From Candidatus Paralachnospira caecorum (GTDB lineage Bacteria > Bacillota > Clostridia > Lachnospirales > Lachnospiraceae): a stretch of 42,524 nucleotides of DNA. The stretch is taken from NCBI GenBank assembly GCA_904379015.1, contig CAJFHG010000031.1:1-42524 (forward strand), read 5' to 3'. The notes under the pieces were generated by a model that worked only from the letters and a program-made list of their open reading frames with translations, did not search any database and was not told the DNA's origin. Both the position numbers and the translations under genes were made by a program. Below are positions 1 to 42,524 of this stretch, one piece after another; positions within the stretch are counted from its first letter, which is position 1, and each line of letters starts with the position of its first letter.

Positions 1-97
1 AGAGCATGACCTCGGAAGCCCTTATTTCAAGCCTTTTTCGGCGGCTTTTGCCCCGGAGAGGGCTTTTTCTTTTGTATCAAAATCAGTAGGAACATAG

Positions 98-1006
98 ACG
101 GTAGGCGTCGTACAGGCGTTTTTCCAGTATGTCAATCAGATGGCAGAGCCTCTGACAGAGGCGTCCTTCATGATCAACTCTCTGCAGTCGGCGCTGGCAT
201 CGGCGAAACGGACCTTTGAGCTTCTGGATGATGAGGAAGAAATTCCTGACCCGGCCGTTCCGGCAGTGCTGGAGCACGCAAAGGGACACATCGCGTTCGA
301 CCACATCAGTTTTGGATACCGCCCGGACCGCCTGCTGATGAAGGACATCAGCTTCGAGGCGAAGCCGGGGCAGAAAATCGCGGTGGTCGGCAGCACGGGC
401 GCCGGAAAGACGACGCTGGTGAACCTGCTGATGCGGTTCTATGAGCTGAACGGCGGAAAAATCATGATCGACGGCGTCAATACAGCGGAAATGACCCGGA
501 GCGGTCTGCGCCGGAACTTTGGTATGGTTCTGCAGGATACGTGGCTGTTTGGCGGAACTGTGGCTGAAAATATCGCGTACAGCAAGCCGGACGCTACCCG
601 GGAGGAGATCATTGAAGCGGCCAGGGCGGCAAAGGTAGACTATTTTATCAGAACCATGCCGCAGGGATATGATACGATGCTGGATAATGAGGCAGCCAAT
701 CTGTCCGCGGGACAGAGACAGCTGATCACCATCGCCCGGGTGTTCCTCTGTGATCCGCCTATCATCATCCTGGACGAGGCGACCTCCAGCGTCGATACCA
801 GAACAGAGGTGGAGATCGGCAAGGCCATGAAGAAGCTGATGAGCGGGCGCACCAGCTTTGTGATCGCCCACCGGCTGTCCACGATCCGCGACGCGGATAC
901 GATCCTGTTCATGGAGAACGGAACGATCATCGAGCAGGGCAGCCATACGGAGCTGCTGAAGCAGAACGGCGCCTATGCGTCGCTTTATTACAGCCAGTTT
1001 GAATAA
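98..1006 (+). pseudogene. 5'-truncated ABC exporter (ATPase half)
   Basis: This is the C-terminal part of a type IV (MDR-type) ABC exporter. An in-frame stop at 95-97 directly precedes sequence that already matches the last transmembrane helix of such exporters (a stretch like FFQYVNQM), so the membrane domain is missing. The ATPase domain is intact: Walker A GSTGAGKTT, a Q-loop in FGMVLQDTW, signature LSAGQRQ, Walker B IIILDEATSS and H-loop IAHRLST. It closely resembles the second subunit at 14003-15808. The first internal ATG (140) has no ribosome binding site. The unrelated sequence at 1-97 suggests a recombination or insertion junction near 95, although an edge effect of a larger rearranged gene cannot be excluded. 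Function is probably lost. Confidence 0.75.
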
Positions 1007-1354
1007 GGGGAAATAGTGATACAATATCAAATCTCGTCTGATTCCATTTACTTGGCACCGGCCTTATTTAAGAAGTAGGCCGAAAATACAGATAGGGAGG
1101 CAGGACAGAAAAAACCTGAAAAACGCCATCCAAACGGAGTGCATTTACTACTTCAATGTTGCATTTAGAATTTCAACTAACCTTAAGAAAAAATACTTGT
1201 ATTTTTCTTTGCTGTGGCATATGATAAAGAAAAAAGAGGTGATTCCGTGAATGATATAGAATATTTAATCTTATATTTCTTATATTTTGCTAATTTTAGT
1301 TAAGAATCTTGTAATTGATTTAAAACGGAATGATCATTTTCGGAAGGCTATGAT
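1007..1354. other. AT-rich intergenic stretch
   Basis: No convincing gene. It holds a hairpin (CGGCCT 1059-1064 with AGGCCG 1077-1082) that lacks a T-run, a good sigma-A promoter at 1197-1225, and a tiny 18-codon ORF at 1247-1303 with a GTG start and an AGAGGTGAT-like ribosome site. That ORF encodes a hydrophobic peptide and may be a leader peptide, a gene remnant or chance. Base composition shifts sharply to A+T directly after the ABC remnant. Confidence 0.5.
1197..1225 (+). promoter_or_regulatory. Sigma-A promoter upstream of lipoprotein
   Basis: TTGTAT at 1197-1202 and TATGAT at 1220-1225 are separated by 17 bp. It would drive the lipoprotein gene at 1355 with a leader of roughly 120 nt that includes the tiny ORF at 1247-1303. 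Confidence 0.5.
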
Positions 1355-2602
1355 TTGGTAAAGATGAACATGAGAAGATTAAGAAAAACTATTAGAAAAA
1401 TCAAAATATTAGTAGTTATGAGTATGTTATTTATTGCTGTTATTGGCTGTAAAGGCGAAAAAACCGCCTCACAGTCTTCGGAAAATATAGCAGAAGAGGA
1501 AACTTTATTGGAAAAGGAAAATACGGGAAATTTGTGTTCCCGGAAGACAGAGTTGTTAAAAAAAAATCTGAGTGTTTTTGAAAATGCTGAAAAAGTATTT
1601 TTAGGAGAGTTGGGTGAAAATGTCAGATTAGTCGGATTTACTGATACAAAGATATATGGTGTCAGAAATGAAACTGATAAAGGAAATGGTGTAACAGATA
1701 CTGTTTATCTGGCATTTAACAGAAAAAATCCTGAAGAGGCTATTGAATTATACAGAGGTAATTTCTCCTATATTTTGCTGGAAGAGGTACTGGAAGACAC
1801 TCTATATGTAATGAATGCCCAAATGACAGAAAATATGGATAATCCTTGGTTGATTACATTATATATGTTAGGGCAAAATGGAAAAGAAGAAATTGTTTAT
1901 TCCACAAGGACATTGACGATTCCTCAGGTATGGCATAATTCAACCAGCTTTTTTGTATGTGCGGAAAGTAAAGATTCTTCCTTAGTGTCTTATATAGATG
2001 TTATTAATCCGGCAAAAGAGGCGGATCGTGTATCCACCATTGTTTACAATGGTTTTCAAAGAGATCAGGAGGGTAGAATCACGGGAGAATTTATCCTGTA
2101 TGGAGGGGGAGATGACCATTATATTTATTATCAGAATAAAATAATGGAAGAGGAAGTTTTAGATGAAAACCGGGATGTCTCGGTTGTGGAATATGATTTG
2201 AAAGAAAATTTGTCCGGGGATGTTCTTTATTTGAAAAATGGACTTTCAAGACATATCAGCGGAAATCCTGAATATATTCTCATGGTACAGTATGTGGATG
2301 ATATCCAGGAAATAAACCAGCAGAACAATACTGTGATTTTTATAAATAAGAATTCTCTGGATCTATGGGAGCTTCCGGAAACACCAGTTGGATTCGAGGT
2401 ATATTTGACATTATGGCTTGATGATAACCAGGTCGTATTGCAAAATTATAAGTCAGCCTTTTTAGTTGATCTGGAAGAAAAATCTTATGTATGTTGGGAT
2501 GAACCTGGTTATAAAATAAGTATCTATGATGGACAATATATAGGTGGAATTAATGAGAAAACAAATGAATTTTACTGCATAGATATTTCTCAAATAGATT
2601 AG
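1355..2602 (+). CDS. Putative lipoprotein of unknown function
   Basis: A 415-residue protein with an N-terminal basic region, a hydrophobic stretch and a lipobox ending in VIGC (Cys at about residue 32), so it is predicted to be exported and lipid-anchored on the outer face of the membrane. The TTG start at 1355 is chosen because GGAAGG lies at 1342-1347; ATG codons at 1364 and 1370 are alternatives with poorer spacing. After an acidic, low-complexity linker the protein is a series of short beta-strand-like segments (for example TKIYGVRN and DTVYLAFNRK), which suggests a beta-propeller or similar all-beta fold. I do not recognise a family. It stands alone, with its own promoter, and its codon use is far more AT-rich than its neighbours, which suggests horizontal acquisition. 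Confidence 0.8.
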   Translation: MVKMNMRRLRKTIRKIKILVVMSMLFIAVIGCKGEKTASQSSENIAEEETLLEKENTGNLCSRKTELLKKNLSVFENAEKVFLGELGENVRLVGFTDTKIYGVRNETDKGNGVTDTVYLAFNRKNPEEAIELYRGNFSYILLEEVLEDTLYVMNAQMTENMDNPWLITLYMLGQNGKEEIVYSTRTLTIPQVWHNSTSFFVCAESKDSSLVSYIDVINPAKEADRVSTIVYNGFQRDQEGRITGEFILYGGGDDHYIYYQNKIMEEEVLDENRDVSVVEYDLKENLSGDVLYLKNGLSRHISGNPEYILMVQYVDDIQEINQQNNTVIFINKNSLDLWELPETPVGFEVYLTLWLDDNQVVLQNYKSAFLVDLEEKSYVCWDEPGYKISIYDGQYIGGINEKTNEFYCIDISQID

Positions 2603-2655
2603 ATTCTGATGATAAGAAAAGAATGGAGTAAGCGTGTTCTGATATGGGGTTCTCT

Positions 2656-2823
2656 ATGAGCGCAGCTTTTACTATTTTTGCTAAAAAGGTTGGTCGAAAA
2701 AGAAAGTCCGTTTCAAGGCTTCTGGGTCCCGCGGATCTGGCTGGAACAGAGGCGAAGGCCGAGGTGACGCAGAAGCTGCAGGAGATCCAGGCCTCCCAGT
2801 CGGAGCTGCCGGGCAGAAGGTAG
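2656..2823 (+). CDS. Small ORF, probable chimeric gene remnant
   Basis: A 55-codon ORF. The first third is AT-rich and basic (AKKVGRKRKS), while the rest is GC-rich and helical (TEAKAEVTQKLQEIQ), so the composition boundary of the AT-rich patch falls inside it, near 2700. The ribosome binding site is weak (GGGG at 2646-2649). It probably joins the end of the acquired segment to the tail of an old gene. It may not be translated. Confidence 0.25.
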   Translation: MSAAFTIFAKKVGRKRKSVSRLLGPADLAGTEAKAEVTQKLQEIQASQSELPGRR

Positions 2824-2855
2824 TTTTCATCACGCATATAATCGGAAGCCGCAGA

Positions 2856-2898
2856 AAAGCCGGAGCCGGACTGAAATGATCAGACTGGTTCCGGCTTT
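2856..2898. terminator. Strong stem-loop, possible bidirectional terminator
   Basis: A 12-bp stem (AAAGCCGGAGCC at 2856-2867 with GGTTCCGGCTTT at 2887-2898, one G-T pair) separates the left patch from the dehydratase operon. The T-run is short on either strand, so termination may be partial. Confidence 0.5.
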
Positions 2899-2999
2899 CT
2901 GACTGCCTCTGGAAATCTTTTGAAAAATATAGTATAGTATAAAATCAGATGCGAAGCTGGAGGTATCTGTCTGTGCTGATTTGGACCGGAGGGAAGAAC

Positions 3000-4307
3000 A
3001 TGTGGATTGCAGACAAATATATCGATTATGTAAAAGAACAGACCATCAAACATCCCGAGCAGAGCTGGGGAAAGATCATGCTGGGTTTTAAGGCAAATAA
3101 ACTCCGCACCAGGCTGCTGCCCAAAAAGGAAATGGCAGAGGGGTACCAGAGGCTGGAGGCCATGATGATGTCGTTTGTGGCAGATTCTCTGGGACGGACA
3201 GAGCGTTATGTGTGGGGAAATATTTTTTCCCCATGTGAGATTGTCCATTGTTTTGGACTCAGCACGCTGTCCATTGAATGCCTGGCCTGCTTTCTGAGCG
3301 GTTATCATCTGGAGGATTATTTTATCGACTGCGCTCAGAATGAGGGGATCGCGCCGACTCTGTGCTCCTATCACAAAACTTTTGTGGGAGCCATCGACAG
3401 CGGGGCGGTTCCGGTGCCCAGATACGCGGTCACAACCTCCCTTTCCTGTGACGGAAATCTGAACACGTTCCGGTATCTGGAAAAGAAAAAGGGCGTGCCT
3501 TTTACGTTTCTGGATGTCCCCTACAGGGATGATGAAGCGTCGGTGGAGTATCTGGCCGGACAGCTGAAGGAATTCGCCGCCGCGCTGGAGGCCAGGTTCG
3601 GCAGACGATTTGATGAAGAAAAGCTGAAAGAAATCCTGGAGATCGAAAATGAGACGAGAAAAGAACTTGTTCGGTTCTTCGAGCTGCAGAGCGAATACTA
3701 TTATCCCGGCGAGCTGATCAGCCAGCTGTATCTGATGATGGGCATGCACCTGCTCATCGGCACCCGGGAATTTCTGAATCTGATCCGCTTTATGGTACAG
3801 GATATCCAGACCCGCCCCAGATTTGAGGGAAAGAAGATCCTCTGGATCCATCTGCTCCCTTTTTATCAGGAGAGCCTGAGACAATATTTCAATACCAATG
3901 AAACGTATCAGATCATTGCCAGCGACATCGTTCTGGATTCGGTGGAGGAGCTGGATCCGGAAAAACCGTTCCATTCACTGGCAAAAAAGATCATCCGCAA
4001 TCTGTATAACGGCTCCTACCGGAACCGGGCGCAGATCGTGAGCGGCCTGGCGGACAGGCTGCATCCGGACGCAGTGATCCAGTTCTGCCACTGGGGATGC
4101 AAGCAGTCGTCGGGCAGCAGCATTCTTTTGAAGGAGCGGATCCAGGAAAAAGGTATTCCCATGCTGATTCTGGACGGCGACGGCATTGACAAGCGCAACA
4201 GCCATGACGGCCAGATCAAGACCAGGCTGGAGGCGTTCCTGGAGATGCTGGATTCCGGGGAGTCAGAGGAAACAGGAGAGAAAAAGGAGCGGAAGACCAT
4301 ATGCTAG
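3000..4307 (+). CDS. 2-hydroxyacyl-CoA dehydratase subunit (HgdB/FldC-like)
   Basis: A 435-residue member of the 2-hydroxyglutaryl-CoA dehydratase D-component family (BcrC/BadD/HgdB). These cytoplasmic [4Fe-4S] proteins pair with a sister subunit and remove water from (R)-2-hydroxyacyl-CoA by a ketyl-radical mechanism, in amino-acid fermentation. Visible family motifs are SPCEIVHCFG near residue 77, LCSYHKTF, HWGCKQSSGSS and the C-terminal DGDGIDKRN followed by TRLEAFLEML; the cysteines in the first and third motifs are candidate cluster ligands. The start at 3000 is preferred over an in-frame ATG at 2949 because GGAGGGAAG precedes it at 2988-2996. It overlaps the next gene by 7 nt, so the two products probably form one complex. 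The substrate cannot be read from sequence. Confidence 0.85.
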   Translation: MWIADKYIDYVKEQTIKHPEQSWGKIMLGFKANKLRTRLLPKKEMAEGYQRLEAMMMSFVADSLGRTERYVWGNIFSPCEIVHCFGLSTLSIECLACFLSGYHLEDYFIDCAQNEGIAPTLCSYHKTFVGAIDSGAVPVPRYAVTTSLSCDGNLNTFRYLEKKKGVPFTFLDVPYRDDEASVEYLAGQLKEFAAALEARFGRRFDEEKLKEILEIENETRKELVRFFELQSEYYYPGELISQLYLMMGMHLLIGTREFLNLIRFMVQDIQTRPRFEGKKILWIHLLPFYQESLRQYFNTNETYQIIASDIVLDSVEELDPEKPFHSLAKKIIRNLYNGSYRNRAQIVSGLADRLHPDAVIQFCHWGCKQSSGSSILLKERIQEKGIPMLILDGDGIDKRNSHDGQIKTRLEAFLEMLDSGESEETGEKKERKTIC

Positions 4308-6037
4308 GGTATATATGCAAATACGCGCCGGTGGAAGTGTTTGAGTCCATGGGCGTGCAGATGAAGCGGATCGAGCCGGATGTGACCAGCTTCAATCAGG
4401 CGGACGTGAAGATGCATCCCAATATCTGCAGCTTCGCGAAGGGCGTGCTGGAGGAGGTCATGAGCGCCGATTATGAGGGGCTGATCCTTACCACCTGCTG
4501 CGACAGCATCCGCAGGCTTTATGATGTGCTGAAGGAAGAATTTCCGGACAAGTTTATTTATATGCTGGACACGCCGCGCATTACCAAGGAGGCGGGCACA
4601 GTCCTTTATGAGCAGCGGATCCGGGCCATGATCGCGGAATATGAAGCCTTTTCCCATAAAACCTTTGACGGGGAGGCGTTTCTGGACTGCCTGAAGAAAA
4701 AAAAGCAGGAAGCGCAGGAGACGGAGAGGCAGGCAGAAAGCCGGGAAAAGGCGAAGGAGCATGGGAAAAAGCGGCGCCCGAAGATTGGGATTCTCGGCGC
4801 GCGGGCCAATGAAAAGATCAAGGAGATCCTCCGGGAAAAGGACGCGGATCTGGTCTTTGACCTGACCTGTACGGGGTTTGACAGAAAGATCCTCGTTGAG
4901 GAGGACGCGGTCCTGACCGGATACACGAGGGGGCTGCTCAGCCAGTTCCCCTGCATGCGGATGGAGCAGGCTTCCAACCGGGATGAGCTGATCAGGCGGT
5001 ACGCGGACAGCGTGGACGGCATCATTTACCATACGGTGCAGTTTTGCGACAATTACGCCTATGAATACGCGTGGCTGAAGGAATGGCTGAAACGCCCCAT
5101 GCTTCTGCTGGAAACAGATTATACCCGGCAGAGCTACGGGCAGATCCTGACCCGCATTGAGGCGTTTCTGGAGTCGCTTGAAACCGGAGGCAGGAAGACG
5201 GGGACAGGAAGGGGCAGCGCGCGGGCTGCAGACGGAACGGAGGGAAAGAAACAGATGTATGTACTGGGAATTGACAGCGGTTCCACCTCGACCAACGCGG
5301 TCATCATGGACCAGAACAGGAAGATCGTGGCTTTTTCTGTGGTGCGCACCGGAGCGAAGTCCGGGGAAAGCGCGGAAAAGGTGCTGCGGGATGTACTGGG
5401 GAAAGCCTCTCTTTCCAGGGAGGAGATTTCCTGGATCGTGTCCACCGGATACGGAAGGGTCAGCATCGCGTTCGCGGATGAGAATGTGACGGAGATCAGC
5501 TGCCACGGAAAGGGCGCTCATTATTTCAATCCGGATATCCGGACGATCCTGGATATCGGCGGACAGGACAGCAAAGCCATCCGGCTCAGCGAAACGGGAG
5601 AGGTCCGGGATTTTGTCATGAATGACAAATGCGCGGCCGGAACAGGGCGTTTCCTGGAAATGATCGCCCGGACGCTGGAGGTCAGCCTGGACGAGCTGGG
5701 GGCCATCGCCCTGGAAGCCAGGGAAAAGATCGAAATTACAAGCATGTGTTCCGTGTTCGCGGAATCGGAGGTGATCTCCCTGATCGCCAACAATAAAGAA
5801 AAGGCGGATATCGCGGGGGGCGTCTGCGGCGCGATTGCCAACAAGGCCTTCGGCCTGCTGCGCCGGGTAGGGCTGGAATGCGATTTTATGATGACCGGAG
5901 GCGTGGCGAAAAATCCGGGGGTTGTGCGGGCTGTGGAGGAGCGGATCGGCAATCCGCTTTATATCTGTCCGGAGCCGGAGATCGTAGGCGCCACGGGAGC
6001 GGCGCTGTATGCCCTGGAACAGATGGAGGAGTCATGA
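4301..6037 (+). CDS. Dehydratase-like subunit fused to HgdC-type activase
   Basis: A 578-residue fusion. Residues 1 to about 300 resemble a second 2-hydroxyacyl-CoA dehydratase subunit (NICSFAKG, TTCCDSIRRL, VQFCDNYAYEY, then LETDYTRQSYGQ with an ending like that of the upstream gene). After a charged linker, residues 319-578 are a complete CoA-dehydratase activase of the BadF/BadG/BcrA/BcrD ATPase family: phosphate motif GIDSGSTSTNAV, ILDIGGQDSKA, MTGGVAKNPG, and the two cysteines that bridge a [4Fe-4S] cluster across the activase dimer, Cys444 (NDKCAAGTGRF) and Cys483 (TSMCSVFAESE). The activase uses ATP to inject one electron into the dehydratase. The internal junction has its own ribosome site and ATG (see 5239-5257), so a free activase may also be made. 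It overlaps both neighbours. Confidence 0.88.
   Translation: MLGYICKYAPVEVFESMGVQMKRIEPDVTSFNQADVKMHPNICSFAKGVLEEVMSADYEGLILTTCCDSIRRLYDVLKEEFPDKFIYMLDTPRITKEAGTVLYEQRIRAMIAEYEAFSHKTFDGEAFLDCLKKKKQEAQETERQAESREKAKEHGKKRRPKIGILGARANEKIKEILREKDADLVFDLTCTGFDRKILVEEDAVLTGYTRGLLSQFPCMRMEQASNRDELIRRYADSVDGIIYHTVQFCDNYAYEYAWLKEWLKRPMLLLETDYTRQSYGQILTRIEAFLESLETGGRKTGTGRGSARAADGTEGKKQMYVLGIDSGSTSTNAVIMDQNRKIVAFSVVRTGAKSGESAEKVLRDVLGKASLSREEISWIVSTGYGRVSIAFADENVTEISCHGKGAHYFNPDIRTILDIGGQDSKAIRLSETGEVRDFVMNDKCAAGTGRFLEMIARTLEVSLDELGAIALEAREKIEITSMCSVFAESEVISLIANNKEKADIAGGVCGAIANKAFGLLRRVGLECDFMMTGGVAKNPGVVRAVEERIGNPLYICPEPEIVGATGAALYALEQMEES
5239..5257 (+). promoter_or_regulatory. Internal ribosome binding site and start for free activase
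   Basis: GGAGGG at 5239-5244 lies 10 nt before an in-frame ATG at 5255, which is exactly the first residue of the activase domain (MYVLGIDSGS). It would give a stand-alone activase of 260 residues in addition to the fusion. Confidence 0.5.
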
Positions 6038-7059
6038 AGCGGAAGAGAAAACGATGTGTTCTGGCTGTTCTGCTGATGTTTGTTCTGGTCCTGCCGGGAT
6101 GCGGAAGGAAACAGGAGGCGCCCGCCGCGGAGGCTTCCCTGTTCGCGATGAATACCTATATGACGTTTACTGCCTACGGAGAACGGGCGGAGGAGGCGCT
6201 GGACGCCGCGCGGCAGCAGATTCAGGATGTGGAGGCGCTCTGGTCCGTCACCGATGAGAACAGCGAGATCTACCGGGCCAATCACAGCGGCGGCCAGACC
6301 ATCCAGGTCAGTGAGGAGACCGCCGCCATCCTTTCCTTTGCCCTTGAGATGGCGGAGAAAACAGGAGGCGCCCTGGATCCCACCATTTATCCGGTGCTGG
6401 AGGCGTGGGGCTTTACCACAGATCAGAAACAGGTTCCCTCCGATGAGGAGATCGCGTCCCTGCTCGCATATGTGGGATACAGCCGGATCAGCCTGGAAGG
6501 GACGCAGCTGACAGTCCCGGAGGGGATGGAGCTGGATCTCGGCGCTGTGGGAAAGGGATATACAGCCGACCTGGTCACGGAGACGCTGGCCGGGTACGGA
6601 GTGGAATCGGCCGTGATCAGTCTGGGCGGAAATGTTCAGGCAATCGGTTCCAGACCGGACGGGAGCGACTGGCGGATCGGGATACGGGAACCCTGGGGAG
6701 AGGGAAATCTTGGGATCCTGGAAGTCAGCGACGCGGGGGTGGTGACCTCCGGCGGCTATGAAAATTATTTTGAGGACGGGGAAGGAAACATCTACTGGCA
6801 TATTCTTGATCCGAAGACCGGACATCCCGCGAACAGCGGTCTGCAGTCTGTGACGATCGTCAGCACAGCGGGAAAGCTGTGCGACGCCCTTTCGACGGCT
6901 CTGTTCGTAATGGGAGCGGATGGGGCGGAGAATTACTGGAGAGAGAACGGCGGCTTTGATATGCTGCTGGTGACCGATGACGGAGAGATCCTGATCACAG
7001 AGGGAATCGCGCAGCAGTTCACACTGGGGGAAAACAGAGAAGAAACGGAACAGAGTTAG
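6034..7059 (+). CDS. apbE: FAD:protein FMN transferase lipoprotein
   Basis: A 341-residue ApbE-family enzyme, which transfers FMN from FAD to a Thr of exported or membrane redox proteins such as Rnf/Nqr subunits, using Mg2+. The N terminus has a basic region, a hydrophobic core and the lipobox VLPGC, so it is predicted to be anchored outside the membrane. Family motifs in order are FAMNTYMTF, LGAVGKGY, SLGGNVQAIG, VVTSGGYENYF, HILDPKTGHPANSG and LCDALSTALFVMG. The ATG at 6034 overlaps the upstream stop (ATGA). An open frame extends back to 5878, but that part lies inside the previous gene and lacks a ribosome site. Its place in the operon suggests it flavinylates a redox protein that supports the strongly reducing dehydratase pathway; that link is inference. 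Confidence 0.92.
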   Translation: MKRKRKRCVLAVLLMFVLVLPGCGRKQEAPAAEASLFAMNTYMTFTAYGERAEEALDAARQQIQDVEALWSVTDENSEIYRANHSGGQTIQVSEETAAILSFALEMAEKTGGALDPTIYPVLEAWGFTTDQKQVPSDEEIASLLAYVGYSRISLEGTQLTVPEGMELDLGAVGKGYTADLVTETLAGYGVESAVISLGGNVQAIGSRPDGSDWRIGIREPWGEGNLGILEVSDAGVVTSGGYENYFEDGEGNIYWHILDPKTGHPANSGLQSVTIVSTAGKLCDALSTALFVMGADGAENYWRENGGFDMLLVTDDGEILITEGIAQQFTLGENREETEQS

Positions 7060-7139
7060 AAATAACTAACAACAGGAAACAGCCATATTGGCCGACGCCG
7101 GTTTACGGAGGGCCACAGCTGGATACGGAGGATGTCAGG

Positions 7140-7397
7140 ATGAGAAAAATTACCTTAAAAATTGACGGAATGATGTGCGGGATGTGCGAAAGCCATATCA
7201 ACGACGCGGTGAGGAGCGCGTTTCGGGTGAAAAAGGTCACTTCCTCTCACAGCAGAGGGGAAACGGTCATCATCGCGGAAGAGGATATACCGGAGGCGGA
7301 GCTGAAGAAAGCAATTGACGCCACCGGTTATCAGATGATCTCGGCAGCGTCGGAGCCCTATGAAAAGAAGGGGCTGTTTTCAAAATTTTCAAAGTGA
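7140..7397 (+). CDS. Small HMA-domain metal-binding protein
   Basis: An 85-residue cytoplasmic protein of the heavy-metal-associated family, with the beta-alpha-beta-beta-alpha-beta pattern and a metal site MMCGMC near residues 11-16. Proteins of this size usually act as Cu(I) chaperones or sensors of soft metals. A ribosome site GGAGGATG lies just before the ATG. It follows apbE by 80 nt and could be part of that operon. No metal ATPase gene is nearby. Its last 9 nt overlap the end of the convergent histidine kinase gene, with no terminator between them. Confidence 0.85.
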   Translation: MRKITLKIDGMMCGMCESHINDAVRSAFRVKKVTSSHSRGETVIIAEEDIPEAELKKAIDATGYQMISAASEPYEKKGLFSKFSK

Positions 7398-8303
7398 TTT
7401 CCGGCCGGAGTGTCCGGTGCCGGGAAACTGGACTGTGATGGAGAGCCGCCGGCCTTCCAGCGAGGCCGAAATGGTTCCGCCCATCCGTTCTGTCAGCAGT
7501 CTGGCGATGGAGAGTCCCAGTCCGGTGGAATTTCTTCCGGATTCCACGGTGTAAAAACGGTCGAACAGCCTTCCCGCCGAGACAGCATCCAGGTTGTCCG
7601 CCGTGTTGGAAAAGATGACAGTGCCGTCCTCCCCCATGGACACATCCAGGTCTCCGCTGCTGTACTTCAGGGCGTTGCTGATGATGTTGCTGAAAATGCG
7701 GGTGACCGCGGTGGGATCCAGATACCGGAGGACCCGCGTTTCCGGGATTTCGATATGAGGGACAATGGATCTTGCCTGCAGATTTCCGTAGAATGAGACC
7801 AGGCACTCTTCCAGGGCGCGGCACAGATCCATCTCTTCCGGCGACAGTTCCGGCGCGGAGGAGACCATGGAATAACGGAAGAGTTCTTCTGTCAGCTGTT
7901 TCATCACTTCCGTGCGGTTTTCAATCTGGGAAAGGTAGCGGCGCGCCGTTTCCGGAAGCGTTTCTTCAGAGAGAAGATCCAGATAGCCGCAGATGGCGGT
8001 GAGCGGCGTGCGCAGATCATGGGAAATATTGGTCACGGCCTCCTTGAGTTCCAGGTCGCCGTGCTGGAAACGGCGGCGTTCCCCGCGGAGCGCCGCGAGC
8101 TGGACATTGATGTCGGCCGCGAGGCGGCGCATCTCAGGGTCACGGCTGGAAATGCCGATCAGCGTGTTCGTTTCCGTCTGAAGTTTTTCGGCAAAAGCGG
8201 TGCGGATTTCCCGCGCCGCTTTTTTCATCAGTCCCAGGCGGACCGCCAGAATGACAATGATGAGAATGAGGATGCAGATCACACTCCGCAGCAAATATTC
8301 CAT
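7389..8303 (-). CDS. Sensor histidine kinase with minimal sensor region
   Basis: A 304-residue membrane histidine kinase. One N-terminal membrane helix (about residues 4-24) is followed directly by a coiled linker and the dimerisation/phosphoacceptor motif ISHDLRTPLTAI with His95. The ATP-binding domain follows, with N-box NIISNALKYS, a DRFYTVES F-box-like stretch and G2-box STGLGLSIARLL. There is no extracellular sensing domain, as in kinases that sense cell-envelope antibiotics through a partner ABC transporter. The start at 8303 is chosen because AAAGGAGCG precedes it; an upstream ATG at 8318 overlaps that site. It is the last gene of a four-gene minus-strand set: regulator, ATPase, permease, kinase. 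Confidence 0.88.
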   Translation of the reverse strand: MEYLLRSVICILILIIVILAVRLGLMKKAAREIRTAFAEKLQTETNTLIGISSRDPEMRRLAADINVQLAALRGERRRFQHGDLELKEAVTNISHDLRTPLTAICGYLDLLSEETLPETARRYLSQIENRTEVMKQLTEELFRYSMVSSAPELSPEEMDLCRALEECLVSFYGNLQARSIVPHIEIPETRVLRYLDPTAVTRIFSNIISNALKYSSGDLDVSMGEDGTVIFSNTADNLDAVSAGRLFDRFYTVESGRNSTGLGLSIARLLTERMGGTISASLEGRRLSITVQFPGTGHSGRKSL

Positions 8304-8342
8304 GAACGCTCCTTTCATATAGCCGGAAGATCCGGAAGCGGT

Positions 8343-9173
8343 TTATTTCAGATCTTTTTTCTGGAAAAAGATCAGTCCGATTCCGCCGGAGGCCAGAAAA
8401 ATGAGTCCGGAGTATGCCATCAGAAGCTGAGGATGGTCGGATTCGGCGGACGTACACTGGACGGTCTGGCCGCCGGGAAGAACATCATAGAGGAATTCAT
8501 ATACTTTGCGCTCCGTACCCCTCAGGTATCTGGGGTTCGGTTCCATCTTTTCTTCTCCCAGCCCTTCGTCCGAGGAATACGTATAAATGGGATATGCCTC
8601 CGGTTCGCTGAGCCTCGCGTTGATATAGGTTCCCGCGACCAGGAACAGGAACGCGGTCAGGATACAGACGACGGAGGAGATGGCCTTGCTCTGGATCAGC
8701 ATGGCGGCCAGGGTATAAATTCCCGTAAGGGCAAGAGAAAGTACCAGGGTGCAGAGTACAAAAAGCAGGACTGTGGTCAGATCCGTGCGGAACGAGCCGA
8801 GAAGCGGCAGGCCCACAGCCAGATGCGCCAGAAAATAGACCAGGCACATGAACAGACCGGCGGCAGCGCAGACGATCAGGTTGGCCAGATAGATCACAGA
8901 ACGTTTCTGCCCGGTGATGATCTTGTTCCGTACCGTACCGTCGCTGTATTCGGTTCCGATGAAGAAGCCGCAGAAGACAGAGGATACGATCTGGATAAAA
9001 AAGGCGCAGTTCAGAAAGCTGCTGTCCAGAAACCGCGTATATCCGTCGTCCATCATGTTGAAATAGGATACGAGAGGAAACAGGATGCCCATGGCCAGCA
9101 TAAACAGAGTGCCGATCCAGAAGGGCTTATTTCTGATCAGACGCGAGAAATTCGCGTGAAGCAGTTTATTCAT
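8343..9173 (-). CDS. ABC-2 type permease
   Basis: A 276-residue integral membrane protein with about six hydrophobic segments, typical of the ABC-2 permeases of the BcrB or lantibiotic-immunity type. Family-like features are the N-terminal cytoplasmic helix before the first membrane segment and the EYSDGTVRNKIITG loop, which resembles the coupling region. A long hydrophilic loop (about residues 200-240) sits before the last helix. The start at 9173 is preceded by GGAGGTGG; a GTG at 9182 is possible but lies within that ribosome site. It overlaps the upstream ATPase gene by 8 nt, so the two are translationally coupled. The transported compound is unknown; a peptide or peptide antibiotic is likely by analogy. 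Confidence 0.85.
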   Translation of the reverse strand: MNKLLHANFSRLIRNKPFWIGTLFMLAMGILFPLVSYFNMMDDGYTRFLDSSFLNCAFFIQIVSSVFCGFFIGTEYSDGTVRNKIITGQKRSVIYLANLIVCAAAGLFMCLVYFLAHLAVGLPLLGSFRTDLTTVLLFVLCTLVLSLALTGIYTLAAMLIQSKAISSVVCILTAFLFLVAGTYINARLSEPEAYPIYTYSSDEGLGEEKMEPNPRYLRGTERKVYEFLYDVLPGGQTVQCTSAESDHPQLLMAYSGLIFLASGGIGLIFFQKKDLK

Positions 9174-10080
9174 GGCTGCCACCTCCTACCAGACTGACAT
9201 AATAGCTTTCCAGGCTTTCGTCCCGCTCCTGGATCGAAAACACCTCACAGTGCTCCTCCGCCAGCGCCAGCGTCAGCCGGGTGACATTGATCTGGGCAAA
9301 CACATCGGCCAGGGTGTCGGAGAGGATCGTGTATTCGATGCCCATGCGGTCCAATACCCGGGACAGCGCCCTGGCGTCGGAAATTTCCACCCTGACGCAT
9401 TTGCGGCAGGCGGCTTCCAGTTCGTGGGCGCTGATTTCCTTCACCATATGGCCGCTGTCGATGAAGCCGTAATGAGTGGCCAGCCTGGACAGCTCGTCAA
9501 GAATGTGGCTGGAGATCAGAAAGGTGATCTGATGCTCCCGGTTCAGCTTCAGGATCAGCTCCCGCATTTCAATGATGCCCTGGGGATCCAGACCGTTTAC
9601 GGGCTCGTCAAGGACCAGAAAATCCGGGTCTCCTGCCAGGGCGATGGCGATGCCCAGGCGCTGCTTCATGCCCAGGGAGAAATGGCGGGCTTTTTTTCTG
9701 CCTGTGCCGGACAGGCCCACCAGCTCGAGAAGCTCCGGAATCCAGTCGAAGGACGGAAGTCCCAGGATCCGGTACTGCTCCCGCAGATTTTCCTCGGCAG
9801 TCATGTCCAGATAAATGGACGGCGTTTCCACCACCGCCCCCATCCGGCGCCTGGATTTTGAGATCCCGCTGTCGCTGTGGGGAATGCCGTACAGCGAGTA
9901 GGTGCCTGAAGTGGGCCGCTGCAGGCCGCAGATCAGTCGGATCAGTGTGGTTTTTCCGGCCCCGTTTTTCCCGACGAGACCGTAGACCGCTCCCTTTGGA
10001 ACGTGGATGGAAAGGCCGTTCAGCGCCTTGAAGCCCCTGTATTGTTTGCTGAGGCCTTCGGCACTTAAAACATATTCCAT
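9166..10080 (-). CDS. ABC transporter ATPase (BcrA/lantibiotic-type)
   Basis: A 304-residue ATPase that energises the adjacent permease. Walker A GKNGAGKTT, a Q-loop in AVVETPSIY, signature FSLGMKQRLG, Walker B LVLDEPVNGLDP and H-loop ISSHILDEL are all present. The C-terminal 80 residues form the extra domain usual in BcrA-type subunits. The ATG at 10080 is preferred over one seven codons upstream because AAGGAGG precedes it. Upstream, on the minus strand, a short hairpin (CCGGAT/ATCCGG, 10105-10121) and a phased repeat array (10147-10193) probably control its expression. Peptide-antibiotic export or immunity is the likely role, by family and context. Confidence 0.88.
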   Translation of the reverse strand: MEYVLSAEGLSKQYRGFKALNGLSIHVPKGAVYGLVGKNGAGKTTLIRLICGLQRPTSGTYSLYGIPHSDSGISKSRRRMGAVVETPSIYLDMTAEENLREQYRILGLPSFDWIPELLELVGLSGTGRKKARHFSLGMKQRLGIAIALAGDPDFLVLDEPVNGLDPQGIIEMRELILKLNREHQITFLISSHILDELSRLATHYGFIDSGHMVKEISAHELEAACRKCVRVEISDARALSRVLDRMGIEYTILSDTLADVFAQINVTRLTLALAEEHCEVFSIQERDESLESYYVSLVGGGSHE

Positions 10081-10136
10081 AACAGATACCTCCTTAAGCA
10101 AATGCCGGATATGAAATCCGGTGTTTCGTTTTCTTT

Positions 10137-10193
10137 ACTGTAAAAGGTAAAAGTCAAGAAAGCGGTCAAGAAAAGGGTAAAGAAACCGTCAAG
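10137..10193 (-). promoter_or_regulatory. Phased direct repeats, probable response-regulator operator
   Basis: On the minus strand, CTTGAC (10193-10188), CTTTAC (10182-10177), CTTGAC (10170-10165) and CTTGAC (10158-10153) recur at 11-12 bp steps, followed by CTTTTAC. A plausible -10, TACAGT, lies at 10142-10137 with a poor -35, so the repeats cover the -35 zone. OmpR-family regulators bind such tandem direct repeats, and one is encoded next door. I infer an activator-dependent promoter for the ABC-kinase genes. Confidence 0.55.
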
Positions 10194-10216
10194 ACAGGCG
10201 GCGGGACAGGGACTGC

Positions 10217-10891
10217 TCAGGAAGCGGCGGAGCTGTTCAGCTTAAAGCCGATTCCCCAGACTGCATCAATGTATTCCTGTCCTCCGGCGTCACGCAGCTT
10301 TTTCCGGAGATTGCTCACATGCTGTTTTAAAGAACTGTCGGTGCAGTCCGGCGTATCTTCGCTGATCCGGTCCAGGATCACAGCCTTGGCGATGACCTGA
10401 TCCGGATTCTGGATCAGCAGCTTCAGGATGGCGTATTCCGTTTTCGTCAGCCTGACAGAAACGCCGCCGGCCAGGACCTCATGGGAGGCAGTGTCGAGGG
10501 TCAGATCGCCCGCCTGGAACACCGGAGCCAGCCCCGGAGCGGAATGGGTTCTGAGCTGGACCGTGATCCGGGCCAGGAGCTCCTTGGTATCAAAAGGTTT
10601 TGTCATATAATCAGCGGCTCCGCTCAGCAGCAGGTTCACTTTGTCCTGCACATCTGCTTTGGCGCTCAGGACGATCACAGGGATGCCCTGGATCTTCGGA
10701 AGAACCTCCTCGCCGGAAAGGCCGGGCAGCATCAGGTCAAGAAGAATCAGGTCCGGACGGGTCCGGAACAGAAGATAAAGGGCTTCCGTACCGGAATAGG
10801 CTCGCAGGACGGCATATCCCTCTTTCTTCAGAATCTCTTCCAGCATGTCTCCGATATGAATGTCGTCATCAATGATCGCAATGGTCTTCAT
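10217..10891 (-). CDS. OmpR-family response regulator
   Basis: A 224-residue two-component regulator. The receiver domain has the acidic pocket IIDDD (Asp8-Asp10), phosphoacceptor Asp52 in LILLDLMLPG, the switch Ser in VIVLSAK and Lys98 in YMTKPF. The C-terminal winged-helix DNA-binding domain shows LTKTEYAILKLL and ILDRISED, then the recognition helix region SSLKQHVSNLRKKL and WGIGFKL. The ATG at 10891 is preceded by AGGAGGG, which rules out a longer frame reaching 10942. Its partner kinase is the last gene of the cluster (7389-8303), separated by the ABC transporter genes. It very likely binds the repeats downstream of its own gene at 10147-10193. Confidence 0.92.
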   Translation of the reverse strand: MKTIAIIDDDIHIGDMLEEILKKEGYAVLRAYSGTEALYLLFRTRPDLILLDLMLPGLSGEEVLPKIQGIPVIVLSAKADVQDKVNLLLSGAADYMTKPFDTKELLARITVQLRTHSAPGLAPVFQAGDLTLDTASHEVLAGGVSVRLTKTEYAILKLLIQNPDQVIAKAVILDRISEDTPDCTDSSLKQHVSNLRKKLRDAGGQEYIDAVWGIGFKLNSSAAS

Positions 10892-10919
10892 GGGATTCCC
10901 TCCTGTCAGATGTGGCTCT

Positions 10920-10980
10920 GAATGCCCCTTCGCGGGCGGCATTCAGGAACGATCATAACATGATTCGCGGGCGAAATCAA
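10920..10980 (-). promoter_or_regulatory. Promoter of response regulator with inverted repeat
   Basis: On the minus strand TTGATT (10980-10975) and TATGAT (10957-10952) are separated by 17 bp. An inverted repeat (GAATGCC at 10920-10926, GGCATTC at 10938-10944) lies at the predicted transcript start and could be an operator or a 5' stem-loop. The promoter is back to back with the TetR promoter. Confidence 0.5.
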
Positions 10981-10990
10981 TTGCCCTTGG

Positions 10991-11042
10991 TTGCTTTTTG
11001 GCGCCTCTTTGTGTATAATGGAAGAATTCTATCCGGCGCCGG
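10991..11042 (+). promoter_or_regulatory. Promoter of the TetR-family gene
   Basis: TTGCTT at 10991-10996 and TATAAT at 11014-11019 are 17 bp apart. A perfect palindrome CCGGCGCCGG at 11033-11042, just past the predicted transcript start, is a candidate operator for autorepression. Confidence 0.5.
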
Positions 11043-11096
11043 CGCGCGGGACAGAGCTGGCAGAAAAGAGACAGTTATGATGGCAGGAGGAATGGC

Positions 11097-11645
11097 ATGG
11101 CAGCAGATATGAAGGCGGCGATCGCGGAGGCAGCCTTAAAGCTTTTGCAGGAAAAACAGACAAAGAAGCTGACGGTGAAGGACATTGTGGAGAAATGTCA
11201 TATTACGCGGCAGGCCTTTTATTACCATTTTGAAGATATTCCGGATCTGTTTCAGTGGATGCTGGAGCGGGGAACAGAACGGATGCTGGAGGAATGCCGG
11301 AACAGGGAGGACCCGGAGGAAGCGCTCCGGTATTTTTTTCTGGTGGGGATCAATGCCGGGACGCATTTAAAAAGAGGGATCGAGAGCGGATACGGAAGAG
11401 AGATCGGGCAGCTGATGATCCAGTATGTTTACCGGTTTATGGAGCAGCTGTCAGAGGAAGCGGGTCTGTATCAGGACTGCAGCCGGTTCCGGCAGAAGCT
11501 GCTTCTGCGGTATCACAGTGAAGCGGTTATGGGACTTTTGAGAGAATGGACAGAGGAGGATACGAAAAATCTCAGCCAGATCGTCCATGAGGTGTATCAG
11601 ATCATGGCAGGCGCGGCTCTTCCCGGGGCGGAAAAAGCTGTTTGA
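11097..11645 (+). CDS. TetR/AcrR-family transcriptional regulator
   Basis: A 182-residue one-component regulator. The N-terminal helix-turn-helix is clear: AIAEAALKLL, LTVKDIVEKCHITRQ, then AFYYHFEDIPDLF, the usual TetR recognition helix pattern. The remaining about 125 residues form the variable ligand-sensing helical domain, which is shorter than in many TetR proteins and resembles the DhaS/TetR_C type found in Firmicutes. AGGAGG at 11085-11090 fixes the start. It has its own promoter and a strong terminator, and precedes the exporter operon, so it probably represses that operon and itself until a toxic compound binds. Confidence 0.88.
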   Translation: MAADMKAAIAEAALKLLQEKQTKKLTVKDIVEKCHITRQAFYYHFEDIPDLFQWMLERGTERMLEECRNREDPEEALRYFFLVGINAGTHLKRGIESGYGREIGQLMIQYVYRFMEQLSEEAGLYQDCSRFRQKLLLRYHSEAVMGLLREWTEEDTKNLSQIVHEVYQIMAGAALPGAEKAV

Positions 11646-11653
11646 CAGGACGG

Positions 11654-11688
11654 CCGGAGTGTAAAGTTTTTTTACACTCCGGTTTTTT
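11654..11688 (+). terminator. Rho-independent terminator after TetR gene
   Basis: A perfect 12-bp stem (CCGGAGTGTAAA at 11654-11665 with TTTACACTCCGG at 11671-11682) is followed directly by a run of T. Confidence 0.92.
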
Positions 11689-11716
11689 TGTCTATACACA
11701 GGGAAAAATGTGGCAA

Positions 11717-11745
11717 TTGAAAACCGATAGAAAAGATAGTAAGAT
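11717..11745 (+). promoter_or_regulatory. Promoter of the ABC exporter operon
   Basis: TTGAAA at 11717-11722 and TAAGAT at 11740-11745 with a 17-bp spacer, between the TetR terminator and the first exporter-operon gene at 11784. Confidence 0.45.
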
Positions 11746-11783
11746 CAATAACTGGATAAAATGAACAGGAAGGAGCAGCCGAC

Positions 11784-12230
11784 ATGTCACACGAGATACT
11801 TTCCGTAAAGCTGTATGAACTGGATAAGAAGATCGGGCAGCTGCACAGCCGGATCGCATACCATGAGACGGCCGATTATGCCGAGGTAAAAAGTGAAGTG
11901 GATGCTCTCAGAAGGGAATGCCGGGAAAACGCGATGACGCTCCGTCACCAGCTGAAATTTTCCCGTGCTCCTTCGGCCTCCAGGCTGGCAGAGGCCTTTG
12001 ACGAGGTAGAGCAGATCATAACAAAGGTGAAGAAAGAGACGGGGAAGTCCGTCGGGGGGAAATGGAGAAATGAACTGTCCGCGGAGGAAAAAATCCTTCT
12101 CGCGGAATACGCGCTTGATTTTGCCCTGCAGGCGGCCAATCACGCGCTTCTGATTTCCATGGAAGCCATTAAAGCGCAGATGGCCGAACAGGAACAAGAG
12201 GACAGTGAAGAAAAGGAGGCAACAGAATGA
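11784..12230 (+). CDS. Small helical protein of unknown function in exporter operon
   Basis: A 148-residue soluble protein, predicted to be almost wholly alpha-helical and highly charged, with coiled-coil-like segments (LDKKIGQLHSRIAYHETAD, VKSEVDALRREC) and an acidic C-terminal tail. It has no signal peptide or membrane segment. I do not recognise a named family. A good AAGGAGCAG ribosome site lies before the ATG, and its stop overlaps the start of the first exporter gene (ATGA), which indicates coupled synthesis. It could be an accessory or regulatory partner of the exporter, but nothing in the sequence proves this. Confidence 0.75.
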   Translation: MSHEILSVKLYELDKKIGQLHSRIAYHETADYAEVKSEVDALRRECRENAMTLRHQLKFSRAPSASRLAEAFDEVEQIITKVKKETGKSVGGKWRNELSAEEKILLAEYALDFALQAANHALLISMEAIKAQMAEQEQEDSEEKEATE

Positions 12231-13987
12231 TTAGACTGCTGAAGCGGATGCGCAGGAGAGAATGGCTGATGGCCGGGCTCTGTGCTCTGCTTGTATTGGG
12301 ACAGATTTATTTTGACCTTTCTCTGCCGGATTATATGAGTGATCTGACGGTGCTGATCGAGACGCCCGGCAGTACAGTTTCGGAAATACTGAATACGGGA
12401 ATGCAGATGCTCGGCTGCGCCCTGGCGAGCGCGGTGCTCAGTATTATATGCGGCTATCTGGCTTCCCAGGTGGCGGCCGGATTCAGCTACGGACTGAGAG
12501 AGGATGTCTTTAACAAGGTGGCGGATTTCGGTCAGGAAGAGATGCAGAGATTTTCCGTGCCGAGTCTGATCAACCGGAATACCAATGATATTACTCAGAT
12601 TCAGATGCTGATCGCCATGGGACTTCAGATCATGGTGAGATCTCCCATCATGGCTGTATGGGCGGTGATCAAAATCGTGAACAAGAGCTGGACTCTGTCC
12701 GCAATCACAGCCGGTTTTGTAGCGGCACTTCTGTCCATGATGGCGATCATCATCGTTGTTGTCCTGCCCCGTGTGAAACGGGTCCAGAAACTGACAGACA
12801 ACATCAACCGGATCTCCAGAGAGAATCTGACCGGTATCAACGTGGTCCATGCCTACAACGCGGAGGAGTATCAGGCGGAAAAATTTGAGAAGGCCAACGA
12901 TACGCTGATGCGGACCCAGCTGTTCAATCAAAGAGCGTTTGCCCTGCTGCTCCCGGCGGTGACGCTGGCTATGAATGCTCTGGCACTGACCATCTACTGG
13001 GTGGGTGCTTCCGTTGTAAATCAGGTAGCGCTGACAGATGTGGCCGGCAGGATCACGACCTTCAGCAACATTGTGGTGTTCGGAACCTATGCGACTTATG
13101 TGATCATGTCGATCATGATGATGGTCATGATTATCATGTTCCTGCCTTCCGCCCAGGTGTCCGCAGACAGGATCCGGGAAGTGTTGGACACGAAGATTCA
13201 TCTCCGTCAGGGGAAGGATACGGAGGCTCCGGAGCAGGGAACTGTGGAGTTCAAGGATGTTTCCTTCAGTTATCCCACATCCGGGAAAGCGGTACTGGAG
13301 CACATCAGCTTCAAGGTTGGCAAAGGTGAGACCATCGCTTTCATCGGTGCCACAGGCAGCGGCAAAACGACCTTGGTCAGCCTGGCGGCCCGGTTTTACG
13401 ATGCCACCTCCGGCCAGGTACTCATAGACGGAAAGGATATCAGAGATTATACCTTTGACGCTCTCTATGACCGGATTGGATACGTGACCCAGAAGGCGGT
13501 GCTGTTCGCCGGCGACATCAGAAGCAACGTGCTGTTCGGGGAAAGCAGCGCCGAGCAGAATGACGAAAATGTGGAGCGGTCTGTGAGACTTGCACAGGCA
13601 TCGGAGTTTGTCCAGAAGCTTCCGGATGGGATCGGAGCGCCGATCACCCAGGGCGGAACCAATGTATCCGGCGGACAGAAACAGAGGCTTTCCATCGCCA
13701 GAGCGCTGGCAAGGAAGCCGGAGATCCTGATTTTTGACGATTCCTTCTCTGCTCTTGACTATAAGACAGACGCGATGCTGCGGAAGGGGCTGGACGAGGA
13801 GCTGAAGGATACGACCCGCATGATCGTCGCCCAGAGAATCGGAACCATCAGGCACGCAGACAAGATCGTGGTGCTGGACGAAGGAAAGGCAGTGGGTATC
13901 GGAACCCACGATGAGCTGATGAAGAACTGTCCGGTTTACCGTGAGATCGCCATGTCGCAGCTTTCCGCTGAAGAGCTGGGCGCGTAA
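12227..13987 (+). CDS. Heterodimeric ABC exporter, degenerate-site subunit
   Basis: A 586-residue half-transporter with a six-helix membrane domain (about residues 1-310) and a C-terminal ATPase. Walker A GATGSGKTT begins at residue 374 and the signature is VSGGQKQRLS. The Walker B motif is followed by Asp instead of the catalytic Glu (IFDDSFSALD, Asp504-Asp505), and the switch His of the H-loop is Gln536 (IVAQRIGTI). Loss of both residues is the hallmark of the non-hydrolytic site in heterodimeric exporters such as TM287/288, BmrCD and LmrCD. Its partner is the next gene, 15 nt downstream. The pair probably exports drugs or toxic amphiphiles, under the upstream TetR regulator. Confidence 0.92.
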   Translation: MIRLLKRMRRREWLMAGLCALLVLGQIYFDLSLPDYMSDLTVLIETPGSTVSEILNTGMQMLGCALASAVLSIICGYLASQVAAGFSYGLREDVFNKVADFGQEEMQRFSVPSLINRNTNDITQIQMLIAMGLQIMVRSPIMAVWAVIKIVNKSWTLSAITAGFVAALLSMMAIIIVVVLPRVKRVQKLTDNINRISRENLTGINVVHAYNAEEYQAEKFEKANDTLMRTQLFNQRAFALLLPAVTLAMNALALTIYWVGASVVNQVALTDVAGRITTFSNIVVFGTYATYVIMSIMMMVMIIMFLPSAQVSADRIREVLDTKIHLRQGKDTEAPEQGTVEFKDVSFSYPTSGKAVLEHISFKVGKGETIAFIGATGSGKTTLVSLAARFYDATSGQVLIDGKDIRDYTFDALYDRIGYVTQKAVLFAGDIRSNVLFGESSAEQNDENVERSVRLAQASEFVQKLPDGIGAPITQGGTNVSGGQKQRLSIARALARKPEILIFDDSFSALDYKTDAMLRKGLDEELKDTTRMIVAQRIGTIRHADKIVVLDEGKAVGIGTHDELMKNCPVYREIAMSQLSAEELGA

Positions 13988-14002
13988 AAGGAGGCACAGA
14001 GA

Positions 14003-15808
14003 ATGAGTAACAACAGAATGATGGGACGCGGCATGCGTGTCCCGGAAAAAAGCAAACGGGGGCTGAAGGGGGTCTTGAGTGAGCTGGCTGCCTACTCCGG
14101 AAATCTGGTCGCGCCTACCGTGATCGCTCTGATCCTGGCAGTGGCCGGCGCTGTTCTGACGATCATCGGCCCCAATCAGCTGAGCCGGATCACGGATCTG
14201 ATCTCAGAAGGACTTATGACAGGAATCGACCTCGCGGCCGTGGGAAGGATCGGGATCATACTGCTGTGCCTGTACCTTCTGAGCGCGCTGTGCACTTATA
14301 TCGAGCATTTTATCATGGCTACCATTACGCTGAACCTGTCCAAGAAAATGAGAACGGACCTGTCGGCCAAGATCAACAATGTTCCCATGGAATGCTTCGG
14401 CAAGACATCCCACGGCGACATCCTCAGCCGTGTGACCAACGATGTCAGCACGCTCCAGCAGGCGCTCTCCAACAGCCTTCCGTCGATCATCAGCTCGGCG
14501 GCGCAGTTTGTGGGCTGCCTGATCATGATGCTGGTCACCGAATGGCGCATGGCCCTGGCGGCCATTGCAGTCACGCTCCTGGGATTTGTCGTCATGGCGC
14601 TCATCATGTCAAAATCGCAGAAATATTTCGTTGCCAGGCAGCAGAACCTGGGCCGCCTGGACGGTTATGTGGAGGAAATGTATTCCGGCCATGATGTGGT
14701 GCGGATTTCCAGAGCCAACGACAAGATCAAACAGGTATTTGCCGGAATGAACAAGGATGTGTATGAGGCTGAGCGGAAGAGCCAGTTCCTGTCCGGCATC
14801 ATGCAGCCGCTGATGAACGTGATCGGCAACCTCGGATACGTGGTGGTCTGCGTGCTGGGCGCGATCCTGGCCATTGACGGCCAGATCAGCTTCGGCGTGA
14901 TCACGGCCTTTATCATGTACGTGCGTCTGTTCACCTCCCCTCTGAGCACCATTGCCCAGGGCATGACTCAGATGCAGACAGCCGCCGCGGCGGGGGACCG
15001 GGTTCTGGATTTCCTGAAGGAAGAGGAGCTTCCCGATGAAAGCGGCAAGACGGAACGGCTGGAGGATGTGCGCGGTGAAGTGGAATTTGACCATGTGCGG
15101 TTCAGCTATCCTTCCAATCCGGATAAGATCATCATCAAGGATTTCTCTGCCCATGTCAGTCCCGGGCAGAAGGTGGCCATTGTCGGTCCCACCGGCGCGG
15201 GCAAAACGACCATGGTCAATCTGCTGATGCGGTTTTATGAGATCAACAGCGGAGACATCCGGATTGACGGAGTTTCCACCTCCTCCCTGACCAGGGAGAA
15301 TGTCCACAGCCTGTTCGGCATGGTTTTGCAGGATACCTGGCTTTTTGAGGGGACAGTTCGGGAGAATTTGGTGTATAATAAAGAGGGAGTGACAGATGAA
15401 GAGCTGGAGAGGGCGTGCAGAGCCTGTGGAATTTATCATTTCATAGAGACGCTGCCCAACGGGTTCGATACGGTGCTGGGCGAGAATATCAATATTTCAG
15501 CAGGCCAGAAGCAGCTGTTTACGATCGCCCGTGCCATGATCCAGAACAGTCCCATGCTGATCCTGGACGAGGCGACCAGTTCCGTTGATACCAGGACAGA
15601 GCTGATCACCCAGAAGGCAATGGACCAGCTGACGGAAAACAGAACCAGCTTCGTCATCGCTCATCGTCTCTCTACCATAAAGAACGCGGATCTGATCCTT
15701 GTGATGAAGGATGGAGATATTATTGAACAGGGAACCCATGAAATGCTTCTGGCGAAGGGCGGTTTCTACGCGGATCTTTACAACAGTCAGTTTGAAAAGG
15801 CGTCGTGA
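14003..15808 (+). CDS. Heterodimeric ABC exporter, catalytic-site subunit
   Basis: A 601-residue half-transporter with an N-terminal cytoplasmic extension, six membrane helices and a C-terminal ATPase. Walker A GPTGAGKTT begins at residue 395, Walker B LILDEATSS carries the catalytic Glu523, and the H-loop IAHRLST has its His. The signature is ISAGQKQ rather than LSGGQ; this changed signature faces the Walker motifs of the partner, so it belongs to the degenerate site. The intact site is formed by these Walker motifs and the partner's SGGQ. AAGGAGG precedes the ATG at 14003. It is strongly similar to the truncated copy at 98-1006. Confidence 0.93.
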   Translation: MSNNRMMGRGMRVPEKSKRGLKGVLSELAAYSGNLVAPTVIALILAVAGAVLTIIGPNQLSRITDLISEGLMTGIDLAAVGRIGIILLCLYLLSALCTYIEHFIMATITLNLSKKMRTDLSAKINNVPMECFGKTSHGDILSRVTNDVSTLQQALSNSLPSIISSAAQFVGCLIMMLVTEWRMALAAIAVTLLGFVVMALIMSKSQKYFVARQQNLGRLDGYVEEMYSGHDVVRISRANDKIKQVFAGMNKDVYEAERKSQFLSGIMQPLMNVIGNLGYVVVCVLGAILAIDGQISFGVITAFIMYVRLFTSPLSTIAQGMTQMQTAAAAGDRVLDFLKEEELPDESGKTERLEDVRGEVEFDHVRFSYPSNPDKIIIKDFSAHVSPGQKVAIVGPTGAGKTTMVNLLMRFYEINSGDIRIDGVSTSSLTRENVHSLFGMVLQDTWLFEGTVRENLVYNKEGVTDEELERACRACGIYHFIETLPNGFDTVLGENINISAGQKQLFTIARAMIQNSPMLILDEATSSVDTRTELITQKAMDQLTENRTSFVIAHRLSTIKNADLILVMKDGDIIEQGTHEMLLAKGGFYADLYNSQFEKAS

Positions 15809-15841
15809 AACGGCGCCTTCCGGAAAGGAGTATGATGTTCT

Positions 15842-16432
15842 ATGAAGTCTTTGGCAATTGAAAGAGAATTTGGAAGCGGCGGACGGGAAATCGGAATGAA
15901 AGTTGCCCGGATGGCGGGGATTCCTTATTATGACAGCGCCCTGATGGTCAAAGCTGCCGAAGCCCAGGGAATATCCGTGGGAATGCTGGAGGAGTATGAC
16001 GAAAAAAGATCCGGAAGCTTTTTGTATGATATTGCCGCCTATACCAGCTATGCCAACGGAAACAGAAAAAATTCAGTCTATGAGCTGTTCAGCGGAATGG
16101 AAAAGACCATCAGAAAGCTGGAGCTGGAAGGCCCCGCGGTGTTTATCGGGCGCTGTTCCACAGAGATCCTGAAGGAGCGCTCCAATGTGCTCAGGGTTTA
16201 CATATATTCCTCGGATATTTCCAGACGGATCGAAAGGACCGTAAAGACGGAGGGCGTCTCTGAGACGGAGGCAAAGCGGCTTCTGGATAAAAAAGATAAG
16301 CAGAGGCGGAATTATTTCCGGTTCTGGACTCAGAAGGAATGGGGCGACCGGGCCAATTATGATATGGAGCTGAACACTTCTTTCCTGTCCGCGGAGGAAT
16401 GCGCCAGGATCCTTCTGAGCGCAATGGGATAA
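15842..16432 (+). CDS. Cytidylate-kinase-like protein
   Basis: A 196-residue cytoplasmic protein of the cytidylate kinase-like family (Cmk2, PF13189). The N-terminal phosphate-binding stretch AIEREFGSGGREIG is the family's variant P-loop; a nucleotide-binding core with FIGRCSTEIL and a lid region DKKDKQRRNYFRFWT follow. Standard Cmk proteins phosphorylate CMP, but the activity of this shorter family is not well established. AAAGGAG at 15824-15830 precedes the start, 33 nt after the exporter gene, so it is probably cotranscribed with the exporter. Why a nucleotide-kinase-like protein travels with an efflux pump is unclear. Confidence 0.82.
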   Translation: MKSLAIEREFGSGGREIGMKVARMAGIPYYDSALMVKAAEAQGISVGMLEEYDEKRSGSFLYDIAAYTSYANGNRKNSVYELFSGMEKTIRKLELEGPAVFIGRCSTEILKERSNVLRVYIYSSDISRRIERTVKTEGVSETEAKRLLDKKDKQRRNYFRFWTQKEWGDRANYDMELNTSFLSAEECARILLSAMG

Positions 16433-16533
16433 CCGGGACCGCGTGAGAAACAGCGGGACGGGACCGGGAAAAAGACTGAGAGCGTGCTCTGGAATGGAAG
16501 CTTTTCAGGAAATATTTTTCTGCGGAAAACGGA

Positions 16534-16564
16534 AGGGAAAACTCACAGGTCATGAGTTTTCCCT
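16534..16564. terminator. Bidirectional terminator between convergent genes
   Basis: A perfect 12-bp stem (AGGGAAAACTCA at 16534-16545 with TGAGTTTTCCCT at 16553-16564) directly abuts the end of the minus-strand XRE gene and closes the exporter operon from the other side. Confidence 0.8.
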
Positions 16565-16807
16565 TTATTCATCGTCGAATATGGTTTCGTTCATTTCGGG
16601 AAAATCCAGAAGTTCTGACAATGTCATATCCAGCCCGATGGCCAGTTTGTGCAGAGTTTTCAGTTTGGGATTTTTGGTTTTTCCCGACATGATGTTTTCC
16701 ACCGTGGACTGGGTGATGCCAGACAGGGTGGCCAGTTTGTTGATGGTGATTTTTTTCTTTTCGCAGAGTCTGGTAAGACGTAAAATAATAACATCAGAAT
16801 AAGTCAT
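16565..16807 (-). CDS. Small XRE-family DNA-binding regulator
   Basis: An 80-residue helix-turn-helix protein of the Cro/C1 type, essentially a bare DNA-binding domain: LRLTRLCEKKKITINKLA, then SGITQSTVENIMSG as the turn and recognition helix, then LKTLHKLAIGLDMTLSELLD. An AAGGGAGC ribosome site lies before the ATG. It has no adjacent toxin or phage genes. Such small proteins often regulate genes elsewhere or their own divergent neighbour; the target is unknown. Confidence 0.88.
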   Translation of the reverse strand: MTYSDVIILRLTRLCEKKKITINKLATLSGITQSTVENIMSGKTKNPKLKTLHKLAIGLDMTLSELLDFPEMNETIFDDE

Positions 16808-17165
16808 ATGGATGCTCCCTTGCTATAGAAATAAAATTCAGATAAACTATAAGAGCATTTTGAATTCAAGGTTAATGGTATGCGGTTAAAATAAAATGAT
16901 TCATCCGGAAAATCAGGTCCTCAGGATATTTATGCCACGATGGATGGGAATGCATGCAAAAGAAATATCTGGATTCAGCTGGAAAATACAGCCGTCAGTG
17001 ATAGCAGAAGGCATATCTATATACTTATTAAAAGTATAGAATTTTTTGGTGAAAAATATTAACGGCACAGGGTTAATTTGGAAAATAAAATATGGTAAAC
17101 TGTCGATATAGAAAGATAGACCGATCCGCTTTTGGATCGCAGATGGAAAGGATGTTTGATTCAGA
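16808..17165. other. AT-rich intergenic region, 358 nt
   Basis: I see no gene in this stretch. It must hold the promoter of the minus-strand XRE gene (a weak candidate is TTAACC with TATAGT at 18 bp spacing) and that of the small plus-strand ORF at 17166. Two small hairpins are visible: ATACTT/AAGTAT near 17020-17040, followed by a short T-run, and CGATCC/GGATCG near 17120-17140. Confidence 0.4.
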
Positions 17166-17387
17166 ATGAAAGAAAGAACGGAACGTGAAAAAAAACGGGA
17201 ATTGCATGACAGAATCCAGAAGGACATTGAAAGGTATGGGGGAAACAGGGAAGTGTTTGCCTGTTTTCTGAAAAAACGTCAGAATCTGGAGGATTACAGT
17301 CTCAGACAGGAGGGGCGCTGCACGGAACCGGTGCTTCTGGAGCAGCTGGAAACGGCGGTGATCGAAGAGCTGGAGCAGCTGCACTGA
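17166..17387 (+). CDS. Hypothetical 73-residue charged protein
   Basis: A small cytoplasmic helical protein, rich in Lys, Arg and Glu (KERTEREKKRELHDRIQKD), with a second helix EQLETAVIEELEQL at its C terminus. A GGAAAGGAT sequence lies upstream with long spacing (about 14 nt). A good terminator follows at 17411-17435, which supports it as a separate transcription unit. I do not recognise the family. Confidence 0.55.
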   Translation: MKERTEREKKRELHDRIQKDIERYGGNREVFACFLKKRQNLEDYSLRQEGRCTEPVLLEQLETAVIEELEQLH

Positions 17388-17410
17388 GCCGGAGGGAGAA
17401 TATGGGATAT

Positions 17411-17435
17411 AAAGCCGGCCGCGGAGGCCGGCTTT
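17411..17435 (+). terminator. Terminator after the 73-residue ORF
   Basis: A perfect 10-bp stem AAAGCCGGCC (17411-17420) with GGCCGGCTTT (17426-17435) and a 5-nt loop; the T-run is short. Confidence 0.65.
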
Positions 17436-17505
17436 CCTGTCCCGCGCGCTGCGGGAAGCGAGGTTGTCCGTTCTGTTCTGGATGGCAAGTGTGACAATTT
17501 GTTTC

Positions 17506-17534
17506 TTGACAGTGCATTTTTCATACAGTATAAT
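17506..17534 (+). promoter_or_regulatory. Perfect-consensus sigma-A promoter of the corrinoid operon
   Basis: TTGACA at 17506-17511 and TATAAT at 17529-17534 match both consensus hexamers with the ideal 17-bp spacer. Such a strong promoter fits a gene set whose control lies downstream in the riboswitch. Transcription should start near 17541, about 110 nt before the aptamer. Confidence 0.85.
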
Positions 17535-17650
17535 CGGAAGCAGGATGTCGAAACGGGGCTTATACATGTTTCGATCAAAATCAGATATGATACAATAAAA
17601 AAGAGCATTTGACTTTTCAGACGTTGTATCAGTGAAAATTGAATAAGGTG

Positions 17651-17804
17651 AACTGTAGCCGATTCACTGCGGCAAGGAATACGGTGAGAATCCGTAACAG
17701 ACTATCTCTACTGTAAGGAGGACGAAACGGGCAAAGATGCCACTGGGAAACTGGGAAGGCGCCCTTAGTAGGTTGAATCTAAGTCAGGACACAAGTTTAC
17801 AGTT
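17651..17804 (+). promoter_or_regulatory. Cobalamin riboswitch aptamer
   Basis: The sequence carries the conserved landmarks of the cobalamin riboswitch family: GGAATACGGTGAGAATCCGT at about 17685-17704, then GCCACTGGGAAACTGGGAAG at about 17738-17757, and AAGTCAGGACA (the B12 box region) at about 17781-17791. A closing P1 stem is visible (AACTGTA 17651-17657 with TACAGTT 17798-17804), as are an ACGG/CCGT stem and a GGC/GCC stem. Cobalamin riboswitches usually shut expression when the cofactor is plentiful. Together with the terminator at 17864 it should repress the surface-protein and transporter genes downstream. Which corrinoid it prefers cannot be told by eye. Confidence 0.9.
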
Positions 17805-17863
17805 ACTGAAATCGTAAGCATGGCGATAAGGTGATACTCTTTTTGGGCATCCACATTTTACCC

Positions 17864-17887
17864 ATCTTCCGTAAGGAAGATTTTTTT
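17864..17887 (+). terminator. Riboswitch expression-platform terminator
   Basis: ATCTTCC (17864-17870), a GTAA loop and GGAAGAT (17875-17881) run into seven T. Located 60 nt after the aptamer and before the first structural gene, it is the likely OFF structure. Two more small hairpins (CACAG/CTGTG and GTTCCG/CGGAAC) follow before the start codon. Confidence 0.87.
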
Positions 17888-17994
17888 GTTTCACAGGAAA
17901 CTGTGTTCCGGCGGAACAGAAAGCAGGAGTTGTACTGCGGGTAAAGCACACAGATTTGTTCTCAGGGATCCAGACAGGAAAAGGAGGGGATTAT

Positions 17995-20900
17995 GTGAAA
18001 AACAGGAGAACAAAGTATCTATGGAAACGTCTGACGGTTATGATGCTCGTATTTTTTTTGCTCTGCCAGACGGCAGTTCCCGCATTTGCGGCGGAGGAGA
18101 CGGAAGCCTCCGGACTGACCCCGGCGGCAGGGGAAATGGCACACGAAGAGGAAGCGGCGGATCTTTCAGTTGCCACGGCGGGCGAGCTGAAGGTGTTCCG
18201 TGACGCGGTGAACGCGGGCGACAGATATGAGGGAAAGACCGTGCGGCTGACGGCGAACATCGATCTGGCCGGCAGCGAAACGGATCAGTGGACGCCTATT
18301 ACGGGCTTTGCCGGAACATTTGACGGAGATGGCCATGTGATTTCCGGCCTCTACATCAATACTTCAGCGGGTAGTCAGGGCCTGTTCGGAACTGTTACCG
18401 CGGGCGGCGCGGTGCGGAATCTGACCGTGCGCGGGAGCGTCACAGGGGGAAGCTCAACGGGCGGCCTGATCGGAAGCCTCACCAGCGGAACAGTGGAGAA
18501 CTGCCAGAGCAGCGTGACGGTGAATGGAAGCAGCAATGTGGGCGGTCTTGTGGGCACCATCGGCGGGACATCTGTGATCCGTACCAGTGCCAATTACGGA
18601 GAGGTGCGGGGAACCGTCGGTTATGTAGGAGGAATCGCGGCGCTGACGGCGGGAAGCAGCTATACCATTGAGAACTGCTTCAATGCGGGAACAGTGGCAG
18701 GCCCCGCGTCCGTGGGCGGGATTTCCAGCGGTTCCAGGAGCGGGAGTCCGACACATAAGAACTGTTATAACTACGGAATGGTGGAGGTGACCGGAACCGG
18801 CAGCGGAAGCAATGTTGGAGCCATCTCCGGCAGCGGAAGAGGGAGCATCACCAACTGTTATTATCTGACCGGAACAGCGGCCGGAGGCGCCAACGGCTCC
18901 GACGCGGAAGGCGCAACGGCTCCGAAGACAGAGGCGGAGATGAAGGACGCTTCTTTTGTTGATTTGCTGAACGCGGGAGGCTCTGCTTATACGGCAGATT
19001 CTGCGGATACGCCGGTCAACGGCGGATATCCGGTGTTTGCATGGCAGCTGGCGGTGGATCAGACAGAACCGGGGGAATCGGAAACGCCTGAATTTGAGGA
19101 GGCGACAGAGCTTTCTGCTCAGCTTTCTTCCTATATCAGACAGATGATCGACGGCCGCCGTGCCCAGAATGGGATCGCAGAGGGAGAAAGCCTGATGGGC
19201 AGCGATTCCTGGACGGCGGGAGCCAGCAGCACCGGAACGGACTGGTTCGCGCTGGCCATGGGACGCTACAGCTATGTGAACAGCGAAGGGGCGACAGTCT
19301 ATCTGTATGATGACTTTGGCGGGTACGCGGCTTATCTGGAAGCCATGTGCCAATACATAACCGATACCTATGCGGCCAACAGCGGCATTCTGGACAGAAA
19401 CAAGGCGACGGAGTGGCAGAGAGCGGCTGTGACGATTCTGGCTCTGGGCGGAGACCCCACCAGCTTCGGGACCTACAATGGGACGGAGATCAATCTGGTG
19501 GCGGACGGCGGCTATTATTGCGTGATCTCGCCGGGACGGCAGGGGCTGAACGGATGGATATGGGGCCTGATCATGATCAATGCCATGGATTATGAAGTCC
19601 CCGGGGACGCCGCTTATCCTGTGGAAACATTCATCACACAGATCCTGAGCCGGCAGATGGCGGACGGCGTGAACGGGAACGCATACGGCGGATGGGCGCT
19701 GAGCGGGAGTTCATCAGATCCGGATATGACGGCTATGGCAATCCAGGCGCTGGCGCCCTATTACAACAGCAGCACCGAATATACGTATGAGCTGGGCGGA
19801 GAGACCGTTGTCAAAACTGTGCACCAGGCGGTCAATGAGGCGCTGGACTGGCTGTCAGAGAATCAGAATGACGCCGGAGACTTTGGCAGCTGGGGCACCA
19901 CTAATGTGGAAAGTACAGCGCAGGTCCTGGTGGCCGTTTTATCCCTGAATCTGGATCCGGCAGCGGATGAGCGGTTCATTACAGATTCGGGCAATACCCT
20001 GCTGGACGGAATCTTAAAGTATCGTCTGGCGGACGGCACCTTTTCCCATACTTACGGAGCTGCCCCCAACGGAATGGCTACAGACCAGGCGGGCTATGCC
20101 CTGGTGGCGTACTGGAGGTACGAGAACGGCATGAGGAGCCTGTATGACTTCAGGGCACCCAGGAGTCAGGAAGCACAGGCGGCCATCAACGCCGCGGAGA
20201 CGGCGATCAGCAGCCTTCCGGCAGCGGGAACAGAAGGATATAAAGGGGCGCTGATGGACGCTTACCTGACCTGTCTTGCGGTGAAGGAGACGGAACGGCA
20301 GTATATTTCCAATTACGATGTTCTCTACAGGGCGATTGAACAGGCAGGCGGTCTTGGCAATCTGGATAAGGACGACCCCTATCCAGTGGAGCTGACGCTG
20401 ATTTCCCCGCCGGATAAAACCGCTTATCAGGAGAATGAATTCTTTGACCCTGCGGGGATGTCCGTCGGGCTGCGGTACAGCGACGGCACGGTGACAGAGG
20501 TGACGGGGTATACCTATCTTCCGGACAGAGCGCTGGCGCCGGAGGATGAGGAGATTGTCATTTATTATCAGGGCTTTTCCGTCACTGTGCCTGTGACGGT
20601 GGAAGAACAGGTGCCCTGGAACGGCTCCGGGACAGAAGAGGATCCTTATCTGATCAGCCGGGCTCAGGATCTGGAGGCCCTCAGTGATTTTGTCAATGTG
20701 AAGAGAAAGAACTGCGACGGTCTGTATTTCAAAATGACCGATAACATTAATATGGAAGATGTGGACGACTGGAGGCCCATCGGCACTTCCAGCTGGGGAT
20801 TCAACGGGATTTTTGACGGCGGAAACCACGCGGTCAAAAACCTCACTTATACTTCGGGCAGCTATGCGGGACTGTTTGGCTGTGTGGTGAGAGGGACTGT

Positions 20901-23472
20901 TAAAAATCTGGGCATGGCAGGAGGAAGCTTTGGAAGATCAAACGGGAGCTTCTGCGGCGCCATCGTCGGATGGGCAGAATCCATCACCATGGAAAACTGC
21001 TGGAGCAGCGCGTCTGTGTCCGGAAATTATACGGGCGGTCTGATCGGCACAGTCCGGGGCGGCGCGTCTACGATTTCGGGATGCTTTAACAGCGGGACTG
21101 TGACCGGTTCAAACGTAGGCGGAATTGTGGGACATCTGAGCGCTTCTGCCCTGACGGCCGTTTCCGACTGCTACAATGTGGGCGCGGTCACGACATCCAG
21201 CAGCGGCGGCGGCATCTGCGGTCGGGTGCAGGATACCAATACGATCCGGAACTGCTACAATACAGGACTGATCACGGTGACGGGAAGCGACCTTCTCAAT
21301 CTCGGAGAAATTTGCGGTCTCGTCACGAGCGGAAGCACCAGTGAAAATAATTACTATCTTGCGGGACAGAGCGATCTGACCGGCGTCGGTGCTCAGGAGG
21401 ACAGCCAGTCGGGCTGCACGGCTCTGACGGAAGAGGACATGAAGGCGTCCGGCTTCCCGGGACAGCTCAGCGACCGCTTCGAAGCAGATACGGCAGGGCT
21501 GAACGGCGGCTATCCGGTCCTGACATGGCAGCCGCTCGTCAATCTTGACACAGAAGCAAAAAATGTGGATCTGTATATTACGACAGAAGAAGAGTTCCTC
21601 GCCTTCGCGGCAGCTGTCAACGCGGGTGAATCCTATGAGGGCATGCTGGTGGCGCTGACGCGGGATATGAATCTGGCCTTTGAGACATGGACGCCCATTG
21701 GAAATGAGAACAACAGCTTTAACGGAACCTTTGATGGTCAGGGTTTCGGCGTTTCCGGCCTTCTGGTGGAGGCATCAGGCAGCTGCGGCGGTCTGTTCGG
21801 AGTCATCGGAGCCGACGCGGTGATCCGCGACACAGGCGTGAATTCAGGATCAGTTGCCGCGGCAAGTGTGGCCGGAGGCCTGATCGGCCGTGCCGCGGAT
21901 GGATTCCAGATCCTGAACTGCTGGAACCTGGCCGATGTATCGGCACAGATCATGGCCGGAGGCATTCTGGGAAGTGTGGATACCGGATATGTGGACGATT
22001 CTTCCGATCCGGTGACGAGTTTGATTTCAGGCTGCTATAACGGCGGAGCTGTCACTGTGTCTTCCATGCTGGCAGGAGGCGTTGTGGCGGAGGCCAGACA
22101 TGTAAAGGCAGAAAACTGCTACAACGTGGGAACTGTCACCGCGCCTCTGTATGAGGGAGGCATTACCGGATGGCTGCTGCGACAGGGAATCCTGTCCAAC
22201 TGCTATAACGCGGGCCCGGTATCCCGCGCTGGCGTCGCGGGGAGCGTGCTGTCCGGCGACAATGCGGAGGTTGAAAACTGCTATTATGTATCGGACGGTT
22301 TTTCGTCAGAGGCCGCAGACGGTTCAGCGGGCCTGAGCGCGGAGGAAATGAAGGAGGAATCCTTCGCGGAACGGCTGGGAGACGCTTATCGGGCGGAGAG
22401 TGGCTTCAACAACGGTTATCCGGTCCTTTTCTGGGAGGAGAGCCGTTATGTGATTTCTTCTGACACAAGGCTGGCAGGGGTCGCCCTCGGCCGATACGCG
22501 GGAGAAGAAGTTTCTGAAGGCATATGGCAGATTACCGTTCCGGAGGGCGTGGAACCCATGCAGTTCGGTCTTACCGTGACGCCGGAGGATCCCAACAGCC
22601 GGTTTACCACCCCGCTTGCGGATGAAGCCTATCAAGAATGGAACTTCACTGTGACGGCTGAGGATGGTACGACTGCGGATTATACGGTATATGTGACGGT
22701 GGGACACAGCTATCTGGATGAGCTGGCGGCAGCCGGAGTGGATGCTCTGATCGGCGAGATTCCCGATACCATTACGATGGAGAGCGGCGCGGCGATCGAG
22801 GCGGCCAGAGAGGCGTATGAGGCCCTCACCACTCTTCAGAAGGATCTGGTCCGGAATCTGGAAGCGCTGGAGGCCGCGGAAGCGGCGTACAGCCGTCTGG
22901 TCGATTCCTATCGTTTCGTTGACGTGCCGGATGACGCCTGGTTCGCGGAAGAGGTACAGTATGTGTATGCGCATCAGATCATGACGGGCACGGATCCGGA
23001 ACGGCATATCTTTTCGCCCTATGAGACCGTGGCCCGCGCCCAGTTTGCCCTGATCATTCACAGGATGGAGGGAGAGCCGGAGGCTGAGAACGGAAAAACA
23101 TTCCCGGATGTTTCAGCGGATGAATGGTACGCGCGGGCGATTGCCTGGGCTTCCTCAGATGAAGTCGGCATCATCACCGGATATTCATCGGGATATTTCG
23201 GTCCGTCCAATTACGTGACGAGAGAGCAGATGGCGGTTATGCTGTACCGCTATGTCCGGTATAAAGGCTATGACACTTCCACCAGCGCGGATCTGGGAAG
23301 CTACAGAGACGCGGATCAGGTCAGCGACTTTGCCCTCGATGCGATGAAATGGGCGGTGGGCGCCGGTATCATCAGCGGAAAATATGATCAGACCATGCTT
23401 GAGCCTATGGCGGGTACAAGCCGTGCCGAGGCAGCAGTTATGATCACGCGTTTTATGAAACAGTTTCAGTAA
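17995..23472 (+). CDS. Giant SLH-anchored surface protein with transcobalamin-like alpha/alpha toroid
   Basis: A protein of 1825 residues. The GTG at 17995 follows AAGGAGGGG; a longer frame to 17956 lacks a ribosome site. A signal peptide ends near residue 33 (VPAFAA). Domains in order: GLUG-type beta-helix repeats (about 56-352); an alpha/alpha toroid (about 373-718) with helical-repeat motifs DPDMTAMAIQALAPYY, NVESTAQVLVAVLSL and NGMATDQAGYALVAYW, like those of prenyltransferase-fold proteins and the alpha domain of intrinsic factor; a helical linker; a bacterial Ig-like domain (about 796-872); GLUG blocks (about 875-1180 and 1188-1480); a cadherin-like beta-sandwich (about 1483-1571); a helical hairpin; and three SLH domains (about 1640-1825), which bind cell-wall polymer. 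It is the first gene behind the cobalamin riboswitch. I infer that it captures corrinoids at the outer cell surface. Confidence 0.85.
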   Translation: MKNRRTKYLWKRLTVMMLVFFLLCQTAVPAFAAEETEASGLTPAAGEMAHEEEAADLSVATAGELKVFRDAVNAGDRYEGKTVRLTANIDLAGSETDQWTPITGFAGTFDGDGHVISGLYINTSAGSQGLFGTVTAGGAVRNLTVRGSVTGGSSTGGLIGSLTSGTVENCQSSVTVNGSSNVGGLVGTIGGTSVIRTSANYGEVRGTVGYVGGIAALTAGSSYTIENCFNAGTVAGPASVGGISSGSRSGSPTHKNCYNYGMVEVTGTGSGSNVGAISGSGRGSITNCYYLTGTAAGGANGSDAEGATAPKTEAEMKDASFVDLLNAGGSAYTADSADTPVNGGYPVFAWQLAVDQTEPGESETPEFEEATELSAQLSSYIRQMIDGRRAQNGIAEGESLMGSDSWTAGASSTGTDWFALAMGRYSYVNSEGATVYLYDDFGGYAAYLEAMCQYITDTYAANSGILDRNKATEWQRAAVTILALGGDPTSFGTYNGTEINLVADGGYYCVISPGRQGLNGWIWGLIMINAMDYEVPGDAAYPVETFITQILSRQMADGVNGNAYGGWALSGSSSDPDMTAMAIQALAPYYNSSTEYTYELGGETVVKTVHQAVNEALDWLSENQNDAGDFGSWGTTNVESTAQVLVAVLSLNLDPAADERFITDSGNTLLDGILKYRLADGTFSHTYGAAPNGMATDQAGYALVAYWRYENGMRSLYDFRAPRSQEAQAAINAAETAISSLPAAGTEGYKGALMDAYLTCLAVKETERQYISNYDVLYRAIEQAGGLGNLDKDDPYPVELTLISPPDKTAYQENEFFDPAGMSVGLRYSDGTVTEVTGYTYLPDRALAPEDEEIVIYYQGFSVTVPVTVEEQVPWNGSGTEEDPYLISRAQDLEALSDFVNVKRKNCDGLYFKMTDNINMEDVDDWRPIGTSSWGFNGIFDGGNHAVKNLTYTSGSYAGLFGCVVRGTVKNLGMAGGSFGRSNGSFCGAIVGWAESITMENCWSSASVSGNYTGGLIGTVRGGASTISGCFNSGTVTGSNVGGIVGHLSASALTAVSDCYNVGAVTTSSSGGGICGRVQDTNTIRNCYNTGLITVTGSDLLNLGEICGLVTSGSTSENNYYLAGQSDLTGVGAQEDSQSGCTALTEEDMKASGFPGQLSDRFEADTAGLNGGYPVLTWQPLVNLDTEAKNVDLYITTEEEFLAFAAAVNAGESYEGMLVALTRDMNLAFETWTPIGNENNSFNGTFDGQGFGVSGLLVEASGSCGGLFGVIGADAVIRDTGVNSGSVAAASVAGGLIGRAADGFQILNCWNLADVSAQIMAGGILGSVDTGYVDDSSDPVTSLISGCYNGGAVTVSSMLAGGVVAEARHVKAENCYNVGTVTAPLYEGGITGWLLRQGILSNCYNAGPVSRAGVAGSVLSGDNAEVENCYYVSDGFSSEAADGSAGLSAEEMKEESFAERLGDAYRAESGFNNGYPVLFWEESRYVISSDTRLAGVALGRYAGEEVSEGIWQITVPEGVEPMQFGLTVTPEDPNSRFTTPLADEAYQEWNFTVTAEDGTTADYTVYVTVGHSYLDELAAAGVDALIGEIPDTITMESGAAIEAAREAYEALTTLQKDLVRNLEALEAAEAAYSRLVDSYRFVDVPDDAWFAEEVQYVYAHQIMTGTDPERHIFSPYETVARAQFALIIHRMEGEPEAENGKTFPDVSADEWYARAIAWASSDEVGIITGYSSGYFGPSNYVTREQMAVMLYRYVRYKGYDTSTSADLGSYRDADQVSDFALDAMKWAVGAGIISGKYDQTMLEPMAGTSRAEAAVMITRFMKQFQ

Positions 23473-23510
23473 GACTGATTCAGAAGAACCGTATCTTGAA
23501 ATGTAACGGG

Positions 23511-23547
23511 CTGCGCGGCCGGAGGACAGACGGATCCGGCCGCGCAG
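23511..23547 (+). other. Intercistronic stem-loop
   Basis: A perfect 12-bp GC-rich stem (CTGCGCGGCCGG at 23511-23522 with CCGGCCGCGCAG at 23536-23547) sits between the first and second genes of the operon with no T-run. It may pause polymerase or protect the upstream mRNA, allowing more of the giant surface protein than of the downstream products. Confidence 0.6.
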
Positions 23548-23566
23548 ATCAAAAAAGGAGCTTTTC

Positions 23567-25597
23567 ATGGGAAAATGGATCAAACGGCTGGCAATGGTTT
23601 TGACTGCGGCAGTCCTGGCAGGAGCAGTTTACGGCGGACTGCGGCAGGCGGGCGCTTACGCGCCCGAAAATCCCATGGATGAGCCGGCAGAGCAATATTC
23701 TCTGATCCGGGCTTCTGAGGATCTGGAAGCAGGAAGCGGAGCAGGGGATTTTTATTTTGATATCAGCAGTGAATTTGAACAGGAGGCTCAGGATGAAGAA
23801 AATCCGGAGCCGGAACAGACGGAGCCGGATCCCGGCGCCCGGCAGACAGAGACGGGAGAAACGGAAGGGCAGATGCTGTCAGGAGGGACTGTGCTGACCG
23901 GCGGAGAGGAGACGGGAGAACAGGAGAAAACGCAGAACGTGATCCAGACGGCGGAACCTCCGGAGCAGGAAAATCCGACTGAATCGCCGCAAAGGGATTA
24001 TGACGGTTATTTTACCACATCGATCCGGGAAGGGGAAGTCTTAAGTTCCCGTTCTTACAGTTTTACAATTCAGCAGAAGGATCATGGGCTTACAGTGGAA
24101 GATACACAGGTGGCGGTCAATGGAACGGGTGTGGAACCCTTTCAGGGCCAGGTTTATCTGGAGGAGGGGGAGAATACCATTACCATCACCGTGACTTATA
24201 CAGACGAGGAGGAGGGGCGGACATTTCAGGTGAGCCGTTCCTATCATGTGGAGGTGGTTCTGGGAGAAATCGCCCTGAATGTCCGGGGACTTTCCGACGG
24301 CGCGGAGGTCTCTTCCTCCTCTTTCAATTTTGACGCCTCCGCCTCCTATGAAGGTGAAGAAATTCCTTTATTGGTGACGCTGAACGGAAATACCGTCCAG
24401 CGTAAGTACAGCGGCTATCAGTGTCGGCTGGAGGAGGGGGAGAATGAAATCCGCCTGAAGGCCGAGGCAGAGGACGGGACCGTCAAAGAAGCGGTTTATC
24501 ACATTGTTTATATCAGGCCGGAATCCAGCTATGAGATCGTGACGGATCTGGCCGATCAGGAGGTAAACGCGGCTGAATTCGCATTTCATGTGGCAGTGAC
24601 CCGGCAGGGAGTGCCGACCCAGAATTTCAGCGTCCGTCTGAACGGCGCGGAAATTTTCGGAACAGACGGCGCTTATGCCTGCAGTCTTCTGGAGGGCGAC
24701 AATCTGATCGAGATCCTGGCGGGCAGTCTGGAGGAACGGGTTACGGAACAGTATGTGGTCAATTATGTGGTGGTAGTGCCGGGGGACGGGGATGCGGATC
24801 TATCCGGACAGCAGCCCCGCATCAATTACAGCGGCATCGGCGACGGTATGGAGATCCGGGATACGGTGTGGAACATTGAGCTGGCCTCCAGGGACTATAA
24901 AGGCGAGCGGATCCAGGCCGACGGCATCTCTGTCACCTGCAACGGAGAGACGGCAGTGCTGATCTGGGATGACAGCGTCAAGACCAGTTACCGCCTGCAT
25001 CTGACCTCCGGAATCAATGAGATCATCTTTACAGTTACAGACAGCTATGGGAACATCGCTTCTGAAACCATTCATGTCACCTGCACGGCGGCGGAGGACG
25101 GAGCCGTGATCGGAACGGTCACCATCAGTCTGGAAGCTACCACCATCGGACTGGGATCTCTCATTCCACCGACGCAGGTGGAGATCCGTCAGGGGGAGAG
25201 TCTGGCCTATGTTCTGGACCGCTTCCTGAAAGCGCACGGGTTTGATTATACCTGTACGGGAACTCTGGAGAGCGGGTTTTATCTGGCCAGCGTGATCAAA
25301 GAAGGGATCATTTCCAGCCCGTCGGTGCCGGAGGATCTGGCCCGGGTACTGGAAGAAAACAACATTCCCTACAGTCTGACCGACTATGGAAGTCCCGATG
25401 AACTGGGGGAGTTTGATTTTGGAGAAAAGTCGGGATGGATGTATTCCATAGACGGAAATTATCCTAATTACGGATTTTCGGACGCCTATCTGACGGACGG
25501 GAATGAGGTGCGCATCCGTTATACCCTCGCACTGGGCCGGGACATCGGAGGCGGAGGCGCCGCGGGAGATGAAAACAGCAATCTGGGAGAATGGTAG
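23567..25597 (+). CDS. Secreted multi-Ig protein with C-terminal DUF4430 domain
   Basis: A 676-residue exported protein. An N-terminal signal/anchor segment (about residues 6-25) is followed by an acidic, Pro/Glu/Thr-rich linker (to about 145), then about four repeated beta-sandwich domains with a recurring pattern of YLEEGENTITITV, CRLEEGENEIRL and CSLLEGDNLIEIL. The C-terminal domain (about 522-660) is a DUF4430 domain, with EIRQGESLAYVLDRFL, GWMYSIDGNYPNYGF and a closing YTLALGRDIGG. DUF4430 resembles the beta domain of transcobalamin and intrinsic factor, which closes over cobalamin. AAAGGAG precedes the ATG. No SLH or LPXTG anchor is seen, so it is held by its N-terminal helix or released. 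I infer that it is the beta partner of the upstream toroid protein. Confidence 0.82.
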   Translation: MGKWIKRLAMVLTAAVLAGAVYGGLRQAGAYAPENPMDEPAEQYSLIRASEDLEAGSGAGDFYFDISSEFEQEAQDEENPEPEQTEPDPGARQTETGETEGQMLSGGTVLTGGEETGEQEKTQNVIQTAEPPEQENPTESPQRDYDGYFTTSIREGEVLSSRSYSFTIQQKDHGLTVEDTQVAVNGTGVEPFQGQVYLEEGENTITITVTYTDEEEGRTFQVSRSYHVEVVLGEIALNVRGLSDGAEVSSSSFNFDASASYEGEEIPLLVTLNGNTVQRKYSGYQCRLEEGENEIRLKAEAEDGTVKEAVYHIVYIRPESSYEIVTDLADQEVNAAEFAFHVAVTRQGVPTQNFSVRLNGAEIFGTDGAYACSLLEGDNLIEILAGSLEERVTEQYVVNYVVVVPGDGDADLSGQQPRINYSGIGDGMEIRDTVWNIELASRDYKGERIQADGISVTCNGETAVLIWDDSVKTSYRLHLTSGINEIIFTVTDSYGNIASETIHVTCTAAEDGAVIGTVTISLEATTIGLGSLIPPTQVEIRQGESLAYVLDRFLKAHGFDYTCTGTLESGFYLASVIKEGIISSPSVPEDLARVLEENNIPYSLTDYGSPDELGEFDFGEKSGWMYSIDGNYPNYGFSDAYLTDGNEVRIRYTLALGRDIGGGGAAGDENSNLGEW

Positions 25598-25599
25598 AT

Positions 25600-27537
25600 A
25601 TGGTAAGACGAAAAAAATGGATCCGTCTGCTGGCGGCGGCGCTGGTTTTTGTGTGCTGCCGCCCGGCAGGGTCGGAAACCGTCCTGGCGGCGGAAGAGGA
25701 GACTGCGGTCCATCACGATTATACGGCGGAGGAAATCCGGCAGATCATAGAAGACGGCATTGCCTGGAAAAAAGAAGAAAGCGGGATTTCCGGCGATACG
25801 GGCCTTCTGAACGGGCCGTTTCTGAACAGCGTGGGAACCACTTCGGGAGACTGGTACGCACTGGCGCTGGGACGCATAGGAGAGGTGGACAACCTGCAAG
25901 GATACGCGGCAGTGCTGGAACAGAATGTGCTGAGCCGCTATGAAACGGAACAAAAGCTGGACAGCGACAAGGCGACAGAGTGGCACAGGATCGCGCTGAC
26001 CCTTTTGTCTCTGGGACAGGATCCGACCGATCTCACGGGAGAAGACGGAGAAACGGTCAATCTGATCGCGGACGGTGTCTATAACCGGGGAAAAACAAAA
26101 GATCTGGGGGCCCAGGGACTGAACGGTTATATCTGGGGACTTCTGACTCTGGACAGTCTCCGTTACAGGGTGCCGGAAGACGCCTCTGACACCCGCAGGG
26201 ACATTCTCGATGTGATGGCGGACAGTCAGCTGGCGGACGGGAGCTTTGCCCTTGCCGGCACGGAAGAAGGAAAGGGTGACGTGGATGTGACCGCTATGGC
26301 TGTGCAGGCGCTGGCGCCTTATTATAACGCTTCTGAAAGGTTTGGCACGAAGTCCGGACGGACAGTCCGTGAAATCGTGGACGCTGCCCTGGCTTTTCTG
26401 TCAGGACAGCAGACAGAGTCCGGAGCCTTTTCAAGCTGGGGAGAGGAAAATCTGGAAAGCGCGGCCCAGGTGGTCCTGGCGCTGTGCGCCCTGGGGAGAA
26501 ATCCCGCTTCAGAGGAAGCGTTTATCAAAAACGGCCGGACACTGCTGGACGGAATGATGCAGTTTCGCATGGGGGACGGAGGATTTGTCCACTCATTTTC
26601 TCACGACAGCGAAAATCCGGATGCCAGACCGGACACCTCCAATTCCATGGCCACGGAGCAGGCACTCTGCGCGCTGACAGCTCTGTACCGCCTTTACGGA
26701 AATTTCAGGAGCTTTTATGATTTCAGACCGGAGGCAGAGGGGGCCGTGAAGGAACAGATCACGGATCTGGAAGAGCAGATCGGGGCGCTGGACGAAGGCG
26801 CACAGGCCGGGCAGATTGAGGCGCTGCTGGAAGCGTATCAGGCGGTGCCTGTTTCAGAGCGCTCCTATGTGAGTAATTTCTGGAAGCTGTTCGATGCCAT
26901 GGAACAGGCGGGGATTCCGGATGATTCCGACTCTATCCTGGAGGCGATGGAAACGGCGGAAGGCGGAGACGGCGCCGTGATCTCCATATTTGAAGACGGA
27001 GGGGAGGTATCAGCCCATATCCTGTTTACGGAGGCGGACGCGCAGACGGTATCAGAACTTCCGGATCCGGTGACGACAGAGTCCGGCGGAGCGGTGACTG
27101 CTCTGCTCGACAAGCTGAACAAAGCGGAAAACCGTGGCGATTATGAGGAACTGGTCCCCGTGCTGGAAGAGAAACAGGCTCAGATTGAAGTAATCCTGGA
27201 TGAGATTGAATCGATCAACCAGGAGATTCTGGACAGCCTTTATCCATATGAAGAGATTTCCCTGAAGGACAGGGAAACCGTGAAAGCCATCTCGGCCAGG
27301 ATCGGGAGCCTGAGCGAATACGACAGAAGCCGGATCCAGGGAGCGGAGGATGTGCTGCGGGCTGAAACCCGTCTGGACACCTGGATCCGCATGCTGGTGA
27401 TCTTCGCGGCAGCCGCGGCTGCTGCGGCTGTTCTTTCCGCCGTTCTGGTGATCCGGCACCGGAAGCGGAGGCGGGACAGGCTGGAGAGACAGATGCTCCT
27501 GCCGTCGGATCTGGATGATGAGGACAGTGATTTTTAA
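25600..27537 (+). CDS. Membrane-anchored transcobalamin-like alpha/alpha toroid protein
   Basis: A 645-residue protein with an N-terminal signal peptide ending near VLAAEEE, an alpha/alpha toroid (about residues 35-375), a helical stalk and a C-terminal membrane helix (about 600-622), then a basic cytoplasmic tail. The toroid is clearly homologous to that of the giant surface protein: both share SGDWYALALGR/GTDWFALAMGR, a KATEW motif, QGLNGYIWGL/QGLNGWIWGL, TAMAVQALAPYYN and FYDFRPEA/LYDFRAP. VDVTAMAVQALAPYY also resembles the repeat of the alpha domain of intrinsic factor and transcobalamin. The ATG at 25600 has GGGAGA at 25584-25589; one at 25591 overlaps the upstream stop and is too close to it. 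I infer a membrane-proximal corrinoid-binding alpha subunit. Confidence 0.83.
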   Translation: MVRRKKWIRLLAAALVFVCCRPAGSETVLAAEEETAVHHDYTAEEIRQIIEDGIAWKKEESGISGDTGLLNGPFLNSVGTTSGDWYALALGRIGEVDNLQGYAAVLEQNVLSRYETEQKLDSDKATEWHRIALTLLSLGQDPTDLTGEDGETVNLIADGVYNRGKTKDLGAQGLNGYIWGLLTLDSLRYRVPEDASDTRRDILDVMADSQLADGSFALAGTEEGKGDVDVTAMAVQALAPYYNASERFGTKSGRTVREIVDAALAFLSGQQTESGAFSSWGEENLESAAQVVLALCALGRNPASEEAFIKNGRTLLDGMMQFRMGDGGFVHSFSHDSENPDARPDTSNSMATEQALCALTALYRLYGNFRSFYDFRPEAEGAVKEQITDLEEQIGALDEGAQAGQIEALLEAYQAVPVSERSYVSNFWKLFDAMEQAGIPDDSDSILEAMETAEGGDGAVISIFEDGGEVSAHILFTEADAQTVSELPDPVTTESGGAVTALLDKLNKAENRGDYEELVPVLEEKQAQIEVILDEIESINQEILDSLYPYEEISLKDRETVKAISARIGSLSEYDRSRIQGAEDVLRAETRLDTWIRMLVIFAAAAAAAAVLSAVLVIRHRKRRRDRLERQMLLPSDLDDEDSDF

Positions 27538-27563
27538 AGAAAAGCCGGAGGAGGGAGCGCAGC

Positions 27564-28112
27564 GTGAAAAAAGATATTCTCATACTGGGAGCCGTTATTC
27601 TTCTGGTCATTCTTCTGGCGGCCGGAACGGACATCCAGTCGGTGGACGAGTATTATCTGACTCATATTGATGACATTACAGAAGATTCGGAGACTGTAAC
27701 ACTGAGCATCAACTGCAGCACGGTCCTGGACAACTGGGACAGGCTGCCGGAGTCTTTGCAGGATGAAGCATATGTGCCGTCAGACGGATGGATCATGAAA
27801 AAGACAGAATATGTACTGCGTCCCGGGGATACGGCATTTGACATTCTGAACCGGGCGGTCCGCCACCAGAAAATCCAGATGGAGTACCAGGGGGCTGACG
27901 CCAACGTATACAACAGTGTGTATATCCAGGGGATCCATTATCTGTATGAGTATTCCTGCGGGCCTTTGAGCGGATGGATGTACCGGGTCAACGGCGAGTT
28001 TCCCGACTGCGGATGTGACGCCTATCAGCTGAAGGATGGGGACCGGATCGAATTCATCTACACCTGTGACCTGGGACGGGATATCGGCGGAGAAATGAGA
28101 AAGGAGGAATGA
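27564..28112 (+). CDS. Membrane-anchored DUF4430 (transcobalamin beta-like) protein
   Basis: A 182-residue protein. A hydrophobic N-terminal helix (about residues 5-21) with no cleavage or lipobox motif anchors it, and the rest is one DUF4430 domain: YVLRPGDTAFDILNRAVR, then GIHYLYEYSCGPLSG, GWMYRVNGEFPDCGCDAY and EFIYTCDLGRDIGGE. It contains several cysteines, including a CGC pair (PDCGCDAY), that could form disulfides or bind a ligand. DUF4430 corresponds to the C-terminal beta domain of eukaryotic cobalamin carriers. It lies between the membrane toroid gene and the ECF transporter genes, so it is the natural beta partner of the former. It ends 3 nt before the next start, which indicates coupled expression. 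Confidence 0.85.
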   Translation: MKKDILILGAVILLVILLAAGTDIQSVDEYYLTHIDDITEDSETVTLSINCSTVLDNWDRLPESLQDEAYVPSDGWIMKKTEYVLRPGDTAFDILNRAVRHQKIQMEYQGADANVYNSVYIQGIHYLYEYSCGPLSGWMYRVNGEFPDCGCDAYQLKDGDRIEFIYTCDLGRDIGGEMRKEE

Positions 28113-28115
28113 GCC

Positions 28116-28997
28116 ATGGGAGATTTTGCGTCTTTTCATCCGGCTGTTTCATTTGTGTATTATGTGCTGGTGCTGGCGGTTTCCATGTTTACCCTGCATC
28201 CGGTGCCGGTGGTGATCTCTATGGCAGGGGCCTTTCTTTACTTTGCCCTCACCCACAGAATCCGCGTGACAGTCTCTGATGCGGTATTCTATATTCTGCT
28301 GTTCATCCTGCTTTCTCTGACAAATCCGCTGTTTGTCCACAATGGGGAGACGATCCTGTTTTTCATGAACGGAAATCCCATTACCCTGGAGGTGTTTCTT
28401 TACGGCATGGCCATGGCCGGGATGCTGATCGGGGTCATGTACTGGTGCAAGTGCTATCAGATTGTGATGACTTCGGACAAATTTCTGTATCTGTTCGGAA
28501 GGGCGGTTCCCAGACTTTCCCTAGTCCTTTCCATGGCGCTTCGGTTTATCCCGCTGTTTAAAAAACACGCGGGAGAGGTGAGGCGGGTGCAGAAGACCAT
28601 GGGTATGTACGCGGGAACCGGAATCACGGACCGGCTGCTGTTTTCTCTCCGGGTGTTCGACAGCGTGGCGGGATGGTCACTGGAAAACGCCATTGATACG
28701 GCTGATTCCATGCGTGCGAGGGGATATGGCCTGAAGGGCAGGAGCAATTTTTCTGTTTTTCCCTTTGAAAAGAAAGATCTGCTCATGCTTGCGGTCCTGG
28801 CGGCAGCGGCCGCCGCTGTTCTGGGCGGATATTTCGCGGGCGTATTTGATTTTTCTTATTATCCGGCTGCGGATCAGGTTGCGTTTGGTTCCGGTCTGAT
28901 TGTTCAGACGGTCATCCTGTCGGCGCTTATGCTGCTGCCGGCGGTTCTGGAGATAAAGGAGAAGATAAAGTGGAATTACTTGAAGTCAGGAATCTGA
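28116..28997 (+). CDS. ECF transporter transmembrane (T) component
   Basis: A 293-residue membrane protein of the CbiQ/EcfT family, which couples the ATPases to the substrate-binding S component in group-type vitamin and metal transporters. It has about five or six hydrophobic helices, and in the long cytoplasmic region the family signature DSMRARGYG, with the related coupling stretch RFIPLFKKHAGEVRR before it. AAAGGAGG precedes the ATG. It overlaps the ATPase gene by 28 nt. Placement behind a cobalamin riboswitch and before a vitamin-type S component points to corrinoid uptake, though Co2+ uptake must be kept as an alternative. Confidence 0.9.
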   Translation: MGDFASFHPAVSFVYYVLVLAVSMFTLHPVPVVISMAGAFLYFALTHRIRVTVSDAVFYILLFILLSLTNPLFVHNGETILFFMNGNPITLEVFLYGMAMAGMLIGVMYWCKCYQIVMTSDKFLYLFGRAVPRLSLVLSMALRFIPLFKKHAGEVRRVQKTMGMYAGTGITDRLLFSLRVFDSVAGWSLENAIDTADSMRARGYGLKGRSNFSVFPFEKKDLLMLAVLAAAAAAVLGGYFAGVFDFSYYPAADQVAFGSGLIVQTVILSALMLLPAVLEIKEKIKWNYLKSGI

Positions 28998-30721
28998 GCT
29001 TTTCCTATGCGGGAGAGTCAAAAAAAGCTGTGGAGGATGTTTCATTTTCCGCGGATGAGGGAACGTTTACTGTGATCTGCGGAGAATCCGGCTGCGGAAA
29101 GACAACCCTTCTCAGACTCATCAAACGGGAGCTTTCACCCCGCGGGGAAAAAAGCGGAGAGATTTTGTACAGAGGAGAACTGCAGGAAGCGCTGGATGAC
29201 AGGACGGCCGCCTCTCAGATCGGCTTTGTCCTGCAGAATCCAGAGCAGCAGCTGGTCACGGACAAGGTCTGGCATGAACTGGCATTCGGACTGGAAAATC
29301 TGGGATATCCGACTCCGCTCATCCGGCAGAAGGTGGGAGAGATGGCAAACTTTTTCGGAATCCATCCCTGGTTTCAGAAGAAAACCAGCGAGCTGTCGGG
29401 AGGTCAGAAGCAGCTTCTGAATCTGGCCTCTGTCATGGTCATGCAGCCGAAGCTTCTGCTTCTGGACGAACCCACTTCCCAGCTGGATCCGATTGCGGCG
29501 TCGGATTTCATCGCTACTTTGAAAAAGCTCAATGAAGAGCTGGGCCTGACCATCATCATGACCGAACACCGGCTGGAAGAGGTGTTTTCCATTGCGGACA
29601 GGGCCATTGTCATGGAAAACGGGAGGATCCTGCTGGCTGATACGCCCGGAGGGGCCGGAGCTTCTCTGGCATCCATGGAGGATGGAAAGCGCATGTCTGT
29701 GAGCATGCCGAGCGCCGTCCGGATCTATCAGGCCACAAAGGACCTGCTGAAGAAAGAGGAAACCTTCTGTCCCCTCACGGTACGGGAAGGCCGGGCTTAC
29801 CTGGAGAAACATTTTGGGAATCAGATCCGTTCCCCGGAGGCCGGAGAAAACAGTCGGGAAAGGAACCCTGTTCCTGACGGGAAAAGGGAGGCGGTCCTGC
29901 AGATGCGGGAGGTCTGGTTCCGCTATGAGCGGGAGCTGCCGGATGTGCTGAGAAGCGCGGCGCTGACTATGGAGGCGGGAGAGATTGTCAGCATTCTCGG
30001 CGGAAACGGATCGGGGAAGACGACACTTTTAAATGTGATCAGCGGAGCCAGAAGAGCTTACCGGGGAAAGCTGCGGATCTTCGGGAAAAGGATGAAGGAT
30101 TATAAAGGAAATGAACTGTACCGGAACCACCTGGCGCTCCTGCCGCAGAATCCTCAGACTGTTTTTGTAAAAGCGACAGTCCGGGAGGAATACCGGGAGA
30201 CCGGACGGCTCATGGGGTATCGGAAGGAAGAACTGGAGGAACGGATCGAGGCGCAGGCGGAGCAGCTGCAGATCCGGGCGCTTCTGGACCGGCATCCTTA
30301 TGATCTGAGCGGCGGGGAACAGCAGAAAGCGGCTCTGGGGAAGATCCTGCTGCTGAATCCGAGGCTGCTGCTTCTGGACGAGCCCACGAAAGGAATTGAT
30401 GCCTGGTCCAAGCAGATGCTCATGGGAATCCTGCGCGGCCTGAAGAAAAAAGGAATTTCCATGCTTCTGGTGACCCATGATGTGGAGTTTGCGGCGGAAA
30501 TATCGGACCGGTGCGGCCTGTTCTTTGACGGCCAGGTCCTGAGTGCCGGACCGCCCCGGGAATTTTTTTCTGAAAATACCTTTTATACGACGGCGGCCAG
30601 CAGGATTTCCAGGAACCGTTATGGCGGGGCGGTCACATGCGCAGACGTGATCGGTCTGTGCAGACAGAACGGGGCGCTTCAGAGTGAGACGGCCGCGGGC
30701 AGCGGAGGTGAGAGTCTGTGA
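28970..30721 (+). CDS. ECF transporter fused double ATPase (A-A')
   Basis: A 583-residue cytoplasmic protein with two complete ATPase domains in one chain. Domain 1: Walker A GESGCGKTT, Q-loop in FVLQNPEQQLV, signature LSGGQKQLL, Walker B LLLLDEPTSQLDP and H-loop IIMTEHRLEE. Domain 2: GGNGSGKTT, LLPQNPQTVF, LSGGEQQKAA, LLLLDEPTKGID and LLVTHDVEF. The Q-loop QNP and the following acid pattern are typical of EcfA/CbiO. A GTG start at 28970 follows AAAGGAG. In most ECF systems A and A' are separate genes, so the fusion gives a fixed 1:1 ratio. Both sites look competent. Confidence 0.92.
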   Translation: MELLEVRNLSFSYAGESKKAVEDVSFSADEGTFTVICGESGCGKTTLLRLIKRELSPRGEKSGEILYRGELQEALDDRTAASQIGFVLQNPEQQLVTDKVWHELAFGLENLGYPTPLIRQKVGEMANFFGIHPWFQKKTSELSGGQKQLLNLASVMVMQPKLLLLDEPTSQLDPIAASDFIATLKKLNEELGLTIIMTEHRLEEVFSIADRAIVMENGRILLADTPGGAGASLASMEDGKRMSVSMPSAVRIYQATKDLLKKEETFCPLTVREGRAYLEKHFGNQIRSPEAGENSRERNPVPDGKREAVLQMREVWFRYERELPDVLRSAALTMEAGEIVSILGGNGSGKTTLLNVISGARRAYRGKLRIFGKRMKDYKGNELYRNHLALLPQNPQTVFVKATVREEYRETGRLMGYRKEELEERIEAQAEQLQIRALLDRHPYDLSGGEQQKAALGKILLLNPRLLLLDEPTKGIDAWSKQMLMGILRGLKKKGISMLLVTHDVEFAAEISDRCGLFFDGQVLSAGPPREFFSENTFYTTAASRISRNRYGGAVTCADVIGLCRQNGALQSETAAGSGGESL

Positions 30722-31407
30722 GCCGCAGGAAAAAGTGGAATATTGTGATTCTGACGATCGGAGTGCCGCTCCTGATCGCGGCGGGGGTCCGACTGTTTCA
30801 TGACAGGCGCTATCATCTGATCTCCCTGGCCATTGTGCTGGTGGCCTGTCTGCCTTTTTTCCATTTTTTTGAGAAAAAGAGGACGGATACCCGCACGCTG
30901 GTGGTGGTCGCGGTGATGACGGCCCTAGCGGTGACAGGACGGTTTATTTTTGCGCCGGTGCCCGGCTTTAAGCCGGTCACGGCCCTGGTGATTCTGGCCG
31001 GCATGTATCTGGGTTCAGAGGCCGGGTTCCTGACAGGAGCCCTGTCGGCAGTGATTTCCAATATGTTTTTCGGGCAGGGACCCTGGACCCCTTTTCAGAT
31101 GTTTGCCTGGGGTATGATCGGTCTCATCGCGGGGCTCTCGTTTTTGCGGCGGCTTTTGAGACAGAAATGGATCCTTCTGGCCTATGGTGTTTTTGCAGGT
31201 GTGCTCTACTCCTTCCTGATGGATATCTGGACGGTGCTTTCCATGGACGGGGGATTCCGGCTGAGCCGCTATCTGGTGAGGATGGCCAGTGCCCTTCCTT
31301 TCACAGCGGCCTACGCCGCCTCAAATGTGGTGTTTCTCTGGCTGATCAGGAAGCCGCTGGGCGATAAGCTGGAACGACTGAATATAAAATACGGAATCGG
31401 AGGTTGA
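30718..31407 (+). CDS. ECF transporter substrate-binding (S) component, probable corrinoid type
   Basis: A 229-residue integral membrane protein with about six or seven hydrophobic helices. Family-like features are the second-half pattern RTLVVVAVMTALAVTGRF, a short helix with GFKPVTALVILAGMYLG, and FGQGPWTPFQMFAWGMIG, as in S components of the CbrT-like group (ECF S component for cobalamin). The GTG start overlaps the upstream stop (GTGA) and follows GGAGGTGA. A cobalamin riboswitch upstream supports cobalamin, cobinamide or another corrinoid as the ligand; this is inferred from context plus a family resemblance and not from known binding residues. Confidence 0.82.
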   Translation: MSRRKKWNIVILTIGVPLLIAAGVRLFHDRRYHLISLAIVLVACLPFFHFFEKKRTDTRTLVVVAVMTALAVTGRFIFAPVPGFKPVTALVILAGMYLGSEAGFLTGALSAVISNMFFGQGPWTPFQMFAWGMIGLIAGLSFLRRLLRQKWILLAYGVFAGVLYSFLMDIWTVLSMDGGFRLSRYLVRMASALPFTAAYAASNVVFLWLIRKPLGDKLERLNIKYGIGG

Positions 31408-31411
31408 AACA

Positions 31412-32350
31412 TTGGAACAGACAGAAAAGATCGTGGAACGGATCCTGGCTGAGATCAAAAAAGTGGTGGTCGGAAAGGACGCGGTGGTGGAAAAGGTTCT
31501 GATGGCCATGCTGGCCAGAGGGCATGTGCTTCTGGAGGACATTCCCGGCGTGGGAAAAACGACGCTGGCGCTGGCTTTTGGAAGGGCGATGGGACTGTCC
31601 TGTAAAAGAATCCAGTTTACACCGGATACGCTGCCCTCAGATGTGACGGGATTTACCATGTATGAGAAAGCGCAGGGGGCCTTTGTCTATAAGGAGGGAG
31701 CGGCCATGACAAATCTCCTCTTGGCGGATGAGATCAACCGGACCTCCAGCAAAACCCAGTCGGCGCTTCTGGAGATCATGGAAGAAGGCAATGTGACAGT
31801 GGATGGCGTGACCCATCCCCTGCCCAGGCCCTTTTTCGTGATCTCCACCCAGAATCCGCTGGGATTCGCGGGGACGCAGATGCTGCCGGAGTCCCAGCTG
31901 GACCGTTTTATTGTACGGCTGTCCATGGGGTATCCGGATGCGGAAAGCCAGCTGACCATTCTGAAGGACAGACAGAAGGAACAGCCGCTGGATCTGGTGG
32001 AGCAGGTGACGGACGCGGAAGGAATCCTGTCCATGCAGACGCTGGTGGATGAGATCTACGTTTCCGACGCAGTGCTGAACTATATGATCGCGCTGGCAGA
32101 GGCCACCCGCGGCCACGAGCTGGTGTCGCTGGGGGTCAGTCCGAGGGGAATCCTGGCCTTAAGCCGCATGGCGAAAGCGCGGGCCTTTATGAGGGGAAGC
32201 GATTATGTGCTGCCGGAGGATGTGATCGACGTATTTCCCGATGTATGCGGCCACAGACTGATCCTGCGGGCCAAGTCCAGGCTGAGCGGCGTGACGGAGG
32301 CGGATGTGGCCGGCCAGATCCTGGAGACCGTAAAGAATCCTGTTTTATAG
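31412..32350 (+). CDS. MoxR-family AAA+ ATPase
   Basis: A 312-residue cytoplasmic AAA+ ATPase of the MoxR type, which remodels or activates partner proteins, often together with DUF58 and transglutaminase-like membrane proteins. Motifs are Walker A EDIPGVGKTT, Walker B LLLADEINRTSS, sensor 1 ISTQNPLGFAG, and SQLDRFIVR with its arginine, followed by the C-terminal lid with VSPRGILALSR. A TTG start at 31412 follows CGGAGG. It begins only 4 nt after the S-component stop, so it is almost certainly in the same transcript as the corrinoid uptake genes. Confidence 0.9.
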   Translation: MEQTEKIVERILAEIKKVVVGKDAVVEKVLMAMLARGHVLLEDIPGVGKTTLALAFGRAMGLSCKRIQFTPDTLPSDVTGFTMYEKAQGAFVYKEGAAMTNLLLADEINRTSSKTQSALLEIMEEGNVTVDGVTHPLPRPFFVISTQNPLGFAGTQMLPESQLDRFIVRLSMGYPDAESQLTILKDRQKEQPLDLVEQVTDAEGILSMQTLVDEIYVSDAVLNYMIALAEATRGHELVSLGVSPRGILALSRMAKARAFMRGSDYVLPEDVIDVFPDVCGHRLILRAKSRLSGVTEADVAGQILETVKNPVL

Positions 32351-32366
32351 GAAAAGGAGCGGGACT

Positions 32367-33446
32367 ATGATCAAAACGAGACTTTTCTGGACGTTCTGGA
32401 TGCTCTTTCTGATCCTGGGCAGTCTTGCCTCCGGCCTGGCAGGGGGGCTGGCGCTGGCGGCGCTGACGGCGGTTCTGTCTGTCTGTTCCGGTGCGTTCTG
32501 TTTTCTGTCGGCAGACAGGATTTCCCTGACTTTTGAGCTGCCGTCCCGGACAGAAAAAGGAGAGGCGGCGGACTGCCGGATTATCCTCTCCAACAGCGGA
32601 AAACTGCCGGCCGCCGGGATCCGCCTGATTCTGGAACTGAACAACCATCTGACCGGAGAACGGCGCCGGGAGACCGTTTCCTGCGCTTTGGCCGCGGGAG
32701 CTGTCCGGGAGAAAAGTTTTTCCGCAGCCAGTATGTACTGCGGAACCGTGTCAGTGAGCGCTGTCTGTATGGAATGTACGGATCTTTTCCGGATTTTCAG
32801 GCGGAAACGGTATCCGGAGGAGACGGCGAAAATGTTCGTTCTGCCGGTTATGGCAGAGCAGGATTTTGTCGGCATCCGTCATGCCGTGCCCAGGGAGAGC
32901 GATACGTTCGCGGACGGCAGGCCGGGATCGGATCTGAGTGAGATATATGAGATCAGAGAATATCAGCCCGGGGACCCGGTCCGAACGTTTCACTGGAAGG
33001 CAACGGCAAAAGCGGACCGGATGATGGTGCGGGTGGGCAGCTTTCCCGTGGACAGGAGCATTCTGATTCTGTTTGACAGCTTCTGCAGGGATAAAAGGAT
33101 GCTGACGCCCGCCAGGCTGGACCGCCACGCGGAACGGTTTTTCTGCCTCTCCAGGAATCTGACTGAGCGTCATCTGCCTCACACGGCGGGCTGGTTTGAT
33201 GAAGAAGCGGGACAGATGGTGCTGTTTGAGCTGACTTCTGAAGAAAGTCTGGCGGATGTGATGGAGAGCATTCTTTCTCTTCCTCACAGAGAATCTGAAA
33301 AGGGTGTGCTGGAACGATATCTGGAGATGCCGGACAGGGAAGAATTCGGAACCATTTATCTGGAAACGCTGCAGATGCCGGAGAAACTGCCGGAAGAACT
33401 GGCAGACAGGATTGATGTGCTGGGAAAGCTGACAGGAAAAGGATAG
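32367..33446 (+). CDS. DUF58 membrane protein
   Basis: A 359-residue protein. Two close hydrophobic helices at the N terminus (about residues 7-50) anchor it; a beta-rich region follows, then the DUF58 core with SEIYEIREYQPGDPVRTF and HWKATAKADRMMVR, the family signature. A von Willebrand A-like fold has been suggested for the C-terminal part; here a metal-binding DxSxS motif is only partly visible (RSILILFDSF). An AAAAGGAGCGGG site precedes the ATG. It lies in the classic order MoxR-DUF58-transglutaminase, a conserved module with poorly known cell-envelope functions. Confidence 0.88.
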   Translation: MIKTRLFWTFWMLFLILGSLASGLAGGLALAALTAVLSVCSGAFCFLSADRISLTFELPSRTEKGEAADCRIILSNSGKLPAAGIRLILELNNHLTGERRRETVSCALAAGAVREKSFSAASMYCGTVSVSAVCMECTDLFRIFRRKRYPEETAKMFVLPVMAEQDFVGIRHAVPRESDTFADGRPGSDLSEIYEIREYQPGDPVRTFHWKATAKADRMMVRVGSFPVDRSILILFDSFCRDKRMLTPARLDRHAERFFCLSRNLTERHLPHTAGWFDEEAGQMVLFELTSEESLADVMESILSLPHRESEKGVLERYLEMPDREEFGTIYLETLQMPEKLPEELADRIDVLGKLTGKG

Positions 33447-33452
33447 ACACGT

Positions 33453-35849
33453 ATGAAAAGAAGAAAACAGGAACAACAGAAACAGACAGGTCTTCTGATC
33501 GTGGAACAGAAGCGGCAGGAAATCAGAACAGTCGGATCCTGTTTGGCTGTCGCGGCCGTTTCCTATGTGTGGTACGGGCTGCTGGCAGCGGCTTTTTCGG
33601 GCGCGCTGACAGGCACTTTTCTGGCCGGAGGGTTCCTGCAGACTGCAGTCTGCACTATGTTCTTAATGGCAGCGGAAAGAAGCGGGAAAAAAAGATATCC
33701 GGCGGCTCTGGTCTTGACGGCAGCGGCGGTCCTGATGATCCTCTTTCTGCTCATTGGATGGAACCGGGGACTGGGCGGCAGCTTCCGGGTACTGTCCAAC
33801 AGTCTGCTGGAATATACGGGAAAGCGGACCGGGATTTATCTGGGACAGTTTCCCGCGGGAGAGGAGACCGGGCAGGCGGCGGCTGTTTTCGCAGGGGCGG
33901 TCATAAGCGCGGTGTTCTGGTACGCGGGATGGGAGCGGAAGCCGGCATTGACAGGATGTCTGCTGACCGCGGGCGCGCTGCTGTTCTTTTTGGGCTGTGC
34001 TTCCAGAACTGTATGGGCGGTTCTGGCTCTGGGACTGGGAACGGCCATTCTGGCCTGGCGGCAGGGACTCAGGGGCATGGAAGGACAAAGCGGCAGGTTG
34101 CTGCTTCCCTATGGGGCGGTTCTGGCCGTCTGCCTGACCGGGGCAGTCCTGTTTGGCGGTTCGGGAACCGCCGGATTTTTGTCCGGAACTGCCCAGGCAG
34201 TGAAGAATGGAGCAGAGCGCCTGCGCTACGGGAACAGTGTGCTTCCTGACGGAAATATCCGGGATGAAGGCGCGTACAGCCGTTCTGACGACACGGCCCT
34301 TGAGGTGATGATGAGCCGGCCCGAATCTCTGTACCTCCGGGGGTTTGTGGGAAGCCGGTATGAGGACGGGGTCTGGAAGGACCTTGGAAATGAAGCTTAC
34401 TATGACAGCTACGGTCTGTTTTACTGGCTGGAGGAAGCAGGCTTCGACAGTGTCAGTCAGCTTTCCCTTCTGAGAGACCTTCTGGACGGCGCGGACGACA
34501 TGGGAGGCGGAAGCGCCGGAGAAGACGCCGGGACCGGGGACGATGTCATTTCTGTGCGGGTTCAGATCCGGAATGCTTCCAGGAAATACCGGTATCTGCC
34601 TTATGAATACACGGGCGGACAGGAGGAAGGATCAGCGGGCAGCGCCATGCTGGCCGGAGAGCGGACCGGCGCGGCAGGCCCGACCGGCATTTCGTCCTAC
34701 GGGTTTATGTCAAAAGCAAATCTGGTGAAAGATTATCCCGGTCTGGCGGCCGAGTATCTGACCTATCAGGAGAACAATCCGGATACATCCTACGCAGAGG
34801 CGGAACGGTATTATAATGAGTTTGTCTATGAACATTACCGGACGCTTGCAGAGGAGGACAGACAGGTTCTGGAGGAGATCCTGGGCGCTTATTCCTTTGA
34901 AGGGACCGATCATCTGGATTATGGAGAGGCAAAAGTAAAAATCCTGTCCTGGCTCAATGAAAATCTGGAATATAAAGAAAGCACCGGCGCTGTTCCGGAG
35001 GGAGAACAGGCTCTGAGTTATATTCTCACGGAAAACGGAAGCGGCTATGATATCCATTATGCCACCGCGGCGGCGCTGATGTACCGGTATCTGGGCATCC
35101 CTGCCCGGTATGTGGAAGGATATCTCATTACTCTGGAAACTGCCGGGAACGCGGCCGATTATGAACCGGTCAGCGTGCCGGAACGCGACGCTCATGCCTG
35201 GGTGGAGATTTATCAGGACGGTGTGGGCTGGGTTCCGGTGGAGACCGTGGGCGCCTATATGGACCGGATGGAGCAGCCGCCGGATATTACGCTTTACCGG
35301 AGCGGAGACGGGGGGCAGGGAACCAGTGAAGCGGAAACGGAAAGCTGGCAGGACGAGGAAGAGAAGGATCCGGAGCGAAAGGAAAGCAGTGAAAAAGGCT
35401 TCAGCGTACTGACAGCGGTATGGATCGCGGGCGGCGCCGTTCTGACGCTGGCGCTGCTGATCTTCGGGACGGTCTGCCTGCTTAAGAGAAGAAAAAAGAT
35501 CCGGGAGAGAAACCGGATATTCAGCGGAAGCGACCGGAACAGGGCTGTGCGGGCACTGTTTTGCTGGAGCGCGGGGATCCTGCGGGAAGCGGGGGTGTTT
35601 GACGGTACGGGATCCCTCTATAAAAATGAGAACAGGCTGAGAGAGGCGTTTGGAGAAGAATTTGCCGGAGAATACCGCCGGGCGGTGAAGCTGGTGCAGA
35701 GCGCGGTTTTTTCACGGGAAACCATATCGGAAGAAGACCGCGGACAGGTGCGGCGGTTTGCCCGTCATGTCCGAGAATGTGCGGGAGCCGGACAGAAACG
35801 GCTGAAGAGAATCGGTTTCCGGTGGCGGAATCCGAAAATCCCGGACTGA
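33453..35849 (+). CDS. TgpA-like membrane protein with degenerate transglutaminase domain
   Basis: A 798-residue protein with about six N-terminal membrane helices, a long extracellular region, a transglutaminase-like core (about residues 470-610), one more membrane helix (about 650-672) and a cytoplasmic tail. The core aligns with the usual motif G-Y-C-x-H-Y-A-[ST]-A, but it reads GYDIHYATAAALMYRYLG: the nucleophile Cys is Asp533. His581 is kept (RDAHAWVEIY), while the usual Asp is Glu597 (GWVPVETVGAY). Cysteine protease or transglutaminase chemistry is therefore not expected; binding or scaffold roles are more likely. It completes the MoxR-DUF58-TgpA module. Confidence 0.87.
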   Translation: MKRRKQEQQKQTGLLIVEQKRQEIRTVGSCLAVAAVSYVWYGLLAAAFSGALTGTFLAGGFLQTAVCTMFLMAAERSGKKRYPAALVLTAAAVLMILFLLIGWNRGLGGSFRVLSNSLLEYTGKRTGIYLGQFPAGEETGQAAAVFAGAVISAVFWYAGWERKPALTGCLLTAGALLFFLGCASRTVWAVLALGLGTAILAWRQGLRGMEGQSGRLLLPYGAVLAVCLTGAVLFGGSGTAGFLSGTAQAVKNGAERLRYGNSVLPDGNIRDEGAYSRSDDTALEVMMSRPESLYLRGFVGSRYEDGVWKDLGNEAYYDSYGLFYWLEEAGFDSVSQLSLLRDLLDGADDMGGGSAGEDAGTGDDVISVRVQIRNASRKYRYLPYEYTGGQEEGSAGSAMLAGERTGAAGPTGISSYGFMSKANLVKDYPGLAAEYLTYQENNPDTSYAEAERYYNEFVYEHYRTLAEEDRQVLEEILGAYSFEGTDHLDYGEAKVKILSWLNENLEYKESTGAVPEGEQALSYILTENGSGYDIHYATAAALMYRYLGIPARYVEGYLITLETAGNAADYEPVSVPERDAHAWVEIYQDGVGWVPVETVGAYMDRMEQPPDITLYRSGDGGQGTSEAETESWQDEEEKDPERKESSEKGFSVLTAVWIAGGAVLTLALLIFGTVCLLKRRKKIRERNRIFSGSDRNRAVRALFCWSAGILREAGVFDGTGSLYKNENRLREAFGEEFAGEYRRAVKLVQSAVFSRETISEEDRGQVRRFARHVRECAGAGQKRLKRIGFRWRNPKIPD

Positions 35850-35858
35850 GAAGAGCCG

Positions 35859-35888
35859 GGATCCCCGGAGGAGAATCGGGGCGGATCC
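35859..35888. terminator. Weak hairpin between convergent genes
   Basis: CCCCG at 35863-35867 pairs with CGGGG at 35877-35881, with outer GGAT/ATCC partly extending it. No T-run. It is the only candidate to end the long plus-strand operon before the convergent acetyltransferase gene. Confidence 0.3.
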
Positions 35889-35908
35889 AGGAGTCAGCCG
35901 GGGTTCTG

Positions 35909-36490
35909 TCATTCAAAAGAAATCCTGTCCTGTTCTGTGACAGGACGGAGTACGCGGCAGGGATTCCCCGCTGCGATCACGTCCGGCGGGATATCCCTGG
36001 TGATGACGCTTCCCGCGCCGATAACAGAACCGTCGCCGATGGTGACGCCGGGCAGGATGGTGACGCCGGCGCCGATCCATACATGATTTCCGACGGTGAC
36101 CGGGAGCGCTTTTTCCAGTCCGCGGTTCCGGTCTTCCCACGCGAGAGGATGGCTGGCAGTGTATATGCCGCAGCCGGGACCGATGAAACAGCGTTTTCCG
36201 ATGGTGATCCGGGCGCAGTCCATCAGATAGGCATTGTGGTTGATGAAGGTATCATCTCCGATGACACAGTTATAGCCGTAATCAGTATAAAAAGGGATCA
36301 GAATTTCTATATGGTTTCCGGCATGAGGAAGAAGACGGTTCAAAAGGGCCGTCTTTTTTGCTGTGTCCCTGGGGTTTGTATGGTTCAGCTCAAAATACAG
36401 TGCCTCCGCTTCCTGACGGGCGCGGAGCAGTTCTTCATCATGGTTGGCGTCGTACCAGAGGCCCAGTTCAAGTTTTTCCCGTTCTGTCAT
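35909..36490 (-). CDS. Sugar O-acetyltransferase (maltose/galactoside type)
   Basis: A 193-residue enzyme of the LacA/Maa/NodL group. It uses acetyl-CoA to acetylate hydroxyl groups of sugars in the cytoplasm. An N-terminal maltose-acetyltransferase cap (GLWYDANHDEELLRARQEAE) is followed by left-handed beta-helix hexapeptide repeats: GYNCVIGDDTFINHNAYL, MDCARITIGKRCFIGPGC, then TASHPLAWEDRNRGLE with the catalytic His, and IGAGVTILPGVTIGDGSVIG. The C-terminal AAGNPCRVLRPVTE is typical. An AGAAAGGG site precedes the ATG. It seems to be a single-gene unit and may detoxify non-metabolised sugars. Confidence 0.93.
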   Translation of the reverse strand: MTEREKLELGLWYDANHDEELLRARQEAEALYFELNHTNPRDTAKKTALLNRLLPHAGNHIEILIPFYTDYGYNCVIGDDTFINHNAYLMDCARITIGKRCFIGPGCGIYTASHPLAWEDRNRGLEKALPVTVGNHVWIGAGVTILPGVTIGDGSVIGAGSVITRDIPPDVIAAGNPCRVLRPVTEQDRISFE

Positions 36491-36544
36491 AGAACCGCCC
36501 TTTCTGCCGCGGAATAATGGGAAGGAGCCGCCGCGGCCGCGAAG

Positions 36545-36563
36545 TCATACAAGAATCATACAA
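36545..36563. promoter_or_regulatory. 11-bp phased direct repeat
   Basis: TCATACAA occurs at 36545-36552 and again at 36556-36563, 11 bp apart (one helical turn), in the 185-bp gap between the divergent acetyltransferase and chromate-transporter genes. It looks like an operator for a regulator that binds tandem half-sites; which gene it controls is not clear. Confidence 0.4.
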
Positions 36564-36613
36564 AAAGTTGACTCTTTCTTTTCATATATATCAGAAATAT
36601 TGTATTCGGCGAA

Positions 36614-36642
36614 TTGTGTTATGTCAACCGCCGGATTATAAT
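36614..36642 (+). promoter_or_regulatory. Promoter of the chromate-transporter-family pair
   Basis: TTGTGT at 36614-36619 and TATAAT at 36637-36642 with a 17-bp spacer, about 35 nt before the first gene. Confidence 0.65.
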
Positions 36643-36675
36643 GAACAGAGAAAAACTGACGGGAGATGAAAAGAT

Positions 36676-37245
36676 ATGAAGACAGAGGACAGAAAAAAGA
36701 AGCTGTTTCTGGAATTGTTTCTTATTTTTTTGAAAATCGGCGCCTTCACCTTCGGGGGCGGATATGCCATGATCCCTTTGATCCAGCGGGAGGTGGCGGA
36801 GAAAAAACAATGGATTTCGGAGAGGGATATCCTGGATGTGGTGGCCATCGCAGAGAGCACGCCGGGCCCCATCGCAGTGAATTCCGCTACCTTTGTGGGA
36901 TGCAAGGTCGGCGGGTTCTGGGGCGCGTTTTTTGCGACGTTCGGGGTGGTACTTCCTTCCTTTCTGATTATTTTTGCCGTTTCTTTTGTGCTGAGACAGT
37001 TTGAAAGCAACCGGATCGTGGCCTATGCCTTTTACGGGATCCGCGCGGGCGTGCTGGTCCTGATTCTGCGGGCGCTGATTTCCATGTACAGGCAGAGCGA
37101 GAAAAATCTCCTGTTCTGCCTGCTGGCGGCAGGCGCCTTCGTAAGTGTGGTCTTTTTTGATGTGAATGTGCTGGCGGTGATCGTGATCTGCGCGGCGGCG
37201 GGACTGATCACATCGGCATGGGCGGCAGGGAGGGAAAAATCATGA
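36676..37245 (+). CDS. Chromate transporter family half-protein 1
   Basis: A 189-residue membrane protein of the CHR (ChrA) family, short single-domain type. Family motifs are FKIGAFTFGGGYAMIPLI-like sequence near residue 17 and AIAESTPGPIAVNSATFVG near residue 60; about five or six helices follow. Long ChrA proteins have two such domains in one chain; in many Firmicutes they are encoded as a pair of halves, which are thought to form a heterodimer with opposite orientation. The family exports chromate in some bacteria, but its role in gut anaerobes is unproven and another oxyanion is possible. The stop overlaps the next ATG. Confidence 0.88.
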   Translation: MKTEDRKKKLFLELFLIFLKIGAFTFGGGYAMIPLIQREVAEKKQWISERDILDVVAIAESTPGPIAVNSATFVGCKVGGFWGAFFATFGVVLPSFLIIFAVSFVLRQFESNRIVAYAFYGIRAGVLVLILRALISMYRQSEKNLLFCLLAAGAFVSVVFFDVNVLAVIVICAAAGLITSAWAAGREKS

Positions 37246-37808
37246 TCTTTCTGGAGCTGTTCTGGACATTTTTTAAGATCGGGGCCTTTACCTTCGGGGG
37301 TGGATACGCCATGCTGCCGCTGGTGCAGGCAGAGGTCATGTCCCACGGCTGGATGAGCCGGGAGGAACTTGTTAATTTTATCGCGGTCAGCGAGAGTACG
37401 CCGGGACCCTTTGCGGTTAACGTTTCCACGTATGTGGGAACCGAGACAGGCGGACTCGCGGGCGCGTTTTTCGCGACCCTCGGAGTGGTGCTTCCTTCTT
37501 TTCTGGTCATATTGATCATCGCGAAGGGGTATGAAAAATTCAGGGACAGCAAAGCTGTGAAGGGGTGCATGGCGGGGCTGACGCCGGCGGTGGTGGGCCT
37601 TATCGGCGCCGCGGCAGTCACAACGGGACAGACCGTATTTTTTCTGGACGGGATTTCTGTTCCGGCGCTTACGGAGCCGTCTTTTCTCGGATCGGCGGCC
37701 ATATTTCTGATCATGCTGCTTCTGTCCCTCAAAAAGGCCCATCCCATTCTGATCATCCTGCTGTCGGCGGTCCTGGGGATCGGAGCGGGAGTCCTGCTGG
37801 GGATATAA
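37242..37808 (+). CDS. Chromate transporter family half-protein 2
   Basis: A 188-residue partner of the previous gene, with the same motifs: FGGGYAMLPLVQAEV and AVSESTPGPFAVNVSTYVG. It has about six membrane helices. The ATG at 37242 is preferred over an in-frame ATG at 37218 because GGGAGGG lies at 37229-37235; this gives the typical 4-nt ATGA overlap with the first half-gene. Function as for the first half: likely oxyanion transport as a heterodimer, with the true substrate unknown. Confidence 0.88.
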   Translation: MIFLELFWTFFKIGAFTFGGGYAMLPLVQAEVMSHGWMSREELVNFIAVSESTPGPFAVNVSTYVGTETGGLAGAFFATLGVVLPSFLVILIIAKGYEKFRDSKAVKGCMAGLTPAVVGLIGAAAVTTGQTVFFLDGISVPALTEPSFLGSAAIFLIMLLLSLKKAHPILIILLSAVLGIGAGVLLGI

Positions 37809-37839
37809 GGCCGGCGGCCTGCCGATCCTGTCCGGGCCT

Positions 37840-37866
37840 CCGGCTTCTTGAAGCCGGCCTGATTTT
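37840..37866 (+). terminator. Terminator after the chromate pair
   Basis: CCGGCTT at 37840-37846, loop CTTG, AAGCCGG at 37851-37857, followed by CCTGATTTTGTGTT. A longer outer pairing with GGCCGGC near 37809-37816 is also possible. Confidence 0.65.
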
Positions 37867-37946
37867 GTGTTACCTTTATGAGGAAGAGAAAAGGCAATCA
37901 CAGCGCCGCTGATCCGGCGCGCTGATGAAAGGGGGCAGGATGAGCC

Positions 37947-39101
37947 ATGAGATTTTTTCATCTTTCTGATCTTCATATCGGCCTGCGTCTCATGAACAGA
38001 GATCTGCGGGAGGATCAGGCGTATATCCTGAGACAGATCACCGAAATTGCCGGGCGGGAGCGGCCGGACGCCATTGTCATCGCGGGAGATCTTTATGACA
38101 GGGCTGTGCCATCCGCGGAGGCGGTGGAGGTGTTCGACCGTTTTATAGAAGAACTGACGGAAACGCTTCCGGAGGCGGCCGTGATGGCGGTCAGCGGAAA
38201 TCACGACAGCGGATCCCGGATCGACTGTTTCCGGAGCGTACTGTCCAGACAGGGCCTGTATATGGTCGGCAGGCCGCCGCAGACAGAGGAGGAGCCCATG
38301 GCGAAGGTGGTCCTTCCGGACGCCTTCGGCAGCGTGAATTTTTATCTGCTTCCCTTTGTGAAGCCGTCCATGGTGAGAGCGGTGGTGGGAACAGACGAGA
38401 AGGGGAACAGTCTGTCCTACGATGAGACAGTCCGGCGGCTGATCGGACGGGAACAGATCGACCGGACCCGGAGAAATGTCCTGGTGAGCCATCAGTTTTA
38501 TCTTCCTTCCGGCAGAAACGCGGAGGAGATGGAACGGATGGATTCGGAGATCCGTACAGTGGGCAACATCGATGAGGTCTCGGCGGATATTCTGGAGCAG
38601 TTTGACTACGCGGCTCTGGGACATATCCACAAGCCCATGAAGGCCGGCGGCGAGCGCTGGCGCTACTGCGGGACGCCTCTGGCCTGCTCGGTCAGCGAGG
38701 CCGGGCAGCAGAAGGAGATCGTGATGGTGGATATGGGCGAAAAGGGCGATGTGAGGATTTCGGCGATCCCGCTGCGCCCGCTCCGGCAGGTGCGCGTGAT
38801 CCGTGGAACTCTGGAAGAGGTGCTCCGGGAAGCCTGCGGCGATTATGTGACCGTGATCCTCACGGACCGGGCAGATCTGAATATTCTGGACATGCAGGAC
38901 CGGGTGAGAAAGGCGTTCCCGAGACTTCTGGAGATCAGGAGAGAGACGCTGAGACAGACCGATTACAGCAGCCCGATCCGCGGCAAAGCAGCGCTGGATC
39001 CCTTCGCGCTGTGCTGTTCTTTTCTGAAAGATCCGGATGAGACGGAAAAGGAAATTCTGAGGGATGTGATCAATACAGTCCGGGAGGTGAGGGAATCATG
39101 A
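37947..39101 (+). CDS. sbcD: Exonuclease SbcCD subunit D (Mre11-like)
   Basis: A 384-residue metal-dependent nuclease that acts with SbcC to open hairpins and process DNA ends. The phosphodiesterase motifs are all visible: LSDLHIG, IAGDLYDRAVPS, VSGNHDSGSR, VLVSHQFY and ALGHIHKPM, which supply the residues for two Mn2+ ions. AAGGGGGC lies before the ATG. The stop overlaps the sbcC start (ATGA). Confidence 0.95.
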   Translation: MRFFHLSDLHIGLRLMNRDLREDQAYILRQITEIAGRERPDAIVIAGDLYDRAVPSAEAVEVFDRFIEELTETLPEAAVMAVSGNHDSGSRIDCFRSVLSRQGLYMVGRPPQTEEEPMAKVVLPDAFGSVNFYLLPFVKPSMVRAVVGTDEKGNSLSYDETVRRLIGREQIDRTRRNVLVSHQFYLPSGRNAEEMERMDSEIRTVGNIDEVSADILEQFDYAALGHIHKPMKAGGERWRYCGTPLACSVSEAGQQKEIVMVDMGEKGDVRISAIPLRPLRQVRVIRGTLEEVLREACGDYVTVILTDRADLNILDMQDRVRKAFPRLLEIRRETLRQTDYSSPIRGKAALDPFALCCSFLKDPDETEKEILRDVINTVREVRES

Positions 39102-42100
39102 GGCCGATCAGACTGACCATGCAGGCCTTCGGCTCCTATGGAGCCAGAACGGTGATCGATTTTGAACGGACCAATCAGAACCTGTTTCTGATCACCGGGG
39201 ATACGGGAGCCGGAAAGACAACGATTTTTGACGCCATTGTATTTGCTCTTTACGGGGAGGCGAGCTCCGGAACCAATAAAAAAGACGGAGCCGAGCTTCA
39301 GAGCCAGTTCGCCGGGTATGAGACGGAACCCTTTGTGGAGCTGATATTTTCAGAGGGAAAGGGAGAAGACAAAAAAGAATATACCGTGCGGCGGGTGCCG
39401 CGGCATGTGCGGCCCCGCAGACGGGGCGGCGGCCAGACGGAGGCCGGCAGATCCGTATCGCTGACCATGCCCGACGGGACGGAATATCCGCAGAAAGAAA
39501 CCGACAGAAAACTGGAGGAGATCGTAGGACTCTCCAAGAGCCAGTTCATGCAGGTGGCCATGATCGCCCAGGGAGAATTCATGGAGCTTCTCCGGGCTTC
39601 ATCGGACAATAAAAAAGCAATTTTCCGCAGGCTGTTCCATACGGAGCTCTATCAGGAGATTGTGGAGGAGTTAAAGCGGCGCAGCGGAGAAAAAGTGGAA
39701 GAGGTCAGTCAGATCCAGACGGTCTGCCGGACGGAGGTGTCCCATATCCAGGTTCCGGAGGATGATGAGAAGGCGGAACAGCTCCGGGCGCTGCGGGATA
39801 CGGTCCTGATGTCCAAAACCCTTTCAGTGGTGGATCTGGAGGCGCTTCTGGAGGGACTTTCCGGACTCTGCGCGGATCTGCAGGAACGGCTGGAGGCGGC
39901 CGCGCGGGAGCGGGAGACGGCGGAGAAGGCTTACCAGGCCAGGAGAGACGCGCTCACAAAGGCGGAGGAGCTGCTCGGGCAGTTTGAGATCCTTGAGAAA
40001 GCCGGAAAGGAGCTGGAAGTCTGCGAGTCGGAGCAGGCGGAGATGGAGAACCGGCGGCAGCTTGCCGGCCGGATCCGCGGGGCATACAGAATCCGGGAGG
40101 AGTTCCGGAGATATGAAGAGGCCGAAAAAAGGGCGGCGGAGACCAGAGAGAGCATTGCCCGGCTGGAGGAAAGCCTGCCGGGGCTTGCCGGAGCCCGGGA
40201 GGCTGCGGAAAAGAAGCTGGAAGCCGCGAGGAACAGCCTGGAAGAGGCCAGAAAGACAGAGGCCTCCGTGTCGGAGCGGGCAGAGAAGGCGCTGAAGCTT
40301 TTGGAGCGGCTGGAAGAGGCCGGAAAGGAAGAGGCCCGTAAAAAAGCGGAGTGGCAGCGGGCAAAGAAGGCTTCCGAAGCCGCGCGGGAGGCAGAGCGGG
40401 AACTGGAAGAGCAGGAGAAGGAATGGCGAGCGCAGTCGGAGCAGCTGGCGGATGTGAAGGTCCGCCGGGAGCTCTGGCATTCCAGGAACCGTGCGGCGCA
40501 GGAGGCGAAAGAAGAGGCAGGGGCGGCGAAGCGGCTCTGCGGGGAAGCGGGACAGCAGCGGGAGCAGGCGCGGGAGGCAGGACGGAAGTTTGCCGTGGCT
40601 ACCAGAGAATATGAGGAGAAGCATGGGGAGTATGAAAGACTCAGGGGTCTGTTCCTGGAGATCCAGGCCGGGATCCTCGCGAGAGAGGAACTGAAGCCCG
40701 GAAAGCCCTGTCCGGTCTGCGGCTCCACGGAGCATCCCAGTCCCTGCGTCCTTCCGGAGGGCCATCAGGATCTGACAAGGGAGACGCTGGAGAACAGACG
40801 GAAAGAGACGGAACGGCTCCGGACAGCCCAGGAGAAGGCTTCTCTGGATTCTCAGACTGCCGGCAGGCTCTGGCGGGAAAAAGAACAGGCTGCGAAGAGG
40901 GCCGCCGGAACGCTGTTCCGGAAGCTGGAAGAAATCCTTCCCGGATGGGAGGAAGAACAGGCCGGTTCCGGACTGTCAGAGAGCGGAGCGGACGACGGAC
41001 CGGATGCCAGAACGGCAGAAGAAAGAGAAACGGCGGCAGAGGAAGAGACCCTTACAGATCAGGAAATCATGCGTTTGGAGTCGGCGGGGAAACAGATCCG
41101 CGCCTGGAGGCGTGAACTGGAGCAGGAAGAAGTCCGGCTGAGAGAGGATGCGCGCCGTCTGGAAGACGTACAGAATTCCTTAAAGGGGCTGGATGAGAAA
41201 AAGGAACAGATGAAAAAGGACTCGGAGGAGGCGGCGCAGAAGGAGAAAGAGGCGGGAGAGGCCCTCGCGGGGAGCCGGGCGGCGCTGGAGGCGCTGGAGG
41301 CGTCCCGGGATTATCCCACCAGGGAAGCGGCCCGCGAGGCCAGAGAGCAGGCAAGAAAGGAAACGGCCGGACGGCAGAAGATTTTTGAAGAGGCAAAGGA
41401 GAAAGAAGCGTCGGCTGCCGGGGAGCTTCTCAAGGCGCGGACGCTTCTGGATCAGTGCCGGAAAGAGCTTCCGGATCAGGAGAAGGACTGCGGTGACAGG
41501 AAGACGGATTATCAGAACGTTCTGATGGAATCCGGGATGAGCGAAGCGGAGTGGAAGGAGCTGACGGAACGGTATGCCCAGGATGAGCCGGAACGGCTGC
41601 AGGAGGAGATCCGTGCCCATGATGAACGGAGGGCGGCGGCCAGCGGGAAGCTCAGCGCCGCCAGGGAATCCATCGGAGGCCGGGAGAGGCCGGCGCCGGA
41701 GATCCTCCGTGAGGAAGCGCAGGAGGCGGAGCGGGTCCGCCAGGCAGCCCAGAAGCGCCAGGAGGAGATCGGGACTCTGTACAGGAGCAATTCCGGCGTG
41801 CGGCAGAAGCTGGCGCAGGGGATGGAAGAATGGGGCAAAGTCCTGGAGGTTCACAGCCGGCTGAGTACGCTCTATCAGATGCTGGCCGGAAAGATGACGG
41901 GAGCCCGCATGGATATTGAAACATATGTCCAGCGTTATTATCTGGACCGGATCCTCCATGCGGCCAACCGCCGGTTCCGGGAAATGTCGGCAGGACAGTA
42001 TGAGCTTCGCATGTGCGGCGAGGACAAGGCCGGAACGGGAAAAAACAGAGGACTGGACCTGATGGTCTATTCGGCGGTGACCGGAAAGGAACGGGAGGTC

Positions 42101-42400
42101 AGGACACTTTCCGGCGGGGAATCCTTTATGGCGGCCCTGTCGCTGGCCCTGGGCATGGCGGATCAGATCCAGGAGACCTCCGCGGCTGTCAGTCTGGATG
42201 TGATGTTCATCGACGAGGGCTTCGGATCTCTGGACGACCATTCCAGGGCGCAGGCTGTCCGGGTTCTCCAGGAAATGACGGACGGCTCCAGGATGATCGG
42301 GATCATCTCCCATGTGACAGAGCTGAAGCAGGAGATCGAGGACCAGCTGATCGTCACCAAGGATGAGGACGGGAGTCATGTGAGGTGGCAGATCAGCTGA
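39098..42400 (+). CDS. sbcC: Exonuclease SbcCD subunit C (Rad50-like)
   Basis: An 1100-residue SMC-like ATPase, the partner of SbcD. The N-terminal ATPase half carries Walker A GDTGAGKTT near residue 34 and a Q-loop in FMQVAMIAQGEF. About 800 residues of charged coiled coil follow, rich in Glu, Ala and Arg, with the zinc hook CPVCGS at Cys538 and Cys541 near the middle, as expected for dimerisation. The C-terminal half has the signature LSGGESFMAAL, Walker B MFIDEGFGSLDD and a His switch in GIISHVTEL. The length is within the normal family range and the gene looks intact. Confidence 0.95.
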   Translation: MRPIRLTMQAFGSYGARTVIDFERTNQNLFLITGDTGAGKTTIFDAIVFALYGEASSGTNKKDGAELQSQFAGYETEPFVELIFSEGKGEDKKEYTVRRVPRHVRPRRRGGGQTEAGRSVSLTMPDGTEYPQKETDRKLEEIVGLSKSQFMQVAMIAQGEFMELLRASSDNKKAIFRRLFHTELYQEIVEELKRRSGEKVEEVSQIQTVCRTEVSHIQVPEDDEKAEQLRALRDTVLMSKTLSVVDLEALLEGLSGLCADLQERLEAAARERETAEKAYQARRDALTKAEELLGQFEILEKAGKELEVCESEQAEMENRRQLAGRIRGAYRIREEFRRYEEAEKRAAETRESIARLEESLPGLAGAREAAEKKLEAARNSLEEARKTEASVSERAEKALKLLERLEEAGKEEARKKAEWQRAKKASEAAREAERELEEQEKEWRAQSEQLADVKVRRELWHSRNRAAQEAKEEAGAAKRLCGEAGQQREQAREAGRKFAVATREYEEKHGEYERLRGLFLEIQAGILAREELKPGKPCPVCGSTEHPSPCVLPEGHQDLTRETLENRRKETERLRTAQEKASLDSQTAGRLWREKEQAAKRAAGTLFRKLEEILPGWEEEQAGSGLSESGADDGPDARTAEERETAAEEETLTDQEIMRLESAGKQIRAWRRELEQEEVRLREDARRLEDVQNSLKGLDEKKEQMKKDSEEAAQKEKEAGEALAGSRAALEALEASRDYPTREAAREAREQARKETAGRQKIFEEAKEKEASAAGELLKARTLLDQCRKELPDQEKDCGDRKTDYQNVLMESGMSEAEWKELTERYAQDEPERLQEEIRAHDERRAAASGKLSAARESIGGRERPAPEILREEAQEAERVRQAAQKRQEEIGTLYRSNSGVRQKLAQGMEEWGKVLEVHSRLSTLYQMLAGKMTGARMDIETYVQRYYLDRILHAANRRFREMSAGQYELRMCGEDKAGTGKNRGLDLMVYSAVTGKEREVRTLSGGESFMAALSLALGMADQIQETSAAVSLDVMFIDEGFGSLDDHSRAQAVRVLQEMTDGSRMIGIISHVTELKQEIEDQLIVTKDEDGSHVRWQIS

Positions 42401-42524
42401 CCGGAGAGAACATTTTATATCAGGAGGTAGTGTCAAGTAATCTATGAAAAACTGAGCCGAAAAAAATAGGCTCAATAGAACCTTGAAAATTGCAGATATC
42501 GATGCCGAAAAGCTCTCCGAGGGC
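42401..42524. other. Right edge, possible end of a mobile element or partial gene
   Basis: After sbcC there is a hairpin TGAGCC (42453-42458) with GGCTCA (42469-42474), preceded by AGGAGGTAG and a very short ORF. From a TTG at 42483 a frame stays open to the window edge, encoding a start like LKIADIDAEKLSEG, but without a clear ribosome site. The base composition changes. It might be the border of an insertion element or the 5' end of a gene. Confidence 0.3.

Follow-up and report, generated by a model that had tools for sequence, protein, structure and literature searches.

A riboswitch-preceded operon for putative surface capture and ECF-type import of corrinoids in Candidatus Paralachnospira caecorum

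Little is known about how Gram-positive bacteria collect vitamin B12 ahead of the membrane step. The closest described design is a prediction by Burroughs et al. 2007 (PMC1796856), the available text of which presents transcobalamin-like domains of low-GC Gram-positive bacteria, fused to toroids and accompanied by CbiO- and CbiQ-like genes, as surface scavengers of B12, and proposes that animals acquired their carrier from such bacteria. We found no experimental test of this surface-scavenging prediction in the literature. The vertebrate carriers transcobalamin, intrinsic factor, and haptocorrin follow a two-domain plan of toroid plus beta-grasp. According to the accessible sections of PMC5599065, the alpha and beta domains of transcobalamin, when made separately, elute together only if cyanocobalamin is present, and crystals of the beta domain by itself were obtained with cyanocobalamin and with cobinamide. 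For the membrane step, the parts available of PMC5997447 describe ECF-CbrT of Lactobacillus delbrueckii (PDB 6FNP), which transports cobalamin and cobinamide, and name a cluster nrdJ-cbrS-cbrT-pduO; relatives of CbrT and BtuFCD are common in gut genomes (PMC6593275, text available in part). For Lacticaseibacillus rhamnosus, the accessible text of PMC9963975 lists a DUF4430 protein in the vicinity of rtpR, mentions no toroid, and lists what may be the same or another protein under the annotation of an additional lipoprotein component of a putative cobalamin ECF transporter. DUF4430 also appears in the available portions of PMC4350170 and PMC9801417, and those of PMC2667541 contain nothing on toroid/DUF4430 proteins. 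BtuG/BtuB of Bacteroides likewise captures B12 at the surface, and very tightly, before transport, but does so with a beta-propeller at the outer membrane whose fold is unrelated to the proteins described here (PMC6977713, as far as its text is available).

In this work, we analyzed a stretch of 42,524 nucleotides (hereafter the window). Its segment 17506-31407 contains, in this order, a promoter, a cobalamin riboswitch, a terminator, genes for two toroid and two DUF4430 proteins (P1 to P4), and a complete ECF transporter; three further genes continue the operon beyond the S gene. The features are as follows:

17506..17534, + strand, sigma-70-type promoter TTGACA-17-TATAAT (12/12 match)
17676..17792, + strand, cobalamin riboswitch aptamer (RF00174, 60 bits, E 1.5e-12)
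17864..17881, + strand, intrinsic terminator (stem, then T run)
17995..23472, + strand, P1, secreted, 1825 aa: GLUG-like repeats (below cut-off), alpha/alpha toroid, C-terminal SLH repeats
23567..25597, + strand, P2, secreted: Glucodextran_B/cadherin-like beta domains and C-terminal DUF4430 (PF14478, E 3.6e-6)
25591..27537, + strand, P3, toroid protein: signal-like N-terminus, C-terminal membrane segment 603-621
27564..28112, + strand, P4, DUF4430 protein (PF14478, E 9.1e-19), N-terminal membrane segment 6-24
28116..28997, + strand, ECF T component, CbiQ-like (CbiQ 18.5 bits, below the Pfam cut-off of 25)
28970..30721, + strand, fused ECF ATPases A-A' (two ABC_tran stretches; ECF_ATPase_1 above cut-off)
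30718..31407, + strand, ECF S component, CbrT-like (6fnp, E 3.9e-13)
31412..32350, + strand, MoxR-type AAA ATPase (PF07726, 2e-53), 4 bases after the S gene
32367..33446, + strand, DUF58 protein (PF01882, 1e-6)
33453..35849, + strand, membrane transglutaminase homologue, TgpA-like, lacking the catalytic cysteine (PF01841, 6.7e-21; PF11992, 3.3e-10)

An earlier note on this DNA had listed the riboswitch and terminator ahead of the genes as well as the open reading frames, the toroid and DUF4430 pairs, and the T, fused A-A', and S components, all of which were borne out. The aptamer spans model positions 47-167 of 189, exceeds the gathering score of 31.5, and was recovered again by a whole-genome search. 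The promoter and terminator, one of each, are called from the perfect promoter match and their position, since shuffled sequence averaged 1.0 and 0.4 and the counts alone are no proof. The more probable start of P1 is GTG 17995, which follows AAAGGAGGGG in frame; the toroid of P1 (residues 417-745 of the 1838-aa ORF) was recognized through homology to that of P3 and has no toroid-family match in the Pfam search, in which P3 itself gave only matches below the cut-offs (Prenyltrans, E 0.0074). The signals and membrane segments, together with the SLH repeats of P1, support the surface location proposed for the capture proteins.

The window shares with the transcobalamin-like SLBB beta-grasp clade of 2007 an anchored DUF4430-type domain, a toroid partner, a second paralogous beta-grasp protein, and CbiO-/CbiQ-like genes, here in one operon and with the CbiQ match below the Pfam cut-off. 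It differs in that the available 2007 text stresses fusions, whereas here toroid and DUF4430 mainly occur on separate chains, and in that most hosts in that paper lack key enzymes of B12 biosynthesis, which is a trend and does not define the clade, whereas the window genome carries B12 biosynthesis genes. The earlier note had held that no Gram-positive machine of this design was established; the design had, in fact, already been predicted from sequence (PMC1796856, available text), and the main idea is not new. What goes beyond the 2007 text is the riboswitch control and the MoxR/DUF58/transglutaminase trio, as riboswitch, MoxR, DUF58, transglutaminase, and substrate-specific do not occur in the text of PMC1796856 that is available.

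We interpret the operon as a surface system for corrinoid capture and import, in which toroid/DUF4430 pairs feed a CbrT-like ECF transporter, and assign this reading a probability of about 0.74. Corrinoid uptake by the operon is very likely because of the CbrT-like S-component, the conserved layout, the riboswitches, the natural fusions, and the fold match to B12 carriers. The survey that had been suggested for toroid, DUF4430, and ECF genes behind cobalamin riboswitches found the layout conserved. Of the 80 loci retained for closest similarity to P4, 55 are untruncated; toroid, T, A, and S genes are all present in 45 of these 55, and a toroid gene adjoins the DUF4430 gene in 49 of them. RF00174 matches were mapped by coordinates in 30 genomes (from 30 of the 80 loci) and lie upstream on the operon strand within ~3.2 kb in 25, above the family cut-off in 22. 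The main reading has points against it, namely, the eight genomes without an upstream riboswitch above the cut-off (three have one below it), the corrinoid genes of the host, and the patchy distribution of P4 (13/61 genomes; 2/11 of its own genus). Eleven of the 30 genomes have a single RF00174 match, which is the operon-upstream one in 10 (below the cut-off in three of these 10). Regions of relatives carry RF00174 upstream in nine of 16 cases; the seven with none upstream, among them L026, whose only match lies downstream, are a further point against the main reading. Direct Rfam scans were positive for 19 of 24 loci, which were picked after mapping and omit L051, L074, L081, L082, L090, and L108, so this value is a check on the mapping and 22/30 is the fair figure. 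A riboswitch alignment (A4) was too gapped for model building, and the survey relied on whole-genome and direct Rfam searches.

Toroid and DUF4430 are separate chains in the window, unlike in the eukaryotic carriers, which have both domains in one chain. Natural fusions exist: in 17 of the 80 loci, one ORF encodes both domains, and its DUF4430 stretch has at least 78 residues in 11 of them and 50-58 in six. In L081, a P3-like toroid is fused to a P4-like DUF4430 via a membrane hairpin, and about 30 residues join the two in L091 and L113. The L091 fusion, a homologue rather than one of P1 to P4, was modeled with a pLDDT of 92.6. In the PDB, chains of transcobalamin, intrinsic factor, and haptocorrin take the first 15 places among the matches of this model (E 1.8e-12 to 4.3e-10), several being the same protein, and the first match after them is at 5.3e-5. 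Compared as a whole with the carriers, the model reaches a TM-score of only ~0.4 at an rmsd near 22 Å and thus does not reproduce the closed clamp. Its DUF4430 part, again from a homologue and not P4, has a TM of 0.73 of 5no0, and it also matches the ~100-residue fold of Ruminococcus gnavus RUMGNA_00854 (PDB 3u7z, deposited under the title putative metal binding protein; TM 0.73 of target). Against the PDB, the DUF4430 profile has the human transcobalamin beta domain as best match (E 0.0014), with intrinsic factor and haptocorrin unmatched; together with PF14478 and the fold of the homologue, this indicates a transcobalamin-type beta domain. P3 alone, P4 alone, and alignment A1 gave nothing significant against PDB sequences, and a single-sequence AlphaFold model of P3 (pLDDT 36) was discarded. 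To place sequences cleanly in the mixed alignment A3, a script selected the rows and how far their ends were trimmed, its predecessor A2 having had misplaced fragments. Of the proposed split intrinsic factor, the toroid/DUF4430 pairing is supported by the fusions and by the carrier fold of a homologue, while the closed domain arrangement is absent from the L091 model.

By sequence, the toroid profile finds its nearest matches in squalene-hopene cyclases (1.2e-14) and matches no B12 carrier at E up to 10, and the two-domain profile gives cyclases at 9.5e-13 and transcobalamin only at 0.4. With PF01122, the family to which the toroids had been likened, P3 scores 11.4 bits against a cut-off of 25 and two of 35 toroids give a match of any strength (best E 0.012); by the Pfam cut-off they are not members, which also sets them apart from the vertebrate carriers. 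The cyclase matches and weak TED matches in seven of 35 toroids would suit enzymes (terpene cyclases, prenyltransferases) or thioester proteins that sit in the operon for another reason. We rejected this very improbable explanation: the genes adjoin a B12-type importer, DxDDT and CxEQ each occur in 0 of 114 toroids, and none of the 35 aligned ones has Asp at position four of the D-x-D-x motif. We take DxDD/DxDDT to be the catalytic motif of squalene-hopene cyclases and CxEQ that of thioester proteins. A more serious alternative, which we consider unlikely, is corrinoid uptake without a joint clamp, where DUF4430 alone would bind the corrinoid like a substrate-binding lipoprotein and the toroids would have other targets (wall glycan, a partner protein, or a host carrier, for instance). 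The cobalamin-binding beta domain of transcobalamin and the L. rhamnosus entries (both from partly available texts, PMC5599065 and PMC9963975), the lack of carrier matches to the toroid profile, and P4-type genes with no toroid gene in view at 6/80 loci (2/55 untruncated) are consistent with it. The frequent adjacency and fusion of the two genes argue against it, as do the full-chain match of the L091 model to two-domain carriers and six P3 toroid positions (W88, Y105, D232, M236, H334, and Q357) that are kept in 104-113 of 114 toroids. Points against the clamp are that the model is of a homologue and is not closed, and that the toroid profile is nearest to cyclases.

It is improbable that the same machine carries a different cargo, such as cobalt, some other tetrapyrrole, or solely a corrinoid precursor, and that cobalamin acts just as the regulator. 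ECF systems for haem (PMC7299338, text available in part) and cobalt exist, and another cobalamin riboswitch in the genome precedes a CbiM/CbiQ/ATPase cobalt transporter. The genome also carries CbiC (4.3e-81) and CobS (9.8e-47), from which the host probably makes corrinoids itself. The S-component points the other way: CbrT (6fnp) is its sole S-component match, with no other at E up to 1, and a profile of 19 homologues matches 6fnp at 6.5e-18 and the next, 4hzu_S, at 1.3e-4. This wide margin supports the CbrT-like importer postulated earlier and homology to a protein that carries both cobalamin and cobinamide, and the L091 fold match is likewise to B12 carriers. The ECF module of L. delbrueckii is common to CbrT and other S-components, whereas T, A-A', and S share one operon with surface proteins here (PMC5997447, available text). 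The absence of BtuFCD from the window holds and extends to the genome (95.7% complete), in which the only PF01497 match and the only PF01032 match are neighbouring genes and the PF01497 binding protein is IsdE-like, a haem binder.

Control of transcription by cobalamin riboswitches is established as a class. In the capture-and-import reading, low cobalamin would let transcription pass the terminator, a sign that we infer for this riboswitch. P3 and P4 would form a membrane-anchored toroid/DUF4430 pair outside the cell, and P1 and P2 a longer pair, with the SLH repeats holding P1 in the wall. We infer an interdomain clamp in these proteins, and likewise the ligand, its joint binding, its release and hand-over, and the partner assignment. 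In animals, binding of B12 by the carriers is nearly irreversible. As separate chains, the bacterial halves could come apart and free the ligand to the CbrT-like S-component, whose cargo the T/A-A' module would drive across the membrane. If the clamp works as proposed, intrinsic factor and transcobalamin would have bacterial counterparts split in two, with a bearing on the 2007 proposal of carrier acquisition by animals. The relevant parts of P1 to P4 are compact domains, which makes binding directly measurable.

The MoxR/DUF58/TgpA module is, to our knowledge, little understood, and a cysteine-less transglutaminase trio in such operons would place it in a concrete context. A doubtful, joint reading is that the split is functional, with anchored clamp halves prised apart at the S-component for release, and that in a subset of clusters the trio is a non-catalytic machine assembling or opening the clamp across the membrane. 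MoxR relatives are present in 10 of 96 loci. We take the catalytic triad of transglutaminases to be C-H-D; the window protein has Asp at the Cys position. Twelve cluster-linked copies were collected, and after the truncated L080 was dropped, the Cys is missing at the aligned position in 11/11, whereas it is kept in 14/14 PF01841 proteins elsewhere in five genomes. A tree of transglutaminase domains (11 cluster-linked and seven other rows) places the cluster-linked copies on one side of a branch, but given the weak support (68/86) and the length of some rows, we do not claim a single origin. In the copies of L079 and L082, a Cys lies four positions before the aligned site. In other clusters, the trio genes sometimes sit between the toroid and DUF4430 genes.

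The genes behind the cobalamin riboswitch form a real, conserved and cobalamin-controlled operon for corrinoid capture and uptake, a conclusion that we hold with high confidence. Ten same-strand genes run up to position 35849; no gap between them exceeds 94 bases, and several overlap. The riboswitch has a promoter on one side and a terminator on the other, and the parts are as follows:

17506-17534: perfect sigma-70-type promoter
17676-17792: cobalamin riboswitch (60 bits)
17864-17881: intrinsic terminator
17995-23472 (+): P1, alpha/alpha-toroid and SLH domains
23567-25597 (+): P2, beta-sandwich and DUF4430 domains
25591-27537 (+): P3, toroid with a membrane segment at its C-terminus
27564-28112 (+): P4, DUF4430 with a membrane segment at its N-terminus
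28116-28997 (+): ECF T
28970-30721 (+): fused ECF A-A'
30718-31407 (+): ECF S
31412-32350 (+): MoxR
32367-33446 (+): DUF58
33453-35849 (+): TgpA-like transglutaminase homologue

For P1, the GTG at 17995 is the most plausible start and has a strong ribosome-binding site ahead of it. The parts and order given in the earlier note stand; if genes this closely spaced are transcribed together as far as 35849, its end at 31407 leaves out the last three.

A transcobalamin-like beta-grasp clade of low-GC Gram-positives was defined by Burroughs et al. (2007), whose article text describes fusions with toroids in either order, anchoring at the cell surface, a second paralogue, and CbiO-like and CbiQ-like genes, and proposes B12 scavenging by the clade and transfer to animals (PMC1796856). 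The central idea of the earlier note is therefore a rediscovery, as that text had already predicted this kind of system. Searches of open-licence PMC papers turned up no experimental work on bacterial systems of this type. The text of a proteomics study on Lacticaseibacillus mentions a DUF4430 protein, and also a protein whose annotation makes it an additional lipoprotein component of a putative cobalamin ECF transporter (PMC9963975).

The system is patchy, as a P4 relative is present in 13 of 61 genomes (the host and 60 relatives) and in only two of the 11 within its own genus. The GTDB species genomes yielded at least 576 confirmed stretches; the 80 that most resemble P4 were used, a set that is biased to the P4 subtype and includes near-copies. 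Carriers include Anaerosalibacter, Ruminococcus bicirculans, Kurthia zopfii, Paenibacillus, Tissierella, Desulfosporosinus, and Lachnospira (locus L083 is Lachnospira sp. UBA2821). Among the 55 untruncated loci (with upstream flanks of >2.5 kb and downstream flanks of >4.5 kb), and with profiles built from the same data, a toroid gene was found in 53 and adjoins the DUF4430 gene in 49, and T, A, and S were found in 48 each. At 18 of the 80 loci, A is fused to S. As to the survey proposed in the earlier note, for toroid, DUF4430, and ECF genes behind cobalamin riboswitches, toroid, T, A, and S occur together in 45/55 loci (ten exceptions), and an upstream riboswitch over the gathering score in 22/30.

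These 30 loci were picked from the 80 ahead of any scan of them, and their whole genomes were searched with RF00174, the cobalamin riboswitch family. A match at E 0.001 was found in 28 genomes, and 25 have one over the gathering score. Mapping by coordinates showed that at 21 loci an operon-strand match precedes the first recognised gene of the cluster by no more than 1.5 kb, and at four more (L045, L047, L082, and L108) by no more than about 3.2 kb; none was found upstream at L051, L074, L081, L090, and L106. Three of these 25 upstream matches (L082, L086, and L118) score below the gathering score. Eleven genomes have a single RF00174 match, which is the cluster-upstream one in all except L081. 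Twenty-four of the 30 loci, a subset selected after the mapping, were also scanned directly at the gathering score, and 19 gave the match at its mapped position; L042 (38.1 bits in the whole-genome search), L086, L094, and L118 were not listed, and L106 had none. Among 16 relatives' regions, several from the same genomes, RF00174 was found in ten, ahead of toroid, DUF4430, or ECF genes in nine and downstream in one (L026). At L042, two matches of 38.1 bits each (979-1119 and 5631-5771; whole-genome search, neither listed by the faster direct scan) lie in one cluster, ahead of P1-like and P2-like genes. At L101 (13834-20346), a second gene runs in the opposite direction behind its own cobalamin riboswitch; its product of 2061 aa combines a toroid and three DUF4430 stretches.

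We consider it most likely, with moderate confidence, that the operon encodes split transcobalamin-like clamps. Toroid and DUF4430 occur within one ORF at 17 of the 80 loci, the DUF4430 stretch having at least 78 residues in 11 and 50-58 in six. The linker is about 30 residues at L091 and L113, and in the P3-P4-like fusion at L081 the halves are separated by a pair of membrane helices and a short basic loop, a predicted topology that would place both domains outside. A model of the L091 fusion fragment (439 aa; 61 alignment rows from the window and named loci) reached pLDDT 92.6 and pTM 0.71. In a Foldseek search of the PDB (best 50 of 844 matches), its top 15 matches were transcobalamin, intrinsic factor, and haptocorrin chains, many being the same protein solved again (E 1.8e-12 to 4.3e-10, 441-478 columns, 13-16% identity), and the next match was at 5.3e-5. 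Part of this lead comes from the carriers' own two-domain make-up, which makes it evidence for the architecture no less than for the single domains. Over the whole chain the superposition was poor, with TM 0.34-0.43 by query length and rmsd 22-24 A, and the domains are therefore placed differently from those of the carriers; the beta domain alone on 5no0 gave a TM of 0.73 of the target. For the intrinsic-factor-like halves of the earlier note, the two-domain fold was recovered in a homologue and the carriers' domain placement was not. By sequence profile, DUF4430 has the transcobalamin beta domain as its best PDB match (0.0014), the toroid matches squalene-hopene cyclases (1.2e-14) and no B12 carrier in the PDB, and the two-domain profile gives cyclases at 9.5e-13 and transcobalamin at 0.4. 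Neither the cyclase motif nor the thioester motif occurs in any of 114 toroids, of which 104-113 keep W88, Y105, D232, M236, H334, and Q357 of P3; H334 is, speculatively, a candidate ligand contact.

A split clamp has a precedent in the text of PMC5599065: separately made transcobalamin alpha and beta domains co-eluted only with cyanocobalamin added, crystals of the beta domain by itself were obtained with cobalamin and cobinamide, and affinity was lowered when the domains were expressed apart. Human carriers release B12 by proteolysis only, according to the text of PMC5997447. Halves on separate chains could bring affinity low enough for hand-over.

The proposed recipient, S, is CbrT-like. 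Against the PDB, CbrT (6fnp, 3.9e-13) is the sole S-component of the two matches to S at E up to 1, and a profile of 19 S homologues gave CbrT at 6.5e-18, then 4hzu_S, which we take to be an S-component, at 1.3e-4. Pfam and NCBIfam place S in broad riboflavin/folate S-component families, with NCBIfam matches below their cut-offs and no B12-specific model among the matches. According to the text of PMC5997447, cobalamin and cobinamide are both carried by CbrT, with binding in the nanomolar range. The earlier note gives BtuFCD as absent from the window, and neither BtuF nor BtuC was found in the host genome (2.59 Mb, 95.7% complete), where the sole PF01497 and PF01032 matches are neighbouring genes and the PF01497 one is IsdE-like. 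B12-binding-domain proteins are encoded at three places. The host has CbiC and CobS and so probably also makes corrinoids, in which case the operon would serve salvage.

The MoxR, DUF58, and transglutaminase genes directly 3' of S continue the operon. This accessory trio looks new beyond the 2007 prediction: MoxR, DUF58, transglutaminase, and riboswitch do not occur in that article's text (PMC1796856). MoxR relatives (52-62% identity) accompanied by a transglutaminase homologue are found next to or within the cluster at 10 of 96 loci (L026, L033, L042, L043, L044, L070, L079, L080, L082, and L090, the last with no DUF58 match), and between the toroid and DUF4430 genes at L033, L070, L079, and L082. 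At L051, DUF58 and transglutaminase genes sit at one end of the retrieved sequence. The window's own transglutaminase homologue lacks the residue that we take to be the catalytic cysteine. With the truncated L080 dropped, all 11 alignable cluster-linked homologues (L042-L044 being near-copies) have Asp, Ala, Ser, or Glu at this position and keep the His; in L079 and L082 a Cys stands four residues before it. Among 18 of the 19 PF01841 matches read in five genomes, the cysteine is absent from all four in the cluster (part of the eleven) and present in all 14 elsewhere, which agree with the assumed position; many of the 14 are from other subfamilies, and L144 and L148, which the tree puts closest, have the cysteine.

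Other genes of the host genome also stand behind cobalamin riboswitches. On contig C1 (L130:7060-8546), one of 99.6 bits lies about 95 nt upstream of an unexpected target, a GalE-matching ORF (UDP-glucose 4-epimerase, TIGR01179, 6e-137). On C41 (L131:2570-3753), one precedes a FecE/BtuD-type ATPase gene whose best NCBIfam matches fall short of their cut-offs; FecCD permease has a single match in the genome, at another place, adjoining the IsdE-like gene. On C32 (L132:2900-6016), one precedes CbiM, CbiQ, and an ABC ATPase for cobalt uptake. Within the window, two neighbouring ORFs with ABC ATPase domains (12227-15808) follow a TetR-type regulator gene (11097-11645), and ordinary SbcD/SbcC-like genes occupy 37947-42400.
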